From Sphaerolaimus hirsutus (lineage: Eukaryota > Nematoda > Chromadorea > Monhysterida > Sphaerolaimidae): 64,000 nucleotides of DNA. This document shows, piece after piece, positions 1-64,000 of the stretch; position 1 is the first letter of the stretch, and each line of letters starts with the position of its first letter. A model generated the notes under the pieces. The model was not told where the DNA came from and did no database searches. It saw only the letters and a program-made list of their open reading frames with translations. The position numbers were made by a program, and so were the translations under genes. The stretch is from positions 7,690,701-7,754,700 of the forward strand of contig OZ038450.1 of NCBI GenBank assembly GCA_964036195.1. Direction: 5' to 3'.

Positions 1-97
1 TCTCACGGTAAATACTTTTGGACATGGTTTTATTGGTTTTATGTTCAGATTTAGTCCCTATTTTGTGTGGTTTTCAAGTAATGAAATGACTCTCGGT

Positions 98-1033
98 TAG
101 TGATGTAAAGGCACCGGGGCACCGGTGCCCCGGTGCTGGGCACCGAAGGGCACCAGCACCGGTGCTGGTGCGGTGCCATTGCAATCTTCAGGGGTGCCAT
201 GCCGGTGCCGGTGCCATTTTTTTCAGAATAGCACCGGTGCCGGTGCGGTGCGGTGCCATTTTTTTGCCAGTGCCAAAGGTGCTAGCACCAGGGCAAAGTA
301 AAAGGCACCGGGAAAGGCACCGGGGAAGGCTTCATGTGCTGTGCAATTTTGTCCATAGTATGTGCATATTCATATTTCAAAAAACAGCGATATATTTACC
401 CAACCGTTTTTGCCTATTTTGTAAACCTCCCATCAAATAAATATACCTTCTGTGAAATCCATTATACCCAATACGTGATCTGATGAGCGAATCTAAAATT
501 TTGTTGAATTTTAAATCATTTTTATATTTTTTATTTATCTTACTTTTTTGTTCAAAATTTGTTGTCAGTTTATGACAGAGATTGTTCCATTCTCTGTACA
601 GCAACGACTCCGATCAGTAGACAATAGTGGCTATGGACATTGTAATGAATTAAATATTTTATCTTTCATTTGTAATCGTTGTAATTGCTTCATACAAGCG
701 ATTGCCACATCATTCTGAACATTTTAAGTGCTCAACCATCAAAATCGGTTGAAAATTCATGGAAATATGCACTTCCAAAGGTGAGACCACTGAGAAACTG
801 CCCGATATTTACTTCAGAAATTCCAGCCCCGTGCGGTGCCTTTCGGTGCTAGCACCGGCAACCCGCCGGTGCCCTTCGGTGCCGGTGCCATTTTTTCCAA
901 AAGGCACCGGTGCCGGTGCGGTGCGGTGCCATTTTCTGGCCGGTGCCCCAGGGTGCCAGGTGCCCTTTTCATCCGTTGGCAAAGGTGCCGGTGCGGTGCG
1001 GTGCCATTTTTCCCGGTGCCTTTAACATCACTA
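98..1033. mobile_element. hAT-like element with CACCGG-rich termini
   Basis: The ends are inverted repeats starting TAGTGATGTAAAGGCACC (right end reads GGTGCCTTTAACATCACTA). They are flanked by a perfect 8-bp duplication, CTCTCGGT, at 90-97 and 1034-1041. Both terminal blocks are dense in GGTGCC/GGCACC words in mixed orientation; the middle (about 340-825) is AT-rich and has no transposase. The 8-bp duplication and TAGTGATG end fit the hAT superfamily. I infer a non-autonomous member whose repeated hexamers are subterminal transposase-binding sites. Confidence 0.75.
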
Positions 1034-1041
1034 CTCTCGGT

Positions 1042-1703
1042 ACATTTAGTGGACAAAAAGTTATGGATACACTGGAAAAAAATAAATTGATTTATGTCGA
1101 CAAATGTTTAAGGTAAAATACCTGAAAATTTCGGGGCAAGCTTTGTCACACCAGCGGTTTTGATAATTCAAGAATTTTGGACTGCACTTTTGGAATGAAA
1201 GCCTTCACATGGCATGGATTGTATGGCTGTAATTACGGTAGGCATTGGACATGGCTGGCCATTGAGGAGAAGTCGCCCGTGCATATGGTCACTTTTTAAA
1301 TTTGTTTGACCTTGATGTTCATGTTCGTAAATATGTCTGGGCGCAATCGCGTCTAGCGTGGCAGTGCAGAAGAGTTTCAGAAGCTTGTTTTCATGACACT
1401 ACTTCAGCTCATCACCTCAATTGTATATTCCGCTCGTAAAATTGCTGAGTGCTTGCATTCAATTACTCTGCTGTATATGATGACGTCATAGTTTGGCCAA
1501 TCTCCACCGACAAGCCTCTTGAAAAATCGATATTGGTCCAGTGCCAACAATTCTCTAGTTGACGCTTCCTCTGTTCGCGAGCGTCTGCGATTTGTGAAGA
1601 ACCTTCTACTCTGATAAAATTCATTATCTCTCGTCGCAGGCGCCACAGTCATCCTGTATTCCCAACGTTGAAATCCTATCCAACTACAAAAAATCGCCGC
1701 ACG
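1042..1703. other. Non-coding stretch upstream of zinc-finger copy 1
   Basis: No gene is visible. It would hold the promoter and 5' untranslated region of copy 1, but I see no convincing TATA box or splice acceptor that fixes the transcript start. Confidence 0.4.
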
Positions 1704-1889
1704 ATGGGCATCGCGTGCGAGCAGAGCCACTGCGTGGAGCAGTTTGCCAGCCGCGAGCAGTTGGAGCTGCACGTGGCCTTCAAGCACGTGCCCTACCAGG
1801 ACATCGTGTTCCTGTGCGCCGCGTGCGACGACGGCCACCCGTTCAAGAACGCCACCGAGCTGCTCAAACACCGCGCCGAGATGCATCAG
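1704..1889 (+). CDS. Zinc-finger gene copy 1, exon A (start codon, fingers 1-2)
   Basis: Encodes 62 residues beginning MGIACEQSHC and ending before a GTGAGG donor in phase 0. It holds two C2H2 fingers: Cys-x4-Cys-x12-His-x4-His (CEQSHC to the KH of VAFKH) and Cys-x2-Cys-x14-His-x4-His (CAAC to MH). The same ATG in the same context occurs in all four paralogues, which supports the start. The base before ATG is not AG in copy 1, so this is not simply an internal exon beginning at ATG. A nuclear nucleic-acid-binding protein is inferred from the fingers; the specific function is unknown. Confidence 0.8.
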
Positions 1890-2734
1890 GTGAGGGCGTT
1901 GCCTGTTTGATTTTTTCACGGGCTTTTGTGTGGTCGCTACTAGGGTTCAAACGGGATCCCGATCCCGGATCCCGTGAAATTCCGGGATTTAGCAGTTCCG
2001 ATCCAGAAACCCCAATCCCGATCCCGAAATCCAAAAATACCAATCCCGATCCCGAGAATCTCCCAAGTCCGGGATCCCGATCCCGGTAAAAATAGTGAAA
2101 ATTATAAAAAAGTGAAAATATGACATTTTTGCGTGCAACCATTTTATGTCACTTTTCTGGCATCCAACAGTGTTTTGAGACCTTTATGAACAACTGAATG
2201 CCAGAACAGTGACGAAAATCTCTATCCCTAGACCCCAATCCCGATCCCGAAAAAATGCCGATCCCGATCCCGTGACCCCAATCCCGGCCAATCCCGATCT
2301 CGAAATCTCAAAATCCCGATCCTGAAACCCCAATCCCGATCCCGAAAAGTCAATCCCGTTTGAACCCTAGTCGCTACTTGACGCGGCGGACATTACTGGA
2401 CTTTTTCTGAGCCATGCCGGGAGACTGGCGAAATTTGTTGACAGTGTGATGGTTCGCAACTTTGGCGTCGCCACGCACTGCTTGTCAACTGGTTTGTATA
2501 TCGATTCAGATTTTAGTCGACAATTTTGAAGTGCACATGCGGGAAAAGGAATGGATATTGTTATGCGCATTTGAACATCGTTCCGCGACCCGTCAACTAA
2601 AATCTGGATGGAAACAAGTCGGCTCAGTTGACACTCGATGCCATTGTCAACTAGTGTGTAAACGCTCTCTGCCACAGTCCCCCTCCCCGAACCTTACCAA
2701 CCAGATTGTATCTTTATCGCCAATGCGAATACAG
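1890..2734 (+). other. Intron A-B of copy 1
   Basis: Contains the GGGATC-rich element at 1941-2369 and then a degraded block (about 2384-2670) with several TTGAC/GTCAACT words, like the MITEs elsewhere in the window. The intron ends at ACAG before exon B. No coding potential is convincing. Confidence 0.6.
1941..2369. mobile_element. hAT-like GGGATC-array element, copy 1 of 5
   Basis: The termini are TAGGGTTCAAACGGGAT and its inverse, ATCCCGTTTGAACCCTA. The flanks carry a perfect 8-bp duplication, GTCGCTAC (1933-1940 and 2370-2377). Inside are GATCCC/GGGATC hexamer arrays around a unique core that reads TGCCAGAA and GTTTTGAGACC in all family members. No transposase is present. Confidence 0.8.
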
Positions 2735-2842
2735 GAGCCGGTAACAAATGCGTCGGCGGCCGAAGTACTGGGCATCATGAGTGGACCTGACGCGTGCGAC
2801 AAGCCGCCCGATCAGAACAAGGAAAATGCCGCACCCGGCAAG
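2735..2842 (+). CDS. Zinc-finger gene copy 1, exon B (linker)
   Basis: A 36-codon phase-0 exon between ACAG and GTGTGT. It contains the ASAAEVLG block conserved in every copy, followed by a polar tail ending in ENAAPGK. No finger is present. The conserved block could be a short interaction motif, but I recognise no domain. Confidence 0.75.
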
Positions 2843-3012
2843 GTGTGTCATCTGCAGTGTATTTGTCACAATTGTACTCAGTAGTGCTGGAAAAGCACCA
2901 GAAAAATGGCGTCATGGCGCGGCGCCCTTTGGCGCCCTCAAATGACGCCGGCGCCATGGCGCCATTCTATCACTATTCAGACACTTCAATCATCATTCGC
3001 TATCTATCGCAG

Positions 3013-3150
3013 AAGCGTTTCCAATGCAACCGATGCTCATACGGGACCGATCACAGCGCGTGGCTGCTGCAGAAACACGTTATTTACGAACATTTGGTCG
3101 ACCAGCTTGGAAAGGCGAAGCCGCACGATCCGGACCTGAACATTCCACAC
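3013..3150 (+). CDS. Zinc-finger gene copy 1, exon C (finger 3)
   Basis: A 46-codon phase-0 exon after ATCGCAG. It starts KRFQCNRCSYG and encodes one finger, Cys-x2-Cys-x12-His-x4-His, followed by a conserved LVDQLG helix-like tail. The last codon is CAC before GTAAAT, where the other copies have CAG before GT. Copy 1 has GTDHSAW where copies 2-4 have GTNHSAW. Confidence 0.8.
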
Positions 3151-3170
3151 GTAAATTTGTTCTTCCTGCC

Positions 3171-4157
3171 TAGTGATGGAAAAAGCGCCACACTTTTGGC
3201 GCCAAGCGCCAAAAGCGCCATGGCGCTTTTCGGACCACCAGCGCCAAGCGCCAATGGCGCCAGAGCAAAATAGCGCCAAGCGTCAAAAGCGCCATGGCGC
3301 TTTTCTGAACCCAAGCGCCAAGCGCCAATGGCGCCAGAGGGTAATGGCGCCAAGCGCCAATAGCGCCAGCGCCAAATTTTTCTCTGCAATTCGTTTATAG
3401 TATGATGAATTCATAACTGTGCCGCACCATAGTAGAAGACATAAAATCCCGTTTTCTTACAATAAACTTTTCGTTATCAACGTTTATCAGTTGAGGCTTA
3501 AAATGAATAAGGGCGAAGGTGAATAACTACCGTATTTCCTCGAAATACCCCCATGGGGTTATTGTTTCGTCAGCAAAATTTTTGAGGGGTATAATTAGAG
3601 GGAGGGACTTATTCGAGGGGGTGGGGCTTTATTATCACATCAGAAATTTTGAAATTCAGAAATAGAACAGACTTTTACATACCCAAAACCGGTAATTTAT
3701 GTGATCAAACCGGATATCTTTGGACGTATATGCATACCTACCTATATACATATACAAACTACTTTATTCATTCAAGGGTGGGATAATTTGAGGAAATATG
3801 GTCAATACATTTGTCCCCAAATATTATGTACTATTAATGTCCCCTAACACCCTTATATTTCTCAATATTTATTAAGTTGTTCTCAAAATTGATCAACTGG
3901 ATTGTCGAATTGACCTTTATTATCACAATTTTTATAATCATGGTTGGCGCTTTTTTGGCGCCATTCAAAAAGCCGGCGCCAATAGCGTCACCAGAAAATG
4001 GCGCCAAGCGCCAAAAGCGCCATGGCGCTTTCTCAGATCCCGGCGCCGAGCGCCAATGGCGCCAGAGCGTTTTAGCGCCAAGCGCCAAAAGCGCCATGGC
4101 GCTTTTTGCTTTGGCGCTAGCGCCAGGCGCCAGCGCCATGGCGCTTTTCCATCACTA
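3171..4157. mobile_element. hAT-like GGCGCC-rich element in intron C-D of copy 1
   Basis: Begins TAGTGATGGAAAAAGCGCC and ends GGCGCTTTTCCATCACTA, flanked by a perfect 8-bp duplication, TTCCTGCC (3163-3170 and 4158-4165). Both ends are packed with GGCGCC and AGCGCCA words; the AT-rich middle (about 3390-3940) has no transposase. It starts only 20 bases after the exon C donor. A smaller block of the same family (about 2882-2975, also ending ATCACTA) sits in the preceding intron, but I find no clean duplication for that one. Confidence 0.75.
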
Positions 4158-4165
4158 TTCCTGCC

Positions 4166-4370
4166 CTTCCTTGTGCCGGTTCCGTAAATTGCGAAGTGAG
4201 GAGTGAATTGAGAAGAAAATTGGCAAAAGCAATATGAAATGGCAAGTAAATTGGCAAAAGCGAAGTAAAAAAATAAATAAAAACTAATTTCCCTTTTGCT
4301 TTTGCCAATTTCCTTCTCACTTCACTTCTCATTTTCTTAGCATCTGCCATTTTACTTCTCACTTCTCAAT
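4166..4370. repeat. Inverted repeat of GCAAAAG / GAAGTGAG words
   Basis: A roughly palindromic AT-rich repeat with arms rich in TTGGCAAAAG and CTTCTCACTTC. A related block lies at about 21420-21560. It looks like a short foldback MITE; no duplication was resolved. Confidence 0.5.
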
Positions 4371-4419
4371 TTGTGGAACTTGCCCCAGTTCTTTTTCACA
4401 TGGATTGACGCCGTTTCAG

Positions 4420-4608
4420 GTACCCAATTTAAAAACCGAGAACAACATGTCCGCGTTGGACGATTTCACCGGGGTCGTGGACGAGTCCGCGTTCGGCTTG
4501 GACGGGTCCCAGATGGGCGGCAGCGAGCTGGGCGGTTCGGAAATTACCGGCTTCTCGGACGCGCAGATGCACGCCGGCGAGGACGACGGCGAGATGTACG
4601 GCACTGAG
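4420..4608 (+). CDS. Zinc-finger gene copy 1, exon D (acidic linker)
   Basis: A 63-codon phase-0 exon after GTTTCAG and before GTACGT. It is rich in Asp, Glu, Ser and Gly, with the conserved blocks FGLDGSQMGGSE, GFSDAQMHAG and EMYGTE. It has no fingers. An acidic, low-complexity segment between finger clusters could be an activation or interaction region; that is inference. Confidence 0.8.
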
Positions 4609-4624
4609 GTACGTCCGAGGAGTT

Positions 4625-4740
4625 CGTGTGCCACTCCCGGACCCTGTAAAATGTAAAATGTCGTGTAAAGTGTCAAAAGTCATGTAAAATGTCCATTTTA
4701 CCGATACTTTTGACACTTTTCCCGACATTTAACACTTAGG
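4625..4740. repeat. ACCCTGTAAAATG-type short repeat
   Basis: Contains repeated TGTAAAATG words and an inverse ACATTTAACA block. Relatives occur near 19720-19830, 24120-24340 and 36190-36670. Probably a MITE family; ends are not resolved. Confidence 0.45.
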
Positions 4741-4813
4741 GCATTTTAGGTCTGAGTGTGTCCCCATAACTTGCCCATGATCCATTTGTGAGCTCTCCTT
4801 AACACACGTGCAG

Positions 4814-4939
4814 GGCGACGTCAACTACCCAGAGGCTTACCCGGAAGGCGACCCATCCACATCTGCGATCACCCGCGGAATACAGGCCAAACGTCCAAAA
4901 CTATCCCCCAATGCTTCCGGTTCTTCCCCCACACTCAAA
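4814..4939 (+). CDS. Zinc-finger gene copy 1, exon E (basic linker)
   Basis: A 42-codon phase-0 exon after ACGTGCAG and before GTGAGA. It starts GDVNYPEAYPEGD and ends with the basic, Pro/Ser-rich stretch AKRPKLSPNAS. KRPKL resembles a nuclear-localisation signal. Exon E is the least conserved exon between the four copies. Confidence 0.7.
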
Positions 4940-4979
4940 GTGAGAAAATCGCTCATTTTGTGTGTCACTTTCATTTGCT

Positions 4980-5488
4980 ATTTGTGAAAAAGTATTAAAA
5001 AATGTAACTGAAATATTTATATTTAAATTTTTACTCACCCCAGAGTTCAGAAACGTACGGTAATTTTTTTATTTTTGCTCATGAGTAAACGTGACGTGAG
5101 TAAAATACTTTTACCGCAAAACGTAAAGGTCAGTATTTTTCAGAAATTTTGTTTCAATTGTCACTCAAAATCACTAATAGTCATTCGTTTTGCCCGTTTT
5201 CACCTTCAAGTTCGCCTATTTTTGGCTATATATGGTCTTATATACCAACCACAATTTGGCCATTTTTCCTCTATTTGTAGTGTTTTTCACTCTTTTCTCC
5301 CTTCCATGCCTTGAAAAAACACTACCTATCTACAATCTATATACAATGCACATCTGTACTTAAGTACTTTCAATTATGTATACGTAAAAGCGAGTACAGG
5401 AACTTTTTCGAAGGAAACGTAAACCTCTTCACTCAGTACTCGTAAAGTACGTAAAAGTAAATACGTAAAAGTAAATACGTTTGAACAA
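4980..5488. mobile_element. ACGTAAA-rich transposon-like repeat in intron E-F
   Basis: AT-rich block with many ACGTAAA/GTAAACG words, ending AAATACGTTTGAACAAG. The same family occurs at 15131-15608 and, with clean 8-bp duplications, at 39847-40353. Limits are approximate. Confidence 0.5.
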
Positions 5489-5525
5489 GTATGCTTTCAG
5501 TATATCATTCTCTCCCGGCGCGCAG

Positions 5526-5750
5526 AAATGCCCCCAGTGCCCCTACACGACGACCAAGGCGGGGCACATGCGCAACCACACCATCTACGTGCACTCTGGC
5601 GGCGCGGCGGGCGCCGCCGGCACCAGCAAGGGCGCCGCCACGCCGCCGGCCAAGTGGTTCACGTGCGACACGTGCGGCCACAAGGCGCGCACCAAGAGGG
5701 AGTTGGATCGACACAAACTGCAGCACGCCGTTTCAGCATCACAAGACAAG
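5526..5750 (+). CDS. Zinc-finger gene copy 1, exon F (fingers 4-5, last common exon)
   Basis: A 75-codon phase-0 exon after GGCGCGCAG and before GTAGGT. Finger 4 begins KCPQCPYTT and ends YVH; finger 5 begins FTCDTCGHKA and ends LQH. An Ala/Gly-rich spacer separates them. It is GC-rich compared with the introns. This is the splice donor exon for the whole terminal array. Read-through without splicing gives a stop after about 27 more codons (5831), with AATAAA at 6106-6111, so a short unspliced isoform is possible. Confidence 0.85.
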
Positions 5751-7038
5751 GTAGGTTGGGAGCCACGGCCGGGTGCATTGCGTGTGTTGCGTGAATTTTT
5801 ATTGTGGCAACGAGCACTGGTAACTCACTGAAACTTGGGATACTCGAAAACATGTTTTGAGTGCTGTTGAGTTTACCAGAATACATTATTTTTGATTGCC
5901 GTTAAGTTGAGTTGACAGAATCCTCATTGTGGTCAACTCAAATGTGCTCGAAACAGATTTTTAGTTTCCCAAATTTTGGTGGTGTACTAGTATGAGCAGC
6001 GCCATTCCAATGAGCGACACTGTCATGGACAATGTGCGCTTTGAATAGTGCATTTCATCGACTACTCGCCATGAATGCTGTGCTAGACTTGCTAAACTTG
6101 TGCTAAATAAAGCACCAGCTTGTTAGGAGGTCCCAAATGCCGGTAGAGTACACTGTCCAATGTTTTGCAGTACTATTGTACGTTACGTTTGGAATGTAGC
6201 CAAAATATCTTGCCGTTTGCAGCTACTTCGGAATATGTTCCATGTCTTTTTTAATTTTGTCTGTTTCAAGCTGGAGCCGTTAAGTACTACAAAATTTTCA
6301 CAATTTATACCCCGTATTGGAAATTTTTATTTTTTTATATTGTTTAGTTGGTTAGATTAGTTGGTCAATCAAATATGCATATTTTCATGACACCCACGGA
6401 AAATTCAATTTAAAATGAAATAACTCCCAAATTCTCGAACAATTTTCACTGTCATTTTTCAATACCATTTTCTCAAAATCCTACTACACGAAAACTCGCG
6501 TATTAAAAGGAAAAAAGTTCAAAAACGGAATACGCATGAGATCTGCAAACTACAAGAAATATTGGTTTTCATTTGTAGAAATATAGGCAACGCTCCACGC
6601 TTTGCACCTGGCTGTTACGCGTTTATTTTCTTGGGTTGGGTTTTACTGTGCCCTTATTGATTTCTGAAATCCACCAGAGTTGTTTTAACGTCGATTAACA
6701 TTCCCCTGCCATGCCTTCCTGTGCAATTGTACAGTGTGCGTGTCACGAATCGCCCTTTTCAAATCTGCATTTATCACTTCCTGTTTATGAATTATGGCCG
6801 ACTTTTTGTGTCAAATTGTAAATGCGCCATGTCTGTGTACTGGAAAGTTGCGTGGTGCGTGTGCGTTTAGCTGCATTCTTACCGCTGCTTAGGTACCGTC
6901 GACACGCACACAACTTTTGACATTCAGTCTATGCAACATGTTGATTTTACTAACATCTGAGACCTCGTGTTTTAGGTGTTGAGTGTGTTAAACCAGAATG
7001 TGTTATCATGGATCTGAGCTTTTTGTCGCTACACCTGG
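5751..7038 (+). other. Intron F-T1, first part
   Basis: No coding exon or clear transposon seen. AATAAA at 6106-6111 could end a short isoform. Confidence 0.5.
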
Positions 7039-7064
7039 CACACAAGCACGCGCCCGACGATCAC
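7039..7064 (+). promoter_or_regulatory. Candidate RNA docking site for terminal-exon choice
   Basis: The RNA segment with core AAGCACGCGCCCGACGATC is the reverse complement of the motif repeated before the terminal exons. It lies alone in the long F-T1 intron, about 1.3 kb after exon F and 1.0 kb before T1. It pairs perfectly over 13 bases with 8601-8613 (before T2). With 7989-8005 (before T1) it pairs over 17 positions with one G-U and one mismatch. Docking sites of this sort are known from insect Dscam exon clusters; that role here is inferred from position and complementarity. Confidence 0.7.
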
Positions 7065-7983
7065 TTATTATTTGTCCCCGTTTGTTAGATTGTAACGAGT
7101 TAAAAAATGCGGGGTTGATTAAGAGTCTTTGATTGTAAATGTGTGAAAGCCACGTGCTTGTCCCCCAACATTTTCCATAGATTTATTTTATGGCGTTAGC
7201 TGGAGATTCTAGTTCCTATTGCTAGTTCACTGCATAAATGTAAGATGACATTTTCAATGAATTGGCATCACATCAATTGGTTGCCATCTCAATCAGACAC
7301 CGTATTTTCTCGAATGATCCAAATGGTATTCGTTTTTCATCAAATTTTTGGCTTGGTTGTTTCGAAAGGGACTGATTTTGGTGCCAGTCGCTTTTTCTTA
7401 TAGTCAGGGATGGGGCTTGTACATGTATATTTATCTGATTTGTCACCAAACTCCACTATCACTTGATGGCGTAAACACATTTTGCAATGTGCAATGTTGC
7501 AATTTTGTGTGGATGAATTCCATGCTATCTACATCGCTCAATTTCCGCTCTTCATATTTTTCTGGTTGGGTACAACGTTTTGTGCTTTTTTGTATCAATT
7601 ATTTTTCATGTTTTTATGATACCCCATTAAACAAACGTCTGTTCCCCACTTCCCCATCTAAGTGGTTTTGTAGATGGATGGGGAAAAGTTTATAGCTGCT
7701 TGATTTAATTTTGCTTTTTGATTTTTTTAAACCTTTTTGCCCATTTGTTTTGAAAATTAAAATCAATTAAAAAGATGAAGTGCTATCCCTATTTAAAAAA
7801 AAATTGTTTTTAAATATAGTGGTCATGGACATGAAATTATTGTTCCAAACACATTGTAAGCCGGGTGTGTGGTTCATGTAGTTTGTGAGTTCCAGTTTCC
7901 CATCGCCTGGCACAACGGACTTGTGTGTGCCAGTTGTGGTGCGTTTGTCTTTTACAAAACGCAATGTATATCTGTACCCCTTT
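7065..7983 (+). other. Intron F-T1, second part
   Basis: AT-rich, no supported gene or repeat; an ORF at 7348-7695 has no recognisable domain and is taken as chance. Confidence 0.4.
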
Positions 7984-8005
7984 CCGTTGGGCGTGTACTT
8001 GTGTG
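7984..8005 (+). promoter_or_regulatory. Selector-like motif before T1
   Basis: Reads CCGTTGGGCGTGTACTTG followed by TGTG, about 90 bases before the T1 acceptor. It has the longest pairing with the docking site, because CTTGTGTG also matches. Confidence 0.65.
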
Positions 8006-8095
8006 TGTGCGTGTCCGTAGCGAGTAGGCCGCGCTTGGACGAGTGCCCAGACGAGAAGAAGCCCTATTTCGGCACCCACGAAAAACCACCCTCAG

Positions 8096-8356
8096 TCGCT
8101 CGCCTCGCTGCTGGTGCCGCCGCGGAAGAACAACCACGACGGCTACTTCAACTGCGACTTCTGCGTGTACCGGACGACGTCCAAGGCGCACCTGCTGCGG
8201 CACGTGGCCACGGTGCACCTGCCCGACGACCAGGTCACCTGGCACCAGTGCGACCTGTGCCGCTACAGCACCAGGAGGGCCGACAGCCTGCTCAAGCACC
8301 GCAGGATACGCCACGCGCTGTCCAACGCCAATGCCGGCGCCAATGCCGCTGAGTGA
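8096..8356 (+). CDS. Terminal exon T1 of copy 1 (two fingers, stop)
   Basis: Starts in phase 0 after CCACCCTCAG with SLASLLVPPRKNN, then two fingers: FNCDFCVY to VH and HQCDLCRY to IRH. It ends in an Asn/Ala-rich tail and TGA. The DNA is GC-rich, like exons F, T5 and T6. Confidence 0.8.
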   Translation, partial: SLASLLVPPRKNNHDGYFNCDFCVYRTTSKAHLLRHVATVHLPDDQVTWHQCDLCRYSTRRADSLLKHRRIRHALSNANAGANAAE

Positions 8357-8598
8357 CGCGCTCGGCTCCATGCTCGTCCATCGCGTGCGTGCGCTCGTTA
8401 CCGTATCCATATGATTATGGGGTCTCTTACTCTCTAAACGCGTATTTGGTGGCAGGCAGCTTGGTGGTGTGATTTTACGTTTATTTTTCTAAATATTTAA
8501 ACACGCTTGTTGAAAATAATTTTGAAATCGTCCTTTATCGCCGCGCATTGCCCGTGTAAAATTTCTAAGTAAAAGTATATAAATATTTACGTTGGGTA

Positions 8599-8620
8599 CT
8601 CGGGCGCGTGCTTTTGCCAT
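8599..8620 (+). promoter_or_regulatory. Selector-like motif before T2
   Basis: CTCGGGCGCGTGCTTTTGCC, about 60 bases before the T2 acceptor. CGGGCGCGTGCTT (8601-8613) is a perfect complement of 7044-7056. Confidence 0.65.
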
Positions 8621-8676
8621 TTTGCGAGTTCGCGCGCAAATTCGTGTCAACTGACTCCCTCTGCGCTCTCGCCCAG

Positions 8677-8934
8677 CTGCAGCCGTACTTGAGCTCGTCG
8701 GCGGTCGAGGGCACCGTCTACTACGAGTGCCAGTTCTGTTCGTTCCGCACGAAAATTAAGGCGCACCTGCCGCGCCACATCAAGTGCATGCACGTGTCCG
8801 ACGACAAGGTCATTTGGCACCATTGTGACATTTGCGGCAACTTCAAGAATAAAAGAAAGGACAACTTGATGCAGCACCAACGGCGCTGCATGGCCAAACT
8901 CGCTCGCGCCCAGGCTTTATCGCCTGTGGTCTGA
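8677..8934 (+). CDS. Terminal exon T2 of copy 1
   Basis: Phase-0 start after CTCTCGCCCAG: LQPYLSSSAVEG, then fingers YECQFCSF to MH and HHCDICGN to QRRC. The last zinc ligand is Cys rather than His (C2HC). It ends SPVV and a stop. AATAAA at 8989-8994 is a plausible poly(A) signal. Confidence 0.8.
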   Translation: MQPYLSSSAVEGTVYYECQFCSFRTKIKAHLPRHIKCMHVSDDKVIWHHCDICGNFKNKRKDNLMQHQRRCMAKLARAQALSPVV

Positions 8935-8953
8935 TTGCATTTTGTGTTCCACT

Positions 8954-8977
8954 GCTCGGGCGTGTGCTTTTGTGCTA
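8954..8977 (+). promoter_or_regulatory. Selector-like motif before T3
   Basis: CTCGGGCGTGTGCTTTTG lies just after the T2 stop and about 370 bases before T3. It pairs with the docking site through 12 Watson-Crick pairs and one G-U. Confidence 0.6.
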
Positions 8978-9338
8978 ATTTCTGCGCTAATAAAAATTCG
9001 ATATAGTACATTTTCCGTAGCCCTGGTTTATTGCGTGTGTGTGTGTGCAATCTGCTGCATTGCTCGCTTTTGAAGCATTTTATTGCGTCGAAAATGTCCA
9101 CTGCGTTAACGCTCGTAAATAAACTCGGTAGAGTTTGTCGTCTAAACCACTTCTTGGGTGGCTATCTCACTCGGTTCACTGCATATCGGAACTTGGAACT
9201 TTAAGTCATGGTCTTTTGTATATTTGGACCCTGAATACCCTCAACAATCGAATAGTCCCTTGAATAAATACCCCCGCTGCACACTTTGTTGAACACCGCC
9301 ATCTGGTTTTAAAGCCCCTTTCCGCTCAAATTTCTCAG

Positions 9339-9584
9339 GTCGATATCCCAGAGACCAGATACACACGATATCGCCAGGAAATGTATTTTAGGTGTCAATT
9401 GTGCCAGTACAAAAGTACCCAAAAGTCGAACTTACGAAGACATATCAGAGGGAAGCATTTATCTGAAGATCTCGTCGATTGGTATCATTGTGCTGATTGT
9501 AACTACAAAACAAAGAGATCGGATGATCTTGTTAGGCACAATAAGATGTTTTGCCGCGGTAAACCCGGCAAATCTGATGATTGA
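9339..9584 (+). CDS. Terminal exon T3 of copy 1
   Basis: Phase-0 start after AAATTTCTCAG with VDIPETRYTRYRQEM. Fingers are FRCQLCQYKS to KH and YHCADCNYKT to MFC, so the second ends in Cys. It has a basic tail (RGKPGKSDD). It is AT-richer than T1-T2. Confidence 0.8.
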   Translation, partial: VDIPETRYTRYRQEMYFRCQLCQYKSTQKSNLRRHIRGKHLSEDLVDWYHCADCNYKTKRSDDLVRHNKMFCRGKPGKSDD

Positions 9585-9871
9585 CGTTGATAGGTTCTAT
9601 TTTTACAGCATTCTGATGGTTGGGTGTGCGCTATTTGGCCAGATTTAGCCAGTTGGCATGCTAAACTTTGTATCCAACCCTCCCCTAAAAAAAATCCACG
9701 TGAGCCCTCAATTTTTTTCCGGGTTTTGTCCTTGGTTGTGAACGTGTGTGATGTACCTTGGTGTGGATTTCCCCTGAGATTTTGTGGTTAAGCTGTCGCG
9801 TTTTCTTTGGATGCTCAAATTTTCCCAGTAGCATATTTTTTCGGATAAAGTTTTGAATGGTACGTTTTTCT

Positions 9872-9891
9872 GACCGTTGGGCGCGTGCTGC
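9872..9891 (+). promoter_or_regulatory. Selector-like motif before T4
   Basis: GACCGTTGGGCGCGTGCTG, about 60 bases before the T4 acceptor. It extends the complementarity to the docking site at its 5' side (GAYCGT). Confidence 0.65.
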
Positions 9892-9948
9892 CGTGAGCAG
9901 GAGTAACTTTGGCCGACATTTTTCCCTACCCGCCAATTTTCATCTCAG

Positions 9949-10173
9949 ATCAAGTCCCTTCTGTGTCCACCGGAAGTGTGGTTTAGATGCCCCTATTGTT
10001 CGCTGCATATCCGCCAACAGAGAAACCTGCAAAGGCACATCAAATCAAAACACTTGGCTGCGGATCAAATCGATTGGACCCACTGCGATCTGTGCGATTA
10101 CAAAACGAAGAGAACTGACTCTCTGAATAATCACATGAAAGTGCATCTTACCGGTCGACTTGCGCGAAAATAA
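9949..10173 (+). CDS. Terminal exon T4 of copy 1
   Basis: Phase-0 start after TTTTCATCTCAG: IKSLLCPPEVW, then fingers FRCPYCSL to KH and THCDLCDYKT to KVH. The second finger has His-x3-His spacing. It ends in a basic tail, LTGRLARK. Confidence 0.8.
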   Translation: MKSLLCPPEVWFRCPYCSLHIRQQRNLQRHIKSKHLAADQIDWTHCDLCDYKTKRTDSLNNHMKVHLTGRLARK

Positions 10174-10374
10174 GTGCTTTTTGTGCACTTACCAAGCTGT
10201 GCACTTCGCAAGCTCGACGTTTTGTTTGGCTGTTTTTTATAACTGCTTTCCGGTCGGATTTGTAAGTTAAATAAGATAAAGATACGTAGGCTAAAAGTGT
10301 TGTTTGGTTGTAAAAGTACTCAACAGTCAATTATGGGTACATTTCTGCTGGTAGCTTTTTGTGGGACAAAATAA

Positions 10375-10395
10375 CTGATCATCTGGCGTGTGCTA
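10375..10395 (+). promoter_or_regulatory. Selector-like motif before T5
   Basis: CTGATCATCTGGCGTGTGCT. A MITE of about 195 bases (10435-10629) separates it from T5. Without that insertion it would lie about 125 bases from the T5 acceptor, similar to T1 and T8. Confidence 0.6.
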
Positions 10396-10434
10396 AAATT
10401 GATTATACCTTGGATTATTGCTTTTCATATGCAT

Positions 10435-10629
10435 TGGCGGCCCGGACACTAGTTAAAAAATGTGTATCAACTCATATTTTGGCTTCACATGTCGCAGAGC
10501 ACTTGCCGTAATATGTATTTTTCAACATTGCCGCATGTGCATTTGTAGATTGCTCTGAGACACGTGAAGCCGAGTTGACACAGACCAGTTGCAGTTGACA
10601 TACAAGTGTCAACTGCTGTACAGGCCGCC
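10435..10629. mobile_element. GTCAACT-rich MITE before T5
   Basis: Left end TGGCGGCCCGGACACTAGTT and right end AGTTGACA...GGCCGCC form an inverted pair. The interior has inverted GGCTTCACATGT / ACACGTGAAGCC arms. The same family lies at 37854-38079. Confidence 0.55.
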
Positions 10630-10713
10630 CGTCATTTAAAGCGCGCGAGCGTCTGCATAGTAAGTTTGTACCCGTCGTTCGTACCAGTGCCAACGCCGTG
10701 CCGCCGCTCGCAG

Positions 10714-10959
10714 TACGCGCCGGTGATCCCGCAGCAGACGCTGCCGCAGCGCGCCTTCGACGGGCACTTCCACTGCGCCTGGTGCCCGTACAAGTCCAAG
10801 CAGCGGTGCAACCTCAAGCGGCACCACTACCTGGTGCACACGCACGCCGACCTCATCCAGTGGTTCCACTGCAACTTTTGCGATTTCCGCTGCAAAATGC
10901 GCGCCCGGTTGAAGGAGCACGAGATGAGGAAACACGCCGAGCATTTTCCCCCCGCGTGA
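10714..10959 (+). CDS. Terminal exon T5 of copy 1
   Basis: Phase-0 start after CCGCTCGCAG with YAPVIPQQTLPQRAFDG. Fingers are FHCAWCPYKS to VH and FHCNFCDFRC to KH. The stop follows HFPPA. It is GC-rich. The upstream ORF in the same frame (from 10606) overlaps a MITE end and is not part of the exon. AATAAA at 11174-11179 follows. Confidence 0.8.
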   Translation, partial: YAPVIPQQTLPQRAFDGHFHCAWCPYKSKQRCNLKRHHYLVHTHADLIQWFHCNFCDFRCKMRARLKEHEMRKHAEHFPPA

Positions 10960-11010
10960 TCGATCACTCTTTTGTGTATTGTCTTGTATCGCATTTGTAC
11001 ATTTTGTAGT

Positions 11011-11031
11011 CATCGTTGGGCGTGTGCATTT
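11011..11031 (+). promoter_or_regulatory. Selector-like motif before T6
   Basis: CATCGTTGGGCGTGTGCATT, about 50 bases after the T5 stop. A MITE (11051-11240) separates it from T6. Confidence 0.65.
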
Positions 11032-11050
11032 GCCATTTTAGAATCCACAG

Positions 11051-11240
11051 GGCTCACGCACGCTAGTTGACATAGCAGATTCGTGTCAACTCAATGTCAA
11101 CTAAAAAACTTCTAAAAATGTAGAAAAGCATCGCACTGAACAGAAACAATGAAAAGTAAGTGTCATGGTGAACAATAAATCACATAACTCACTGAAATCT
11201 AATTAACACGAATGCAGTTGACATCTAGCGTGCGTGGCGC
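11051..11240. mobile_element. GTCAACT-rich MITE before T6
   Basis: Its ends are inverted: CACGCACGCTAGTTGACAT on the left, with GTTGACATCTAGCGTGCGTG on the right. Several GTCAACT words lie inside. Confidence 0.55.
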
Positions 11241-11296
11241 CACTTCTCAACACCAAAAAGCGGCTACACATAAAGTAGCCTTGGCGCCCCCCACAG

Positions 11297-11560
11297 CAGT
11301 CCCGCACTCGTGCGCGGCGGGGCACCGGCCCCCAGTGCGCTATGGCCAACCCTCAAGCGGGCGAGGACGGACTATTCCACTGTTCCTGGTGCCTGTACAA
11401 AACGAGGCTGGTGGCCGACTTGAAGCGGCACCAGTACCTGAAGCACACGCACCCCGACCAGGTGCAGTGGCTCCACTGCAGGTACTGCGAGTACAGGTCA
11501 AAGTGGAAGCCGCATTTGAGCTCGCACATGTACACCCAGCACGGTGTGCCGTCGTCGTGA
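11297..11560 (+). CDS. Terminal exon T6 of copy 1
   Basis: Fingers FHCSWCLYKT to KH and LHCRYCEYRS to QH, ending GVPSS and TGA. Three in-frame phase-0 acceptors are possible: before 11297 (CCCCACAG), 11300 and 11336 (GGCCCCCAG). I give the first because it follows a pyrimidine run. The start of this exon is the least certain in the array. Confidence 0.7.
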   Translation, partial: QSRTRARRGTGPQCAMANPQAGEDGLFHCSWCLYKTRLVADLKRHQYLKHTHPDQVQWLHCRYCEYRSKWKPHLSSHMYTQHGVPSS

Positions 11561-11693
11561 ATGGGTGATTTGTTAGGCGTGTATGAGTGGAGAGCTAATT
11601 GTGATCGTTTGATGGTTATTTGGCTGCTGTCGTGCTTGACTTTTGCTATGAATTATAGCTTCTTCGTCGTGTGTCTTCTCAACACTATGGGTT

Positions 11694-11712
11694 TGATCGT
11701 CAGGCGTGTGTT
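11694..11712 (+). promoter_or_regulatory. Selector-like motif before T7
   Basis: TGATCGTCAGGCGTGTGTT matches the docking complement GATCGTC on its 5' side. A weaker copy (TTAGGCGTGTATGAG) lies at 11573-11587. Confidence 0.6.
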
Positions 11713-12123
11713 CCTCGTATTGGCAACGCGGGGTAGTTTACTTTAATTTTAAACCTTAGTAACAGTAATTTTCAATCTCTGGCAACTGTTTTTCATGGAC
11801 AACCTTTCCAGTAAGCTCAAATGCGTTAAAGCTGATTTAGAAGTTTCAAAAAATTTATTTCTGTCATAAACTAGTGTGTGTAGGGTTAATGGGAGCTCAT
11901 CATTGTTCATCGTGAAACTGCACTGACACCCCTTTGCTGAGTGCTTGCTGCCCCCCCCCCCCTACATAACACCAATGTTAACTCAATGCTAAATATGTAC
12001 TGTTGACTTTGACACATGCTAATAAAAGCGTGTCAAACGCTCCTTTGCTTAACTTCATCCAAACTACCAAATCGATTCTCTCTGCTGTGTGAATTTACCA
12101 TTTTTATCTTTACGCCTATTCAG

Positions 12124-12387
12124 GATGAAAGGCATGATGGTACATCAAATGGGGGTATCAAACAAAAGTGCACCTCATTCCAATGTGGATTGTGTCCATA
12201 CAGCGCCAGAGAGAAGAAAAACCTTTACCAACACATTTATTGGAAGCATGCCAACTCTGAAAGCATCGATTGGCACTACTGCGACCGGTGTGATTATAGG
12301 TCGAAAAGTAAGGCTAATTGTAGGAGGCATTTGATTCGGAAACATGGCGTATTTGGTACGAGCTTCCCAACGGCGCTTGGAAACTGA
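12124..12387 (+). CDS. Terminal exon T7 of copy 1
   Basis: Phase-0 start after a pyrimidine-rich ACGCCTATTCAG: DERHDGTSNGG, then fingers FQCGLCPYSA to KH and HYCDRCDYRS to RKH, tail GVFGTSFPTALGN. Confidence 0.8.
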   Translation, partial: DERHDGTSNGGIKQKCTSFQCGLCPYSAREKKNLYQHIYWKHANSESIDWHYCDRCDYRSKSKANCRRHLIRKHGVFGTSFPTALGN

Positions 12388-12794
12388 CGTGATTGGTGTT
12401 TTTTTGGTCTGTTTGATTGTCTAGATTGTTTTCCATTTCTATTTAAGTAGAATAATTTCTAGGGTGCATGCACACTCTTGATACTTGATTAAGAAAACAG
12501 AATACGTATTAGATGCATGTATTTTAGGCGCCTAATTACCTGTGCAATGCAATCTGCTCGATGTGCATTTTAGCACGTGCACTATACACGGGGTTACGAC
12601 GATATGGCTTTTCGATGTCGATATTCTATGTGAGTAATGGTCGACATTCTGTACCATTGTCTATCTATCGACTTGTTGATAAATACCTTTCAATGTTAAA
12701 TAATTTTTTAAAAATTTTGTTTCGGACTTTAAAAGTCGACAATCGATGCGTTGTATCGTCCCCCGCGTGCTGGGTGTTGCTGCCCGCGGCCCAG

Positions 12795-12820
12795 CTGATC
12801 CTGTCGGGCGTGCCCTTTTT
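12795..12820 (+). promoter_or_regulatory. Selector-like motif before T8
   Basis: CTGATCCTGTCGGGCGTGCC followed by CTTTTT, about 115 bases before the T8 acceptor. Confidence 0.6.
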
Positions 12821-12935
12821 GTCCAGACAACATTTTCCCATTGTGACGATAAGTCCATGTCCATAGTCGCTAAGTCCCCTTATTTGAAACTGGTCGTTAT
12901 CATTCCATCAATCAATCCACTCAACTCCACTGCAG

Positions 12936-13157
12936 ACCAAAGATGCTGGCATGGTGCCAAAATCTGATGGACTGCTCGCCTGCTCGTGGTGCCCATACCT
13001 CACAAAGCAGAAGGGCGCCCTGAATAGCCACATTTACTGGAAGCACACGCATCCCGACATGATTGTCTGGTCCCATTGTGATTTCTGTGAATATAGGTCA
13101 AAGTCTAAGTCGGATGTTAAGAAGCACATGAAAGCTAAGCATAGTGTGCTCGCTTGA
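12936..13157 (+). CDS. Terminal exon T8 of copy 1
   Basis: Phase-0 start after CAACTCCACTGCAG with TKDAGMVPKSDG. Fingers are LACSWCPYLT to KH and SHCDFCEYRS to KH; ends SVLA. Confidence 0.8.
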   Translation, partial: TKDAGMVPKSDGLLACSWCPYLTKQKGALNSHIYWKHTHPDMIVWSHCDFCEYRSKSKSDVKKHMKAKHSVLA

Positions 13158-13386
13158 AGTTTGGCGCTTTTTTATTTTTTTATTGATTGTTGTTTAATTT
13201 GTTAAGACGCAAATATAGCTTTCAAGAAATTATGTAAAAATTAGTTTCCATCGGTAAAAATTAAGTTTAGAGGAATGCATCATTGCCTTTGAAGATCGAA
13301 GTATTTACTTGTCTGCTTTAATATAAGTGTGTAAAGTTTTCCCTTGGTTTTTGTATTGCTTAACAAAATTCCCTTTATTGGCGAAG

Positions 13387-13629
13387 GTACCTTTGACGAC
13401 TGCTAACGACATCGGTGCAGCAATTAAACCTAAACTCGTATTCGAATGCAGCTATTGCGACTATAGGTCAACTTATAAGCACCATTTAAAAAGCCATATA
13501 AAATGGAAGCATGTCAGCGCTGAAAGTTTAGGCTGGCTTGAATGTGATTACTGCGAGTTTAGAACTAAATCAATCAATCGATCTAATTTAGGGAGGCATT
13601 TAAGGGATGTCCATGGTGTGAATCGTTGA
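13387..13629 (+). CDS. Terminal exon T9 of copy 1 (class I)
   Basis: Phase-0 start after TTGGCGAAG with VPLTTANDIGAAIKP. Fingers are FECSYCDYRS to KH and LECDYCEFRT to VH, ending GVNR. T11, T13 and T15 share this TANDIGAA leader, so I call the group class I. No GGGCGTG motif precedes it. Confidence 0.8.
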   Translation, partial: VPLTTANDIGAAIKPKLVFECSYCDYRSTYKHHLKSHIKWKHVSAESLGWLECDYCEFRTKSINRSNLGRHLRDVHGVNR

Positions 13630-13715
13630 TTGCTATTTTGCATTTGAAGTGTCTTTTATTCGCGTCTCAACTTCAAAAATATGGACGTATTTATGCTCGT
13701 CGCCATAGTTTTCCT

Positions 13716-13734
13716 GTCTGAGTGAGCCACTGTA
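13716..13734 (+). promoter_or_regulatory. Conserved intronic element before class II exon T10
   Basis: GTCTGAGTGAGCCACTGTA. It recurs before T12 (15008-15026), T14 (16261-16279) and relic T16 (18031-18049, one change). Its core complement AGTGGCTCACTCA occurs at 18712-18724, after the array. Conservation may simply reflect recent duplication; a second pairing system is a hypothesis. Confidence 0.45.
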
Positions 13735-13759
13735 ATATCCCACCGAAATGTCACGCATT

Positions 13760-13964
13760 GGGCCCACATACACTAGTTGACATAAAACTTCGTGTCAACT
13801 TAATTCAGAAAAATGTGATTTCAACTTTCGTATGTGGTGACACTTTTCAACAGAAACAATTTCCATTTTTTTTGTTCAAGTGTGGTGCTTTCAATAACTT
13901 GTTGTGTTATTTAGTTGCCATTCAGTTGACACGAATTTGCAATGTCAACTAGTGTCTGCGGGCC
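13760..13964. mobile_element. GTCAACT-rich MITE before T10
   Basis: Ends GGGCCCACATACACTAGTTG and (right) CAACTAGTGTCTGCGGGCC are inverted. The interior is AT-rich with GTGTCAACT words. Confidence 0.6.
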
Positions 13965-13989
13965 TAATGTGCAGTTATTTACATCCCAG

Positions 13990-14238
13990 ATCCCTGAGGC
14001 ATCAGCATCACCTGCCGGGCCCTCGTTAAGAGCGGAAATATCATTCCCCTGCGAATGGTGCGATTACCGGGCTCAGAACAAGTCGAGTATGCTAAGTCAC
14101 ATAAAATGGAAGCACACGCACAGTGATCTGATTAAGTGGTTTCATTGTGGCTACTGCAACTACAGATCAAAGCAAAAATCCGCTATTAAGCGCCATTCTG
14201 TGACAGTACATGGGGCTCAGCCCATTGCTGATGTCTAG
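13990..14238 (+). CDS. Terminal exon T10 of copy 1 (class II)
   Basis: Phase-0 start after ACATCCCAG with IPEASASPAGPSLRAEI. Fingers are FPCEWCDYRA to KH and FHCGYCNYRS to VH, tail GAQPIADV. T14 is nearly identical, and T12 and T16 are broken or decayed relatives; I call this class II. Confidence 0.8.
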   Translation: MPEASASPAGPSLRAEISFPCEWCDYRAQNKSSMLSHIKWKHTHSDLIKWFHCGYCNYRSKQKSAIKRHSVTVHGAQPIADV

Positions 14239-14426
14239 TTCTATTTTTGAGTCCTTAGATAGGAGCTAGGTAGCTTCATCCTATATCATGTCATCGTAAA
14301 AAAATAGATTTAGTGGATTGCTCCATGTCATTTACCAATAGAAGCACATGTCTTCTACATTGACATGTGATAAGAGTGTCTTTGGTGTTTGTATTGCTTA
14401 AATTTGTTTCCCTTTTTTTGGCGTAG

Positions 14427-14922
14427 GCACCTTTAATGACTGCTAACGACATCGGTGCAGCAATGAAACCTAAACTTATATTCGAATGCAACTATTGCGA
14501 CTAAGGCCCCACACACGCTGGTTGACGCCAAAATTAGCGTCAACTCAGAGTCAACTGGTCAAAAATTCAATTGACTCTGAGCCATTTACAATATGTATCC
14601 AAAAAATCCCCTTCTTTCACTCTACATCAATCGACTTTTCAATATTTCTTAATCAACACAGAAAAAAATTAAAAATAGTTATACTTAAAACAGTTGACTC
14701 TGAGTTGACTCAATCGACTTCTAAAAAGTAGCGTCAACCACCGTGTGGAGCGCCTATAGGTCAACTTATAAGGGCCATTTAAAAAACCATATAACGTGGA
14801 AGCATGTCAGCGATGAGAGTGTAGGCTGGTTTAAATGTGATTACTGCGAGTTTAAGACAAAAGCAGTCAAGCGGTCTAATTTAATGAGGCATTTAAGGGA
14901 TGTTCATGGGAAACTACGTTGA
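14427..14922 (+). pseudogene. Terminal exon T11 (class I) interrupted by a MITE
   Basis: The exon begins at 14427 (APLMTANDIGAAMKP) and runs to the second Cys of finger 1, where the insertion creates a TAA. A 251-bp MITE lies at 14504-14754, flanked by TA at 14502-14503 and 14755-14756. Coding resumes at 14757 and stays open through finger 2 to the TGA at 14920-14922. Apart from the insertion the exon appears intact, so it was lost by a single recent event. Confidence 0.8.
14504..14754. mobile_element. TA-duplicating MITE inside exon T11
   Basis: Ends AGGCCCCACACACGCTGGTT and, right, AACCACCGTGTGGAGCGCC form imperfect terminal inverted repeats; GTCAACT words occur inside each arm. Comparison with T9 and T15 shows the empty-site sequence and proves the TA duplication. 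The same family lies at 20063-20312. Confidence 0.85.
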
Positions 14923-15059
14923 TTGCATCGTAAATTTGAAGTGTTTGTTATTCTGGTCTCAACTTCATAAATATGATCGTATTTAGTCTCATCGCTATAG
15001 TATTTCTGTCTGAGTGAGCCACTGTAAATATTCCACTTAAAATGTCACGCAATGTGCAT

Positions 15060-15780
15060 GAGGCATCTGTATCTCCTGCGGGCGCTTAGTTAAGAGCGGA
15101 AATATCACTACCTTGTGAATGGTGTGATGTCAGAGTTGTTAAAAGTACCGAACTTTTTTCAAAGTATATGCAAACGTAAAGTATTTATTTTTACTCACCC
15201 CCTGCGTACAGAAAATGTAAAGTATAAATTTTTACGTTTACACATAAAATAGTTAAAAGTGAGTATTTTCGCCCTGCCCCAATTTTCACTAAAATCATTA
15301 ATTTTTATACCTCTTTGCCCATTTTCGCCTTCAAATTTGATAATTATTATGCTTTGTTTCCTATTTTTGGCTACTTTTTATTGGATATGTGCTTATATAC
15401 TAATTTTTGGCTATTTACCCTCTTTTGTGCCTTTTATCCTTTTTGTTGATCGATGCCTGGAAAAAGCATACCTGAAATACGTTTTCTTTACTTGAGAACA
15501 TTAAAACGGATACGGGTACATTTTTCAGAGGAAACATAACCCTATATTAAATCATTACTCAAGTATACGTATTTTTAGAGTAAACGTAAATACGTTTTAA
15601 CAAATATGGTGATGGCTGTGCTCCGAACAAGGCTAAATATGCTCAGTCACATAAAGTGGACACTGCTTTGTAGCATTGTGGCGACTTCAACTACAAATCA
15701 AAGCAAATATCCACTGTTAAGCGCCATTCCCTGGCAGTTCATGGGGCTGTACCCATTGCTGATGACTTATCTTTTTTTGA
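15060..15780 (+). pseudogene. Broken terminal exon T12 (class II)
   Basis: The left part (15060-15129) reads EASVSPAGA, then a stop, then LRAEISLPCEWCD. The right part (about 15609-15780) retains finger-2 residues but has an in-frame TAG. A 478-bp repeat sits between them. No clean acceptor remains. This is a dead relative of T10 and T14. Confidence 0.75.
15131..15608. mobile_element. ACGTAAA-rich transposon inside T12
   Basis: Begins CAGAGTTGTTAAAAGTAC and ends ACGTTTTAACAAATATG. Flanks GGTGTGATG and GGTGATG are probably a decayed target duplication. Same family as 39847-40353. Confidence 0.65.
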
Positions 15781-15926
15781 GTAATTAAGTGAATGTTGAC
15801 CCAGGTAGTTTCATCACGGCCCTTGCCAATCGATAGCAATCCAAGCACATGTCTTCTACATTGACATGTGATAAGTTTTCCTTTGGTTTTTCTATTGCTT
15901 AAAAAACTTTCTATTCATTCGCGTAG

Positions 15927-16169
15927 GAACGTTTAACGACTGCTAACGACATCGGTGCAGCATATAAACGACATCTCATGTACGAATGCAACTATTGCGA
16001 GTATAAGTCAACTCATAGAGGTCATTTAAATACCCATATAAAATGGAAGCATGTCAGCGATGAGAGTGTAGGATGGTTCAATTGTGATTACTGCGCGTTT
16101 AAAACAAAAGCAGTCAATCAATCTACTTTAAGAAGACATTTAAGGTTGGTCCATGGCATGGAACAGTAA
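15927..16169 (+). CDS. Terminal exon T13 of copy 1 (class I)
   Basis: Phase-0 start after TTCGCGTAG with ERLTTANDIGAAYKRHLM. Fingers are YECNYCEYKS to KH and FNCDYCAFKT to VH, ending GMEQ. Upstream at about 15848-15872 is the hairpin ACATGTCTTC...GACATGT shared with T11 and T15. Confidence 0.8.
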   Translation, partial: ERLTTANDIGAAYKRHLMYECNYCEYKSTHRGHLNTHIKWKHVSDESVGWFNCDYCAFKTKAVNQSTLRRHLRLVHGMEQ

Positions 16170-16319
16170 TTGTATACTAATGTTAAATTTGAAGTATTTA
16201 TTATTTGGGTCTCAATTCGACTAAAAATTGCAGTCCTGCTCATTGCCGTAGCTATTTTCTGTCTGAGTGAGCCACTGTATTCCACCAAAAATTTTACGCA
16301 GTATGTGGTTACATCCCAG

Positions 16320-16568
16320 ATCCCTGAGGCATCAGCATCACCTGCCGGGCCCTCGTTAAGAGCGGAAATATCATTCCCCTGCGAATGGTGCGATTACCGG
16401 GCTCAGAACAAAGCGAGTATGCTAAGTCACATAAAATGGAAGCACACGCACAGTGATCGGATTAAGTGGTATCATTGTGGCCACTGCGACTACAGATCAA
16501 AGCAGAAATCCACTGTTAAGCGTCATGCCCTGGCAGTACATGGGTCTGAACCCATATCTGATGACTAG
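16320..16568 (+). CDS. Terminal exon T14 of copy 1 (class II)
   Basis: Phase-0 start after ACATCCCAG with the same IPEASASPAGP leader as T10. Fingers are FPCEWCDYRA to KH and YHCGHCDYRS to VH, tail GSEPISDD. Differences from T10 are mostly in the second finger, including residues of the DNA-contact region. Confidence 0.8.
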   Translation: MPEASASPAGPSLRAEISFPCEWCDYRAQNKASMLSHIKWKHTHSDRIKWYHCGHCDYRSKQKSTVKRHALAVHGSEPISDD

Positions 16569-16624
16569 TTCGTTTTTGAGTCCTTAAGTATATGTATGTT
16601 GAGCTACAAAGTCCTCTTGAGCCT

Positions 16625-17536
16625 GTTGATAAAGTTTATTCGCAATTATGTTTGCAGATTTGTTCAATCGCCATTGATGATGACTTGCTAGTGGGGCTGA
16701 CAAGGGTGACAAACATGGCCCATTTATTCCATTACCAAAGTTAAAAATTTCAGCCCCCTAGCTCTATCAAACCCCCGTTGAGAGCCCCTCAAATAAAAAA
16801 GTTAAAAGGTCACTCCTTAAGAGTGGCTTTTGATGGTCATAGTGATTCACCCACACATGCTACCTTCAAGGAGAGGGAATTTTTCAAAGAGTAGGCTTAG
16901 AGGAAGATTGTAGGGGTATAAAGATCTGCCCTTTCATGTGACCCTGTGGGTGCTAATCAATGAGACAAAATAAATGCAAAGTATTTGTACTTTTTCATCA
17001 CGGTAAAACTGACCAAAATTCCTTGTGAGCCAGTCTGCAGATCCTCTCTTTTGCTTCAACACTTCATGGAGCATGTGGTATTCACTAGGGACTGGCATGA
17101 TAAATGACTGGAACATGTGGCTTCACTTTCACGAAAAAGTATGTTTATTTTGCATTTTTTTGTTTCATTGACTGGCACCCACAGGGTCACATGAAGGGGA
17201 CAAATCTTTGTCCCCTACAACAAGTTCTCCTCTATGCCTACTCTTTAAGAAATACTTCTCCTTGAAGGTGGCATGTCTGGCTGTATCACTATGACCATCA
17301 ACAGCCACTCTCAGGAAGTGAACTTTTTTACCATGTGAACAAACAGTTAACCTCACATTTTTGTTTGGAGGTCTCTCAACGGGGGTATGAAAGAGCAAGG
17401 GGGCTGTAATTTAATGCTTTAGTAAAGAAATGAATGGGCTATATTTTGATACCAATGTCAGCCCCCTAAAATTTCATCACCATGAATGGCGGTTGAACAA
17501 ATGTACAAACATTTTCGCGAACGAACTTTATCAACG
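16625..17536. mobile_element. Foldback element between T14 and T15
   Basis: Long arms (roughly 300 bases each) are inverted: GTTGATAAAGTT on the left and AACTTTATCAAC on the right, with shared blocks such as CATGTGACCCTGTGGGTGC near 16936-16955 and GCACCCACAGGGTCACATG near 17177-17195. No transposase in the short loop. Confidence 0.65.
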
Positions 17537-17702
17537 GCGTGTAGGTAGTTTCATCATGCATCATGTCGTAGGTAAAAATTAGATTTAGAGAAATGCATCA
17601 TTGCGTTTGCCGATCGAAGCACATGTCTTCTACATTGACATGTGATGAGTTTTGGTTATTTGGTTTTTGTATTGCTTCAAAAATTTCCCTTTATTGGCGT
17701 AG

Positions 17703-17945
17703 GCACCTTTAACGACTGCCAACGACATCGGTGCAGCAATGAAACCGAAACTTATGTTCGAATGCAACTATTGCGACTATAGGTCAACAAATAAAAGCCA
17801 TTTAAAAAGCCATATAACATGGAAGCATGTGAGCGATGAGAGTGTAGGCTGGTTCGAATGTGATTACTGCGAGTTTAAAACAAAAGCAGTCAATCAATCT
17901 ACTTTAAGAAGGCATTTAAGAAAAGTCCATGGGATGGAAGGTTGA
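17703..17945 (+). CDS. Terminal exon T15 of copy 1 (class I, last intact)
   Basis: Phase-0 start after ATTGGCGTAG with APLTTANDIGAAMKP. Fingers are FECNYCDYRS to KH and FECDYCEFKT to VH, ending GMEG. It is closest to T13 and T11. Confidence 0.8.
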   Translation, partial: APLTTANDIGAAMKPKLMFECNYCDYRSTNKSHLKSHITWKHVSDESVGWFECDYCEFKTKAVNQSTLRRHLRKVHGMEG

Positions 17946-18159
17946 TTGCATAGTAAATTTGAAATGTCTTTTATTCAAGTTTCAACTTCATAAATATGCA
18001 CATATTCATGCTCATCGCCATAGTTTTCCTGTCTGGGTGAGCCACTGTATTCCACCAAAATTCCACATACATAGGTATTCAATTCTCAATCAGGTGCCTG
18101 AAAGGGGGTGTACTCCCATTTGCGTGTTCTTGTTTTTGACTACGGAACAAATAGAACCT

Positions 18160-18235
18160 TAGAAACCACATAAAGTGGAGGCACACGCTCTATGACCAAG
18201 TGGAGAAGTTTTGTTGCCAACATTGTCCCTTCAGA
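18160..18235 (+). pseudogene. Relic terminal exon T16 (class II)
   Basis: A short in-frame stretch reads HIKWRHTLYDQVEK, then CCQHCPFRG, aligned with the HIKWKHTHSDLIK and HCGYCNYRS region of T10. It is followed by a stop. The class II upstream element (18031-18049) is present but the leader and finger 1 Cys are gone. Confidence 0.55.
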
Positions 18236-18249
18236 GGAGCATAGCTAGG

Positions 18250-18796
18250 GAACACTCCTTTACCCAACATGGTGTTGAATATTCACTCTAGAGCAAAATA
18301 TTTTTCAAGTCATTTTTCTTGCTTAACTGAGTTGATTGTGTCACTTCATGAACTGTGACTGACCCATCCTCTGTAATATTGATAAATTTCAAATTAGTTG
18401 AATTATGCATACTGCATTTGCTCCAATCAGGCAGCTGAATGAGATAATCTGTGTGACCTGGAAAGTCTTTTGTTCCATGTCTGACCACTGGGCTCACTCT
18501 CACAGTACATACACTGTTAAACCATATAGGTATTATGGAAGCACACTTATTCTTATGGGGTTGGATGCTTCCATTTCAATTTCTGTTTATACAGATCCAA
18601 AGTGAAATTCAATTTGATAGGCACCCGCTTTGTACTCACCAGTCAATCACATAGCGGGATTTGTGTGTGGTTTCTGCTTTGTTCTCGCCTATAATCGGCT
18701 TCGGGATTTGTAGTGGCTCACTCATTAAGTGTATAAATTTACCTTGATGCCTCTGCTTGATTAAGTGCATTATAGCGATTGTGTCATTCTCCACCT
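18250..18796. other. Non-coding stretch after T16
   Basis: No gene seen. It contains AGTGGCTCACTCA at 18712-18724, the complement of the class II intronic element. Confidence 0.4.
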
Positions 18797-18817
18797 GGTC
18801 ACCGGGCGTGTGCTCCT
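18797..18817 (+). promoter_or_regulatory. Ninth selector-like motif, before relic T17
   Basis: GGTCACCGGGCGTGTGCTCC. It lies about 150 bases before a decayed finger, the same layout as for the intact exons. Confidence 0.5.
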
Positions 18818-18964
18818 CCTTTTTGTGTGTTTTTTGGCGCCGAGCCAAATAGTTCCTTCCTCGAATGTTGACTGGAGTGATGATGTTATCTGTGTCGGAA
18901 AATTTCGTTAAATGAAATAAGTTTTCCCCAATTTGCTGGGCTCACTGCTGGCTGGGTGTGAATG

Positions 18965-19060
18965 TAAATGCACACCGTAAAAATTGTCATGCTGCGATTA
19001 GCGACATCTGCACATGCGAGAACTGCTGCTTTTCTTGTAAAAAACAAGTTATAGTTATTT
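18965..19060 (+). pseudogene. Possible relic terminal exon T17
   Basis: The frame starting near 18958 reads HAAISDICTCENCCFSCKK. It resembles the second-finger region of T5 (HADLIQWFHCNFCDFRCK) in Cys spacing. No acceptor, first finger or His pair survives. Tentative. Confidence 0.3.
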
Positions 19061-19065
19061 TAAAT

Positions 19066-19094
19066 TTGGCAAAAGCACACGCCCGACGATCAGC
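19066..19094 (+). promoter_or_regulatory. Second antisense (docking-type) motif, downstream of the array
   Basis: The segment contains AAAAGCACACGCCCGACGAT, the reverse complement of the selector consensus including the CTTTTGCC extension of T2. It could be a second docking site at the 3' side, or a selector left in an inverted fragment. Confidence 0.5.
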
Positions 19095-20060
19095 ACCCAA
19101 GCATTTTGTTTCGTTTGTTCTCAGTTTGTTTTTTGCACTGTATTTGATTGATCGAATTAATGAACGCGTTATTTGAAATTAGCTATCATAAAAAGCTATT
19201 TATATTGGTTTTATTCTCTCCGTAAAATTGAAGCATTGAATTGAGAATTTTCTGTGTCTCGATCGCATCAACCCTACTATGTATTATTTAGCATCTTTAA
19301 CAGGTAAATCCAGCTGATTTGTAAAATGTTTATATTCGACGTCGTTATTTACCAAGTTCGTTCTTCTATTCGAAGTTTGTACGTTTCATTTTTGTTTCGG
19401 GTAAAGATATTTAGGTATAGAAAGGTTTAATGGGAAAATAAATTGTTGAATCCCGTGAAGGCTAAGTTATTTGAGTTTCTATTCGAAATGAATTCCATTT
19501 TTTCCCCGAAGTTGTCGCAATTGATGTTATATTTTTTGATTGAAATAACGTGACGTATTACTCGTTGCTTGTTTTATTTTTTAACATTTTCCGTTAAGAT
19601 TTGCGTGTTATCATCCTAATGTACAAGGAATATATACGGTTTTCCAGTGTGAATATACCTACACGAGTTTAATGTGTCATTCTGATGGCCGAGCGCCACC
19701 CCTGTGCCACCCTCAGACCCTGTAAAATGCCAAAGTCATGTAAAATGCCCTGTAACTGGCAAACGTGCAATGTTACAGGGCGTTTTACATGACTTTTCCA
19801 CTTCACATGACATTCGATATTTCACAGTGTCTGGGAGTGCCCGCAGAGTTGCCCGTCTGTACGGCAACCCTTCTAAACCAATACCGCACCCTCCAAAGCG
19901 CCGTCAGACAGACATGTGTCACACGAAGTTTCGAATTCCCGCTGAACCGCCCTGCCGGGTTACACATGAATGCACCCTGTCCGCTACATGTGAGATTTCC
20001 GACGCCTTGTGAAATCAACGGGAATTTGGGACTTTGGGAATTTGTTTTTTTATTGTCACT
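19095..20060. other. Intergenic, no gene
   Basis: AT-rich. A TGTAAAATGCC-type repeat sits near 19720-19830, related to that at 4625-4740. Frames at 19704-20094 have no recognisable domain. Confidence 0.4.
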
Positions 20061-20062
20061 TA

Positions 20063-20312
20063 GGCGCTCCACACGGTGGTTGACGCTACTTTAGAAGTCG
20101 ATTGAGTCAACTCAGAGTCAACTGTTTTAAGTATAACTATTTTTAATTTTTTACCTGTGTTGATTAAGAAATATTGAGAAGTCGATTGATGTAGAATGAA
20201 AGAAGGGGATTTTTTGGATACATATAGTAAATGGCTCAGAGTAAATTGAATTTTTGACCAGTTGACTCTGAGTTGACGCTAATTTTGGCGTCAACTAGCG
20301 TGTGGAGGGCCT
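20063..20312. mobile_element. TA-duplicating MITE, second copy
   Basis: Same family as the T11 insertion, in the opposite orientation: GGCGCTCCACACGGTGGTTG on the left, and AGTGTGTGG-like GCGTGTGGAGGGCCT on the right. Flanked by TA at 20061-20062 and 20313-20314. 250 bp. Confidence 0.8.
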
Positions 20313-20314
20313 TA

Positions 20315-22369
20315 GCAGGGAGCGGGACTGGGTGTGCTATTGACCTTTGATTGGGTTTTTTTTAAAGTTTATCGTTCTACTGATATTTTCATTTGGTTAC
20401 CGTTGTTACTAAATTTCTGCTTTCAGACACCATGTATCCTCGAAATGCCCCCCTCCACCTTTGAAATTGTATTTGGCACGTAAATATATGGTGAAATTTC
20501 TTTCTAAATACCTATAAGGAAATTTGAACGTCTTTTTGTGATGTAGTATTGTATTTTATCAGCGTCCGTTCGCTACCATCGGTAATCATGTATCATTCAC
20601 GCCGTTCTACCTTTCGTACGATCATGAAATTTAAATAAACGTGTGATTTACAGAACACTGAAGAATTTGTTCTGCCTTGGCGCATGCATCAATGATTCAA
20701 TTTGGCTGAAAATTGAAATTTTGGAAATGTCCACAATGAGAGCTTATTAGACTGCAGTTTCACCGGAACCGCGTTGAGAGTAGCCGCGAGTAATTTCAGA
20801 TGAAATGAACGGGGCTACCTGTATACCGTATTTCTCCTAATAGAGCGGAAGGCGCCTCCAATAGAATGGCAGGGTTCGGCACGTTTTGACAATAACGGCG
20901 CTCATGAAGACAATGTAACGGCACCCTCTGATGGAACAGCTGGTGCAAATCACGTTGGACGAGTGGCAAAACGTATAGTCAGCGTACATGATACTCTGCC
21001 CTCGCACTGATTTATGTCTCGTGTTGGAAGCGTGCCAATGATTATTAAATCATGCGATTTCTGTAAAAAGATGAAAAAGTCATCCATGTGAATATGTTAA
21101 TGAATAACATTATAACAACTATCAATTTTATCATGTTTTTATTAAACTTGCACGCGTTAAGCATCGTTGGCACACTTCCAGCGGGAACCACGCGTGCAAG
21201 GTGTAAAGTAACCGGAGTATAAATGAAAAATTGATGGTGGGAACGTTCAAAGAATTCAAACCCTGAATATAAAATTTCGTGTGGATGCTCTGGTATTCAA
21301 GTGTTTCTCAGTTTCAACAAAAAATTACGTTCAAAATTTAAAAAAATGGTGGAAGAATACAACGGCACTTCCGATGCAACCAACGGCAAGTAAAAAAGTT
21401 GGTGAAAAAATAGAACCGGAAAGGGTCAGTTCCGAAAGTAGAAAGTCAAAAACCATTTGTGAAGTGATAAGTAAGGTGGCAAGTAAATTGGCAAAAGCTA
21501 AGTAAAAAAAATGTGAAAAGTATAATGGCAAAAGTGAAGTTAAGTGAGAAGTGAAATGACAATTGTGGGACTGGCACCTGAACCATGGGCACCAGGTTAC
21601 ATGAGCGTGCAACAGTTAAATATTCCACTTCCAATACCTATGACGTCATTAAACCGATGCAACAGTTCACGGAATGTCTACATTCACGCGCATTTTTGTA
21701 AATTTTCATGTAAATGTAAATTTTCTCTAAATATTGTCTATCCACGGCTGTCATAGTCGCATTCGAACGAGCGACCGAGATGCCAATTACGACCACTGTT
21801 GACACTCGCCGCCATTTTCCTGCCTTCGGTACGAGTGCCAACCTTTGGCAGAATTCCAGAGGACCGTTGAACGTATTGTGACTTGGCCCACGTCCAAATT
21901 TGCTTTCGATAGGGTTGGATACAATTGGATATTGTAAGAGTGAGAGTAAAAGACGCAGGATTTCGTTCGCATCAACAATAATGGCCGCAGAATGCGTTAA
22001 AGCGACCGGAAATGGTCGCTAATGGCGGCCGACACACTAGTTGACACATGTACGTGATGTATGTGTACAAACAGGTGTATAGACATGGCTGTTTTGGCCG
22101 GTTGCCAAGTCGAAATACGTTCAATCAATGATTCCAGAGTATACCTGAGTGAGTAACGATTCCGACAGACCTTGGGTTGCTGCGGCGCGGCACTGCTATC
22201 TCTGACGGTGTGTGCATGTGTATGTTTGTCAACTTGGGTCAAGTTTTCTGTAGTTGCTTTTCCTGGCCAAATCGATGTTTTAACCAAATTGGCTGTTTGC
22301 CAAAAAGGCCTATCAAAGCAGTACGCTACAAATTACAGAGCTTCGGGCCCGACCGACGATTGTCTGACG
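20315..22369. other. Intergenic region upstream of copy 2
   Basis: No gene seen. It contains the GCAAAAG/GAAGTGAG repeat (about 21420-21560) and the left end of a TGGCGGCC...CACTAGTTGACA MITE near 22022. The copy 2 promoter should lie here. Confidence 0.4.
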
Positions 22370-22555
22370 ATGGGCATCGCGTGCGAGCAGCGTCAGTGCG
22401 TGGAGCAGTTCGCCAGCCGCGAGCAGTTGGAGCTGCACGTCGCCTTCAAGCACGTGCCCTATGAGGCGATCGTATTCCACTGCCCTACCTGCAACGATGG
22501 CCACCATTATAAGAATGCTACCGAGCTGCTGAAACACTGCTCCGAGAAGCACACG
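22370..22555 (+). CDS. Zinc-finger gene copy 2, exon A
   Basis: 62 codons from MGIACEQRQC to SEKHT, aligned end to end with exon A of copy 1. Both C2H2 fingers are intact. The donor by homology is GTCGCG, a poor match to the usual GTRAG, so splicing here may be weak or a nearby donor may be used. Confidence 0.75.
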
Positions 22556-22625
22556 GTCGCGTTTTCACAATGCATTTCGCCTATTTACGCCTGCTTTTTC
22601 AATTTATTTAAGTTATGTGATTTAG

Positions 22626-22736
22626 GTGACTACAACGGTCGCTTCAGCGGCAGAAGTGCTGGGAATCGCGGGCGGGCCGGACACTGGCGACAAGGCGCCT
22701 GAGCAGAACAATGAAAATTGTACAAACAAGAAGAAG
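22626..22736 (+). CDS. Zinc-finger gene copy 2, exon B
   Basis: 37 codons in phase 0 after GTGATTTAG: VTTTVASAAEVLGIAGG, ending NKKK before GTTTGC. The intron before it is only 70 bases. Confidence 0.75.
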
Positions 22737-22943
22737 GTTTGCTACTTGATGGCACTTTAAAAAAATATATATCACTGGAATCTTATTTTATTAAAAAAAT
22801 ATCAAAATGCAAATTTCTGGTATACATCACGTATTTTGAATTTTTTTCCATCCAAGCACGCAATTTCACATACACATTTAACGTGGTTGTTGACGTTGTT
22901 TCCATTCCTAGTGAACATCATTGTTTATTGTTTGCCGCCTCAG

Positions 22944-23081
22944 AAGCGTTTCCAGTGCAACCGGTGCGCGTACGGGACGAACCACAGCGCGTGGCTGCTG
23001 CAGAAGCACGTCATCTACGAGCACCTGGTCGACCAGCTCGGACACGCCCACGAACACGACCCACACCTACATGTTCCACAG
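22944..23081 (+). CDS. Zinc-finger gene copy 2, exon C
   Basis: 46 codons after GCCGCCTCAG, one finger (FQCNRCAYG to YEH) and LVDQLGHAHEHDP tail. Nearly identical to exon C of copies 3 and 4. Confidence 0.8.
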
Positions 23082-23310
23082 GTGAAAATCAGTATTTTGA
23101 TTGATTGAAATCAGTCTCCAGGATTTTGATTTTCGCGGGGGCTTGATAGACAGCAAATCGCTCATGCAAAGGGATAAATTGTTGAAAAAATTTCTTGGGG
23201 ACCCACGGGGCAAAATATATAGGCGTCATAAGCGTTCAGACATATAACGCAAAAATTTAGTGCGTATCATCATCGGTCAACTTAGCAGGTAGTCATGTGT
23301 TTTCTTGCAG

Positions 23311-23505
23311 GTTCGCTCAGGGCGTCGTTTGAAAACTGAGAACCACATGTCGGCGATGGACGACTTCGCTGCGGCGGAAGGGGACGAGTCTGCGTTCGGG
23401 TTAGACGGGTCCCAGATGGGCGGCAGCGAGATGGGCGCTTCCGAGGTGACTGGCTACTCGGACGCCCACGCCGGCGAGCAGGACAGCGAGATGTACGGCA
23501 CCGAG
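23311..23505 (+). CDS. Zinc-finger gene copy 2, exon D
   Basis: 65 codons after TTTTCTTGCAG and before GTACGG; VRSGRRLKTENHM, then the acidic blocks FGLDGSQMGGSEMG and EMYGTE. Phase 0. Confidence 0.8.
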
Positions 23506-23792
23506 GTACGGTTGCTTAGTGGGTCGAGGCACTGAGGCACGGTTGCTTAGCGGGCTTAAGTTGACAAGTCCATAAATTGCCCATAAGGCTGCCTCAACGT
23601 CGCCTCCAACAAAAATGTTCTCGCGTGCAAGAAGTCGACAAATCCATTTCCCTCCCAAAAACAGTTTTGCACTGTCAAAATGAGATTTTATGGACACCGC
23701 AATTTTACATATACGTTGAGAGCAAGGGCTAAATTACCACTAGCTTAATCAAAACATGCCCATTCACTGATAGACGTAGTTCTCACACATAG

Positions 23793-23927
23793 GCCGACGC
23801 GGACTTTCCACCACCTTTCCCCGACGAACAATCAACTGCTGACGGTACACCGGAAATCCAACGTATACTCGCGACCGGGTCACCGGGAATCGCCGCCGAA
23901 CCGGGCACCGCTGGCGGATCCACAATG
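23793..23927 (+). CDS. Zinc-finger gene copy 2, exon E (first part)
   Basis: 45 codons after CTCACACATAG and before GTGGGT. Starts ADADFPPPFPDEQ; Pro, Gly and Thr-rich. It lacks the basic C-terminal part found in exon E of the other copies, which may lie in the small exon at 24440. Confidence 0.65.
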
Positions 23928-24439
23928 GTGGGTTATTGCCGGTTTACTTCAGAAGTGATTTTGGTCGATGAACAAATGACGTCATCGTTGGGCCATAAAA
24001 CTACCATCGTTGTATTGGGCATTGTAGTTGGGGTTAGAATGAGACTGGCTTTTCAAGAATGAGACCTAAGCTGACACGTCATTTTGATTGAGAGCGACAC
24101 CTGGTGGCAGTTCCAAGCCATGTAAAGTCACAAATCAAGTGACAAATGTAAAGTCAAGTGTCAAATGCAAAGTAAAATGTCAATTGATTATCCAAATCTT
24201 ATGTTTTTGTATCCAAAGCATATGAAAAAAAAGATTTGGATACGAAAAATAAAATTTGGATATACAATTGACACTTTACTTTACATTTGACTCTTAAATT
24301 TGCATTTACATTTGACACTTTACTTTTCACTCTACAGGGCTTAAGACTGCCCCCAGGGTGCAACGTGCAACATCTGAGACTGCTATTTAGGTGAATTTTT
24401 CGAAATCTAGACTTGGAAACGGAAAAATTTGAATTTCAG

Positions 24440-24484
24440 AAAAATACTGCCAACATCAAGAGTCCAATTCGGAAAAAGGGCCCC
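24440..24484 (+). CDS. Zinc-finger gene copy 2, possible 15-codon micro-exon
   Basis: Between GAATTTCAG and GTACGC, in phase 0 at both ends, encoding KNTANIKSPIRKKGP. The basic, SPIRKK composition matches the end of exon E in other copies (KRPKLSP, RPIK). This is a prediction from splice sites and phase; transcript evidence is needed. Confidence 0.45.
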
Positions 24485-24519
24485 GTACGCCACTGAAGAA
24501 GTGCGCCACGTGCCCATCA

Positions 24520-24845
24520 AAAAGTCTGGAGGGTCCCTCGGTCGGCAAAGGCCCATTCCGCATCAAAAACCATTCCGCACATGTGCCCATCCCGCATATT
24601 ATGTGACCCATCCCGCACATGTGCCCATCCCGCACACAGGTGATGCAACGTGCGGGATGGGCCATGATGCGGAATGGGCACAAATGCATGATGGGTATAT
24701 GTGCGGGAAGGGCTAGGGATTGACGGGATTAGCGACCCGCAGAGTGTGGGGGCGTACATGCGGAATGGGCTCCAGATTTTCATGAACGGCGCGGTGCGGC
24801 AAATCTCAAAGGGCACACAGCAATATAAGTGACACGCAACAATGC
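24520..24845. repeat. CCCATTCCGCA repeat, left copy of an inverted pair
   Basis: Rich in CCCGCACATGTGCCCATCCC-type words. An inverted copy lies at about 32060-32330, sharing e.g. GCGGCAAATCTCAAAGGGCA / TGCCCTTTGAGATTTGCC. Both sit in the long intron of copy 2. Confidence 0.6.
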
Positions 24846-25016
24846 AAGGATGTATCCAGGGGGGGCGGGGGGGGGGCTGCAGCCCCCCTGCTCCCAGGGT
24901 GAGACCTAAAAAATCCCGGGAAAAGCAACTTTTCCTATACATTTTTCATGGTAGGTGCACAAAAATTGCGCGCTGGCGCGCGACCTCCCCTCCAACACAT
25001 CATTATCAGCGGATCG

Positions 25017-25370
25017 TGTAAAATCCTAATTAGTTGAGCATTTAAACGTCCTATTAAAAATTTGGATTTTATCTAAATAATTGTAAATTGTGTGGGAATA
25101 TATATTCAATGAAAAAGTATCTCTGTCGACAATTCTGCAGTTTCTTTATTCAATCTCTCAAAGTCGTTAGTGAATTAAAAATGGCACTTGCAATGGCAAA
25201 ATCTCGGCAACTCAAAAGATCACCAGACAGCGTGAAATGTCAATTAAGTTTATAGAAACATTACTTTGAAAGCTACCGACATTCCACTTACATTTACCCA
25301 TTAGCTAGCTGATAGCATTAATAAAAGGTAAAGTAAACAAAAAGAAGGGAATTTTCGCAGGTGCGAGACA
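25017..25370 (-). repeat. 3' LTR of BEL/Pao-like element
   Basis: 354 bp, from TGTAAAATCC to GTGCGAGACA. Differs from the other LTR at four positions by eye. The target duplication GATCG precedes it (25012-25016). Confidence 0.85.
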
Positions 25371-25458
25371 CTCCCAAAACAAGAAAAAATAAAAATTTAA
25401 AATTCAAATTTTTTTTAAAATTTCTAATTATGTTTGAAAAGTGATTCTAAGAAATTAA

Positions 25459-26175
25459 TCACTCCTGAGGCAACCAAGTCTCAGGGTCCTCTTGATCATC
25501 ACATTCCATAGGTTTTACACTTTCAAATTCTGACTCTTTGACGGGGGAGGTTCCAGCATCACAAGTGGTTTGCATGGCCGTTGACGCATCTGCGTAAACG
25601 ATGGGGGTGCTGGAACTGCTTCCGGCTGCTGAAATGGGTGGATTTGGTTGAGTTCGATAGAATGGTGATCGATTGATAGATTGCTTGGGTTGTTTCTTTT
25701 TGAACTTGAGAGGTTGAACCTTACTTTTTGACCCAATTGATTCAGTTGACTGGCACACCAGTTCTTCATTGAATGAAGTGACTGAGTTGACGGTGCTGGT
25801 TTCAACATTACTATTTTTGGACTCTGTTTGAGTAGAGTTGAGTCCAAAGAGTTGGTTGAGTCTGTTTTTCCAAGACTCTTTTGTAACGGTAATTTTGATG
25901 GAATGGGGAGGGTGTTCCTCCATGTTGAATGAGTCGATTTCATTCTTTTGCTCATGGGTCTGAGATTGGCTAGTTGAGTTAGAGAACTGGTGAGTGACAG
26001 ATTTGAGTTGTGAATTAAAGGTTGAATCTGGGTTGATTGACAAGCGGTCGGCAAGGTTTCTATTTTTTGCTCTAAGTTTTGCCTTGATTCTTTTGAGTTT
26101 TTTCTTACCCGCTTGGTTGAAAGTTTGCAGCCGGCGTCGCCTCGGCTGCACAGTCGTCCAATCATCGCCCACCAC
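25459..26175 (-). CDS. 238-residue frame near the 3' LTR, unknown
   Basis: Starts MVGDDWTTVQPRRRR and has a very basic segment (AGKKKLKRIKAKLRAKNR, about residues 22-40), then a Ser/Thr/Gln-rich body and an acidic end (DDQEDPETWLPQE). No domain recognised. It overlaps the preceding transmembrane frame (25515-26264) in another frame for some 220 codons. Basic N-part and acidic tail suggest a nucleic-acid-binding accessory protein, but this is only inference from composition. Confidence 0.4.
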   Translation of the reverse strand: MVGDDWTTVQPRRRRLQTFNQAGKKKLKRIKAKLRAKNRNLADRLSINPDSTFNSQLKSVTHQFSNSTSQSQTHEQKNEIDSFNMEEHPPHSIKITVTKESWKNRLNQLFGLNSTQTESKNSNVETSTVNSVTSFNEELVCQSTESIGSKSKVQPLKFKKKQPKQSINRSPFYRTQPNPPISAAGSSSSTPIVYADASTAMQTTCDAGTSPVKESEFESVKPMECDDQEDPETWLPQE

Positions 26176-26264
26176 TGTATTGCAAAATAACTAATGTATC
26201 CAACAAATCCAATGGAGATGACAATAATTATTATGTTGAAAAAGGTTTGCAAGGGCCCTGTCAA
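25515..26264 (-). CDS. Frame with envelope-like transmembrane anchor
   Basis: Its first 35 residues include a strong hydrophobic segment (FFNIIIIVISIGFVGYIS), which looks like the membrane anchor at the end of the glycoprotein. The rest of the frame overlaps the 238-residue frame and has low-complexity Ser/Pro/Gln composition; it may not be translated. Confidence 0.4.
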   Translation of the reverse strand: MTGPLQTFFNIIIIVISIGFVGYISYFAIQWWAMIGRLCSRGDAGCKLSTKRVRKNSKESRQNLEQKIETLPTACQSTQIQPLIHNSNLSLTSSLTQLANLRPMSKRMKSTHSTWRNTLPIPSKLPLQKSLGKTDSTNSLDSTLLKQSPKIVMLKPAPSTQSLHSMKNWCASQLNQLGQKVRFNLSSSKRNNPSNLSIDHHSIELNQIHPFQQPEAVPAPPSFTQMRQRPCKPLVMLEPPPSKSQNLKV

Positions 26265-26327
26265 TAATTTGTCTAAAGCACTAGCCCCACCAGTTGACGC
26301 CCCTTCAATTATATGACCTAACTCCTT

Positions 26328-26972
26328 TCAGACGCCCTCAAAATAAGCGCCAGCGCCTTGACCCAAGCCAGCAATAAAAGATTGAACAGCTTTTGGATCA
26401 TTAGACATAGTTGACACAAATTGAGTTGACCGCCCTACTTGACTTTCTAGTTGATGCAATTTTTGAAAATGGTGATGTGATGCAGTTAAGCTGAAAGCAA
26501 TGTCTGTCATGCTTTTACCTGGTGCACTTGAAACATTCAAAACAAATGGTTGCCAAGTGCCTTTCCAGATAAGTTCTATTGGAATTTGAGTGATATGTAA
26601 ATTGATTCTCCCATTCTCATTTGCCCAAGTGCCATCTTTCAGTTGATAGTACTTGTGATCCTTGAATTTGCAACTGTCCAAAGGAGAATGGGTAATAAGA
26701 TCATTCGATCCGGGTGACACAAAAAGAATGTGTGGGTGATTTTTTATTTTGATTGGTAAAAATTTGTAACACGTCTGATTGACTTTGTGGGAAAAGAAAA
26801 TGGTTTGGGCCTCTACTGGTTTGCACTCCCAAAACATTAAAATGTCACCATGCCATTTGGCATAAACATCTTCTCTACCCAATAATGCTCTCAATCCAAG
26901 AGTGGGATTAAAAGTAATAATTTGATTAATAATTTTATTTGAGTTTGCCTGACATGACATAATTGTTGCCAA
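26328..26972 (-). pseudogene. Envelope-like glycoprotein, C-terminal part
   Basis: A 214-residue frame with scattered Cys (e.g. FWECKPVE, NQTCYKF, LDSCKF). It continues the glycoprotein of the upstream frame after a break of frame near 26980-27055. Ends GQGAGAYFEGV before the anchor frame. It belongs to the invertebrate retroelement type of envelope by position only; I cannot assign a closer family. Confidence 0.55.
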
Positions 26973-27057
26973 ATCAAGGCAAATTGTTTACTCTCTAACA
27001 TAGCTAATTGGTCAATTGTGAATTGATGCTGAGCAGTGAGAAAGTTAGCTAAATCCA

Positions 27058-28563
27058 CTATTCCTTATGTGTGGAGTTGAAGGTATTAATTGAATATTGT
27101 TGAAAGGTTACTATTTCTTTAGGAGTCTTATGCTTTTTTATAATTTCTATAAATGTTGAGCCTTGATCAGCATATTTAGCTCTTTTTGGCACACAATGAG
27201 CATTTTCTGGTCTTATTTTATGATTAAAAATGGAAAATGCTGCTTGAATTGACTCAATGATGAAATGATGATTTGACATTTTTGCTTCAAAAATACCAAA
27301 GTTGACAAATGCACATTGATGTTGAAATACAGATGCATTCCATACAGCCACCCCATTTTCATAATCGGTACAATAGCCAGCTGTTGGACTGCAGTGAGAC
27401 AAATCTTGAAGTTCAGAAACCAACTTTAACCCATCCAAACTCGCTACTGTACCTTCTTCTATGTGAAAGTTAATTATTGAATTTTTGAAAGTACTGCAAA
27501 AGTAGCAATATTCAATTGATAGGCTATTGTTGGTGCTCCAAAACCCTTCGTTGAATTTTGTCAGGTTCTGGCCCTTCCATACTTTTGAATGGTAGGCTTC
27601 TTGGCATTCTGCCACCTTGACTAATTTATTCCTCAAAATTTCTGGCGGTAACATTGATTTTCCGCCTACCACACTCATATAAGTGATAATAATGTGCTCT
27701 TGTTCATAGCACCTGACTACTTTGGTTCTCTGGGGTTTTTGTCTCAAGGACCAGAGTTGAACTTGAACTTCAGAAATAGCCATACTAGGTGGAAATGAAC
27801 ATTGCACTTCACTTGGAACTTGAATTGCGTGTCCTGTCCTAGTTTTATGACACAAGTTGAAATTTCTATGGTAATTTTTGAACCAAACTTCGGGAGCTGA
27901 AGTTCCAAATGCTGGTAACAAAGCAATAGTCATGACAGTTGCCCAAAAAGCGTAAGAACCTGTGAAACAGCAACTCCGTTTTGGTGTTTTTCTTTGTGCT
28001 TTCGGGTTTTGTTGATTTGATTCCTTTGAAACTTCAGCTTCCTTGGTTTCACTAATTGACAGTTGATTAATTGAAGTTGAAAGTGGTGAAATTTCTAATG
28101 GATACAGTTGACTTGGTGATCGGTCAATTGTTGAATGCTTGGTTTCAACAGTTACACTTCTAATTTTGTTATCTGTTGACAATTTTAACTCTGTGATTTT
28201 TCCTAGGTGCCATGCACCCCTTGGCTGCTTCTCTACTTCAACCAGTACTACTTGCCCTTTTTTCGGGGCTTCTAGTACTTCACCTCTTTTTGGTTTGGCT
28301 CTCAGTTGAGTGTCTTTTAACATATCTAGATACTGTCGAGACCATTCATTCCACAATACATTGCGATTTTGTTGGATGTTGCTCCACAGTTGAAAAATAT
28401 TGTCTCTCTTTTTTTCAGCTATTGAATTCAATTCAATTTTATCGAGACAGTTGACATTTTCATCAGTTGAGCAATTTTCATCCAGTTGACATTCAATGGG
28501 AGGGGTCCCCCACAGAAAGTGAATGGGGCGCAATATTGCTGCACCCACATCTGAAGTTGACAA
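27058..28563 (-). pseudogene. C-terminal pol region plus envelope-like glycoprotein, N-terminal part
   Basis: A 501-residue frame. Residues about 45-150 (RAKPKRGEVLEAPKKGQ, HLGKITELK) match the small C-terminal domain that follows integrase in BEL/Pao elements (DUF5641 type). Then a hydrophobic signal-like segment (FWATVMTIALLPAFG, about 207-221) leads a Cys-rich extracellular-looking domain. The join to the integrase frame, around 28563-28572, is out of frame with an in-frame stop, so the pol part is broken. Confidence 0.6.
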
Positions 28564-28569
28564 ACAAGT

Positions 28570-29352
28570 TCACAGTCTTGTGTTGATGGCGAATTCAATG
28601 TCAATGATTACAGTGAGGAATTCATCCCAAGTGAGAATTCTTCGCCCACATGCCTTCTTCAAAACCCTCTTAACTAGTCCGACCATGCGTTCATAGACCC
28701 CGCCTTTCCAGGGGCTACTCGCTGTGATGAAGGTCCATTTAATGAGGGGAAGGGATTTGACACAATGTTTGAAAGCAGGCGCGTTGTCTGAGTAAACCGT
28801 CATTGGCATGCCTCGGCGGCCAATGAAACGGTTAAACGCAGTCAACGTGTCTGCAGTTGACACTGTATTAGTTGATTCAAGATGAATTGCTCTGGTTGAA
28901 AAACAGGTAAACAATAAGATGAATTGTTTCTGTTTTTCCCCATGTTGAGTGTAAATTAGAGGGCCCATATAATCAATGCAACAATGTTGAAAAGGTTTGA
29001 CTTGTGATTGTGATCTTGTTGAAGGTAAAGTGTTGAAATCAGGCAGTTGAAATGGGCCTCCCTCTACTTTCCGGCAAGTGACACAATTGCTTAAAATTTT
29101 TGCAACCATTCGTCTTGCATTTGGAAGCCAGCATGTTTCCCGAATGTCTGCTATAGTGTGAAGTAAACCCGCATGTTGAGCTCGTTGATGATAATGGGTA
29201 ACCACTAATTGAGTTAAATATCCATTTTTTGGTAAATAGTACAGTGCGGGTACTTTATTCCCTGGTACAGTTGACACTCGAGTAACATGCACAGCCAATT
29301 GATTTTCTTCATCCCATTTATATTCTGGGTGTGAATGAAGTAGATTTGACAA
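28570..29352 (-). pseudogene. Integrase of the BEL/Pao-like element
   Basis: 260 residues open. The zinc-binding part has His/His (THYHQRAQH) and Cys/Cys (NCVTCRK). The catalytic Asp-Asp-Glu are visible at CIDYMGP, YSDNAPAFK and WKGGVYERMVG. The upstream junction with the RNase H frame shows frame breaks near a T run at about 29480 and near 29345. Confidence 0.7.
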
Positions 29353-29477
29353 GTTGAATCAATGTTTCACTTTCTTGATTTTGAGCGATTCGCAAAACGT
29401 GATACCATGCTTGTCTTTTTTCTTCCGGTGTGATTGGATTTTCTTCTGTTGATAAACTGTTGGATTCACGCCAGTTT

Positions 29478-30242
29478 TTATTGATAAAAAAACTGTAGCC
29501 AATTAAGTCGAACTACCGTGTTGAGCAGCTTGGTAAGCGTGTCGAATCGCTCAAAATTCAGTTGAAAGGGGTTGCAATTTTGAATGTGATGCTCAGATGG
29601 GTGAAGTGGTTTCAAGCTAGTCACCATTCCAGCCCAAATTGGTCTGGAGATTTTTTCCGTTGACTTAGCCAGTTCAGTAGTGACTTGATGGTAAGCGCTG
29701 ATATCTAGAAATTCTTTGGTGATTGTTTCTTTGAGGAATGGTGGCCCTTGTAACCAAATAGTGCTTTTCATCAGTTCATCTACTGAGCAGCCCCTTGAAG
29801 CTAAATCGGCTGGATTTACTTCAGTTGGCACTTTGGCTAAGGCGACATTGAATTTTGAAATGACTTCGTTGATAGTTGACACTATATTTGCAACAAAGGT
29901 AGCCAGTGGCTTGGCAGTTTTCAGCCAACCAATTGCCACAGTGCTGTCTGTCCACAAATAAAACTGTCTCACCTTCCATCCAGCCATGTTGAGTAATTCT
30001 TCATTGAGATAATTGAGTAATTTTGCTCCTAATGTGACAGATAACAGTTCAAGGTGAGTAATGGGCATTGTGACACCCGTTTTTGATGGAAGCAGTGACA
30101 GTTTTGTTCGTGCCGTTAAAAAAGTGCTGTTGAAAGTTGAAAACGTTAAATCGGTAGGTTGACGGACATAAGCACATGTTGCATACCCTATTTTTGAGGC
30201 ATCGCAAAACACGTGAATCTCTACCGGTTGTTGAGCACACAT
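29478..30242 (-). pseudogene. RNase H-like part of BEL/Pao pol
   Basis: 254 residues with VFCDASKIGYATCAYVR near the start, LELLSV (catalytic Glu) and LWTDSTVAIGWL (catalytic Asp), then PADLASRG, all typical of Pao RNase H. The reverse transcriptase normally before it is missing. Confidence 0.7.
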
Positions 30243-30258
30243 TTCATCGGCTGCGCCA

Positions 30259-30612
30259 TGTAAAATCCTAATTAGTTGAGCATTTAAACGTCCTATTAAA
30301 AATTTGGATTTTATCTAAATAATTGTAAATTGTGTGGGAATATATATTCAATGAAAAAGTATCTCTGTCGACAATTCTGCAGTTTCTTTATTCAATCTCT
30401 CAAAGTCGTAAGTGAATTAAAAACGGCACTCGCAATGGCAAAATCTCGGCAACTCAAAAGATCACCAGACAGCGTGAAATGTCAATTAAGTTTATAGAAA
30501 CATTACTTTGAAAGCTACCGACATTCCACTTACATTTACCCGTTAGCTAGCTGATAGCATTAATAAAAGGTAAAGTAAACAAAAAGAAGGGAATTTTCGC
30601 AGGTGCGAGACA
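30259..30612 (-). repeat. 5' LTR of BEL/Pao-like element
   Basis: 354 bp, the same TGTAAAATCC...GAGACA limits as the other LTR, followed by target duplication GATCG. The first bases inside the element read TGGCGCAGCC on the minus strand, which could serve as a primer-binding site; this is untested. Confidence 0.85.
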
Positions 30613-30819
30613 GATCGGTCCTATACATGAAATCCATTAAATTGTCCTCCCCGGTGACACAAATCCATGAAATTGTGTGCCCTCCGCTGTTTATGAACGT
30701 GTATTTCATACGTGTACAGCTGTATCTGGCGCTGGCGCCAGTGCTATGGTGTGGCGCCTATGAATGGCGCCAGCGCCATTCCGTCACTGTGTAGGCGAAA
30801 TTTCAAGGGGGGGCTGAGC

Positions 30820-31489
30820 TAGGGTGTCAAATTTCCGTTTTCCGTTTTCCGTTTCCGTTTTCCGGAGGCAAATTTTTTCCGTTTTCCGTTCCGTTTTCCG
30901 GCTGCTGAAATTTTTTTTCCGTTTTCCGTTCCGTTTTCCGGCAACTTTTTTTTCTGTTTCCGTTTTTCCGGGTCATTTTCCGTTTTCCGGCTAAATTTTC
31001 AGTTTTTCCGCCTTTTTTCCGTTTTCCGTCTCAATTTCCAGTTTTTCCACCTTTTTTCCAGTTTCCGCCTCAATTTTCCATTTTCCGCCTCAATTTCCAG
31101 TTTTTCCCAGTTTCCGCCTCAATTTTCCATTTTTCCGCCTCATTTTACCTTTTTCTGGCTCAACTTTCTGTTTTCTGATCAGCCAAACTGGTAAAAATTC
31201 ATGCAGATTGTCAATGATGTGAAAAAATTTTTGTTTCCAGCAAATTTTCAGCAAATTTTACCTGTTTTCCAGCAAAATTTCAGCAATTTCCGTGCAAATT
31301 TGATTTTTCCGTTTCCGTTTTTCCGGCCTCTTTTTCCGTTTTCCGGCCGCTGAAAATTTTTTTCCGTTTCCGTTTCCGTTTTCCGCCAAGTGCAAAATTT
31401 TTTCCGTTTTCCGTTCCGTTTTTCGGCCGCTGAAAAAAATTTTCCGTTTCCGTTTCCGTTTTCCGTAAAAAAAATTTTTTGACACCCTA
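30820..31489. mobile_element. hAT-like TTTTCCG-array element
   Basis: Ends TAGGGTGTCAAATTTCCG and TTTTTTGACACCCTA. Perfect 8-bp duplication GGCTGAGC (30812-30819 and 31490-31497). The body is almost entirely (TTTTCCG)-like repeats with a short AT-rich middle. A second copy is at 58607-59482. Confidence 0.8.
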
Positions 31490-31679
31490 GGCTGAGCCCC
31501 CCCCCATTCGCCGGGCTCCGTAAACAGGCAGCCCCCCCGCTCGAAAATCCTGGATACGTCCCTGCAACAATGTAGCCCTTTGTTCTGCCGCCAACTCACC
31601 ACACTCATTATAATCCAACCCCCCCCCCCCCAACAGACTGTCGCCGCGTGTTGCGTGTCGGTGTTGCGCAGGAATGAAA

Positions 31680-31925
31680 ATGCACGAAGTTGCGATGAAA
31701 ATGAACTTCAAGTAAACTAGTGATGAAAAATGGAATCGGGTACCCGGTTTTTATTTCCATCGCTAGTTCACTTGAAGTCGATTTTCATCACAACAATCGA
31801 TTTCAGGTGAACTAGTGATGGAAATGAAAACCGATTACCCGATTCCATTTTCCATCGCTAGTTCACTTGAAGTCAATTGTTGTGATGAAAATGGACTTCA
31901 AGTAAACTAGTTACATCACATTAAC
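31680..31925. repeat. Palindromic mosaic of ACTTCAAGTRAACTAGTGATG units
   Basis: The unit occurs at least four times, alternately direct and inverted, with GGGTACCCGGTTTT and ACCGATTACCCG between units. The RNA would fold into nested hairpins. Ends are not resolved. Confidence 0.6.
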
Positions 31926-32059
31926 GTAAAGATAAAAAGGAAAAATTCTTGTTTTCATGAGCAACACGGAACGCAGCATGCGGCTACAGTCTGTTCGGGG
32001 GGGGGGGGATTAGATTAAAATGAGTGTGGTGAGTTGGCGGCAAAACTCAGGGCGACACA

Positions 32060-32330
32060 TTGTTACTAGCCCCTTCTATTATTGCGTGCCCTTTGAGATT
32101 TGCCACACCGCGCCGTTAATTAAAATCTGCGGCCCATTCCGCATGTACGCCCTCCCCACACTCTGCGGGTCGCTAATCACGCTAATCCCCAGCCCATACC
32201 GCACATATACCCATCATGCATTTGTGCCCATCCCGCATCATGGCCCATCCCGCACGTTGCATCAACTGTGTGCGGGATGGGCACAAATGCGGAGTGGGCT
32301 TTGATGCGGAATGCTACACTGTCCCTCGGT
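32060..32330. repeat. CCCATTCCGCA repeat, right (inverted) copy
   Basis: Inverse of the block at 24520-24845. Poly-C/G-flanked inverted pair at about 31585-31635 and 32000-32045 (GAGTTGGCGGC) lies next to it, so nested transposon ends are likely. Confidence 0.55.
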
Positions 32331-32435
32331 CTCGTAGCAACCCAAAATTGTATCGTAACTTTTCACCATCGATTTCACACAGTTCAACAGTTGGCACCAA
32401 ATTGCACGCGTAATCAGTGCATTTGGCCCATACAG

Positions 32436-32705
32436 AAATGCGGGCAATGTCCCTTCGCGACGGGAAAGCCGGGTCACCTGCGCAACCACATGCTGAGCGT
32501 GCACACGGGCAGCCTTACGGCGCCGCCCGGCCCCAGCAAAGCGGCAGCCAAGCCGGCCACCAAGTGGTTCACCTGCGACTCGTGCGGCTACGAGGCGCGC
32601 ACCAAACAGATGCTGCAGCGGCACAAGCGGCGCCACGCCGGCTCGCCCTCCCAACCCGCTCAGCCCGCCCTGCAGAAGTCTAGTCTGGGCCCTCGTATAC
32701 AGGAG
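32436..32705 (+). CDS. Zinc-finger gene copy 2, exon F
   Basis: 90 codons in phase 0 after GGCCCATACAG and before GTGTGT. Fingers KCGQCPFATG to SVH and FTCDSCGYEA to RRH; longer Pro/Gln-rich tail (SQPAQPALQ) than copy 1. It lies 8 kb after the last E-type exon because of the inserted retroelement and repeats. Confidence 0.8.
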
Positions 32706-33108
32706 GTGTGTTTTTACATATATTTAACCTTTATTTTGTATTAACCTCTCAATTAGGGATGGCCGGGGTTTTTTAAATAAAATATTTAAGCTTTTAATTT
32801 AATATTTAAATTGAGGCAAGCATCGAAACCTTGCATTAAAGATTGCCAGTTAAATTCTTTTCAATCTTTGTAAAAAAAATGTAAAATTGTGTCTTTTTAT
32901 CTCATTGTCGACTTTTGGAATATAATAAAATGAAAAATGGATAAAATTTAAATAAATCATATCTGGGAGCTTACAAAAGTTTTTTTTTAACGGTATCGTC
33001 AAAAAAAGTTTGTTTTTCCATCCGTACTCTCCATATTTTAACTATTTTTAGTGTTTTTATCTGCATACTTCAACATTCCGGAAACAGTAAAACCACAAAC
33101 TGTCGCAG

Positions 33109-33342
33109 AAGCAGCCGGCCCCCTTGGACGACGACGACCCCGTAGCGGGCGCGTCTGGCTGGTTCTGCTGCAAGTACTGCAGTTACAAGACGAGGTTCAA
33201 GCACGCGCTCAGGCGACACCACGGCACCATGCACACGCACCCGGATCTGATTCGATGGTTCCACTGTCAATTTTGTGATTACAGATCTAAGGAGCAGTAT
33301 TATACTAGGAAGCACATGGCCAAGAAACACTTTTTTATTTAG
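33109..33342 (+). CDS. Zinc-finger gene copy 2, terminal exon
   Basis: Phase-0 start after ACTGTCGCAG with KQPAPLDDDDPVAGASG. Fingers are FCCKYCSYKT to MH and FHCQFCDYRS to KKH; ends FFI. Only one terminal exon is visible for copy 2. Most similar in finger 2 to T5 and T10. Confidence 0.8.
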   Translation, partial: KQPAPLDDDDPVAGASGWFCCKYCSYKTRFKHALRRHHGTMHTHPDLIRWFHCQFCDYRSKEQYYTRKHMAKKHFFI

Positions 33343-33500
33343 GATGTTTTGTGCGCTGCATAATAATTGTACATACGTTACGTATTGAAATAACTTATCG
33401 AGGTCATGGTTTATAACACTATTTTCTTTTTCGTTGTGTATTCTTAACTTCAGTTTTTGTTTCTGATAGTGCAACTTAGTCTACCTATATACTCATAAAT

Positions 33501-33620
33501 ATGCCGACGGCATCAGACCCTGTTATCGCTGCTATTTACTCTCACTTAGAAGATGAAAAACTGCCAAAGTATGTCATGGGAACCGTAAAGGATTATTATG
33601 AAACGATCGGACGCGCAAGT
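33501..33620 (+). CDS. Possible first exon of an unknown small gene
   Basis: ATG in an AT-rich context begins MPTASDPVIAAIYSHLEDEK and stays open until a GTAACC donor-like site near 33621; beyond it the sequence becomes a GGGGGATAATTCGAGG repeat. The composition looks coding but no domain is recognised. Confidence 0.25.
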
Positions 33621-33752
33621 AACCTTGAAATACACCAGGGGGTATTATTATTTCGCCAGCGAAATTTGAGGGGGATAATTCGAGGGGGATTTATTATCTC
33701 GCCAGAAACTTTCGGGTGGATCACAGTAGAGTAGGCTGCCCAAAACTGGTAA

Positions 33753-34920
33753 TAAAGCCGGAATTACAGCTCAGCGGCGTTTGACGTGAAATGATGACGT
33801 CGTAAAATTGATTACATCAAAATAGACATAGGTACAGCTAGGGATGGCAAGCGCCTTTTTTTTAAACGCCGCTTTTTTTTAAAAAAAAGCGCAAGGGTCC
33901 CAGCGTTTTAGTACTCATGCACTAGGTATTGTGCAAAAAAATTTTCCGCGCAAGCGCATAATTTCACATGCAAATTGCCATTGGTGTTTGTTTTCATTGG
34001 TTTTGTAGCATTTTAGTGGCATAGCTTCTATTCCTGCATGGTATCATGTAATAATAAGTTGAGGAGATATGTCAGTGTAGTAAATAATATCCAGCCAATG
34101 TGCTTCCACTTCACTACAGTGTGAAACATCACTGTCATGTATTAGCCATCTTTTATAGCCAAATTAAAGCACTATTCCATGCCTAACTTCACTTGCAGTC
34201 AAGAAACATGTAACGGCAATATACATAATTAGTCTGCATAAAATTGGATTTTTTTTGGCAGAAATCAGCACTTATAATGCCATCAGATGTCCTAAAAAAA
34301 ATATGAAAATAATAATTATTTAATAAGTTATTAATTTTACATCAAAATTTACACATTCTACGTCAACATTTCAGGTCAAACAGTTTACGTCACCAAAAAA
34401 TTTTGACGTTAAATTAATAACTACTTAAATAATGATTATTTGGTAAAAAAATTTTGGGACATTACACAGGGGCGGGCCTGATACGCACATCTGCCAGTTA
34501 CGCAGTAAAGTGAAAAAAAAGTTGCGCAATGACATTAGTGAACTTTTTTCACTTCACTCATATCTGAAAATCACTTGAAAATGTGTCAAGTGAAAAATAG
34601 CCATTTTTCACCGTTTTTCACTTGACACATTTTCAAGTGATTTTCAGATATAAGTGAAGTGAAAAAAGTTCACCAATGTCATTGCGCAGCGTTTTTCACT
34701 TCTCATATCTGAAAATCACTTGGAAAAGTGTCAAGTGAAAAAAAACGGGCAAATGTGCGTTACGGGCAGATGTGCGTATCAGTGCACCCCCATTACACAC
34801 AATTACTAGAACTATCTAATTCTGAAATTTCAATGCTGTACCTTTGTCTATTTTGATGTAATCAATTTTACGACGTCATCATTTCACGTCAACCGCCGCT
34901 GAGCTGTAATTCCGGCTTTA
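33753..34920. mobile_element. Element with ~85-bp terminal inverted repeats
   Basis: Ends TAAAGCCGGAATTACAGC and GCTGTAATTCCGGCTTTA; the arms continue nearly perfectly to GACATAGGTACAGC / GCTGTACCTTTGTC. The interior holds a TAGGGATGGCAAG sequence (33838) and the hairpin at 34524-34687. No transposase. Confidence 0.65.
34524..34687. repeat. Long perfect-type hairpin
   Basis: Left arm 34524-34598 starts GCGCAATGACATT; right arm 34614-34687 is its reverse complement with about three differences. The loop is 15 bases. A third, partial copy follows to about 34740. Confidence 0.75.
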
Positions 34921-35012
34921 ATGTGACCAATAAATATTTGAACATAAATAAGTGTGTCTACACGGGACATATATTGCAATTGTACTTTGGACAATTGCAT
35001 ACATGATGTACA

Positions 35013-35228
35013 TCACACAAGACGGGGGGAGGGGTATTTCTTCTCAGCGAGCGCCTTCTCTTCAACGGATTTCTTTGGTGTAGTCGGACGTGCGGCGGTG
35101 CACGGCACAAAGCGGAAATGACACGGCAATTTCCAATTTTGCTTCATTTGAAAATCCCGAACAACGTGAAATGATAAGCGTTTAACACAAAACGTTGGAG
35201 CACAAACGATAATGAAAAGTAAAGCCAT
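35013..35228 (-). CDS. Small ORF with short hydrophobic N-terminus
   Basis: 71 residues from ATG, MALLFIIVCAPTFC followed by a basic, Cys-containing body ending KKYPSPRLV. It could be a small secreted peptide, but there is no homology I recognise and chance is not excluded. Confidence 0.2.
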   Translation of the reverse strand: MALLFIIVCAPTFCVKRLSFHVVRDFQMKQNWKLPCHFRFVPCTAARPTTPKKSVEEKALAEKKYPSPRLV

Positions 35229-35497
35229 AGCAAAATCTATACAAAAAGTACATGATGCCTATTTATCAGTCAGTCTATTTTTCCTCGTGGCACATAGATG
35301 CAGGCTCTCTTGAGATTCCATTTTCCCGCAGAAACTTCGCAACCACAGCACGACTGACCTGCGATTGCACATCCAAGTAAACCGGGTAGTGTAGGGAAAC
35401 TCATCTAACATCACAAAGCCGGAGCATAATACCCCAAAAAATACATTTTCAAGTTTGCAATTTTTTCAAGTTGCAACTAGAAAATAGGCTGGAGATA

Positions 35498-35736
35498 TTG
35501 GCGCACCGCACACTGCAAAGTGTAACGATCGGGTCCGGACGTTTTAATTTCCGCCCGGACAGAATTATAAAGTCAGTCCGGACGATTTTATTTACAACAC
35601 ATCTAAAAAAACTACTGAAATTTAGATCGGTTCGGACGATTTTGTATTCCACCCCTTTTTAATTCCGCCTTTGAATTCCACCCATGCAAAAATCGTCCGA
35701 ACTTCCCGTGCCACTTTGCAGTGCGCGGTGCGCCAA
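35498..35736. mobile_element. MITE with TTGGCGCACCGC ends
   Basis: Left TTGGCGCACCGCACACTGCA and right GCGCGGTGCGCCAA are inverted; interior has TCCGGACG repeats. About 239 bp. Confidence 0.65.
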
Positions 35737-35999
35737 TGAGCCACTATTTTTAATTTAAAAAAAAACAGGAAGCATTTTTTGGTTGCAGGTACCACTTATA
35801 ATTCTATTCCATGGCTCTACGGCCATTATATGATGATAAATATATAATGTTACAATCAGAAAGTACTGTTATATATAGTCTTATGCGCCTGTATGTTGAC
35901 ACGTAACCAGATTTGGGAGGTCTTGAAAAGTAAATTTTTTCAAATTTCTGGACAAAACAGCGCTGCCTTTACATCATTCATAAAGGAGCAATGACAGGA

Positions 36000-36860
36000 A
36001 GTCAGGAACATAATATGACCACCCAAACCAACGTAAAAGCCGAATTCTCGCGAGGCCCGAACTGCTAGCTGGCGCGTCGAAAGACCATCGTCGGCAAGCG
36101 CCCAGCGTACAATCAACTTCCCCTGCGCATCAGTAAGAACGCGCGGTCGGCCACTTCTTGGACGTACTGCCAATGTGGCCAGGGGGCAGTCCCAGGTCCT
36201 GTAAAAGGCCCTGCAATGTGTAAAAGATCCTGTAAAGTGTCAGGTGTAGTGATCTAAAAGCGCCATGGCGCTTGGCGCTATTTTCCTGTGGCGCTATTGA
36301 CGCTTGGCGCTATTTGTGACCGGCGCCAGGAACAAAATGTCTGGCGCTAGCGCCAAACCAAAAAGCGCCATCGCGCTTCTGGCGCTTGGCGCCATTTTGC
36401 TCTGGCGCCATTGGCGCTTGGCGCTAGGGGTCGGAAAAGCGCCATGGCGCTTGGTGTCAAAGTTCTGGCGCTTTTCACATCACAAGTCAGGTGTATTCAA
36501 ATCTTATTGTATATATCCAAATCTTATTTTTTGGTATCGAAATCTGACTTTTGGGCATAAGATTTGGATGCGATACAATAAGATTTGGATATAAATTACA
36601 TGACAGTACACACTTTATAGGGCCTTTGACATGACACATGACTTAACAGGGTCTTTTACACTTAACAAGGTCTTTTACAAAATCTGGGACTGGCACCAGC
36701 GTGCCCTCCTCGCGGTGACGACTCAAAATAGTTTGGACACATCGCTGGGTCTTCCCAATGCGAGTGGCGATTTCGAGCGTGCTGAGTTTGTCCCTCATGT
36801 CGAGCACGAAGGCTTTCTCTTGAACAGTGACTTGGCCCGTTTTCTGCGAGTATAATGGTA
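36000..36860 (-). pseudogene. Tc1/mariner-like transposase N-terminus, split by nested repeats
   Basis: The first part (about 36690-36855, minus) reads VQEKAFVLDMRDKLSTLEI and IGKTQRCVQTILSRHREEG, a helix-turn-helix. The second (about 36040-36172, minus) reads RSGRPRVLTDAQGKLI and LSTRQLAVRASREFG. A 500-bp block of TGTAAAAGG and GGCGCC repeats (36180-36680) separates them. No catalytic domain follows. Confidence 0.6.
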
Positions 36861-37128
36861 GGGATCGCGTGGTAAATAGATAATACAGAGTCACGAAAAT
36901 CGTCTTTTGCTTTTATAGTTAAAAACAAGTTTTTTTCAAAGTTTTTTTTAATAAAAAGTTGTTTCTTTCAATTAAAAAAAAGAAGTGCAATGATGGATTC
37001 TAAAGACGACATCTGCTTAGATTTTTATCATCGCGCAATGCCTCTGATCGATCACAAAATAAAACGGACCAATTTTCAATCGACAATAATCTTGAAGAAA
37101 TATCACGCAGACATCAGCACACACCAAC

Positions 37129-37341
37129 CTTGTAGCGCGGGAGCGCAGGACAGCGATACCGTTTGTGTCGCTGCAGGTCGATTTTGACCCGCGCCCTGTA
37201 ATTGCAGCTGTCGCAGTGTAACGACTCAAACGCAGTTTTGCTGGAGCCCGCAGCCGCCTCGTCGGCGCCCGAGTGCACGTACAGCAGGTGGTTGCGCATG
37301 TTGTGCGGTTCGGAGCTCGTGTAGGCGCAGTGCGGACATCG
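37129..37341 (-). CDS. Zinc-finger gene copy 4, exon F
   Basis: 71 codons, phase 0, after TTGTTCGCAG and before GTTGGT. Fingers RCPHCAYTSS to YVH and LHCDSCNYRA. The second finger runs DLQRHKRYRCP, so the last ligand would be Cys. No terminal exon is found downstream (below 37129) on this strand. Confidence 0.75.
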
Positions 37342-37724
37342 CTGCGAACAAACAGCATTGGTTTTAGAGCGGCGGTTCAGTACCTATATTGTGGATCTCT
37401 GGGTGTGGTAGGGAAAACGCTGTTTCAGATTACCCTCCTAAAAGTTCAGCAATTGATTCGTCGACTTCTAAAATACGATCATATCAAATTTTCGACCCTC
37501 CAAAATGTAGTCAAGCACGGAAAGGGCATCTAGAATTGGCCCGGCACATTATTTTCGAAAAAATTCAACATCACCTTATACTTTATAACACTTTCTCACA
37601 TTTTGACACTTTTGGAATGTGTTTCTGTTGGAATGGAACGCCCTCTGGACTCACAAACGACCTAAGAGCCCCCAAATCAACAGAACCCCAACAAATTTAG
37701 TCAGCCAATGGTTTAACTGGTAAC

Positions 37725-37835
37725 CTTGATGGGCCGATTGCTGGATGTGGCGCGGGGCGACTGCCTCTCGCACTTCGACGGCGAATCGAGAGACGACAGA
37801 TTGTTGGAGATCACCGCAGGGAAGTCGGTTTCACT
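37725..37835 (-). CDS. Zinc-finger gene copy 4, exon E
   Basis: 37 codons after GTCTTTTCCAG and before GTTACC: SETDFPAVISNN, ending SSNRPIK. The RPIK end matches copy 3. Phase 0. Confidence 0.7.
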
Positions 37836-37853
37836 CTGGAAAAGACATGTCGA

Positions 37854-38079
37854 TGGCGGCCCACAAACCAGGTGACGCCAATTGTGTGTCAATTGGTTTG
37901 TGTCAACTCAGATTTCGGTTACACAAGTCGCAGTACGATCTTTCAATGCACTTGCCGTAACATTTATTTTTTAACATTGTCGCGTGTGCATTTGATGATA
38001 GCTCTGCGACAAGTGAGGCCGAAATCTGAGTTGATCAGACTAGTTGACACACTTGTGTCAACTAGTGTGCGGGCCGCCA
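37854..38079. mobile_element. GTCAACT-rich MITE filling intron D-E of copy 4
   Basis: Ends TGGCGGCCCACAAACCAGG and CTAGTGTGCGGGCCGCCA. The interior arms share TCAACTCAGATTTCGG / CCGAAATCTGAGTTGA. It makes up most of the 276-base intron. Confidence 0.7.
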
Positions 38080-38111
38080 ATAGATGCGTCAAAGTGAACA
38101 ACCGGCGTTAC

Positions 38112-38279
38112 CTCATTGCCGTGGCTCGACTGTTCTTCGTCGTCCGAGTGCATCTGCGCATCAGAACATCCAGTGAAATCCGTCGCGCCCATCACACTGC
38201 CGCTCATCTGCGACCCGTCCGGCGGAAATTCGTCCATCGCTCCACCACACTCCTGCTTCAACTGTCGAACGGAGTGTAC
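38112..38279 (-). CDS. Zinc-finger gene copy 4, exon D
   Basis: 56 codons after CGTGTGTAG and before GTAACG: VHSVRQLKQECGGAMDEF, then DGSQMSGSVMG and HSDDEEQSSHGNE. The FGLDGS block of other copies is shortened. Phase 0. Confidence 0.75.
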
Positions 38280-38345
38280 CTACACACGTGTACCATCCGC
38301 GTGAGCCTGGCTGTGTTGATACTAAGGCAGTACTGCAGGGATAAC

Positions 38346-38483
38346 CTGCGGCACATCGAGTCCGGGGTCGTGTTCGTGGGCGTGTCCGAGCTGGTCGACC
38401 AGGTGCTCGTAGATGACGTGCTTCTGCAGCAGCCACGCGCTGTGGTTCGTCCCGTACGCGCACCGGTTGCACTGGAAACGCTT
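38346..38483 (-). CDS. Zinc-finger gene copy 4, exon C
   Basis: 46 codons after TCCCCGCAG and before GTTATC. Finger FQCNRCAYG to YEH; the DNA is almost identical to copy 3 over the exon and its 5' intron flank. Confidence 0.8.
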
Positions 38484-39004
38484 CTGCGGGGAGAAAGCGC
38501 AGTGCACGATTCGGAATTAAAACTTACCAAATCAAGGGCGACTATTCAGTGGAGTAGCCAGGAGCGACCTCTCCCTTCCCGGATGAGGTATGAAAAATGT
38601 ACCAAAGTGGCGATTTTCGTTTTCAAGAGTGCTGTCAAAAAAGTTCCCCTCTTCTTCGCGCATTTTCCCTTACCACAAAAGGTATTTCCAGTTCACTAGT
38701 TCCGGCAGCCTCAGATCCTGAATAAATTCACTCGAGGTGCCCATGTCGCTGTATATGTACATATGTAAGCACATACATATGCAGCGGTTTTGAGCGCCAA
38801 TGCCATGGTCTTGGGCGCCATGGCGTGGCGCCTACGAATAGCGCTGGCGCCATTCTCTTACTACAGCGGTCAAATTTTAGGGGGGGGGGCCGCACCCCCC
38901 CCCCGTTCGCCCGGCTCAGTATACTATCCGTCCCCGCTCAAAAATTCCACTGCGACTAGTTACTGTTTTGAGCACCCAGTCAACGGTGAGTAAAGCGGGA
39001 CAAC

Positions 39005-39118
39005 CTGTATATTGGTAGCAGCGTTGGCTGCGTCCCCACTGGGCGGCTGCTGGGGGGAAGCCACCTGCGCACCGGTCATGCCCAGAACCTCCGCTGCCGA
39101 CGCGACTGCATCCACTTC
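39005..39118 (-). CDS. Zinc-finger gene copy 4, exon B
   Basis: 38 codons after GAACGCAG and before GTTGTC: EVDAVASAAEVLGMTG, then a Pro/Gln/Ala-rich tail (ASPQQPPSG). Phase 0. Confidence 0.75.
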
Positions 39119-39556
39119 CTGCGTTCGAAATGTAATGAGGGAACTGGATATTGTACTACAAGGTGTTAAACTACCATATTTATATGAATCAAGTCACATA
39201 GAAATTATGCGCCGAATTTATCCGCAGTGCATGAATAGTAGTCTTTTATTGCGATGGGATATGGTAATGTCATTGTAAAGTGGGCATCCAGTAGATCGGA
39301 TCAACACCACACATGGCCACGAAAGCTACCTAATTCCAAACCCCACTGTGGCGCCAGCTTACGGCCGAAATTTCGGAAACTGACATACTTGAGTTGACCC
39401 TAATAAATCACTTTCCATCTGTCAACAGTGGTAGAGGGCCTGCCTACCTGTTGCGGTCTCTAACGTGTTCAACCCGGTTTGACTGGTTACCAAAATTGCC
39501 GCCATTAACCAGTGTATACTCGGTGGACCGCAAAGTATGCGCCCAAAATTACTCAC

Positions 39557-39739
39557 CCGGTGCACTTGAGAGCGATGAGCTATCAGCTCGACGGCACTTT
39601 TGAAGGGACCGCCCTGGCACGCGGCGCACAGGAACACGATGTCCTGGTAGGGCACGTGCTTGAAGGCCACGTGCAGCTCCAACTGCTCGCGGCTGGCGAA
39701 CTGCTCCACGCAGTGGCTCTGCTCGCACGCGAAGCCCAT
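39557..39739 (-). CDS. Zinc-finger gene copy 4, exon A
   Basis: 61 codons from MGFACEQSHC to SQVHR before GTGAGT. Two fingers as in copy 1; the second has CQGG in place of CDDGH and is one residue shorter, as in copy 3. Confidence 0.8.
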
Positions 39740-39846
39740 CTTCGTTCACACAATCGATGTAGAACTTGGGCAGAAGATTCTTCTCGAGTAAGGTATGAGC
39801 GACGACACGATGTTGGTTTCAAAGTTAATTTCTGTGATCTGAGCTG

Positions 39847-40353
39847 CAGAGTTGTTAAAAGTACTGAACTTTTTCGAAAGAAAACATAAACGTAAAGTAT
39901 TTATTTTTTACCCACAAGTGAGTACAGAAAACGTAAAGTATTTATTTTTTACTTTTACTCATGACTAAACGTGAGTAAATTACTTTTGTCCCGGGAAAAC
40001 GTAAAAGTGAGTATTTTTGAGAAATTTTGCCCCAACATTCACTCAAATTCACTCATTTTCGAACTTTTTCACCATAAACTTCACTAGTTAATGTATTTTT
40101 GCCTATTTTTGTGCTATTTTGGATATATTTTTCCCTATTTTTTTTTGCTTTTCTCTCCTTTTGTTTCCTTTATGCCTTTAAAAAGCCTATTAAAAAACCT
40201 GTTCGAAATACGTTTTCTCTACTCGCGTACTTTCAAAAAGTACGCGAGTAAGTGAGTACCGGTATTTTTTTCGGGATGAAACGTAAACGTATTTACGCAG
40301 TACTCGAGTATCCGTTTTTATCGAGTAAACGTAAATAAGTTTAAACAACAATG
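39847..40353. mobile_element. ACGTAAA-rich hAT-like element
   Basis: Starts CAGAGTTGTTAAAAGTAC, ends TTTAAACAACAATG, with perfect 8-bp duplication CTGAGCTG (39839-39846 and 40354-40361). Interior is filled with ACGTAAA and GAGTAAACG words. It lies just upstream of exon A of copy 4. Confidence 0.75.
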
Positions 40354-40361
40354 CTGAGCTG

Positions 40362-41409
40362 ACATATTTATGGGACCAGTAAACATTAGATTAATATTTG
40401 ACACATCTGTGTCCTTTTTATCACCTATAAATACTACGGGGCCGGGGCCCACACTAGTACAGTAAAAAGAAAGGTAATGTCATAGGCGTTCTTGCAAAAT
40501 GTCAGCTTTCGGACAAAGCGCAGATCAAGGGAGCTCAATACGTAAACGGGTAACCTTGTGTTTGGACAACTTCACGAAAATTTCAAGTATCATAATGTAT
40601 TTGAATAGGTATTTCATTTAATGGTGTGCACCATATTTAAATACATTTAGAAGTTACACGAACAGAAAAAAAACGAGTAAAACAAATTCATCAAAAATGC
40701 CTGACCAGCACAATACAGGAGATTTCACAAAGTGTAAGAATACTCAAGGATACAGGCAAGGAACGATAAAAAGTTCATATACTCGGCGGACATCACACTC
40801 GGTTTGGAAACCTACCATAACCCATCTGAATATTGATTGAACCAAAAATTATAGTTTTTCTATCATAATATTTCGTTCTTACTCTGGAATGAATGCCTAA
40901 TTACGAGATTTACCACAAGATTTTAATAATTAAATTATGGTAGGATTCTGCACATATTTACTTAGCGTTCCGCTGATGAGCATACCAAAAATGTAGTGTG
41001 GGGGCAGAGGCGACATTTCCAGGAAGTGTTTTAGGGGTTGGGTAAAGCTCGAACTGACCAGCTATCTAAATATGTAAATATGTATGTGAAACAGAAAACT
41101 CGTCTAGTATACAACACCTTTGCCACAAAATCGGCCAAAGTTTGCCTAGCTAGAGTCAATCAGTCAGAATTTTTGAGCGGGGGGGTTGGGGTTGCATAAA
41201 TCCGGCGAACGGGGGGAGGCGCCCCCTGGCTACGTCCTTGGAGTCAATGTTTCTGCCAATTAGCATTCTCCATTGCTTGGCAATATCCCCTTTTTCATCC
41301 TACTCACTCAAGCACAGTATCTAACTAAATATTATAACACACATCCGCAAAACTACTTTCAATCAGCTAAATGAAACTCCATAATCAGCTAAATGAAACT
41401 CCAAAGAAT
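40362..41409. other. Spacer between copies 3 and 4
   Basis: No gene seen. A GCGGGGGG...CTACGTCCTTGG transposon end lies at about 41165-41245. The copy 4 promoter should be in this stretch or the repeat beside it. Confidence 0.4.
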
Positions 41410-41631
41410 CTACGTGGAACTCAGCGTGGGTTCAAATCGTATAGACGCAGGGCAGGCTCTGTTTTCATGCCTGACCAAACTTTCCCTCCATCTCGATTTG
41501 AACTTGCCGCACAATTCGCACACAAACCAAGTAGTTGTGTCCGCTTCGGCGTGCTTCATTTTCACGTGCCTCTCCAAGTTGCCCCGCCAGTCGGTCTTGT
41601 AACCGCAATGGTCACATTTCAGGGTTTTTCG
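41410..41631 (-). CDS. Zinc-finger gene copy 3, second terminal exon
   Basis: Phase-0 start after CTCAATGCTCAG with RKTLKCDHCG. Fingers are LKCDHCGYKT to KH and FVCELCGKFK to ENRAC, so the last ligand is Cys. Ends FEPTLSST. Similar in layout to T2 of copy 1 and to the exon at 43533. Confidence 0.75.
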   Translation of the reverse strand, partial: RKTLKCDHCGYKTDWRGNLERHVKMKHAEADTTTWFVCELCGKFKSRWRESLVRHENRACPASIRFEPTLSST

Positions 41632-42359
41632 CTGAGCATTGAGAGGGAACATTTTATTGGTGACCGAGGGAAGCTGTCAATCCCACTGCCAAAACATTGA
41701 ACTTTTGGTGCACAAACGGCCGCTCTAAATAGATAGTAAATCGCTATGTATTTAAGTTGTATGATTTTTAATTTCTTATATATACATATATTTATTTCCA
41801 AATCGAAATTTTGATTTGCATGTGTAAGTATTTATGTATCAACTATTTCAAACACTGATTTGGGCTTTGATTGTGCCGCCGCGCCGCCACACATAGGGTG
41901 CATACTTAGATACGCTGAGTTTATATGTGCCGGGAGCTTACATGCGCTGAGTTTCCGCCAACGGCACTAGCGATCACTTTTCAATGGCTACCAATCATTA
42001 CTTTACTTCTATACCTTTACGTAGGCTTTAAAAATGTTCTGGTTGTTCTATACACATTCCCGCACCCGGGGTCAACTATGGATTCCTGAGAGGTAATTTT
42101 TTACAATTGGTGGCAGCGGATAGCAGACAAAACTTTTCAAGACACGCGATAGATAGTTGGGGCGTTTCGGGTAGCCTCGCTGACCCCCATTGGAAACCCC
42201 CGCCTGCAGAGGAGCAATGTACCCTCCATATGAACACACGTGAACGCCAAAATACTGGCAACCCATGCGATAAACAACTTATTAATGGAGTTAATTGGGG
42301 TTGTTTTTGTTTTGTTCTCGATCTCCGTTGTGATAGTGTTAACATGTATTTGCATTCGT

Positions 42360-43180
42360 GAGAGTATAGCGATCGGTAACCTTCCCGATCGGTAAGCCAA
42401 AGTATGTCGATCGGTAAGCCAAAGTGTGTCGATGGGTAAGCCACACAAAGTCTAACAAAGTATCTCGATTGGTAACGCATGGTATATCGATTGTAAAGCC
42501 GCAATACAAACATACCATACCATACCATACATACATACATATGTATGGAGTACTTGGATGCGGCGGCAAGAAAGGAGACTTTTCGGCGATGTGTCCACAC
42601 GCACATGTAAACACTCTGGATGGAGAAATGAAGTGGATCAAGGCTATTTAGGTCTTACAAAGGGATGTAGGGAAACAGGCGTGGGACATCTAATGCATGA
42701 AAAAAGCAGGTTTGTTATTCATTTGTTATTCAATAGCTCGTTGCATCATTTTTATTGTGTTTCGCATTTGTTACATATTTTTGTTGAATCTATTTAATAT
42801 ATTTACCCCCCCCCATTACAGCAGCTATGGCTGCTGCAACTTATTAATAATGCTTATGTACATTGGCGCCGCGTATTTTTACTTCTTTCTTCGCAGTTTG
42901 TACATTTGATGAAAGGCGCCCAGTCATAATTGCCTCATGTATTGTTTGTACATATTTACCTCAGTAATTATTCCATGTATTACACATATGTATGTACGCT
43001 CGCGGCTTACCAATCGAGATAGTCGGGTTAACAGTCAATACACTGTGGCTTACCGATCGAGTCAAAAATAAAAATTGCCTGCGGCTTACCCATCGACACA
43101 CTTTGGCTTACCGATCGCCATACTTTGGCTTACCGATCGAGAGCTTACCGATCAGGAAGGTTACCGATCGGAATTCCCTC
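42360..43180. mobile_element. hAT-like GATCGGTAAGCC-array element
   Basis: Ends GAGAGTATAGCGATCGGTAA and TTACCGATCGGAATTCCCTC, perfect 8-bp duplication GCATTCGT (42352-42359 and 43181-43188). Both sides carry 4-6 copies of CGATCGGTAAGCCAAAGT, in opposite orientation. No transposase. Confidence 0.8.
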
Positions 43181-43532
43181 GCATTCGTCCCAAGTTTGTA
43201 ACTAGGCAGATAATGTTGATTGGTGAAAAATTAGATCCCAAGGGTGACATTTATTTGGGGAAAAATTGAAGGCAGAATAGATAGATGAGATTTGGGGTAG
43301 CCTCCATGCTGATCGTAGTAAGACAAGAATCGCCCAAAAGGGTTTACAACTGCCTGAATAACGGATGACAAATGACAGGAAAATAGACTAGCTACATAAA
43401 CGATCCTTTAGACAGAATCACGTCCAAATTCGAACATTCTAAATAAAAAATTACGAAAATTCTCAAACGTTGGAGAAAAAAACAATGCAAAGCTACCGCT
43501 AGCAAAATCTAAAGACGACAAAATGACCGGCA

Positions 43533-43763
43533 TCAGAACCCAACAGTCAACGCGACGCGTTTATTCAGGCACTTGGTCCGGTGCCTGACCAGACTCTCTT
43601 TCCACTTGGTTCTGAACGAGCCGCACAGGTCACACAAAAACATCTCCGCGTCGCCGCCGGTCGCGTGCATCAAGTTTTTGTGCCGCTCCAAGTTGCTCCG
43701 GTAATGAGTGGCATATGAGCAGAAGTCACACCGGTGCACTTTGTTTGGGGCCGGGGGCGGGGC
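43533..43763 (-). CDS. Zinc-finger gene copy 3, first terminal exon
   Basis: Phase-0 start after TGCCTTTCCCCAG with APPPAPNKVHRC. Fingers are HRCDFCSYAT to MH and FLCDLCGSFR to RTKC (Cys as last ligand). Ends RVALTVGF. Confidence 0.75.
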   Translation of the reverse strand, partial: APPPAPNKVHRCDFCSYATHYRSNLERHKNLMHATGGDAEMFLCDLCGSFRTKWKESLVRHRTKCLNKRVALTVGF

Positions 43764-43990
43764 CTGGGGAAAGGCAAGGTTGCGTCAGTGACCTTCTCGT
43801 CCGAACTTGACCGCGTGCATGCGAGTACCGTTTGCGAGGAGGCCAGACCACTTTAGATGCTAGTCAGTTAATATACTGCGAAAAAGCTCAGTTTAAATGA
43901 TGTAGTGCTTCATTTCCAATGCTACTGTGCTTCAGTTTATATGCTAGTATGAAGTTTTCACATACCACACATTTTACTCACTTTAAATGC

Positions 43991-44289
43991 TGCAAGTGCT
44001 TCACTTTACACGCTGTAAGTGCTTCACTTTAAATGCTGTAAGTGCTTCACTATAAATGCTGTAAGTGCTTCACTTTAAATGCTGTAAGTGCCTCATTTTT
44101 AATGATGTAAGTGCTTCACTTTAAATGCTGTAAGTGCTTCACTTTAAATGCCGTAAGTGCTTCACTTTAAATGCTGTAAGTGCCTCACTTTAAATGATGT
44201 AAGTGCTTCACTTTAAATGCCGAAAGTGCTTCACTTTAAATGCTGTAAGTGCTTTATTTTAAATGCTGTAAGTGCTTCACTTCATATAC
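43991..44289. repeat. Minisatellite, 23-bp unit, about 13 copies
   Basis: Unit TGTAAGTGCTTCACTTTAAA plus TGC, with single-base variants between units. It extends the left arm of the element around it. Confidence 0.85.
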
Positions 44290-44362
44290 TGCATATTTTT
44301 AATTTTACCCTCATTTATTGCACAGTTTAAATGCTGCCTGCATGTTGGTTCTCAGTCATGAT

Positions 44363-45078
44363 TAGGGTTGGCAAGCGATTTTTTTTAAGCGATTTTTTTT
44401 TTTTTAAATCCCGATTTTTTTTTAAAAAAATCGCAGCCCCTGCGCCGATTTTTTTTTAAAAAAATCGCTGGGGAAAAAATTTAGTACTCATGCACTATGT
44501 AAAACGCAAAAATTTTGCGCGCATGCGCGCAGTTTCATGCAAGCAGTCTACCAGTTGTTTTTTTCATCGCTTTTACAAGCAATTTGGTGGTGTAGCACCA
44601 ATTTCTGTGTGCTTTTAAGCATGTAAGGTAGGCTGTGAATCATTGGGGGTAGTATACATTGTTTTGCTATGTGTTTTCTTATCAAACATGAGTGGAAATG
44701 CATTCATGTTCACTTCAAAAATGATTTTATTGTGTCTTCAGTGTAAACATGCAATTTCTGCAAACAAAATTGCTAATGGTCGATGAAATTTGATTCACGC
44801 AGCCAATACAACAATTTTATTACTTTTAAACTTCAAAATAACTGACTTTTAAGGTTTTCCACAGCTGTACAGTACTTATATTACCACATAAAGAATAACT
44901 GTACACTGCCTATCAATTTACATGTATTTTATCACCATCAGAGGCGATTTTCGAGTGAAATGGGACTAATTACGACCCCAGCGATTTTTATTTAAAAAAA
45001 TCGATTTTTTTTTTAAAAATCGATTTTTTTTTAAAAAAATCGGGGTCGTTAAAAAAAATCGATTTTTTTCCAACCCTA
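44363..45078. mobile_element. hAT-like TAGGGTTGGCAAG element
   Basis: Ends TAGGGTTGGCAAGCGATT and TTTTTTTCCAACCCTA, 8-bp duplication GTCATGAT (44355-44362 and 45079-45086). Termini carry AAAAAAATCG/CGATTTTTTT repeats; middle is AT-rich without transposase. Confidence 0.8.
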
Positions 45079-45976
45079 GTCATGATTACTGATAAACTGA
45101 ACTTGACTGAATTGCTAATTCAACTGAACTATGAATATCATATTTAGTGTTCTCATGCACCATGCTTCTGAAGGTGATTTTATACTCATAATGTGCTGCC
45201 TTCAAAGCAGCATCAGCTGAATGAACATACAGGTGCCCTTCATTTGCACAACAATGTTGCATATGGTGAAACTATCTAATATTTGTGTCTGCTATCTTAC
45301 CTTTGATACCTTACCACATGCAAATGATGGGGTAGGGATTAATGTGGTGGAATGGTTCCTGTAAAACTTACAACACCCTTCATTTGAAAATCCTATTTGT
45401 ATGTGGCATTTAGAGTGAAGCACAAACATGGCAAAGCAAAATGTGTAAAGAATAGAGTGAGGGTAATTAACGAGTGAGGGTAATTAACGAGTGAGCATAT
45501 AGAGCATTTATAGCATCCTATGCTGGCATTTAAAGTGAGTATAATGAGTGGTATGTGAAAATTTGATGCTAGCATATAAACTGAAGCACAGTAGCATTTG
45601 AAATGAAGCACTACAGCATTTGAAATGAAGCACTACAGCATTTAAACTGAGCTTTTTTCCAGTATATAAGTGATTAGCATTTAAAATGATGCTATCTCGT
45701 TTGTGAGTACTGCGCGCTATCTACACGGCGGGCCACAACTAGGGATTGTCAGGGTTTCATTTCAAAAACAGAGGCACCAATACCGTTTCTTTTAAAACAT
45801 CAGCCAAAAAAAATGTGTACTTATGCACTAGGTATTTTGCAATTTTTGGGTGCAAGCGTGCAATTTCACATACACATTACCATTGGTGGTTGTTTTTTTG
45901 GTTTTGAGGCATTTTTAGTGTGAAAGCTTCCATTTGTTCATGGTATTGTGTAATAATAAGCCATGATATGTTAGTG

Positions 45977-46711
45977 GGCACGGACGTGAATAGCAACAGT
46001 ACGTATAGCAACAATGGCCATGTACTAATTAGCAACACCGCATCTGTTTTTCCGGGTGTATACTATGTATGTTTTAGCAACCCAATGATATACGATTTAG
46101 CAACGCTATTACGTATTTAGCAACGTATTTATTTGTTTCACATCATGCAGCAGCCCACAAACACTTGCATAGGTAATTTGATTAGCGAGAACAAAAGTTC
46201 AAATTTCTGAAGGTAAACAAATAAATGTATACTCCGCGGACTGCAAAGTATGTGCAGAATCCTACCATAATGTAATGAATAAAATCTTGTGATAAATTTC
46301 GTAATTAGTTATTCCATAGTAAAAATGAAATATTCAGATGAAAAAACTGTATAATCTTTGGTTCATTATTCAGATGGATTATGGTAGGTTTAAATACTGA
46401 GTGTGATGTCCACTGAGTATAAATAACAAAAGTGCCTTCATTCTTGGCACAATCACGCATCTGTTGCATACACAATATTTTTTCATCCTGTCTTCCCTTG
46501 GATTAGCTGAAAAATGTCTGTTCTTTTTGATGTGTCTTTTCTGCCAGCAATAGGTATTACCTAATTACAGTGTTGTGGCTATCGTTGTGTGACATAGCAA
46601 CATAATGTATTGATTAGCAACACATGGTAATTTTTCATGTACTATTTAGCAACAAATCTGTTGCTACACGTCCTTGTTGCTATTCGTGCAGTTGCTATAC
46701 GTCATGCAGCC
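45977..46711. mobile_element. hAT-like TAGCAAC-array element
   Basis: Starts GGCACGGACGTGAATAGCAA, ends TTGCTATACGTCATGCAGC, with an 8-bp duplication TGTTAGTG (45969-45976 and 46712-46719). Both ends carry several TAGCAAC words in opposite orientation. Confidence 0.75.
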
Positions 46712-48960
46712 TGTTAGTGTAGCATATAATACCCAGCCAATATGCACCCACAGACTTCTACAGTGTGAAACATCACTTTCAATGTATTAGCCTTTTCTTA
46801 TAACCTTATTTAAGCACTATTCCATGCCAAACTTGACTTGAAGTCACGAACATTTGACAAAAGGCAATATACCTAACAAGTCAACAAAAAATGGATATTT
46901 TTGACAGAAATCACCAACTGAAGCATAATGCTATCCCATGGCTCCACAGCCATTCTATGGCTATATTTAACATCACAAAGTATTGGCAATTGTCTGATAT
47001 ACCTGTATATGTTGACTCATAACCATATCTGGGAACTTTAAAAAAAACGTTTCACATTTTTTAAATGTTTTTAATTTTTTTTAAATGTTGGTTTTTTAAA
47101 AACAGGGTGTTAAAAATATGTTTCTGGCAATCTCTACCCGGCACCAGTAAAATATTAAGTACACCATGCAAAATACCATACGCTGAAAAAGTTACCATAC
47201 CACCTATAGATCAATCCCATGCCAACGCAAATTCTCGGGTGAGTGTGACAGTTAAAAATATGGTGTGACACAGCGAGACACAACGCCATAGTGGTATCTA
47301 TCTATCTACTATAACGCCTCACCTATACTTGACAGGGCGCATGCTATGCATTTTTCGGAATGGAGCACTCCATAATGACGTTATCAGTGACTCTGTACAC
47401 ATGGAATTGCTGTGATGTCTCTCACATCGCCCAATAAACTTATCACCTCAAAATCTAAAAAGATAAGATTATTTCAGACACGAAATACGCATTTGTCGTA
47501 CTAGACTACTCCTTTTTGTAAACACCTTCCCGGTCACGTCCGGCACCCTAGTTGTGATTTTACTTGTGACATCCTATCTCCAGTTCTAGGGCACGCCAGA
47601 AGCTGAAACTTGGGGGAGATATTGCCGAAACACCCCTCTACTTAGCATGAATTGGGGGGTCGCGGCGACCCCCTACAGGGTGGGTCGCGCTAAGTGCAAA
47701 AATTTATTTGGCTGTTTTGGTGTCCCGCACACACTTATTTCTGAGCTGTGGGAGGGGTAAAAATCTAAAAAATTTGGGATGTGTTGCCAACACCCCTCCC
47801 CTACTATACACTATTCAATAATGTGAGAGAAATGTGAAAAATTTCTAAAAAATTGACTTATTCTCTAAAAAACACCACCTCCCAATGGATGGATGACAAA
47901 AAAATTCACTTTTTGAAATGTTTTATTAGACACTTTAAGAGCTGGTTTACAATACTTTAAAGGGAAGGGTTTGATATTTAAAGTTATGTAAAGAACCATA
48001 CCTCTGAAATGCCTGCATTGCAAAATTTACTTGGGGGGGGGGGGAATTTTATGGCATCATAATGACATCATTGCAGGAACAAAAATTCACAAAATTTACA
48101 CTTTTAAATTCAAAGCAATCTATTGGGAAAACTTCATGTAAGCAGTTAGATATGTATTCAAAAAGACAAGAAGTTGGGGTTTCCACGTGAAATAGGTATC
48201 ATGAATTGGAGATTCAGGTACACTTTCTGAAATTTTGAAATATTGTCATGACCCAAAAATGTAGACAAGCGAATGCTGCTTATACAGTAATATCTACACC
48301 ACCACCCACCAACGAAAGTAAAAGTGAACTGTGAATATTTAAGCAAAATCGATTTTCCCCTGTTCTTCCTTTGAAGAAAAAGTGCACTCCTAAAAGAACC
48401 AACACTGTCAAATTCAAGTTCTTGTCAATGCTTTGATTTTAGGTGTTTTTCTAGAGTGCTAGCGTTTTTAGATATTTTTCCGGAGCAACAAAGGCACACT
48501 TTGTCACCCTTCAAAAACAGATCTTTTTCTTCGCCTGGGACAGGCTAAATGGAGAAACAATAATGTATTCAAGTGATATTGGTATGCAGGCGTCTTTAGT
48601 ACAACAGAGGCATGGTGTTATAGCAAGTTATTCTCGCATGAGGGTTTGCCACGATTTTGACCCTTGCGGGGGTTCATATAAATAGAAAATCGCTCGTCCA
48701 TCGAAAACTAAAATTTTTCATGAATCGCCATGAAGTAGCTGAACGCCTGACCTAGCAATAGTTCCGAACAAGGACGTATCCAGGTCAGGGGGGCGGCCGC
48801 CCCCCCCTTCTCGGGCCACAAAAAAAATGCCAGGATTTTATTTAAAACATTTAGCGCGCATTTTCTCGCCGAGGTGCACCAACATTTTTTGGTAGCCATT
48901 GAATAGGGATATGTTGCCGTTGTGCCCTAAATACACAGTCTTGTTTTACGGTGTCACTGA

Positions 48961-49527
48961 TAGGGTTCAAACGGGATTGACTTTTCGGGATCGGGATCGG
49001 GATTCACTTTTTGAGATTTCGGGATCGGGATCGGGATTGGGGTTTCGGGATCGGGATCGGGATTGGTTTTTTGAGATTTCGGGATTGGGATCGGGATTGG
49101 CCGGGATTGGGGTCACGGGATCGGGATTGGTATTTTTCCGGGATCGGAATTTTGTTCTAGGGATAGAGATTTTGGACATTTTTCTGGCATTCCCAGTTGT
49201 TCATAAAGGTCTCAAAACACTGTTGGATGCCAGAAAAGTGGCATAAAATTGACACTGGGGGTTTGCATCCACTTTTTTTGCATGCAAAAACGTCATTATT
49301 TCACTTTTTATAATTTCCACTAATTTTTCCGGGATCGGGATCTCGGACTTGGGAGTTTCTCGGGATCGAGATCGGGATTTGAAAATTTACGGGATCGGGA
49401 TCGGGATTGGTATTTTTGGATTTCGGGATCGGGATAGGGATTGGGGTTTCGGGATCGGGATCGGGACTGGTAAATCCCGGAATTTCACGGGATCCGGGAT
49501 CGGGATCGGGATCCCGTTTGAACCCTA
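48961..49527. mobile_element. hAT-like GGGATC-array element, copy 2 of 5
   Basis: TAGGGTTCAAACGGGAT ends, duplication GTCACTGA at 48953-48960 and 49528-49535. Longest hexamer arrays of the five copies. Confidence 0.85.
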
Positions 49528-49812
49528 GTCACTGATGAAACAGAAGATTTCGTTCGCCCCAGTGCTTTGAGAAATACCACATATGGCAGCATCTGGTGTT
49601 AATTTTTTCAACAATGTTTTATCGACTTTTTCCAGTCAAGCAACTTGATAGAAGTGTATCGTGTAGATCCGCACTTGGAACCACTTCCAAGAGGGCAAAA
49701 ACGACAGAAAATCTTCAGTTTTTCTTTCAGCACATGAATTAGTTTGAGCGAGCTAATATGAAACTTCAACTTCAGATATACACTAAACTCGGCAAGTTAC
49801 TAAGGTTATATG

Positions 49813-51488
49813 TAGGGTTAGCCGATGTTTTTTTAAACGTTTTATTTATTTTTTAAACGTTTTTTTTTTTAACACGAGGTCCGAAACGTTCACACACAAA
49901 TTGATATTGGTGGTTGTTTTCATTGGTTTTGTGGCATTTTTAGTATCAAAGCATCCATTTCTATGTGCTACCATGGGTTAATAAGACGTCATATGTTTCT
50001 GTAGTATATAATATTTAGGTAATGTGCTTCCATCTACCTCCACATAGGGTTCAAACGGGATTGACTTTTCGGGATCGGGATCGGGATTGGGGTTTCGGGA
50101 TCGGGATTGGTATTTTGAGATTTCGGGATCGGGATCGGGATCGGGATTGGCCGGGATTGGGGTCACAGGATCGGGATCGGGATTGGGATTGGCATTTTTT
50201 CGGGATTGGGATTGGGGTCTAGGGATAGAGATTTTCGTCACTGTTCTGGCATTCACAGTTGTTTATAAAGGTCTCAAAACACTGTTGGATGCCAGAAAAG
50301 TGACATAAAATGGACTCTGGGGGTTTGCGTTCACATTTTTGCACGCAAAAATGTCATTGTTTTCACTTTATATAATTTCCACTATTTTTTCCGGGATCGG
50401 GATCCCGGACTTGGGAGACTCTCGGGATCGGGATCGGGATTTGAAAGTTTTCGGGATCGGGATCGGGATCGGGATTGGTATTTTTGGATTTCGGGATCGG
50501 GATCGGGATTGGGGTTTCGGGATCGGGATCGGGACTGCTAAATCCCGGAATTTCACGGGATCCGGGATCGGGATCGGGATCCCGTTTGAACCCTACCTCC
50601 ACAGTGTGTAACATCACTCCCAAAGTAACAACATCCTTTTAAAACCTTGTTTGATCACTATTCCATGCCAAACAATACTTGAAGTCACGAACATTCGCCT
50701 ATAAGGCGATATATGAACATGTCAACAAAAATGGACATTTTTGACACAAATCAGCACTTATAATGCTATCTCAAGGCTCCACCGCCATTATATGGTCATA
50801 TATAACATCACAGAGTATTGCCGCTTGTCTGATATACCTATATATGTTGACACAAGGCAGGGGTATCTTGAATTTTGACCCTCCGAGTGGTTGGATAGAT
50901 AGCAAATCGCTCCTCCGGAGGGATAGATAGCTGAAAAATTTTCTGGGGGGGGGTTGGGGGGGGGTTTGGGGGGGGGGTTGTGGTGGTTCGATATATAGGC
51001 TTTTTCGGGGCATAGAAGGAAGAAAAGGGAGAAAAATCGCTAAAAGTAGGTGTAAAATAGCTCAAAATGGGTATACAAGAGCATATAGTACTTAAAATAG
51101 CTGAAAATAGGCAGTTAGACGCATGAACCAGTGATTTTGGAGGTGAAAATCTATATATAGGTATGAAAAATAGCGATTTTGAGCGAAAATTGGGGTATAG
51201 TTTCTGAAAAATCGCTCCAGATAGGTAGATAGCTGAGCGATTTGGGGGGGGGGGTTTAGGGGGTAGTAGCCCAAAATTTTGCCTCCGGGATAGATAGATA
51301 GCTGAGCGGCCTCCGGGATAGATAGATAGCTGGGCGGTTTGGGGGGGGGTAACCCCCCCCCAACCCCCCCCATTCGAGACCCCTGACACAAGGCCAAATC
51401 TGGGAGCTTTAAAAAAACGTTTTTTATTAAAAAACGTTGTTTTTTAAAAAAAACATGGAGTAAAAAAAAACGTTTGTTTCCAACCCTA
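49813..51488. mobile_element. hAT-like TAGGGTTAGCCGATG element with nested insertions
   Basis: Ends TAGGGTTAGCCGATGTTTTT and TTTCCAACCCTA; flanks GTTATATG and GTTATACG differ at one base. It contains a complete GGGATC element (50045-50595) and a poly-G-rich element at about 50866-51388. Confidence 0.7.
50045..50595. mobile_element. hAT-like GGGATC-array element, copy 3 of 5
   Basis: Same ends; duplication CCTCCACA at 50037-50044 and 50596-50603. Nested inside the 49813-51488 element, so it is the younger of the two. Confidence 0.85.
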
Positions 51489-51553
51489 GTTATACGCATG
51501 GCTTGGAAATGAGCAGGACATATTTCGATATCTAGCAAACATCAAACTGATTA

Positions 51554-51713
51554 AGCCTACACACACTAGTTGACATCGACACCAAATGTCAACTGATTCC
51601 GATCCCAATTCAGAACTTCCCGACGAGCCAACGGCGACTTTCTAATGCAAGCTTTGAATTGGGATCGGAACCAGTTGATATTTGGTGTCGATGTCAACTG
51701 GTGTGTGTGGGGT
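51554..51713. mobile_element. GTCAACT-rich foldback MITE next to exon F of copy 3
   Basis: Arms CACACTAGTTGACATCGACA and TGTCGATGTCAACTGGTGTG are nearly perfect inverts, continuing through CCAAATGTCAACTG and GATCCCAATTC. It lies about 30 bases after the exon F donor. Confidence 0.7.
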
Positions 51714-51744
51714 CAATATCGCGCTGAGCGCTGAGCAGACGAAC

Positions 51745-51960
51745 CTTGAGCCGAGTTTGCGCCACACCATGGTCGAGGAGATAATGTCGGTCCAGCTCTA
51801 TTTTGGTTCGCGCTTTGTAGCCGCACCTGTCGCAGTGTAAGTCCTCGACGGCAATTTTGCTGGAGCCCGCAGCCGCTTCGTCGGCGCCCGAGTGCACGTA
51901 CAGCAGGTGGTTGCGCATGTTGTGCGGTTTGGAGGTCGTGTAGGCGCAGTGCGGACATCG
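51745..51960 (-). CDS. Zinc-finger gene copy 3, exon F
   Basis: 72 codons, phase 0, after TTGTTCGCAG and before GTTCGT. Fingers RCPHCAYTTS to YVH and LHCDRCGYKA to LDH; DEAAAGSSK spacer shared with copy 4. Confidence 0.8.
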
Positions 51961-52107
51961 CTGCGAACAAACCGCATCGCTTCAGAGGCTTCATAAGCGA
52001 ATTTTGTAGGCATATGCCCATTAGTCATATAAACCCGGTAGGCATATGCCCATTAGTCATATAAACCCGGTAGTCATGTAGACCCATCAGTCATGTATTT
52101 CTACCCG

Positions 52108-53530
52108 TTATTTGACCCTCTGGGGGTTGCATAGACAGACCAAAAAAACTGGAAAAAATTGGGGGTTGGGGTGTGTTGGGACGGGAGGGAGGTTGCAGGG
52201 GTTCAACATATAGCTTTTTCAAGATGAAGAAGGTAGAAAAGGGGAGGAAATCACAAACAAACGAAAATAGCTTTAAAAAATAATATAAGCACATAAAGTA
52301 CCAAATTGGCTGAAAATAAACCAAAAAAATACATGAACTGGTGATTTTGAAGGTGAAGATGGGCAAAAATTCATGAAAATTAGCAATTTTGAGCAAAAAT
52401 TGGGGCAAAACGTCTCATAAATCACTCCAGATTACTAGATAGCTGGGTGATTGGTTGAGGGGACAGGGGATAGTATCAAAAACATTTGCCTCCAGGATTG
52501 ATAGATAGTTGAGCAGCCTTCAGGACAGATAGATAGCTGGGTAATTTTGGGGAGAGAAACCCCACAAACCCAACCATGGGAGACCCCTGCTACTAATATT
52601 GTAAACCAGCTGATGCTAATTCTCAGCTGGGTAGGCTAGATTTTGATGCTCCGGGGGGGGTTGGATAGGTAGCAATTACTCCTTCGAGGGGGTTGATAGC
52701 TGGAAATATTTGGGGGTTGGGGAGTAGGGGGAGGAGTTGCGGTGGCTTCAATATATGGCCAAAAACACGGCCAAATTGCGCTAAAAGTGGTGAATAATAG
52801 CTCAAAAAATATATAAGGTCATATAGTACTAAAAATAGTTAGACACATGAGCTAGTGATTTTGGAGTTGAAAATCTATAAAAAGGTACGAAAATTAGCAA
52901 TTTTCAGCAAATTTTGGGTGTAATTTCTCAAAAATCAGTCTAGGTAGATGGCTGGCCGATTGGGGGTAGGGTTCAAACGGGATCCCGATCCCGGATCCCA
53001 TGAAATTCCGGGATTTAGCAGTCCCGATCCCGAAAATTTTCAAATCCCGATCCCGAGAAACTCCGAGGTCCTGGATCCCGATCCCGGAAAAATTAGTGGA
53101 AATTATCATAAGTGTTAAAATGACGTATTTGCATTCAAAAATGTGAACGCAAACCCCCAGCGTTCATTTTATGCCACTTTTCTGGCATCCAACAGCGTTT
53201 TGAGACCTTTATGCACAACTGTGAATGCCTGAACATTGGGCAAATACTCTATCCCAAGACCCCAATCCCGATCCCGAAAAAATGCCAATCCCGATCCCGT
53301 GACCCCAATCCCGGCCAATCCCGATCCCGAAATCTCAAAAAACCAATCCCGATCCCGAAAAGTCAATCCCGTTTGAACCCTAATTGGGGGGTGGGGGTTT
53401 CAGGGGATTGTATCCAAAACAATTTGCGTCCATGATTGATAGAGCGCTGAGTGGCCTCCAGGATAGATAAATAGATAAATGGGCAGTTGGGGGGTACCCC
53501 CCAAACCCCCCCCCCCCCGTTCCTATCGCT
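52108..53530. repeat. Two copies of a TTGACCCTC...GAGACCCCTG repeat
   Basis: Blocks at about 52108-52592 and 52637-53530 (the latter split by a GGGATC element) share GATAGATAGCTGGG, GTGATTTTGGAGGTGAAAATC and terminal poly-G tracts with the block at 50866-51388. Possibly a third transposon family; ends unresolved. Confidence 0.5.
52967..53382. mobile_element. hAT-like GGGATC-array element, copy 4 of 5
   Basis: Same ends; duplication ATTGGGGG at 52959-52966 and 53383-53390. Confidence 0.85.
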
Positions 53531-53683
53531 GGTTTTTAGTGCCATACTTATCCTCCCACTAGTTATCTATGCCCCACATTAGGGCCATAGATGAATTGCG
53601 GGATTACATGACTTGCGGGTCTATTTACATGACTAGCGTATTTAGACGACTACAGGCATAAGGTCGATTTTGTGATTGGTTAC

Positions 53684-53815
53684 CTTGATGGGTCGAGCGG
53701 CTTTGCCAGATCCACTTGGTGAGGATTGCTTTGCGCGCTTTGACATCACAGGTGCACCAGAAACGGCAGACGGTAGATGATCGGGGGGCACCACCGGAGG
53801 GAATTCCAAGTCATC
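53684..53815 (-). CDS. Zinc-finger gene copy 3, exon E
   Basis: 44 codons after CATTTGCAG and before GTAACC: DDLEFPPVVPPDH, then SKRAKQSSPSGSGK and RPIK. The KRAK stretch is a plausible nuclear-localisation signal. Phase 0. Confidence 0.75.
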
Positions 53816-53880
53816 CTGCAAATGAAATGCATTTTGTGTGTTCCAACAAGTTCACAACGCATCAGGGAAGCCGGTGTTAC

Positions 53881-54075
53881 CTCATCGGCGTAGCTGGATG
53901 GTTCATCATCACCGGCGTGCATGTGGGCGTCCGAGAAGCCGGTGATTTCCGAACCGCCCATCTCGCTGCCGCCCATCTGGGACCCGTCCAGCCCGAACGC
54001 AGACTCGTCCCCCTCCGCAGGGAAGATATCCATTGCCGCGCCCCACTCCCGTTTTAGATGACGGGCGGATTGAAT
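53881..54075 (-). CDS. Zinc-finger gene copy 3, exon D
   Basis: 65 codons after GTGTGCTCAG and before GTAACA: IQSARHLKREWG, FGLDGSQMGGSEMGGSE, HMHAGDDEPSSYADE. Phase 0. Confidence 0.8.
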
Positions 54076-54169
54076 CTGAGCACACATGGGGAGTTTCATT
54101 CAAAAAACGCATATATCCACAATTTTCAATTTTTGAAAATAGCATTTTAAAGTTTGACGATGGCCCGAC

Positions 54170-54795
54170 TAGGGTTGGCCGATGTTTTTTTTTTTTAAAC
54201 ATGACATCCGAAATGTTTTTTTTTTTTAAAAACATCGACCGAAATTTTTAGTACTAAGCACTAGGTATTTTGCAAAATTTTTGTGCGCAAGCGCGCAATT
54301 TCACACACAAATTGACATTGGTGGTTGTTTTCATTGGTTTTGTGGCATTTTTAGTATCAAAGTATCCATTTATATATGCTACCATGGGTTTATAAGCCGT
54401 CATATGTTGCTGTAGTATATAATATTGAGGTAATGTGCTTCCATGTACCTCCACAGTGTGTAAATTCACTCCCAAAGTAACAACCTCGTTTAATAACCTT
54501 GTTTGATCACTATTCCGTGCCAAACTTTACCTGAAGTCACGAACATTCGACTATAAGGCGATATACGAACGATATGTCGACGAAAAATGGATATTTTTGA
54601 CACAAACCACCACTTATAATGCTATCCCATGGCTCCACAGACATACTATGGTCATATATAACATCACAGAGTATTGCCACTGTCTGATATACCTATATAT
54701 GTTGACACAAGGTTATATCTGGGAGCTTTTAAAAAAAAACGTTTTTTATTTAAAAAAAACATCGAGTTAAAAAAAACGTTTTTTTTCCAACCCTA
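54170..54795. mobile_element. hAT-like TAGGGTTGGCCGATG element
   Basis: Ends TAGGGTTGGCCGATGTTTT and TTTTTTTCCAACCCTA, duplication GGCCCGAC at 54162-54169 and 54796-54803. Same family as 49813-51488. Confidence 0.8.
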
Positions 54796-54926
54796 GGCCC
54801 GACGGCGCTGTTTGGGCGACAAAGCTTGCTATGCACTTTTCAGATAGATCCAACATTTCTCTACAACTTTTGTAACCACAAACTTTGTTGGCCGGGAAAT
54901 ACACTCCTGGAAATATGTGTTTAGCC

Positions 54927-55359
54927 TAGGGTTCAAACGGGATCCCGATCCCGATCCCGGATCCCGTGAAATTCCGGGATTTAGCAGTCCCGATCCCGAT
55001 CCCGAAACTTTTCAAATCCGATCCCGATCCCGAGAAACTCCAAAGTCCGGGATCAGGATCCCGGAAAAAATAGTGGAAATTATCAAAAGTGAAAAAACGA
55101 CGTTGTTGCATGCAAAAATGTGAACGCAAACCCCCAGCGTTCATTTTATGCCACGTTTCTGGCATCCAACAGTGTTTTTAGACCTTTATGAACAACTGTG
55201 GATGCCAAAACATTGGCCAAAATCTCTATCCCAGGACCCCAATCCCGATCCCGAAAAAATGCCAATCCCGATCCCGTGATCCCAATCCCGGCCAATCCCG
55301 AAATCTCAAAAAAACAATCCCGATCCCGATCCCGAAAAGTCAATCCCGTTTGAACCCTA
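54927..55359. mobile_element. hAT-like GGGATC-array element, copy 5 of 5
   Basis: Same ends; duplication GTTTAGCC at 54919-54926 and 55360-55367. Confidence 0.85.
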
Positions 55360-55611
55360 GTTTAGCCCTTTGATTTTTTGGTTCAATGGCGAAAAAAACA
55401 TTTAATATGGGTGACTGAGGGGTGAGGGGGGATCTACAAAGGAGCTTTACATGCTGCCGATATGCATTTTGGTGCACCGTATTATTGAGGGAATCAAATT
55501 ATATCCAACTAAGATGCAACGTTTTTATTTAAACCTTAGAACACTACGGCCATACCTAAGCTCAAGTGTTCCCAACTACAACAGCCCCGATCTAAACACT
55601 GGCGAGATCAC

Positions 55612-55749
55612 CTGCGGCACACTGAGTCCGGGGTCGTGTTCGTGGGCGTGTCCGAGCTGGTCGACTAGGTGCTCGTAGATGACGTGCTTCTGCAGCAGCC
55701 ACGCGCTGTGGTTCGTCCCGTACGCGCACCGGTTGCACTGGAAACGCTT
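55612..55749 (-). CDS. Zinc-finger gene copy 3, exon C
   Basis: 46 codons after TCCCCGCAG and before GTGATC. Finger FQCNRCAYG to YEH and LVDQLGHAHEHDP. Phase 0. Confidence 0.8.
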
Positions 55750-56081
55750 CTGCGGGGAGAAAGCGCAGTGCACGACTCGGAATTAGAGCTAATCAAATCA
55801 AGGACAATTAGTATTGATAAAAGGAAGAATATCGCTAATAATTGGTATAAGAAGCACATATCATGCAGAAATAGCTAACAAAATCGGTAATAAGGCACAT
55901 AAACCAGTGATTTCAAAGGTTAAAACAAAACAAAAAATATGGAAATTATTTATTTTGAGCGCGAATTTAGCAAAAAAATTCTCAAAAATCGCAAATTTTT
56001 TCAAAGATAGCTAGATAGCTGGCCGATTTAGGAGGCAGCCCTGGTATTTAATGAGTAAGTATTTACAGTGAGTAAAGAAAC

Positions 56082-56195
56082 CTGTTTGTTGGTAGCAGCG
56101 TTGGCTGCGAGCCCACTGGGCGGCTGCTGGGGGGAAGCCACCTGCGCACCGGTCATGCCCAGAACTTCCGCTGCCGACGCGACTGCACCCACTTC
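56082..56195 (-). CDS. Zinc-finger gene copy 3, exon B
   Basis: 38 codons after GAACGCAG and before GTTTCT: EVGAVASAAEVLGMTG. Nearly identical to copy 4 exon B. Confidence 0.75.
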
Positions 56196-56280
56196 CTGCG
56201 TTCAAAATGTAAATAGCACGCACATAGTGGAAATCTGGGGAGCATTATAGGATGTCCGCCATTAAGCTCGGGAACATATG

Positions 56281-56912
56281 AAGGGTGTGCTTCTAAAAGT
56301 ACCGATCTACAATTTTTTCAAATGTGAGTTAGGACCATTTTTGGGGTCCCCATAAACATGCGCTTCAAAAAAATATATAATATGTGGGGGGTGCGAAATT
56401 CAATTTTGAGATATGGGGGGTCGAAAAAAGCAAAAAAAATCGCAAAATACGGTTTTTAAAATTTTAAAAGTACCGATCTACCAGCTTTTTCAGCTTTTGT
56501 GTCTTTAAAAGTACCGATCTACACACTTTTTTCAAAATTGTTCTTTTAAATGTACCGATCTGCACATTATTTTTTGTGCTTCTAAAAGTACCGATGTCAG
56601 ATCGGCGTCCGATTCAGCAAAAACTCCTTTTGTGCTTTAAAAAATACCGATCTACATGCTATTACCAATTTGTTCCTTTAAAATGTACTGTACTACAAAA
56701 ATATAATTCACTAAATTTTATATAGCTAGTGTTATGTGTATAATCAATGATTATACCCATGCATGTGGATACCCAACAATATGGCCGAAATACCCATACC
56801 CAAAATTCGCATACCCAATACCCATGTATGGGTATTGCATACTCCAAACTTTCAATTGCGATTATCTCAAAATCGATTTCTTGTAGATCGGTACTTTTAG
56901 AAGCACACCCTT
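56281..56912. mobile_element. Element with AAGGGTGTGCTTCTAAAAGT ends
   Basis: About 30-bp inverted ends, flanked on both sides by CATATG. The interior repeats TTTTAAAAGTACCGATCTAC several times in one orientation, then inverse at the right end. No transposase. Confidence 0.65.
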
Positions 56913-57294
56913 CATATGGAGTTGATTATTTTAAATTTTAAAGGTAATTAATTTGTATAATACATCAAACATCCAAATGTCACAAATTTGGCGAAGCCAT
57001 TCACAAACAATCTTCAACAAATTCCCATTTTTGAATGAAAAACGAAATGCTGACATTGGGGGACTGAGTTATTTGTGATGTGAGCGCACACAGCGCAGGC
57101 TCGCATGGCGTCTGTTACACCAGTTGCAAAAGAGTCACCCAAGCCACTTGAAAGAATCTGTTTTCCTGGAGTGAGTAACAATACCAAGTCATTTCTCATG
57201 TGAAAAACAGGCCCGCCAAAAAAGTTTGATGTCTTTTAATTCACATGTCGTCTCAATTTTCACCCTGTACAATTTTTCCCAAATCCAGGCTCAC

Positions 57295-57477
57295 CCGGTG
57301 GACTTGAGAGCGATGTGCGAGCAGCTCAGCGGCACTTTTGAAAGGGCCGCCCTGGCACGCGGGGCACAGGAACACGATCGAATCGTAGGGCACGTGCTTG
57401 AAGGCCAGGTGCAGGTCCAGCTGCTCGCGGCTGGCGAACTGCTCCACGCACTGGCGCTGCTCGCACGCGATGCCCAT
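57295..57477 (-). CDS. Zinc-finger gene copy 3, exon A
   Basis: 61 codons from MGIACEQRQC to SQVHR before GTGAGC. Both fingers intact. AACCAAG immediately precedes ATG, so a splice junction directly at the start codon is possible in this copy. Confidence 0.8.
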
Positions 57478-58606
57478 CTTGGTTAACAAAACTTGTCAGG
57501 GCACACCAACAGCAAGGATCCAAAGGTCAATATTTGTCTTCAGTCGATAGATCTAAAAATATTGGCACTTTGCCAACCGAGCGGCGGTATCCAAATCTCG
57601 GACACAGTCGTACCGCAGCAAAATGTTTCGACACTCAACAATCTAACATCTTTCGAGATGTTTCGACTGTCGGTGGCGCGCGATATTTGCAATGGATGTT
57701 TCCGCGTCTGGTGGTTTTTTGATGCGAATTACAAATGCGGTGCAGAAGAAAGGAACTTTTTCGATAATAAACCGATAATAATTTTGCTTGTGAACTGCGC
57801 CTAGGACGTGCGGTGGATAGTCGTTGGAGTTTATGTATCGGGTGGGCGCCAAGTAACCCACTTAAATTTGAATGTTGAATAACTTAATGTCAAGTCATAA
57901 ATGTCAATTGATCACGTTTTCTGTTGCTTCCCGTCTATTTGGTGGAATAGATCGTGAATGTGAACGAGTGAATGAATGTTCATCGTTGTCTGTATTTCTT
58001 GTCAAATTACATAAACCATGTTGTTCATTTGTCTGTGGCGCCCTTGCAGCCAGATGCGATTATTTTGGATGACGCCTTGGACTTTTTTCTTACGCTTCCC
58101 CATCACTAACAGTTTTTTACTTTCGTTAAATTTAAGGGTTTTTTTTAAATAATCTTAGAATTTTCATATTTTCGGTGGAAAATTTGCTATAAAAATTTTC
58201 CCACATTTTTTGTCTCAAGTATCTTTTGCCCAACCGAAATAAAGGTGCTGTGAGTGGAAAGCTGCTTGTATTTTAATAAACATTTATTTTTATTTACATA
58301 AAATATTAGGTAAAATATACATATGGAGGGAATTCAATGTGTTACCATGGTATCTGAATAAGTTGCCGGTTATTGGGGTGACTGCACATTCCGATGTTCT
58401 CATCAGTGATGCAAACTTCATTTAGCTTATATACTTTTTTTTGAAGTTAATCTCAGTTATCAGACACCGATGTAGTTAGGTTGACATCGTACTCTCTGTA
58501 TTTTTTCGACGCGTCCACGTATATTTTCATTGGGCTATTGTGTATAAATATTTATCGTCCATTGCCCGTCCCTGCAAATATAAGCTGGAATCAAATTGGT
58601 AATAAC
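57478..58606. other. Region upstream of copy 3
   Basis: Expected promoter side of copy 3. No gene recognised; frames at 57493-57861 look like chance. Confidence 0.4.
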
Positions 58607-59482
58607 TACGGTGTCAAAAAAATTTTTTACGGAAAACGGAAAGGTAAAAAATTTTCACTTTACGGAAAACGGAAAGGAAAAAAAATTTCTGCCGGAAAAC
58701 GGAAAACGGAAAGGTAAAAAATTTTCACTCTGGAAAACGGAAAGGTAAAAAAAAATTGTCGGCCAGAAAACGGAAAATGGAAAAATGAAATTCCGGAAAA
58801 CGGAAAACGGAAAGTGAAATTTTTACGGAAACGGAAAAAATAAAGTGAAATTTGCACGGTAATAGACAAATTTGCAGAAGGAAAATCTGCATGCAGGTTT
58901 GCCTGTTTGGCTTTGATTGTGGTAGCTGTACATTCTGCAACTATGGATCATGCCAGTGACTTCACTTGTAGTTCAAGCTTAACTGAACCAACACAAAAAT
59001 CATCAAAAGGTAGCAAAAATACACTACAACAACAATAAGAATTTAGCAAAAGTGAACTTTGATGTAACTGAACAGTAAAAAGTATACTAAGCGGACTGCA
59101 AAGTATGTGTCCAAAATTACTTTGTGTTTTTACAGATTTGGATACAGATAAAAATTATGAATGACAGAAGAACCTGGTAGTTAAAAACACCATAGTGGAA
59201 AAAGATAAATACAGATTGGAAAAACAATGGAAAAATGCCAGAAAACTGAAAATCAAGCCAGAAAATGGAAAAATGGCCTGGAAAAATGGAAACAAAAAGG
59301 TAAAGATTTTCAGCCAGAAAACGGAAAAATGGGCCGGAAAAGCGGAAACGGAAAGGTAAAAAATTTTCAGCTGCCGAAAATGGAAAATGGAAATGTAAAA
59401 CAAAATTTGGCTGCCGGGAAACGGAAAGGTAAAAAATTTTCCTGCAAAAAGGCGTAAACGGAAACGGAAATTTGACACCCTA
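58607..59482. mobile_element. hAT-like TTTTCCG-array element, second copy
   Basis: Ends TACGGTGTCAAAAAAATT and AATTTGACACCCTA; duplication GTAATAAC at 58599-58606 and 59483-59490. Filled with GGAAAACGGAAA-type words in one orientation. Confidence 0.8.
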
Positions 59483-59672
59483 GTAATAACATCTCAATTC
59501 AAGATTTTGTGTATTGGCCCAGCGCACAGTAGTTTTCACACGAAATTTCGAAAACTCATAAATGAGCTTTAAATGTGTTTGAGTTTTCCACAATGATTCA
59601 ATTTAAATCTTCGTCAACTGTAGTTTGCTCACATCCATCTGCTGCGATTTTTCAAAAAAGTGTAGGTACAAT

Positions 59673-61025
59673 TAGTGATGGAATGGCGCCATGGCGCCTG
59701 CGCCATTTGAGGGCGCTAAAGGGCGCCGCGCTATGGCGCTTTTTCCGTGGCGCCCTCTTGGCGCCTGGCGCCCTGCTTTAAAAGGGTGCCAAAAAGACGC
59801 CAGCAGGGTTTCAAGGTGAGTGCTGTAAAAATGTAAAAACCATGAAAAACGCATCCGTGGATGATCGAAATTTGCCAGAAAAATGAACGAACAGGTGCCG
59901 GTACCGCAAGTGGAAAAGTTAAGAGTGAAGGGTTAAGAGTTGAGTAAAATGATAAATGATAAGTTAAGAGTAAAGTTAAAAGTTAAGAGTTGAGTAAAAT
60001 CATTTGTCGTTTTACTCAACTCTTAACTCTTAACTTGTGTTGTGTGCACGGGAAACAGGGCTCACAGCGTGCTGAGTCCGTGGCACACAGGCAGGGATTC
60101 AGTTGAGTTTATGATGGATTGGCAAGTGGACCTTGAACAATAGGCAAAGCCAAGTTCACAGCGCCAACAACCAAGGATGGAGACATTGCATTTGAGATGT
60201 GGTGTCATTGTGCTTTTTGGTGGAACATCGCTCAACAACACAGGTCTCAAAGTCTTAGCATCTCATATTCATAGATGGTCACCCCCCGAAGGGGACATGA
60301 ATAATGAGGGAAACATCAACTGACCTGAACACCCAAGTAGTCACTACTCAAGATTGGTTGAAACATAAAAGTTAACGGTTCAGACCAAACACCCAAAACC
60401 CTATACAACTATGGGAATGCATGTTAATAGAATGTAGTGGCAGTACAACTACAACACTTGACTCATAACTTGTCATTTGTCATTTTACTCAACTCTTAAG
60501 TTTTAACTCTTACTTTCGGAACTGGCCCCTGGTGTGAGTGGGTGGAAATCTTTTGTGCAACAGTTCATCAGGTTCCAGCTCCGCAAGTGGAAAAGTTAAG
60601 AGTTAAAACATAAGAGTTGAGTAAAATTACAAATGGCGAGTTAAAAGTAAAGTTTAAGAGAAAAGTTAAAATTTAAAAGTTGAGTTAAGTTGGGTTAAAT
60701 GTTAAGAGTTAAATTAAAGGTTAAAAGTTGAGTTAAAAGTTGAGTCAAAGGTTAAAAGGTCAGTAAAGATATCAGATCTCGTTGCATTGTTGTGGTGAAT
60801 GTGTGTATTTACAGAGTGCTGTAGAAACACTTTTAGCACACGCAGGGTGTAGTATTATATGTACTTATTTATCCTGGCGCCATTGGCGCCTGGCGCCCTA
60901 TTTTTCAAATGGCGCCATGGCGCCCTCTTTCCGTGGCGCCCTAGGCGCCTGGCGCCTACTTTCCGAATGGCGCCATGGCGCCCTTGGCGTCTGGCGCCGT
61001 TTTTTCTGGCGCTTTTCCATCACTA
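59673..61025. mobile_element. hAT-like GGCGCC element with nested repeats
   Basis: Ends TAGTGATGGAATGGCGCC and GGCGCTTTTCCATCACTA; perfect duplication GGTACAAT (59665-59672 and 61026-61033). The middle holds AGTTAAGAGTTGAGT repeats (about 59920-60030 and 60480-60770), probably a second nested element. Confidence 0.8.
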
Positions 61026-61033
61026 GGTACAAT

Positions 61034-63002
61034 ATGTTGAGTTTGAACGACCGGAAGATCTATTTACGTTTAGAATCTTCAATAAATATGGATACCTATT
61101 TGTGGGGCTTCATGCGTGAAAGCAATGGTGTTAGAGGCTCAGGTCTAAGTTTGAGCAAATTTAGATGCAAAAATAATCGTTGATCGCGAACGTGTAATAA
61201 CGAGAACTTGGTGAACGCAATAAATAAAAAGAGTAGTGGGGTGGGTGGAGTTAGGGCCGCCAAGCGATTTTTTAAACTTAAGTCCAATTTTTTATCTGCA
61301 GTATCTTATCCCATTTTTCAAGCAAAAACCGATACCAAAATGTTTTGTGAATACATACCGTATTTCGTCGAATCAACCCCAAAGCAGAACACCAGAGTTG
61401 TTAGAACTTTTGAACTTTTTAAACAAGTGGTAAGCAATTCTCCCAACAGATTTGTAGGGGACGCCCTACCCTACACAAATCTGTAGGGAGAATTAAATCT
61501 GGCCCCTGGAGGTATTTCAGGGAAATACGATATGCACTGGGTAAAATGTAAGAATTTTGCGCGCAAGCACGCGGTTTAACAAAAAAATAATTGGGTTACT
61601 TGTTTTCATGGCTTTTGAAGCATATTTGATTTTGCAGCATTTAAATAAGCGTGTATGATTAATGTATCATTGTAAATATCAGATGTATTTAAAGCTGTCA
61701 ATCATTGTGGCAAGTATAAATAGTTCTGCTAAGTTCTCATCAGGGTTCATTTGTGTAAAATTCTTTTCACTAAAATTGTAGTAAAATTGTATAAAAATTG
61801 TATTTTAATTTCATATAATTTTTCAATTTTCCATTTTATTTTCATTTTATTTTTTTTAGTTCGTGACCGGGAATGGTTTTGTTGTATAAAAATAAAATAT
61901 GATGTGAAAATTGTAGTAAAATTGTATAAAAATTGTGATTTATTTTTTTATTCATGTTTCATTTTATTTTACTTTATTCTTCAATTTTCCATTTTATTTT
62001 TATTCTATTTTTTCTTAGATTTTGCCAACCCTGGTTCTCATCTCAAAAATATATATAGGTAGGTAAATGCATCCACATTCACCTCCAAAATGATTTAGCC
62101 AGTGTCAACAAAAATGTGCAATTTCTGAGGACAAAATTGCAAATGTTCTGTGAATTGTTGTACACACCGCAAATACCGTATAACAAATTAATTACTTTGA
62201 AAATTGAAGATAACCAACTTTTATGCTTTCTGAAGTAATTATATTACCACAGGTGACAAAACAGTACACTGGCTATCTTTTACCATACATCTTCGAATAT
62301 GATCCCAGCGGAGTTGATTTTTCATCAGAAATTTTTGAGGGGGAGTTAATTGAGGGTAGGAGGTATTCAAGGGGATATGGAATTCAACGGGATATTTATT
62401 CAAGAGGAGGAGTTTTTTCATCAGATTTTTTTTGTAAAATGCATGATTAATTTACTGCACAAATTGGATTTACCTAAATTGTTACATAAATTGTTTGTAG
62501 GAATGCAAATTCCATAATTCAATCGGTGGAATCAATGTTACTTGTGCTGCAAGAAAAAACCAACATAGACATGTTGGCATAATAGATACATGAAATAAAA
62601 TGTTTGTGTTTTTTTGTACACAAATAAGAGGGAGTTACTTGAGGGGAAGTTAGTTCTTCCTCACTCGGCTTACATGGGGAGTTATTCGAGCGGGGTTGTT
62701 TATTCAAGGGGTAGCTTTTAGTTTCATCTACCTATGTCACCCGAATGTGATTTCTAAGAAAAAGACTCAATTCGACTCGATCTTTAAGAGATTTCTTAAT
62801 AGATTTTTTCAATCTGTCAGCTAAATAGGTAGGTAAATAGATTGCTTTAAACAACCGTACGAGTGCCGGTTGGAGTCCCTTTTCCGATCCTATCAACCTG
62901 ACCTCATTTCCTTACTTGTTTGATGAAGAAGCAAAACGGTAAATTTGTGTGATAATCAACATTCACGTCACTCTACGCGAACTCGTCGCAGTTCACGTCA
63001 AT
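61034..63002. other. Intergenic, no gene before the receptor
   Basis: AT-rich; TATTCGAGGGGG words near 62330-62700 recur at about 3580-3620 and 33640-33690, so decayed transposon sequence is likely. Frames here have no recognisable domain. Confidence 0.4.
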
Positions 63003-63195
63003 ATGGCCGTCAACTGGACGCAAATCGGCTTTTTCATCGCTTACGCCGTGAGCGGCGTGGCCATGCTCTGCGCCGGGGTGTCCATCGCCCTGCCCGTGCT
63101 CTACCAGCGGGGGCTCAGGGTCAGGAAGGAATTTCTATTGCTGGCAATGTTGGCTGTTGCTGACGCTACGTTCAGTACTGGTTTCATTGCCGCCG
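63003..63195 (+). CDS. 7TM receptor, exon 1 (TM1-TM2)
   Basis: ATG begins MAVNWTQIGFF; residues 8-32 form TM1 (IGFFIAYAVSGVAMLCAG). A basic loop follows (YQRGLRVRKE), then TM2 (FLLLAMLAVADATFSTGF) with the TM2 Asp typical of rhodopsin-like receptors. The donor at 63196 (GTCAGC) leaves one base, matching the phase of exon 2. Without splicing a stop comes at 63222. Confidence 0.65.
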
Positions 63196-63656
63196 GTCAG
63201 CTTTTCGATACGTTTCTCTGCTGAGTGGTCACTTTTTACTGATTCAAGGGTCATTTCACGGGGGCTTATTCGTGGTGGGTGTTGGTATTTTGTCAGAAGT
63301 TTTCGCAAAGGGTTTTAGTAAAGAACAGGATTTCACAAACCTTAAATTGGTGATAAATGCGAGAAAACAGGATATATTTGGACATGTTCAACTTAGTCTA
63401 GGTATATAAAACTAGTCTACCTGGTTGGCTACCTCTGTGTAAAAAAAAGCTGCGATGCAAACTGACAGAATTAATATTTAGGTAGGTATTTATATAATGT
63501 ATATTGCATACATGATGTAAATACAGCACTCCATACACGGGGTATTTCGAAGGGGGGTTTATGTTTTCCTCAGCTCGCGCAGTCCTGGGTGTATTTCGAA
63601 TTCGAGTGGGTGCTGAATTCAAGGGGCATTTCGAGGAAATACGGTATGCGCTGCAG

Positions 63657-63781
63657 TGTTCTTGATTCGATCGAAATTCGCAGCCATCTACCGCATCCCG
63701 GTTTATTTGAAGGAGTTGGAGTCTGACAAGGTGACCAAGTTCTTCTGCTGGATGAAACCGCACAATCTTATCTGGGCATTT
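63657..63781 (+). CDS. 7TM receptor, exon 2
   Basis: After GCGCTGCAG; encodes FLIRSKFAAIYRIPVY, then FFCWMKPHNLIWAF up to GTGAGT. The Cys fits the conserved one at the top of TM3, and the end enters TM3. Phase 0 at the 3' side. Confidence 0.65.
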
Positions 63782-63936
63782 GTGAGTTGACGGTAACTGT
63801 GACGAACGTTTTGGAGCAAACTGTTTTAATTATCAAGTGTTCTTTTCAAAAAATGTTTAAAATGACTTTCAAAGTTTCCTGATTTTTCCGAAAATAATTG
63901 TCGAATCTTTGTTTTTCCACCAAAACGTAATTTCAG

Positions 63937-64000
63937 AGTGGTATACCCGCCTCGGGCATGCTGATGGCTTTGAGCGTGGACCGTCTGCTACTAGTCTGCT
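63937..64000 (+). CDS. 7TM receptor, exon 3 (cut by window end)
   Basis: After GTAATTTCAG: SGIPASGMLMALSVDRLLLV, the second half of TM3 with DR of the DRY-type motif. The LSVDRLL form is common in nematode rhodopsin-like chemoreceptor families such as srsx; assignment to a family is not possible from this fragment. Confidence 0.65.

Follow-up and report, generated by a model that had tools for sequence, protein, structure and literature searches.

How might a gene that carries many alternative last exons arrive at one of them? We addressed this question at a zinc-finger locus of the nematode Sphaerolaimus hirsutus, within a window of 64 kb, the whole stretch of DNA analysed here, in which short elements upstream of several candidate terminal exons are complementary to sites on either side of the exon series.

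Common and terminal exons of gene A

The common part of the gene, gene A, consists of six exons with GT-AG borders, all in phase 0, which form an open frame of 324 aa. Pfam searches identified C2H2 fingers; the predicted product is a C2H2 zinc-finger protein and is likely to bind DNA. The last common exon, F, is followed by T1-T8 and a younger array, a tandem series of homologous two-finger exons (Table 1). The region is rich in repeats, and short inverted-repeat insertions lie within several T introns.

Each T exon contains a stop codon, and 12 of the 13 scored lack a donor above the random 95% level; therefore, the T exons look terminal, in agreement with the first-pass annotation. The donor-like site in T15 scores 9.0, above the random level, and those in T3 (7.8) and T5 (7.1) fall inside the range of real donors. 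An internal position ahead of a common 3' UTR exon was rejected on the donor scores of these 12 exons, less firmly for T3, T5 and T15.

No relative was found among 8,000 scored candidates from a protein database or among prokaryote genome contigs, searches without bearing on animals, and no known RNA family reached its gathering score in 5000-20500.

Table 1. Features of the gene A locus, numbered from the first letter of the window.
Feature	Position	Strand	Basis or remark
Common exons 1-6	1704-1889, 2735-2842, 3013-3150, 4420-4608, 4814-4939, 5526-5750 (F)	+	GT-AG, Pfam
Decayed copy of exon-1 zinc finger, encloses dock1	6978-7088	+	score 65, 0 of 2000 shuffles
Dock1, candidate docking site	7040-7066	+	19-mer, G-U-tolerant and window scans; between F and T1
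Selector 1	7978-8004	+	G-U-tolerant scan, duplex energy
T1	8096-8356	+	Pfam; acceptor picked among several AGs
Selector 2	8591-8617	+	19-mer scan, inverted-repeat search
T2	8677-8934	+	Pfam
Selector 3	8947-8973	+	G-U-tolerant scan, inverted-repeat search
T3	9339-9584	+	Pfam
Extra weak selector-like element	9611-9637	+	G-U-tolerant scan
Selector 4	9868-9894	+	19-mer scan, duplex energy, inverted-repeat search
T4	9949-10173	+	Pfam
Selector 5, weak duplex	10373-10399	+	19-mer scan
T5	10714-10959	+	Pfam; acceptor picked among several AGs
Selector 6	11007-11033	+	19-mer scan, duplex energy
T6	11300-11560	+	Pfam; acceptor picked among several AGs
Selector 7	11691-11717	+	19-mer scan, duplex energy
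T7	12124-12387	+	Pfam
Selector 8, weak	12795-12821	+	G-U-tolerant scan, duplex energy
T8	12936-13157	+	Pfam
Younger array: intact T9, T10, T13, T14, T15 and two broken copies, without selectors	13387-17945	+	
Orphan selector-like element	18793-18819	+	G-U-tolerant scan, inverted-repeat search
Dock2, second docking-like site	19069-19095	+	19-mer, G-U-tolerant and window scans, inverted-repeat search; beyond intact T exons

Complementarity between docks and selectors

An element of about 20 nt lies ahead of each of T1-T8; the first-pass annotation had described such a series, and we recovered its members at nearly the same positions. Scanning the whole window with a 19-mer at up to 3 mismatches gave 10 matches against 0.03 expected. 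Five of the eight selectors pass this cut (8595, 9872, 10377, 11011 and 11695), and the copies before T1, T3 and T8 (7978, 8947 and 12795), with more than 3 mismatches to the 19-mer, emerge only in a second scan that tolerates G-U pairs. Two mismatch-free matches lie on the minus strand, at 7044-7062, in dock1, 1.3 kb 3' of exon F, and at 19073-19091, in dock2; the reverse complement does not occur just once, as had been reported. The other three matches fall in zinc-finger coding sequence or on the strand opposite to it (14110 in T10, 16440 in T14 and, in a paralog's exon 1, 57381). Two further plus-strand copies, absent from the earlier description, were found downstream of the array and, weaker, in the T3-T4 interval. 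No selector was found before the five intact exons of the T9-T15 array. When introns were compared with one another, the selector gave the top ungapped match in no more than 7 of 28 pairs.

The complementarity of the docks with the T1-T8 introns is far above chance. When 4,700 windows were scored without bias as pairing partners of the T2-T8 introns, the top two distinct partners were dock2 (sum 280) and dock1 (265), against a window mean of 134.6 (sd 15.8), whereas 40 sets of shuffled introns gave best windows averaging 174.4 and never above 182, bearing out the pairing potential that had been proposed. In the same scan both docks were ordinary partners of the five T9-T15 introns; the pairing potential is confined to T1-T8. 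A motif-free inverted-repeat search returned 22 matches, 5 of them dock-selector pairs. By duplex energy, none of 60 shuffles equalled T1, T2, T4, T6 or T7, and 1 of 60 was as good as T3. For T8, z was -2.5 (1 of 60 shuffles), with the best duplex lying partly at a second site, 12751-12776; for T5, z was -0.7 and 15 of 60 shuffles were as good. T5, which does no better than shuffles, and T8 are the weak members of the series. Local hairpins between a selector and its own T exon were rejected, being weaker than pairing with the better dock in all eight cases; selector 8 is a notable exception, since with its own exon it reaches -33.8, level with dock1 (-34.0) and better than shuffles (-27.4, sd 2.1).

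Substitutions were followed in a 13-nt core (columns 9-21) of ten selectors. All 14 changes in its C columns are C>T and keep G-U pairing with dock1 (Fisher P 0.004, computed over nine selectors that are not independent). Six G columns hold 4 changes, at which the pair is lost. Unpaired changes at column 7, just outside the core, comprise one A and two G.

Choice of the last exon and origin of the docks

We propose, with a probability of roughly 0.6, that competing docking-selector RNA pairing picks the last exon of gene A, so that one terminal exon out of many alternatives would supply the last two fingers of the protein. Dock1 in the pre-mRNA would have a single selector as its partner at any moment; a helix with selector n would loop out T1 to T(n-1) and bring the F donor near the acceptor of T(n). 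After splicing of F to T(n), the message would be ended by the stop codon and poly(A) site of that exon, and dock2, using the same selectors, may assist from the other side. Helix formation, the steering of splicing and any role of dock2 are inferred from sequence. Several points count against the pairing model: splicing and cleavage at early T exons could precede the transcription of later selectors, and the array runs on with five intact selector-free exons. The T5 duplex, the changes at column 7 and in the G columns, the few intron pairs in which the selector matches best and the donor-like sites of T3, T5 and T15 weigh on the same side. Of the first-pass docking/selector picture, the pairing potential, its limit to T1-T8 and the terminal T exons stand; it had missed dock2, the selector-free T9-T15 array and the zinc-finger origin of dock1.

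This origin is indicated by the decayed finger that encloses dock1, in which 27 of 33 nt match exon 1 of paralog C; judged by this likeness, dock1 is derived from zinc-finger coding sequence of the same gene family. The docks and exon 1 disagree at two core positions; at both, each of the ten selectors fits the docks. The finger was rejected as an expressed terminal exon and kept as a relic: the AG at 6974-6975 does not share the phase of F, and the one at 6982-6983, though in phase, lacks a pyrimidine tract.

Dock2 may be a non-functional relic of a second, decayed array of dock plus terminal exons, a reading that is compatible with the pairing model and carries its own odds; we hold it to be possible and lean somewhat against it. 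A T5-like relic beyond dock2 (21637-21730; score 60 against a maximum of 48 in 500 shuffles) makes it likelier, and relic exons just upstream (18155, 18530) and the isolation of the selector-like element at 18793 point the same way. However, dock2 keeps 21 of 23 nt of dock1 though their surroundings do not align, and outdoes dock1 as a partner of the selectors. The idea that a T exon has been lost from the interval between 18793 and dock2 was rejected, the frame at 18916 not being significant (23 of 300 shuffles). Conversely, and more doubtfully, both near-identical docks could read one selector series from either side, with nested helices (dock1 with selector n, dock2 with selector n+1) hiding the flanking terminal exons and exposing a single zinc-finger ending; a dock would then be a coding zinc-finger exon that decayed and now serves, as RNA, to address one of several related exons.

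Oriented DNA sites of a somewhat similar kind are the CTCF sites at protocadherin genes, where each variable exon has a site in the same orientation, convergent with a downstream site. The elements of gene A could likewise be DNA sites for a sequence-specific protein (promoter, insulator or tethering), in one orientation at each T exon and with two opposite flank copies. The window scans are equally satisfied by a reversed DNA motif or an RNA dock, the GC-rich core (GGGCGYGTGC) hardly varies, and dock2, judged by coordinates, fits the convergent layout; moreover, the alternative 3' exons of mod(mdg4) are described as having independent promoters (PMC12692577). We nonetheless consider DNA sites unlikely. 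Relative to the selectors, dock1 is on the divergent side and therefore unfit for a convergent loop, the C-column changes keep RNA pairs, and the two reversed copies occupy the outermost places among the 12 (a chance of 1 in 66, reckoned after the fact).

In mod(mdg4) and lola, exons from separate transcripts are joined by trans-splicing. Were F and the T exons likewise on separate transcripts, with the complementarity guiding trans-splicing, the problem of early poly(A) sites coming first would disappear. The gene plan of common exons and many alternative 3' exons is alike, and some trans-splicing uses complementary arms between transcripts, according to a review (PMC13149111). All parts of gene A, however, lie in order on one strand, so joining in cis suffices, and we judge pairing in trans to be quite improbable. 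The repeats and inverted-repeat insertions described above would suit a dispersed transposon end, an origin so improbable that we rejected it: within the 64 kb the motif is confined to the T cluster, save for zinc-finger codons and antisense. No exact copy was present among viral contigs, which is of little bearing here.

Comparison with known systems

To our knowledge, known docking-selector clusters all choose internal exons, and no case with terminal exons is described among the matches listed from the open-licence PMC literature. If the pairing model is true, docking-selector logic picks the last exon of gene A and hence its poly(A) site; because this step is irreversible, folding would be in a race with cleavage while transcription proceeds. 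RNA folding would also be linked to the zinc fingers that end a protein likely to bind DNA, and lola-like genes would have a cis alternative to trans-splicing.

The Drosophila gene lola splices its common exons to a single 3' exon out of many alternatives, and genes of the lola/mod(mdg4) type carry a BTB domain in the common part. Gene A resembles both in that its common exons are followed by many alternative zinc-finger exons at the 3' end and differs in the BTB domain, which was not among the 12 Pfam families found up to E 1 in its 324-aa common part. We know of no docking-selector series for lola or mod(mdg4). Drosophila mod(mdg4) is likewise reported to join its common exons to one 3' exon from a large alternative set (PMC12692577).

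The Dscam exon 6 cluster has one upstream docking site, a selector per variable exon, competing pairings and tandem duplicates (PMC6071210). Gene A is alike in its tandem homologous exons and, in part, in its upstream dock and selectors, the latter standing beside T1-T8 (weak at T5 and T8) and not beside T9, T10, T13, T14 and T15. In contrast, the variable exons of Dscam exon 6 are internal, whereas the T exons do not present as internal cassette exons and each end the protein; moreover, gene A has a second dock-like site 3' of the array, and a decayed coding exon encloses dock1. A dock-like site on each side of the array is shared with beetle Dscam1 exon 9, for which bidirectional docking at internal exons is described (PMC8042237); the beetle docks use separate selector sets, whereas those of gene A could use the same set. 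In the duplicated stem-loop arm model, a stem arm copied with a duplicated exon yields one dock and many selectors (PMC6071210). Gene A extends this model with a candidate source for the dock arm, namely a zinc-finger exon of its own gene family that has decayed. The remnant finger that encloses dock1 offers a direct clue to the origin of docking sites.

Gene A and its terminal exons

Gene A opens with six common exons, the last of them F, which have GT-AG borders in phase 0 and an open frame of 324 aa. A Pfam search of this common part identified C2H2 fingers and gave no match to a BTB domain. Downstream of F lies an array of two-finger exons (T exons), each ended by a stop codon. T1 to T8 are strongly diverged among themselves; the acceptors of T1, T5 and T6 represent a choice among several AGs. 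A second array contains five intact exons of two alternating types (T9, T10, T13, T14 and T15) and two broken copies. Over 290 nt, identity of its intact copies to T9 is 76% and 86%, and T10 is 92% identical to T14 over 269 nt; the T9-T15 array is therefore the younger one. Decayed zinc-finger exons follow T15, and a T5-like relic follows dock2, the second putative docking site.

We searched for donors within 200 nt past 13 T-exon stops. The best scores ranged from 3.2 to 9.0, against an average of 5.8 and a 95% level of 8.7 in random stretches, and only T15 exceeded that level. The donor-like scores of T3 (7.8) and T5 (7.1) fall within the real-donor range (5.0-10.6). AATAAA occurs within 400 nt of three of the 13 stops (T2, T5 and T14).

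Three paralogs, B, C and D, have exon-1, exon-3 and exon-F types in common with gene A; no relatives were found in the protein database or prokaryote contigs. A Pao-type retrotransposon with similar ends interrupts a gene B intron; together with the long introns, it points to a probable animal origin of the DNA. One of the short insertions with a TAGTTGACA-like end breaks up a younger-array T exon. Upstream of younger-array exons, which have no selectors, a conserved perfect hairpin (CACATGTC...GACATGTG) recurs, which could be a separate element for these exons.

Features of the gene A region in window coordinates
Feature	Position	Strand	Remark
Common exons, gene A	1704-5750	+
Frame containing dock1	6978-7088		resembles exon-1 zinc finger; stop codon at end
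dock1, 19-mer match	7044-7062	-	no mismatch
T1-T8	8096-13157
Second array	13387-17945
CACATGTC...GACATGTG hairpins	14333-14402, 15834-15903, 17608-17677
Insertions with TAGTTGACA-like ends	11051-11236, 13756-13969, 14505-14760, 20070-20310		short inverted repeats
Decayed finger exon	18155-18245		score 79; 0/300 shuffles
Decayed finger exon	18530-18690		score 73; 0/300 shuffles
dock2, 19-mer match	19073-19091	-	no mismatch
T5-like relic exon	21637-21730		score 60; maximum of 500 shuffles 48
Paralog B	22370-33340	+	one T exon found
Pao-type retrotransposon	~25010-30610		Peptidase_A17, Integrase_H2C2, DUF5641 matches
Presumed Mariner-like transposase	36840-36700	-	by eye; directly past paralog D F exon
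Paralog D	39739-37117	-	no T exon found
Paralog C	57480-41413	-	two T exons found
Beginning of another gene	63003-64000	+	receptor-like by eye; first 73 residues without Pfam match

Putative docking sites and selectors

With up to three mismatches, the 19-mer of the first-pass annotation has 10 matches in the window against 0.03 expected: five selectors, two docks and three sites that are finger-coding sequence or antisense to it. Allowing G-U pairs in a second scan adds the T1, T3 and T8 selectors, a weak element at 9611 and an element at 18793. The proposed eight selectors for eight exons T1-T8 were thus recovered, those of T5 and T8 being weak, whereas the reverse complement, thought to occur once, is present in two copies. 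The best 22 sites per strand of this G-U-tolerant scan include neither a dock nor a selector in the F-T intron of gene B, a gene with just one T exon.

Every 24-mer of 5751-8000 and 17951-20400 (4,700 windows) was scored against the seven introns preceding T2-T8. The top two distinct sites were dock2 (280) and dock1 (265), against a mean of 134.6 (sd 15.8); when these introns were shuffled (40 sets), the best window averaged 174.4, with a maximum of 182. Scored against five T9-T15 introns, four windows of the docks took ranks between 2,611 and 3,783 of 4,700. When duplex energies were compared with 60 shuffles each, 0 shuffles were as good for T1, T2, T4, T6 and T7, 1 for T3 and for T8, and 15 for T5; for the five T9-T15 introns, between 5 (T13) and 53 of 60 shuffles gave duplex energies as good. 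Dock-selector pairs also made up 5 of 22 matches in a motif-free inverted-repeat search, including selector 3-dock2 (17/17 nt) and selector 2-dock2 (19/20 nt). In ungapped comparison of the T1-T8 introns, blocks reached at most 44 nt in length and a score of at most 18; therefore, the selectors are short conserved islands, yet the best match falls on both selectors in only a minority of intron pairs (7 of 28). The best match of the T4-T8 pair joins element 9611 to selector 8.

RNA pairing or a DNA motif

The scans would look identical for a DNA motif of which two copies are reversed. Signs of pairing come from the substitutions among the ten selectors (selectors 1-8, 9611 and 18793). In the 13-nt core, C columns 10, 14, 16 and 20 hold 14 changes relative to dock1, and all 14 are to T, keeping the pair with the dock1 G. 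Other columns speak against pairing: the six G columns have 4 changes in 60 cells and the three T columns 4 in 30, none pair-keeping, and C column 7, outside the core, shows one A, two G and one T. A Fisher test over nine selectors and 14 columns gave P 0.004 (C>T 12/45 vs G>A 4/63), with copies that are related and most changes in two columns. At one position dock2 carries A, whereas T is found in 8 of 10 selectors. As points against a DNA motif, the two reversed elements stand at either end of the series of 12 (chance 1 in 66, by our after-the-fact arithmetic), and dock1 lies on the divergent side, unfit for a convergent DNA loop. Taken together, these observations favour RNA pairing of the putative docks and selectors, short of proof. 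As for dock2, it may be the remnant of a second array, since relic exons surround it.

Judging from its frame, its identity to exon 1 and the fit of the selectors, dock1 itself seems to be the remains of a finger exon that decayed and took on a role in RNA. Its frame scored 65 against the exon-1 finger, and none of 2,000 shuffles did as well. When the 43 frames of 5760-7900 were ranked, the full dock1 frame scored 73 and the runner-up 34; the best frames of three control stretches scored 43, 50 and 60, the last being the T5-like relic. Dock1 matches exon 1 of paralog C at 27/33 nt and dock2 at 21/23. At core columns 10 and 15, the two core positions that set both docks apart from exon 1, ten of ten selectors fit the docks, although the selector G at column 15 could wobble with exon 1 too.

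Two putative docks and known systems

Dock preference was computed twice. With 45-47-nt docks, dock1 was preferred by selector 1 (-42.7 vs -28.4 kcal/mol) and selector 4 (-44.8 vs -36.6 kcal/mol), dock2 by selectors 2, 5, 6, 7, 8 and 9611, and selectors 3 and 18793 were about equal; with 27-nt cores, all selectors except 1 and 4 preferred dock2. If dock1 paired with selector n, the exons T1 to T(n-1) would be hidden, and pairing of dock2 with selector n+1 would hide the later T exons, leaving T(n) exposed. Nested helices of both docks on one selector series may expose a single T exon. If so, dock2 would fill in the half of the mechanism for which one dock upstream does not account (PMC6071210). 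The main difficulty for a choice among terminal exons is order: transcription yields the poly(A) site of an early T exon ahead of any later selector.

Among the papers listed by searches of open-licence PMC literature, none described a docking-selector system on terminal exons. Alternative 3' exons of mod(mdg4) are described as having independent promoters and being trans-spliced (PMC12692577), certain cases of trans-splicing are said to involve complementary arms (PMC13149111), and chelicerate Dscam uses 5' cassettes that have alternative promoters (PMC4835542). Gene A has its gene plan in common with lola and mod(mdg4) but lacks their BTB domain. In beetle Dscam1 exon 9, each of the two docks has its own selector set (PMC8042237), whereas both docks of gene A could share one series. 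Gene A would work like the docking-selector clusters, but their usual internal variable exons have no counterpart here, where the T exons look terminal.
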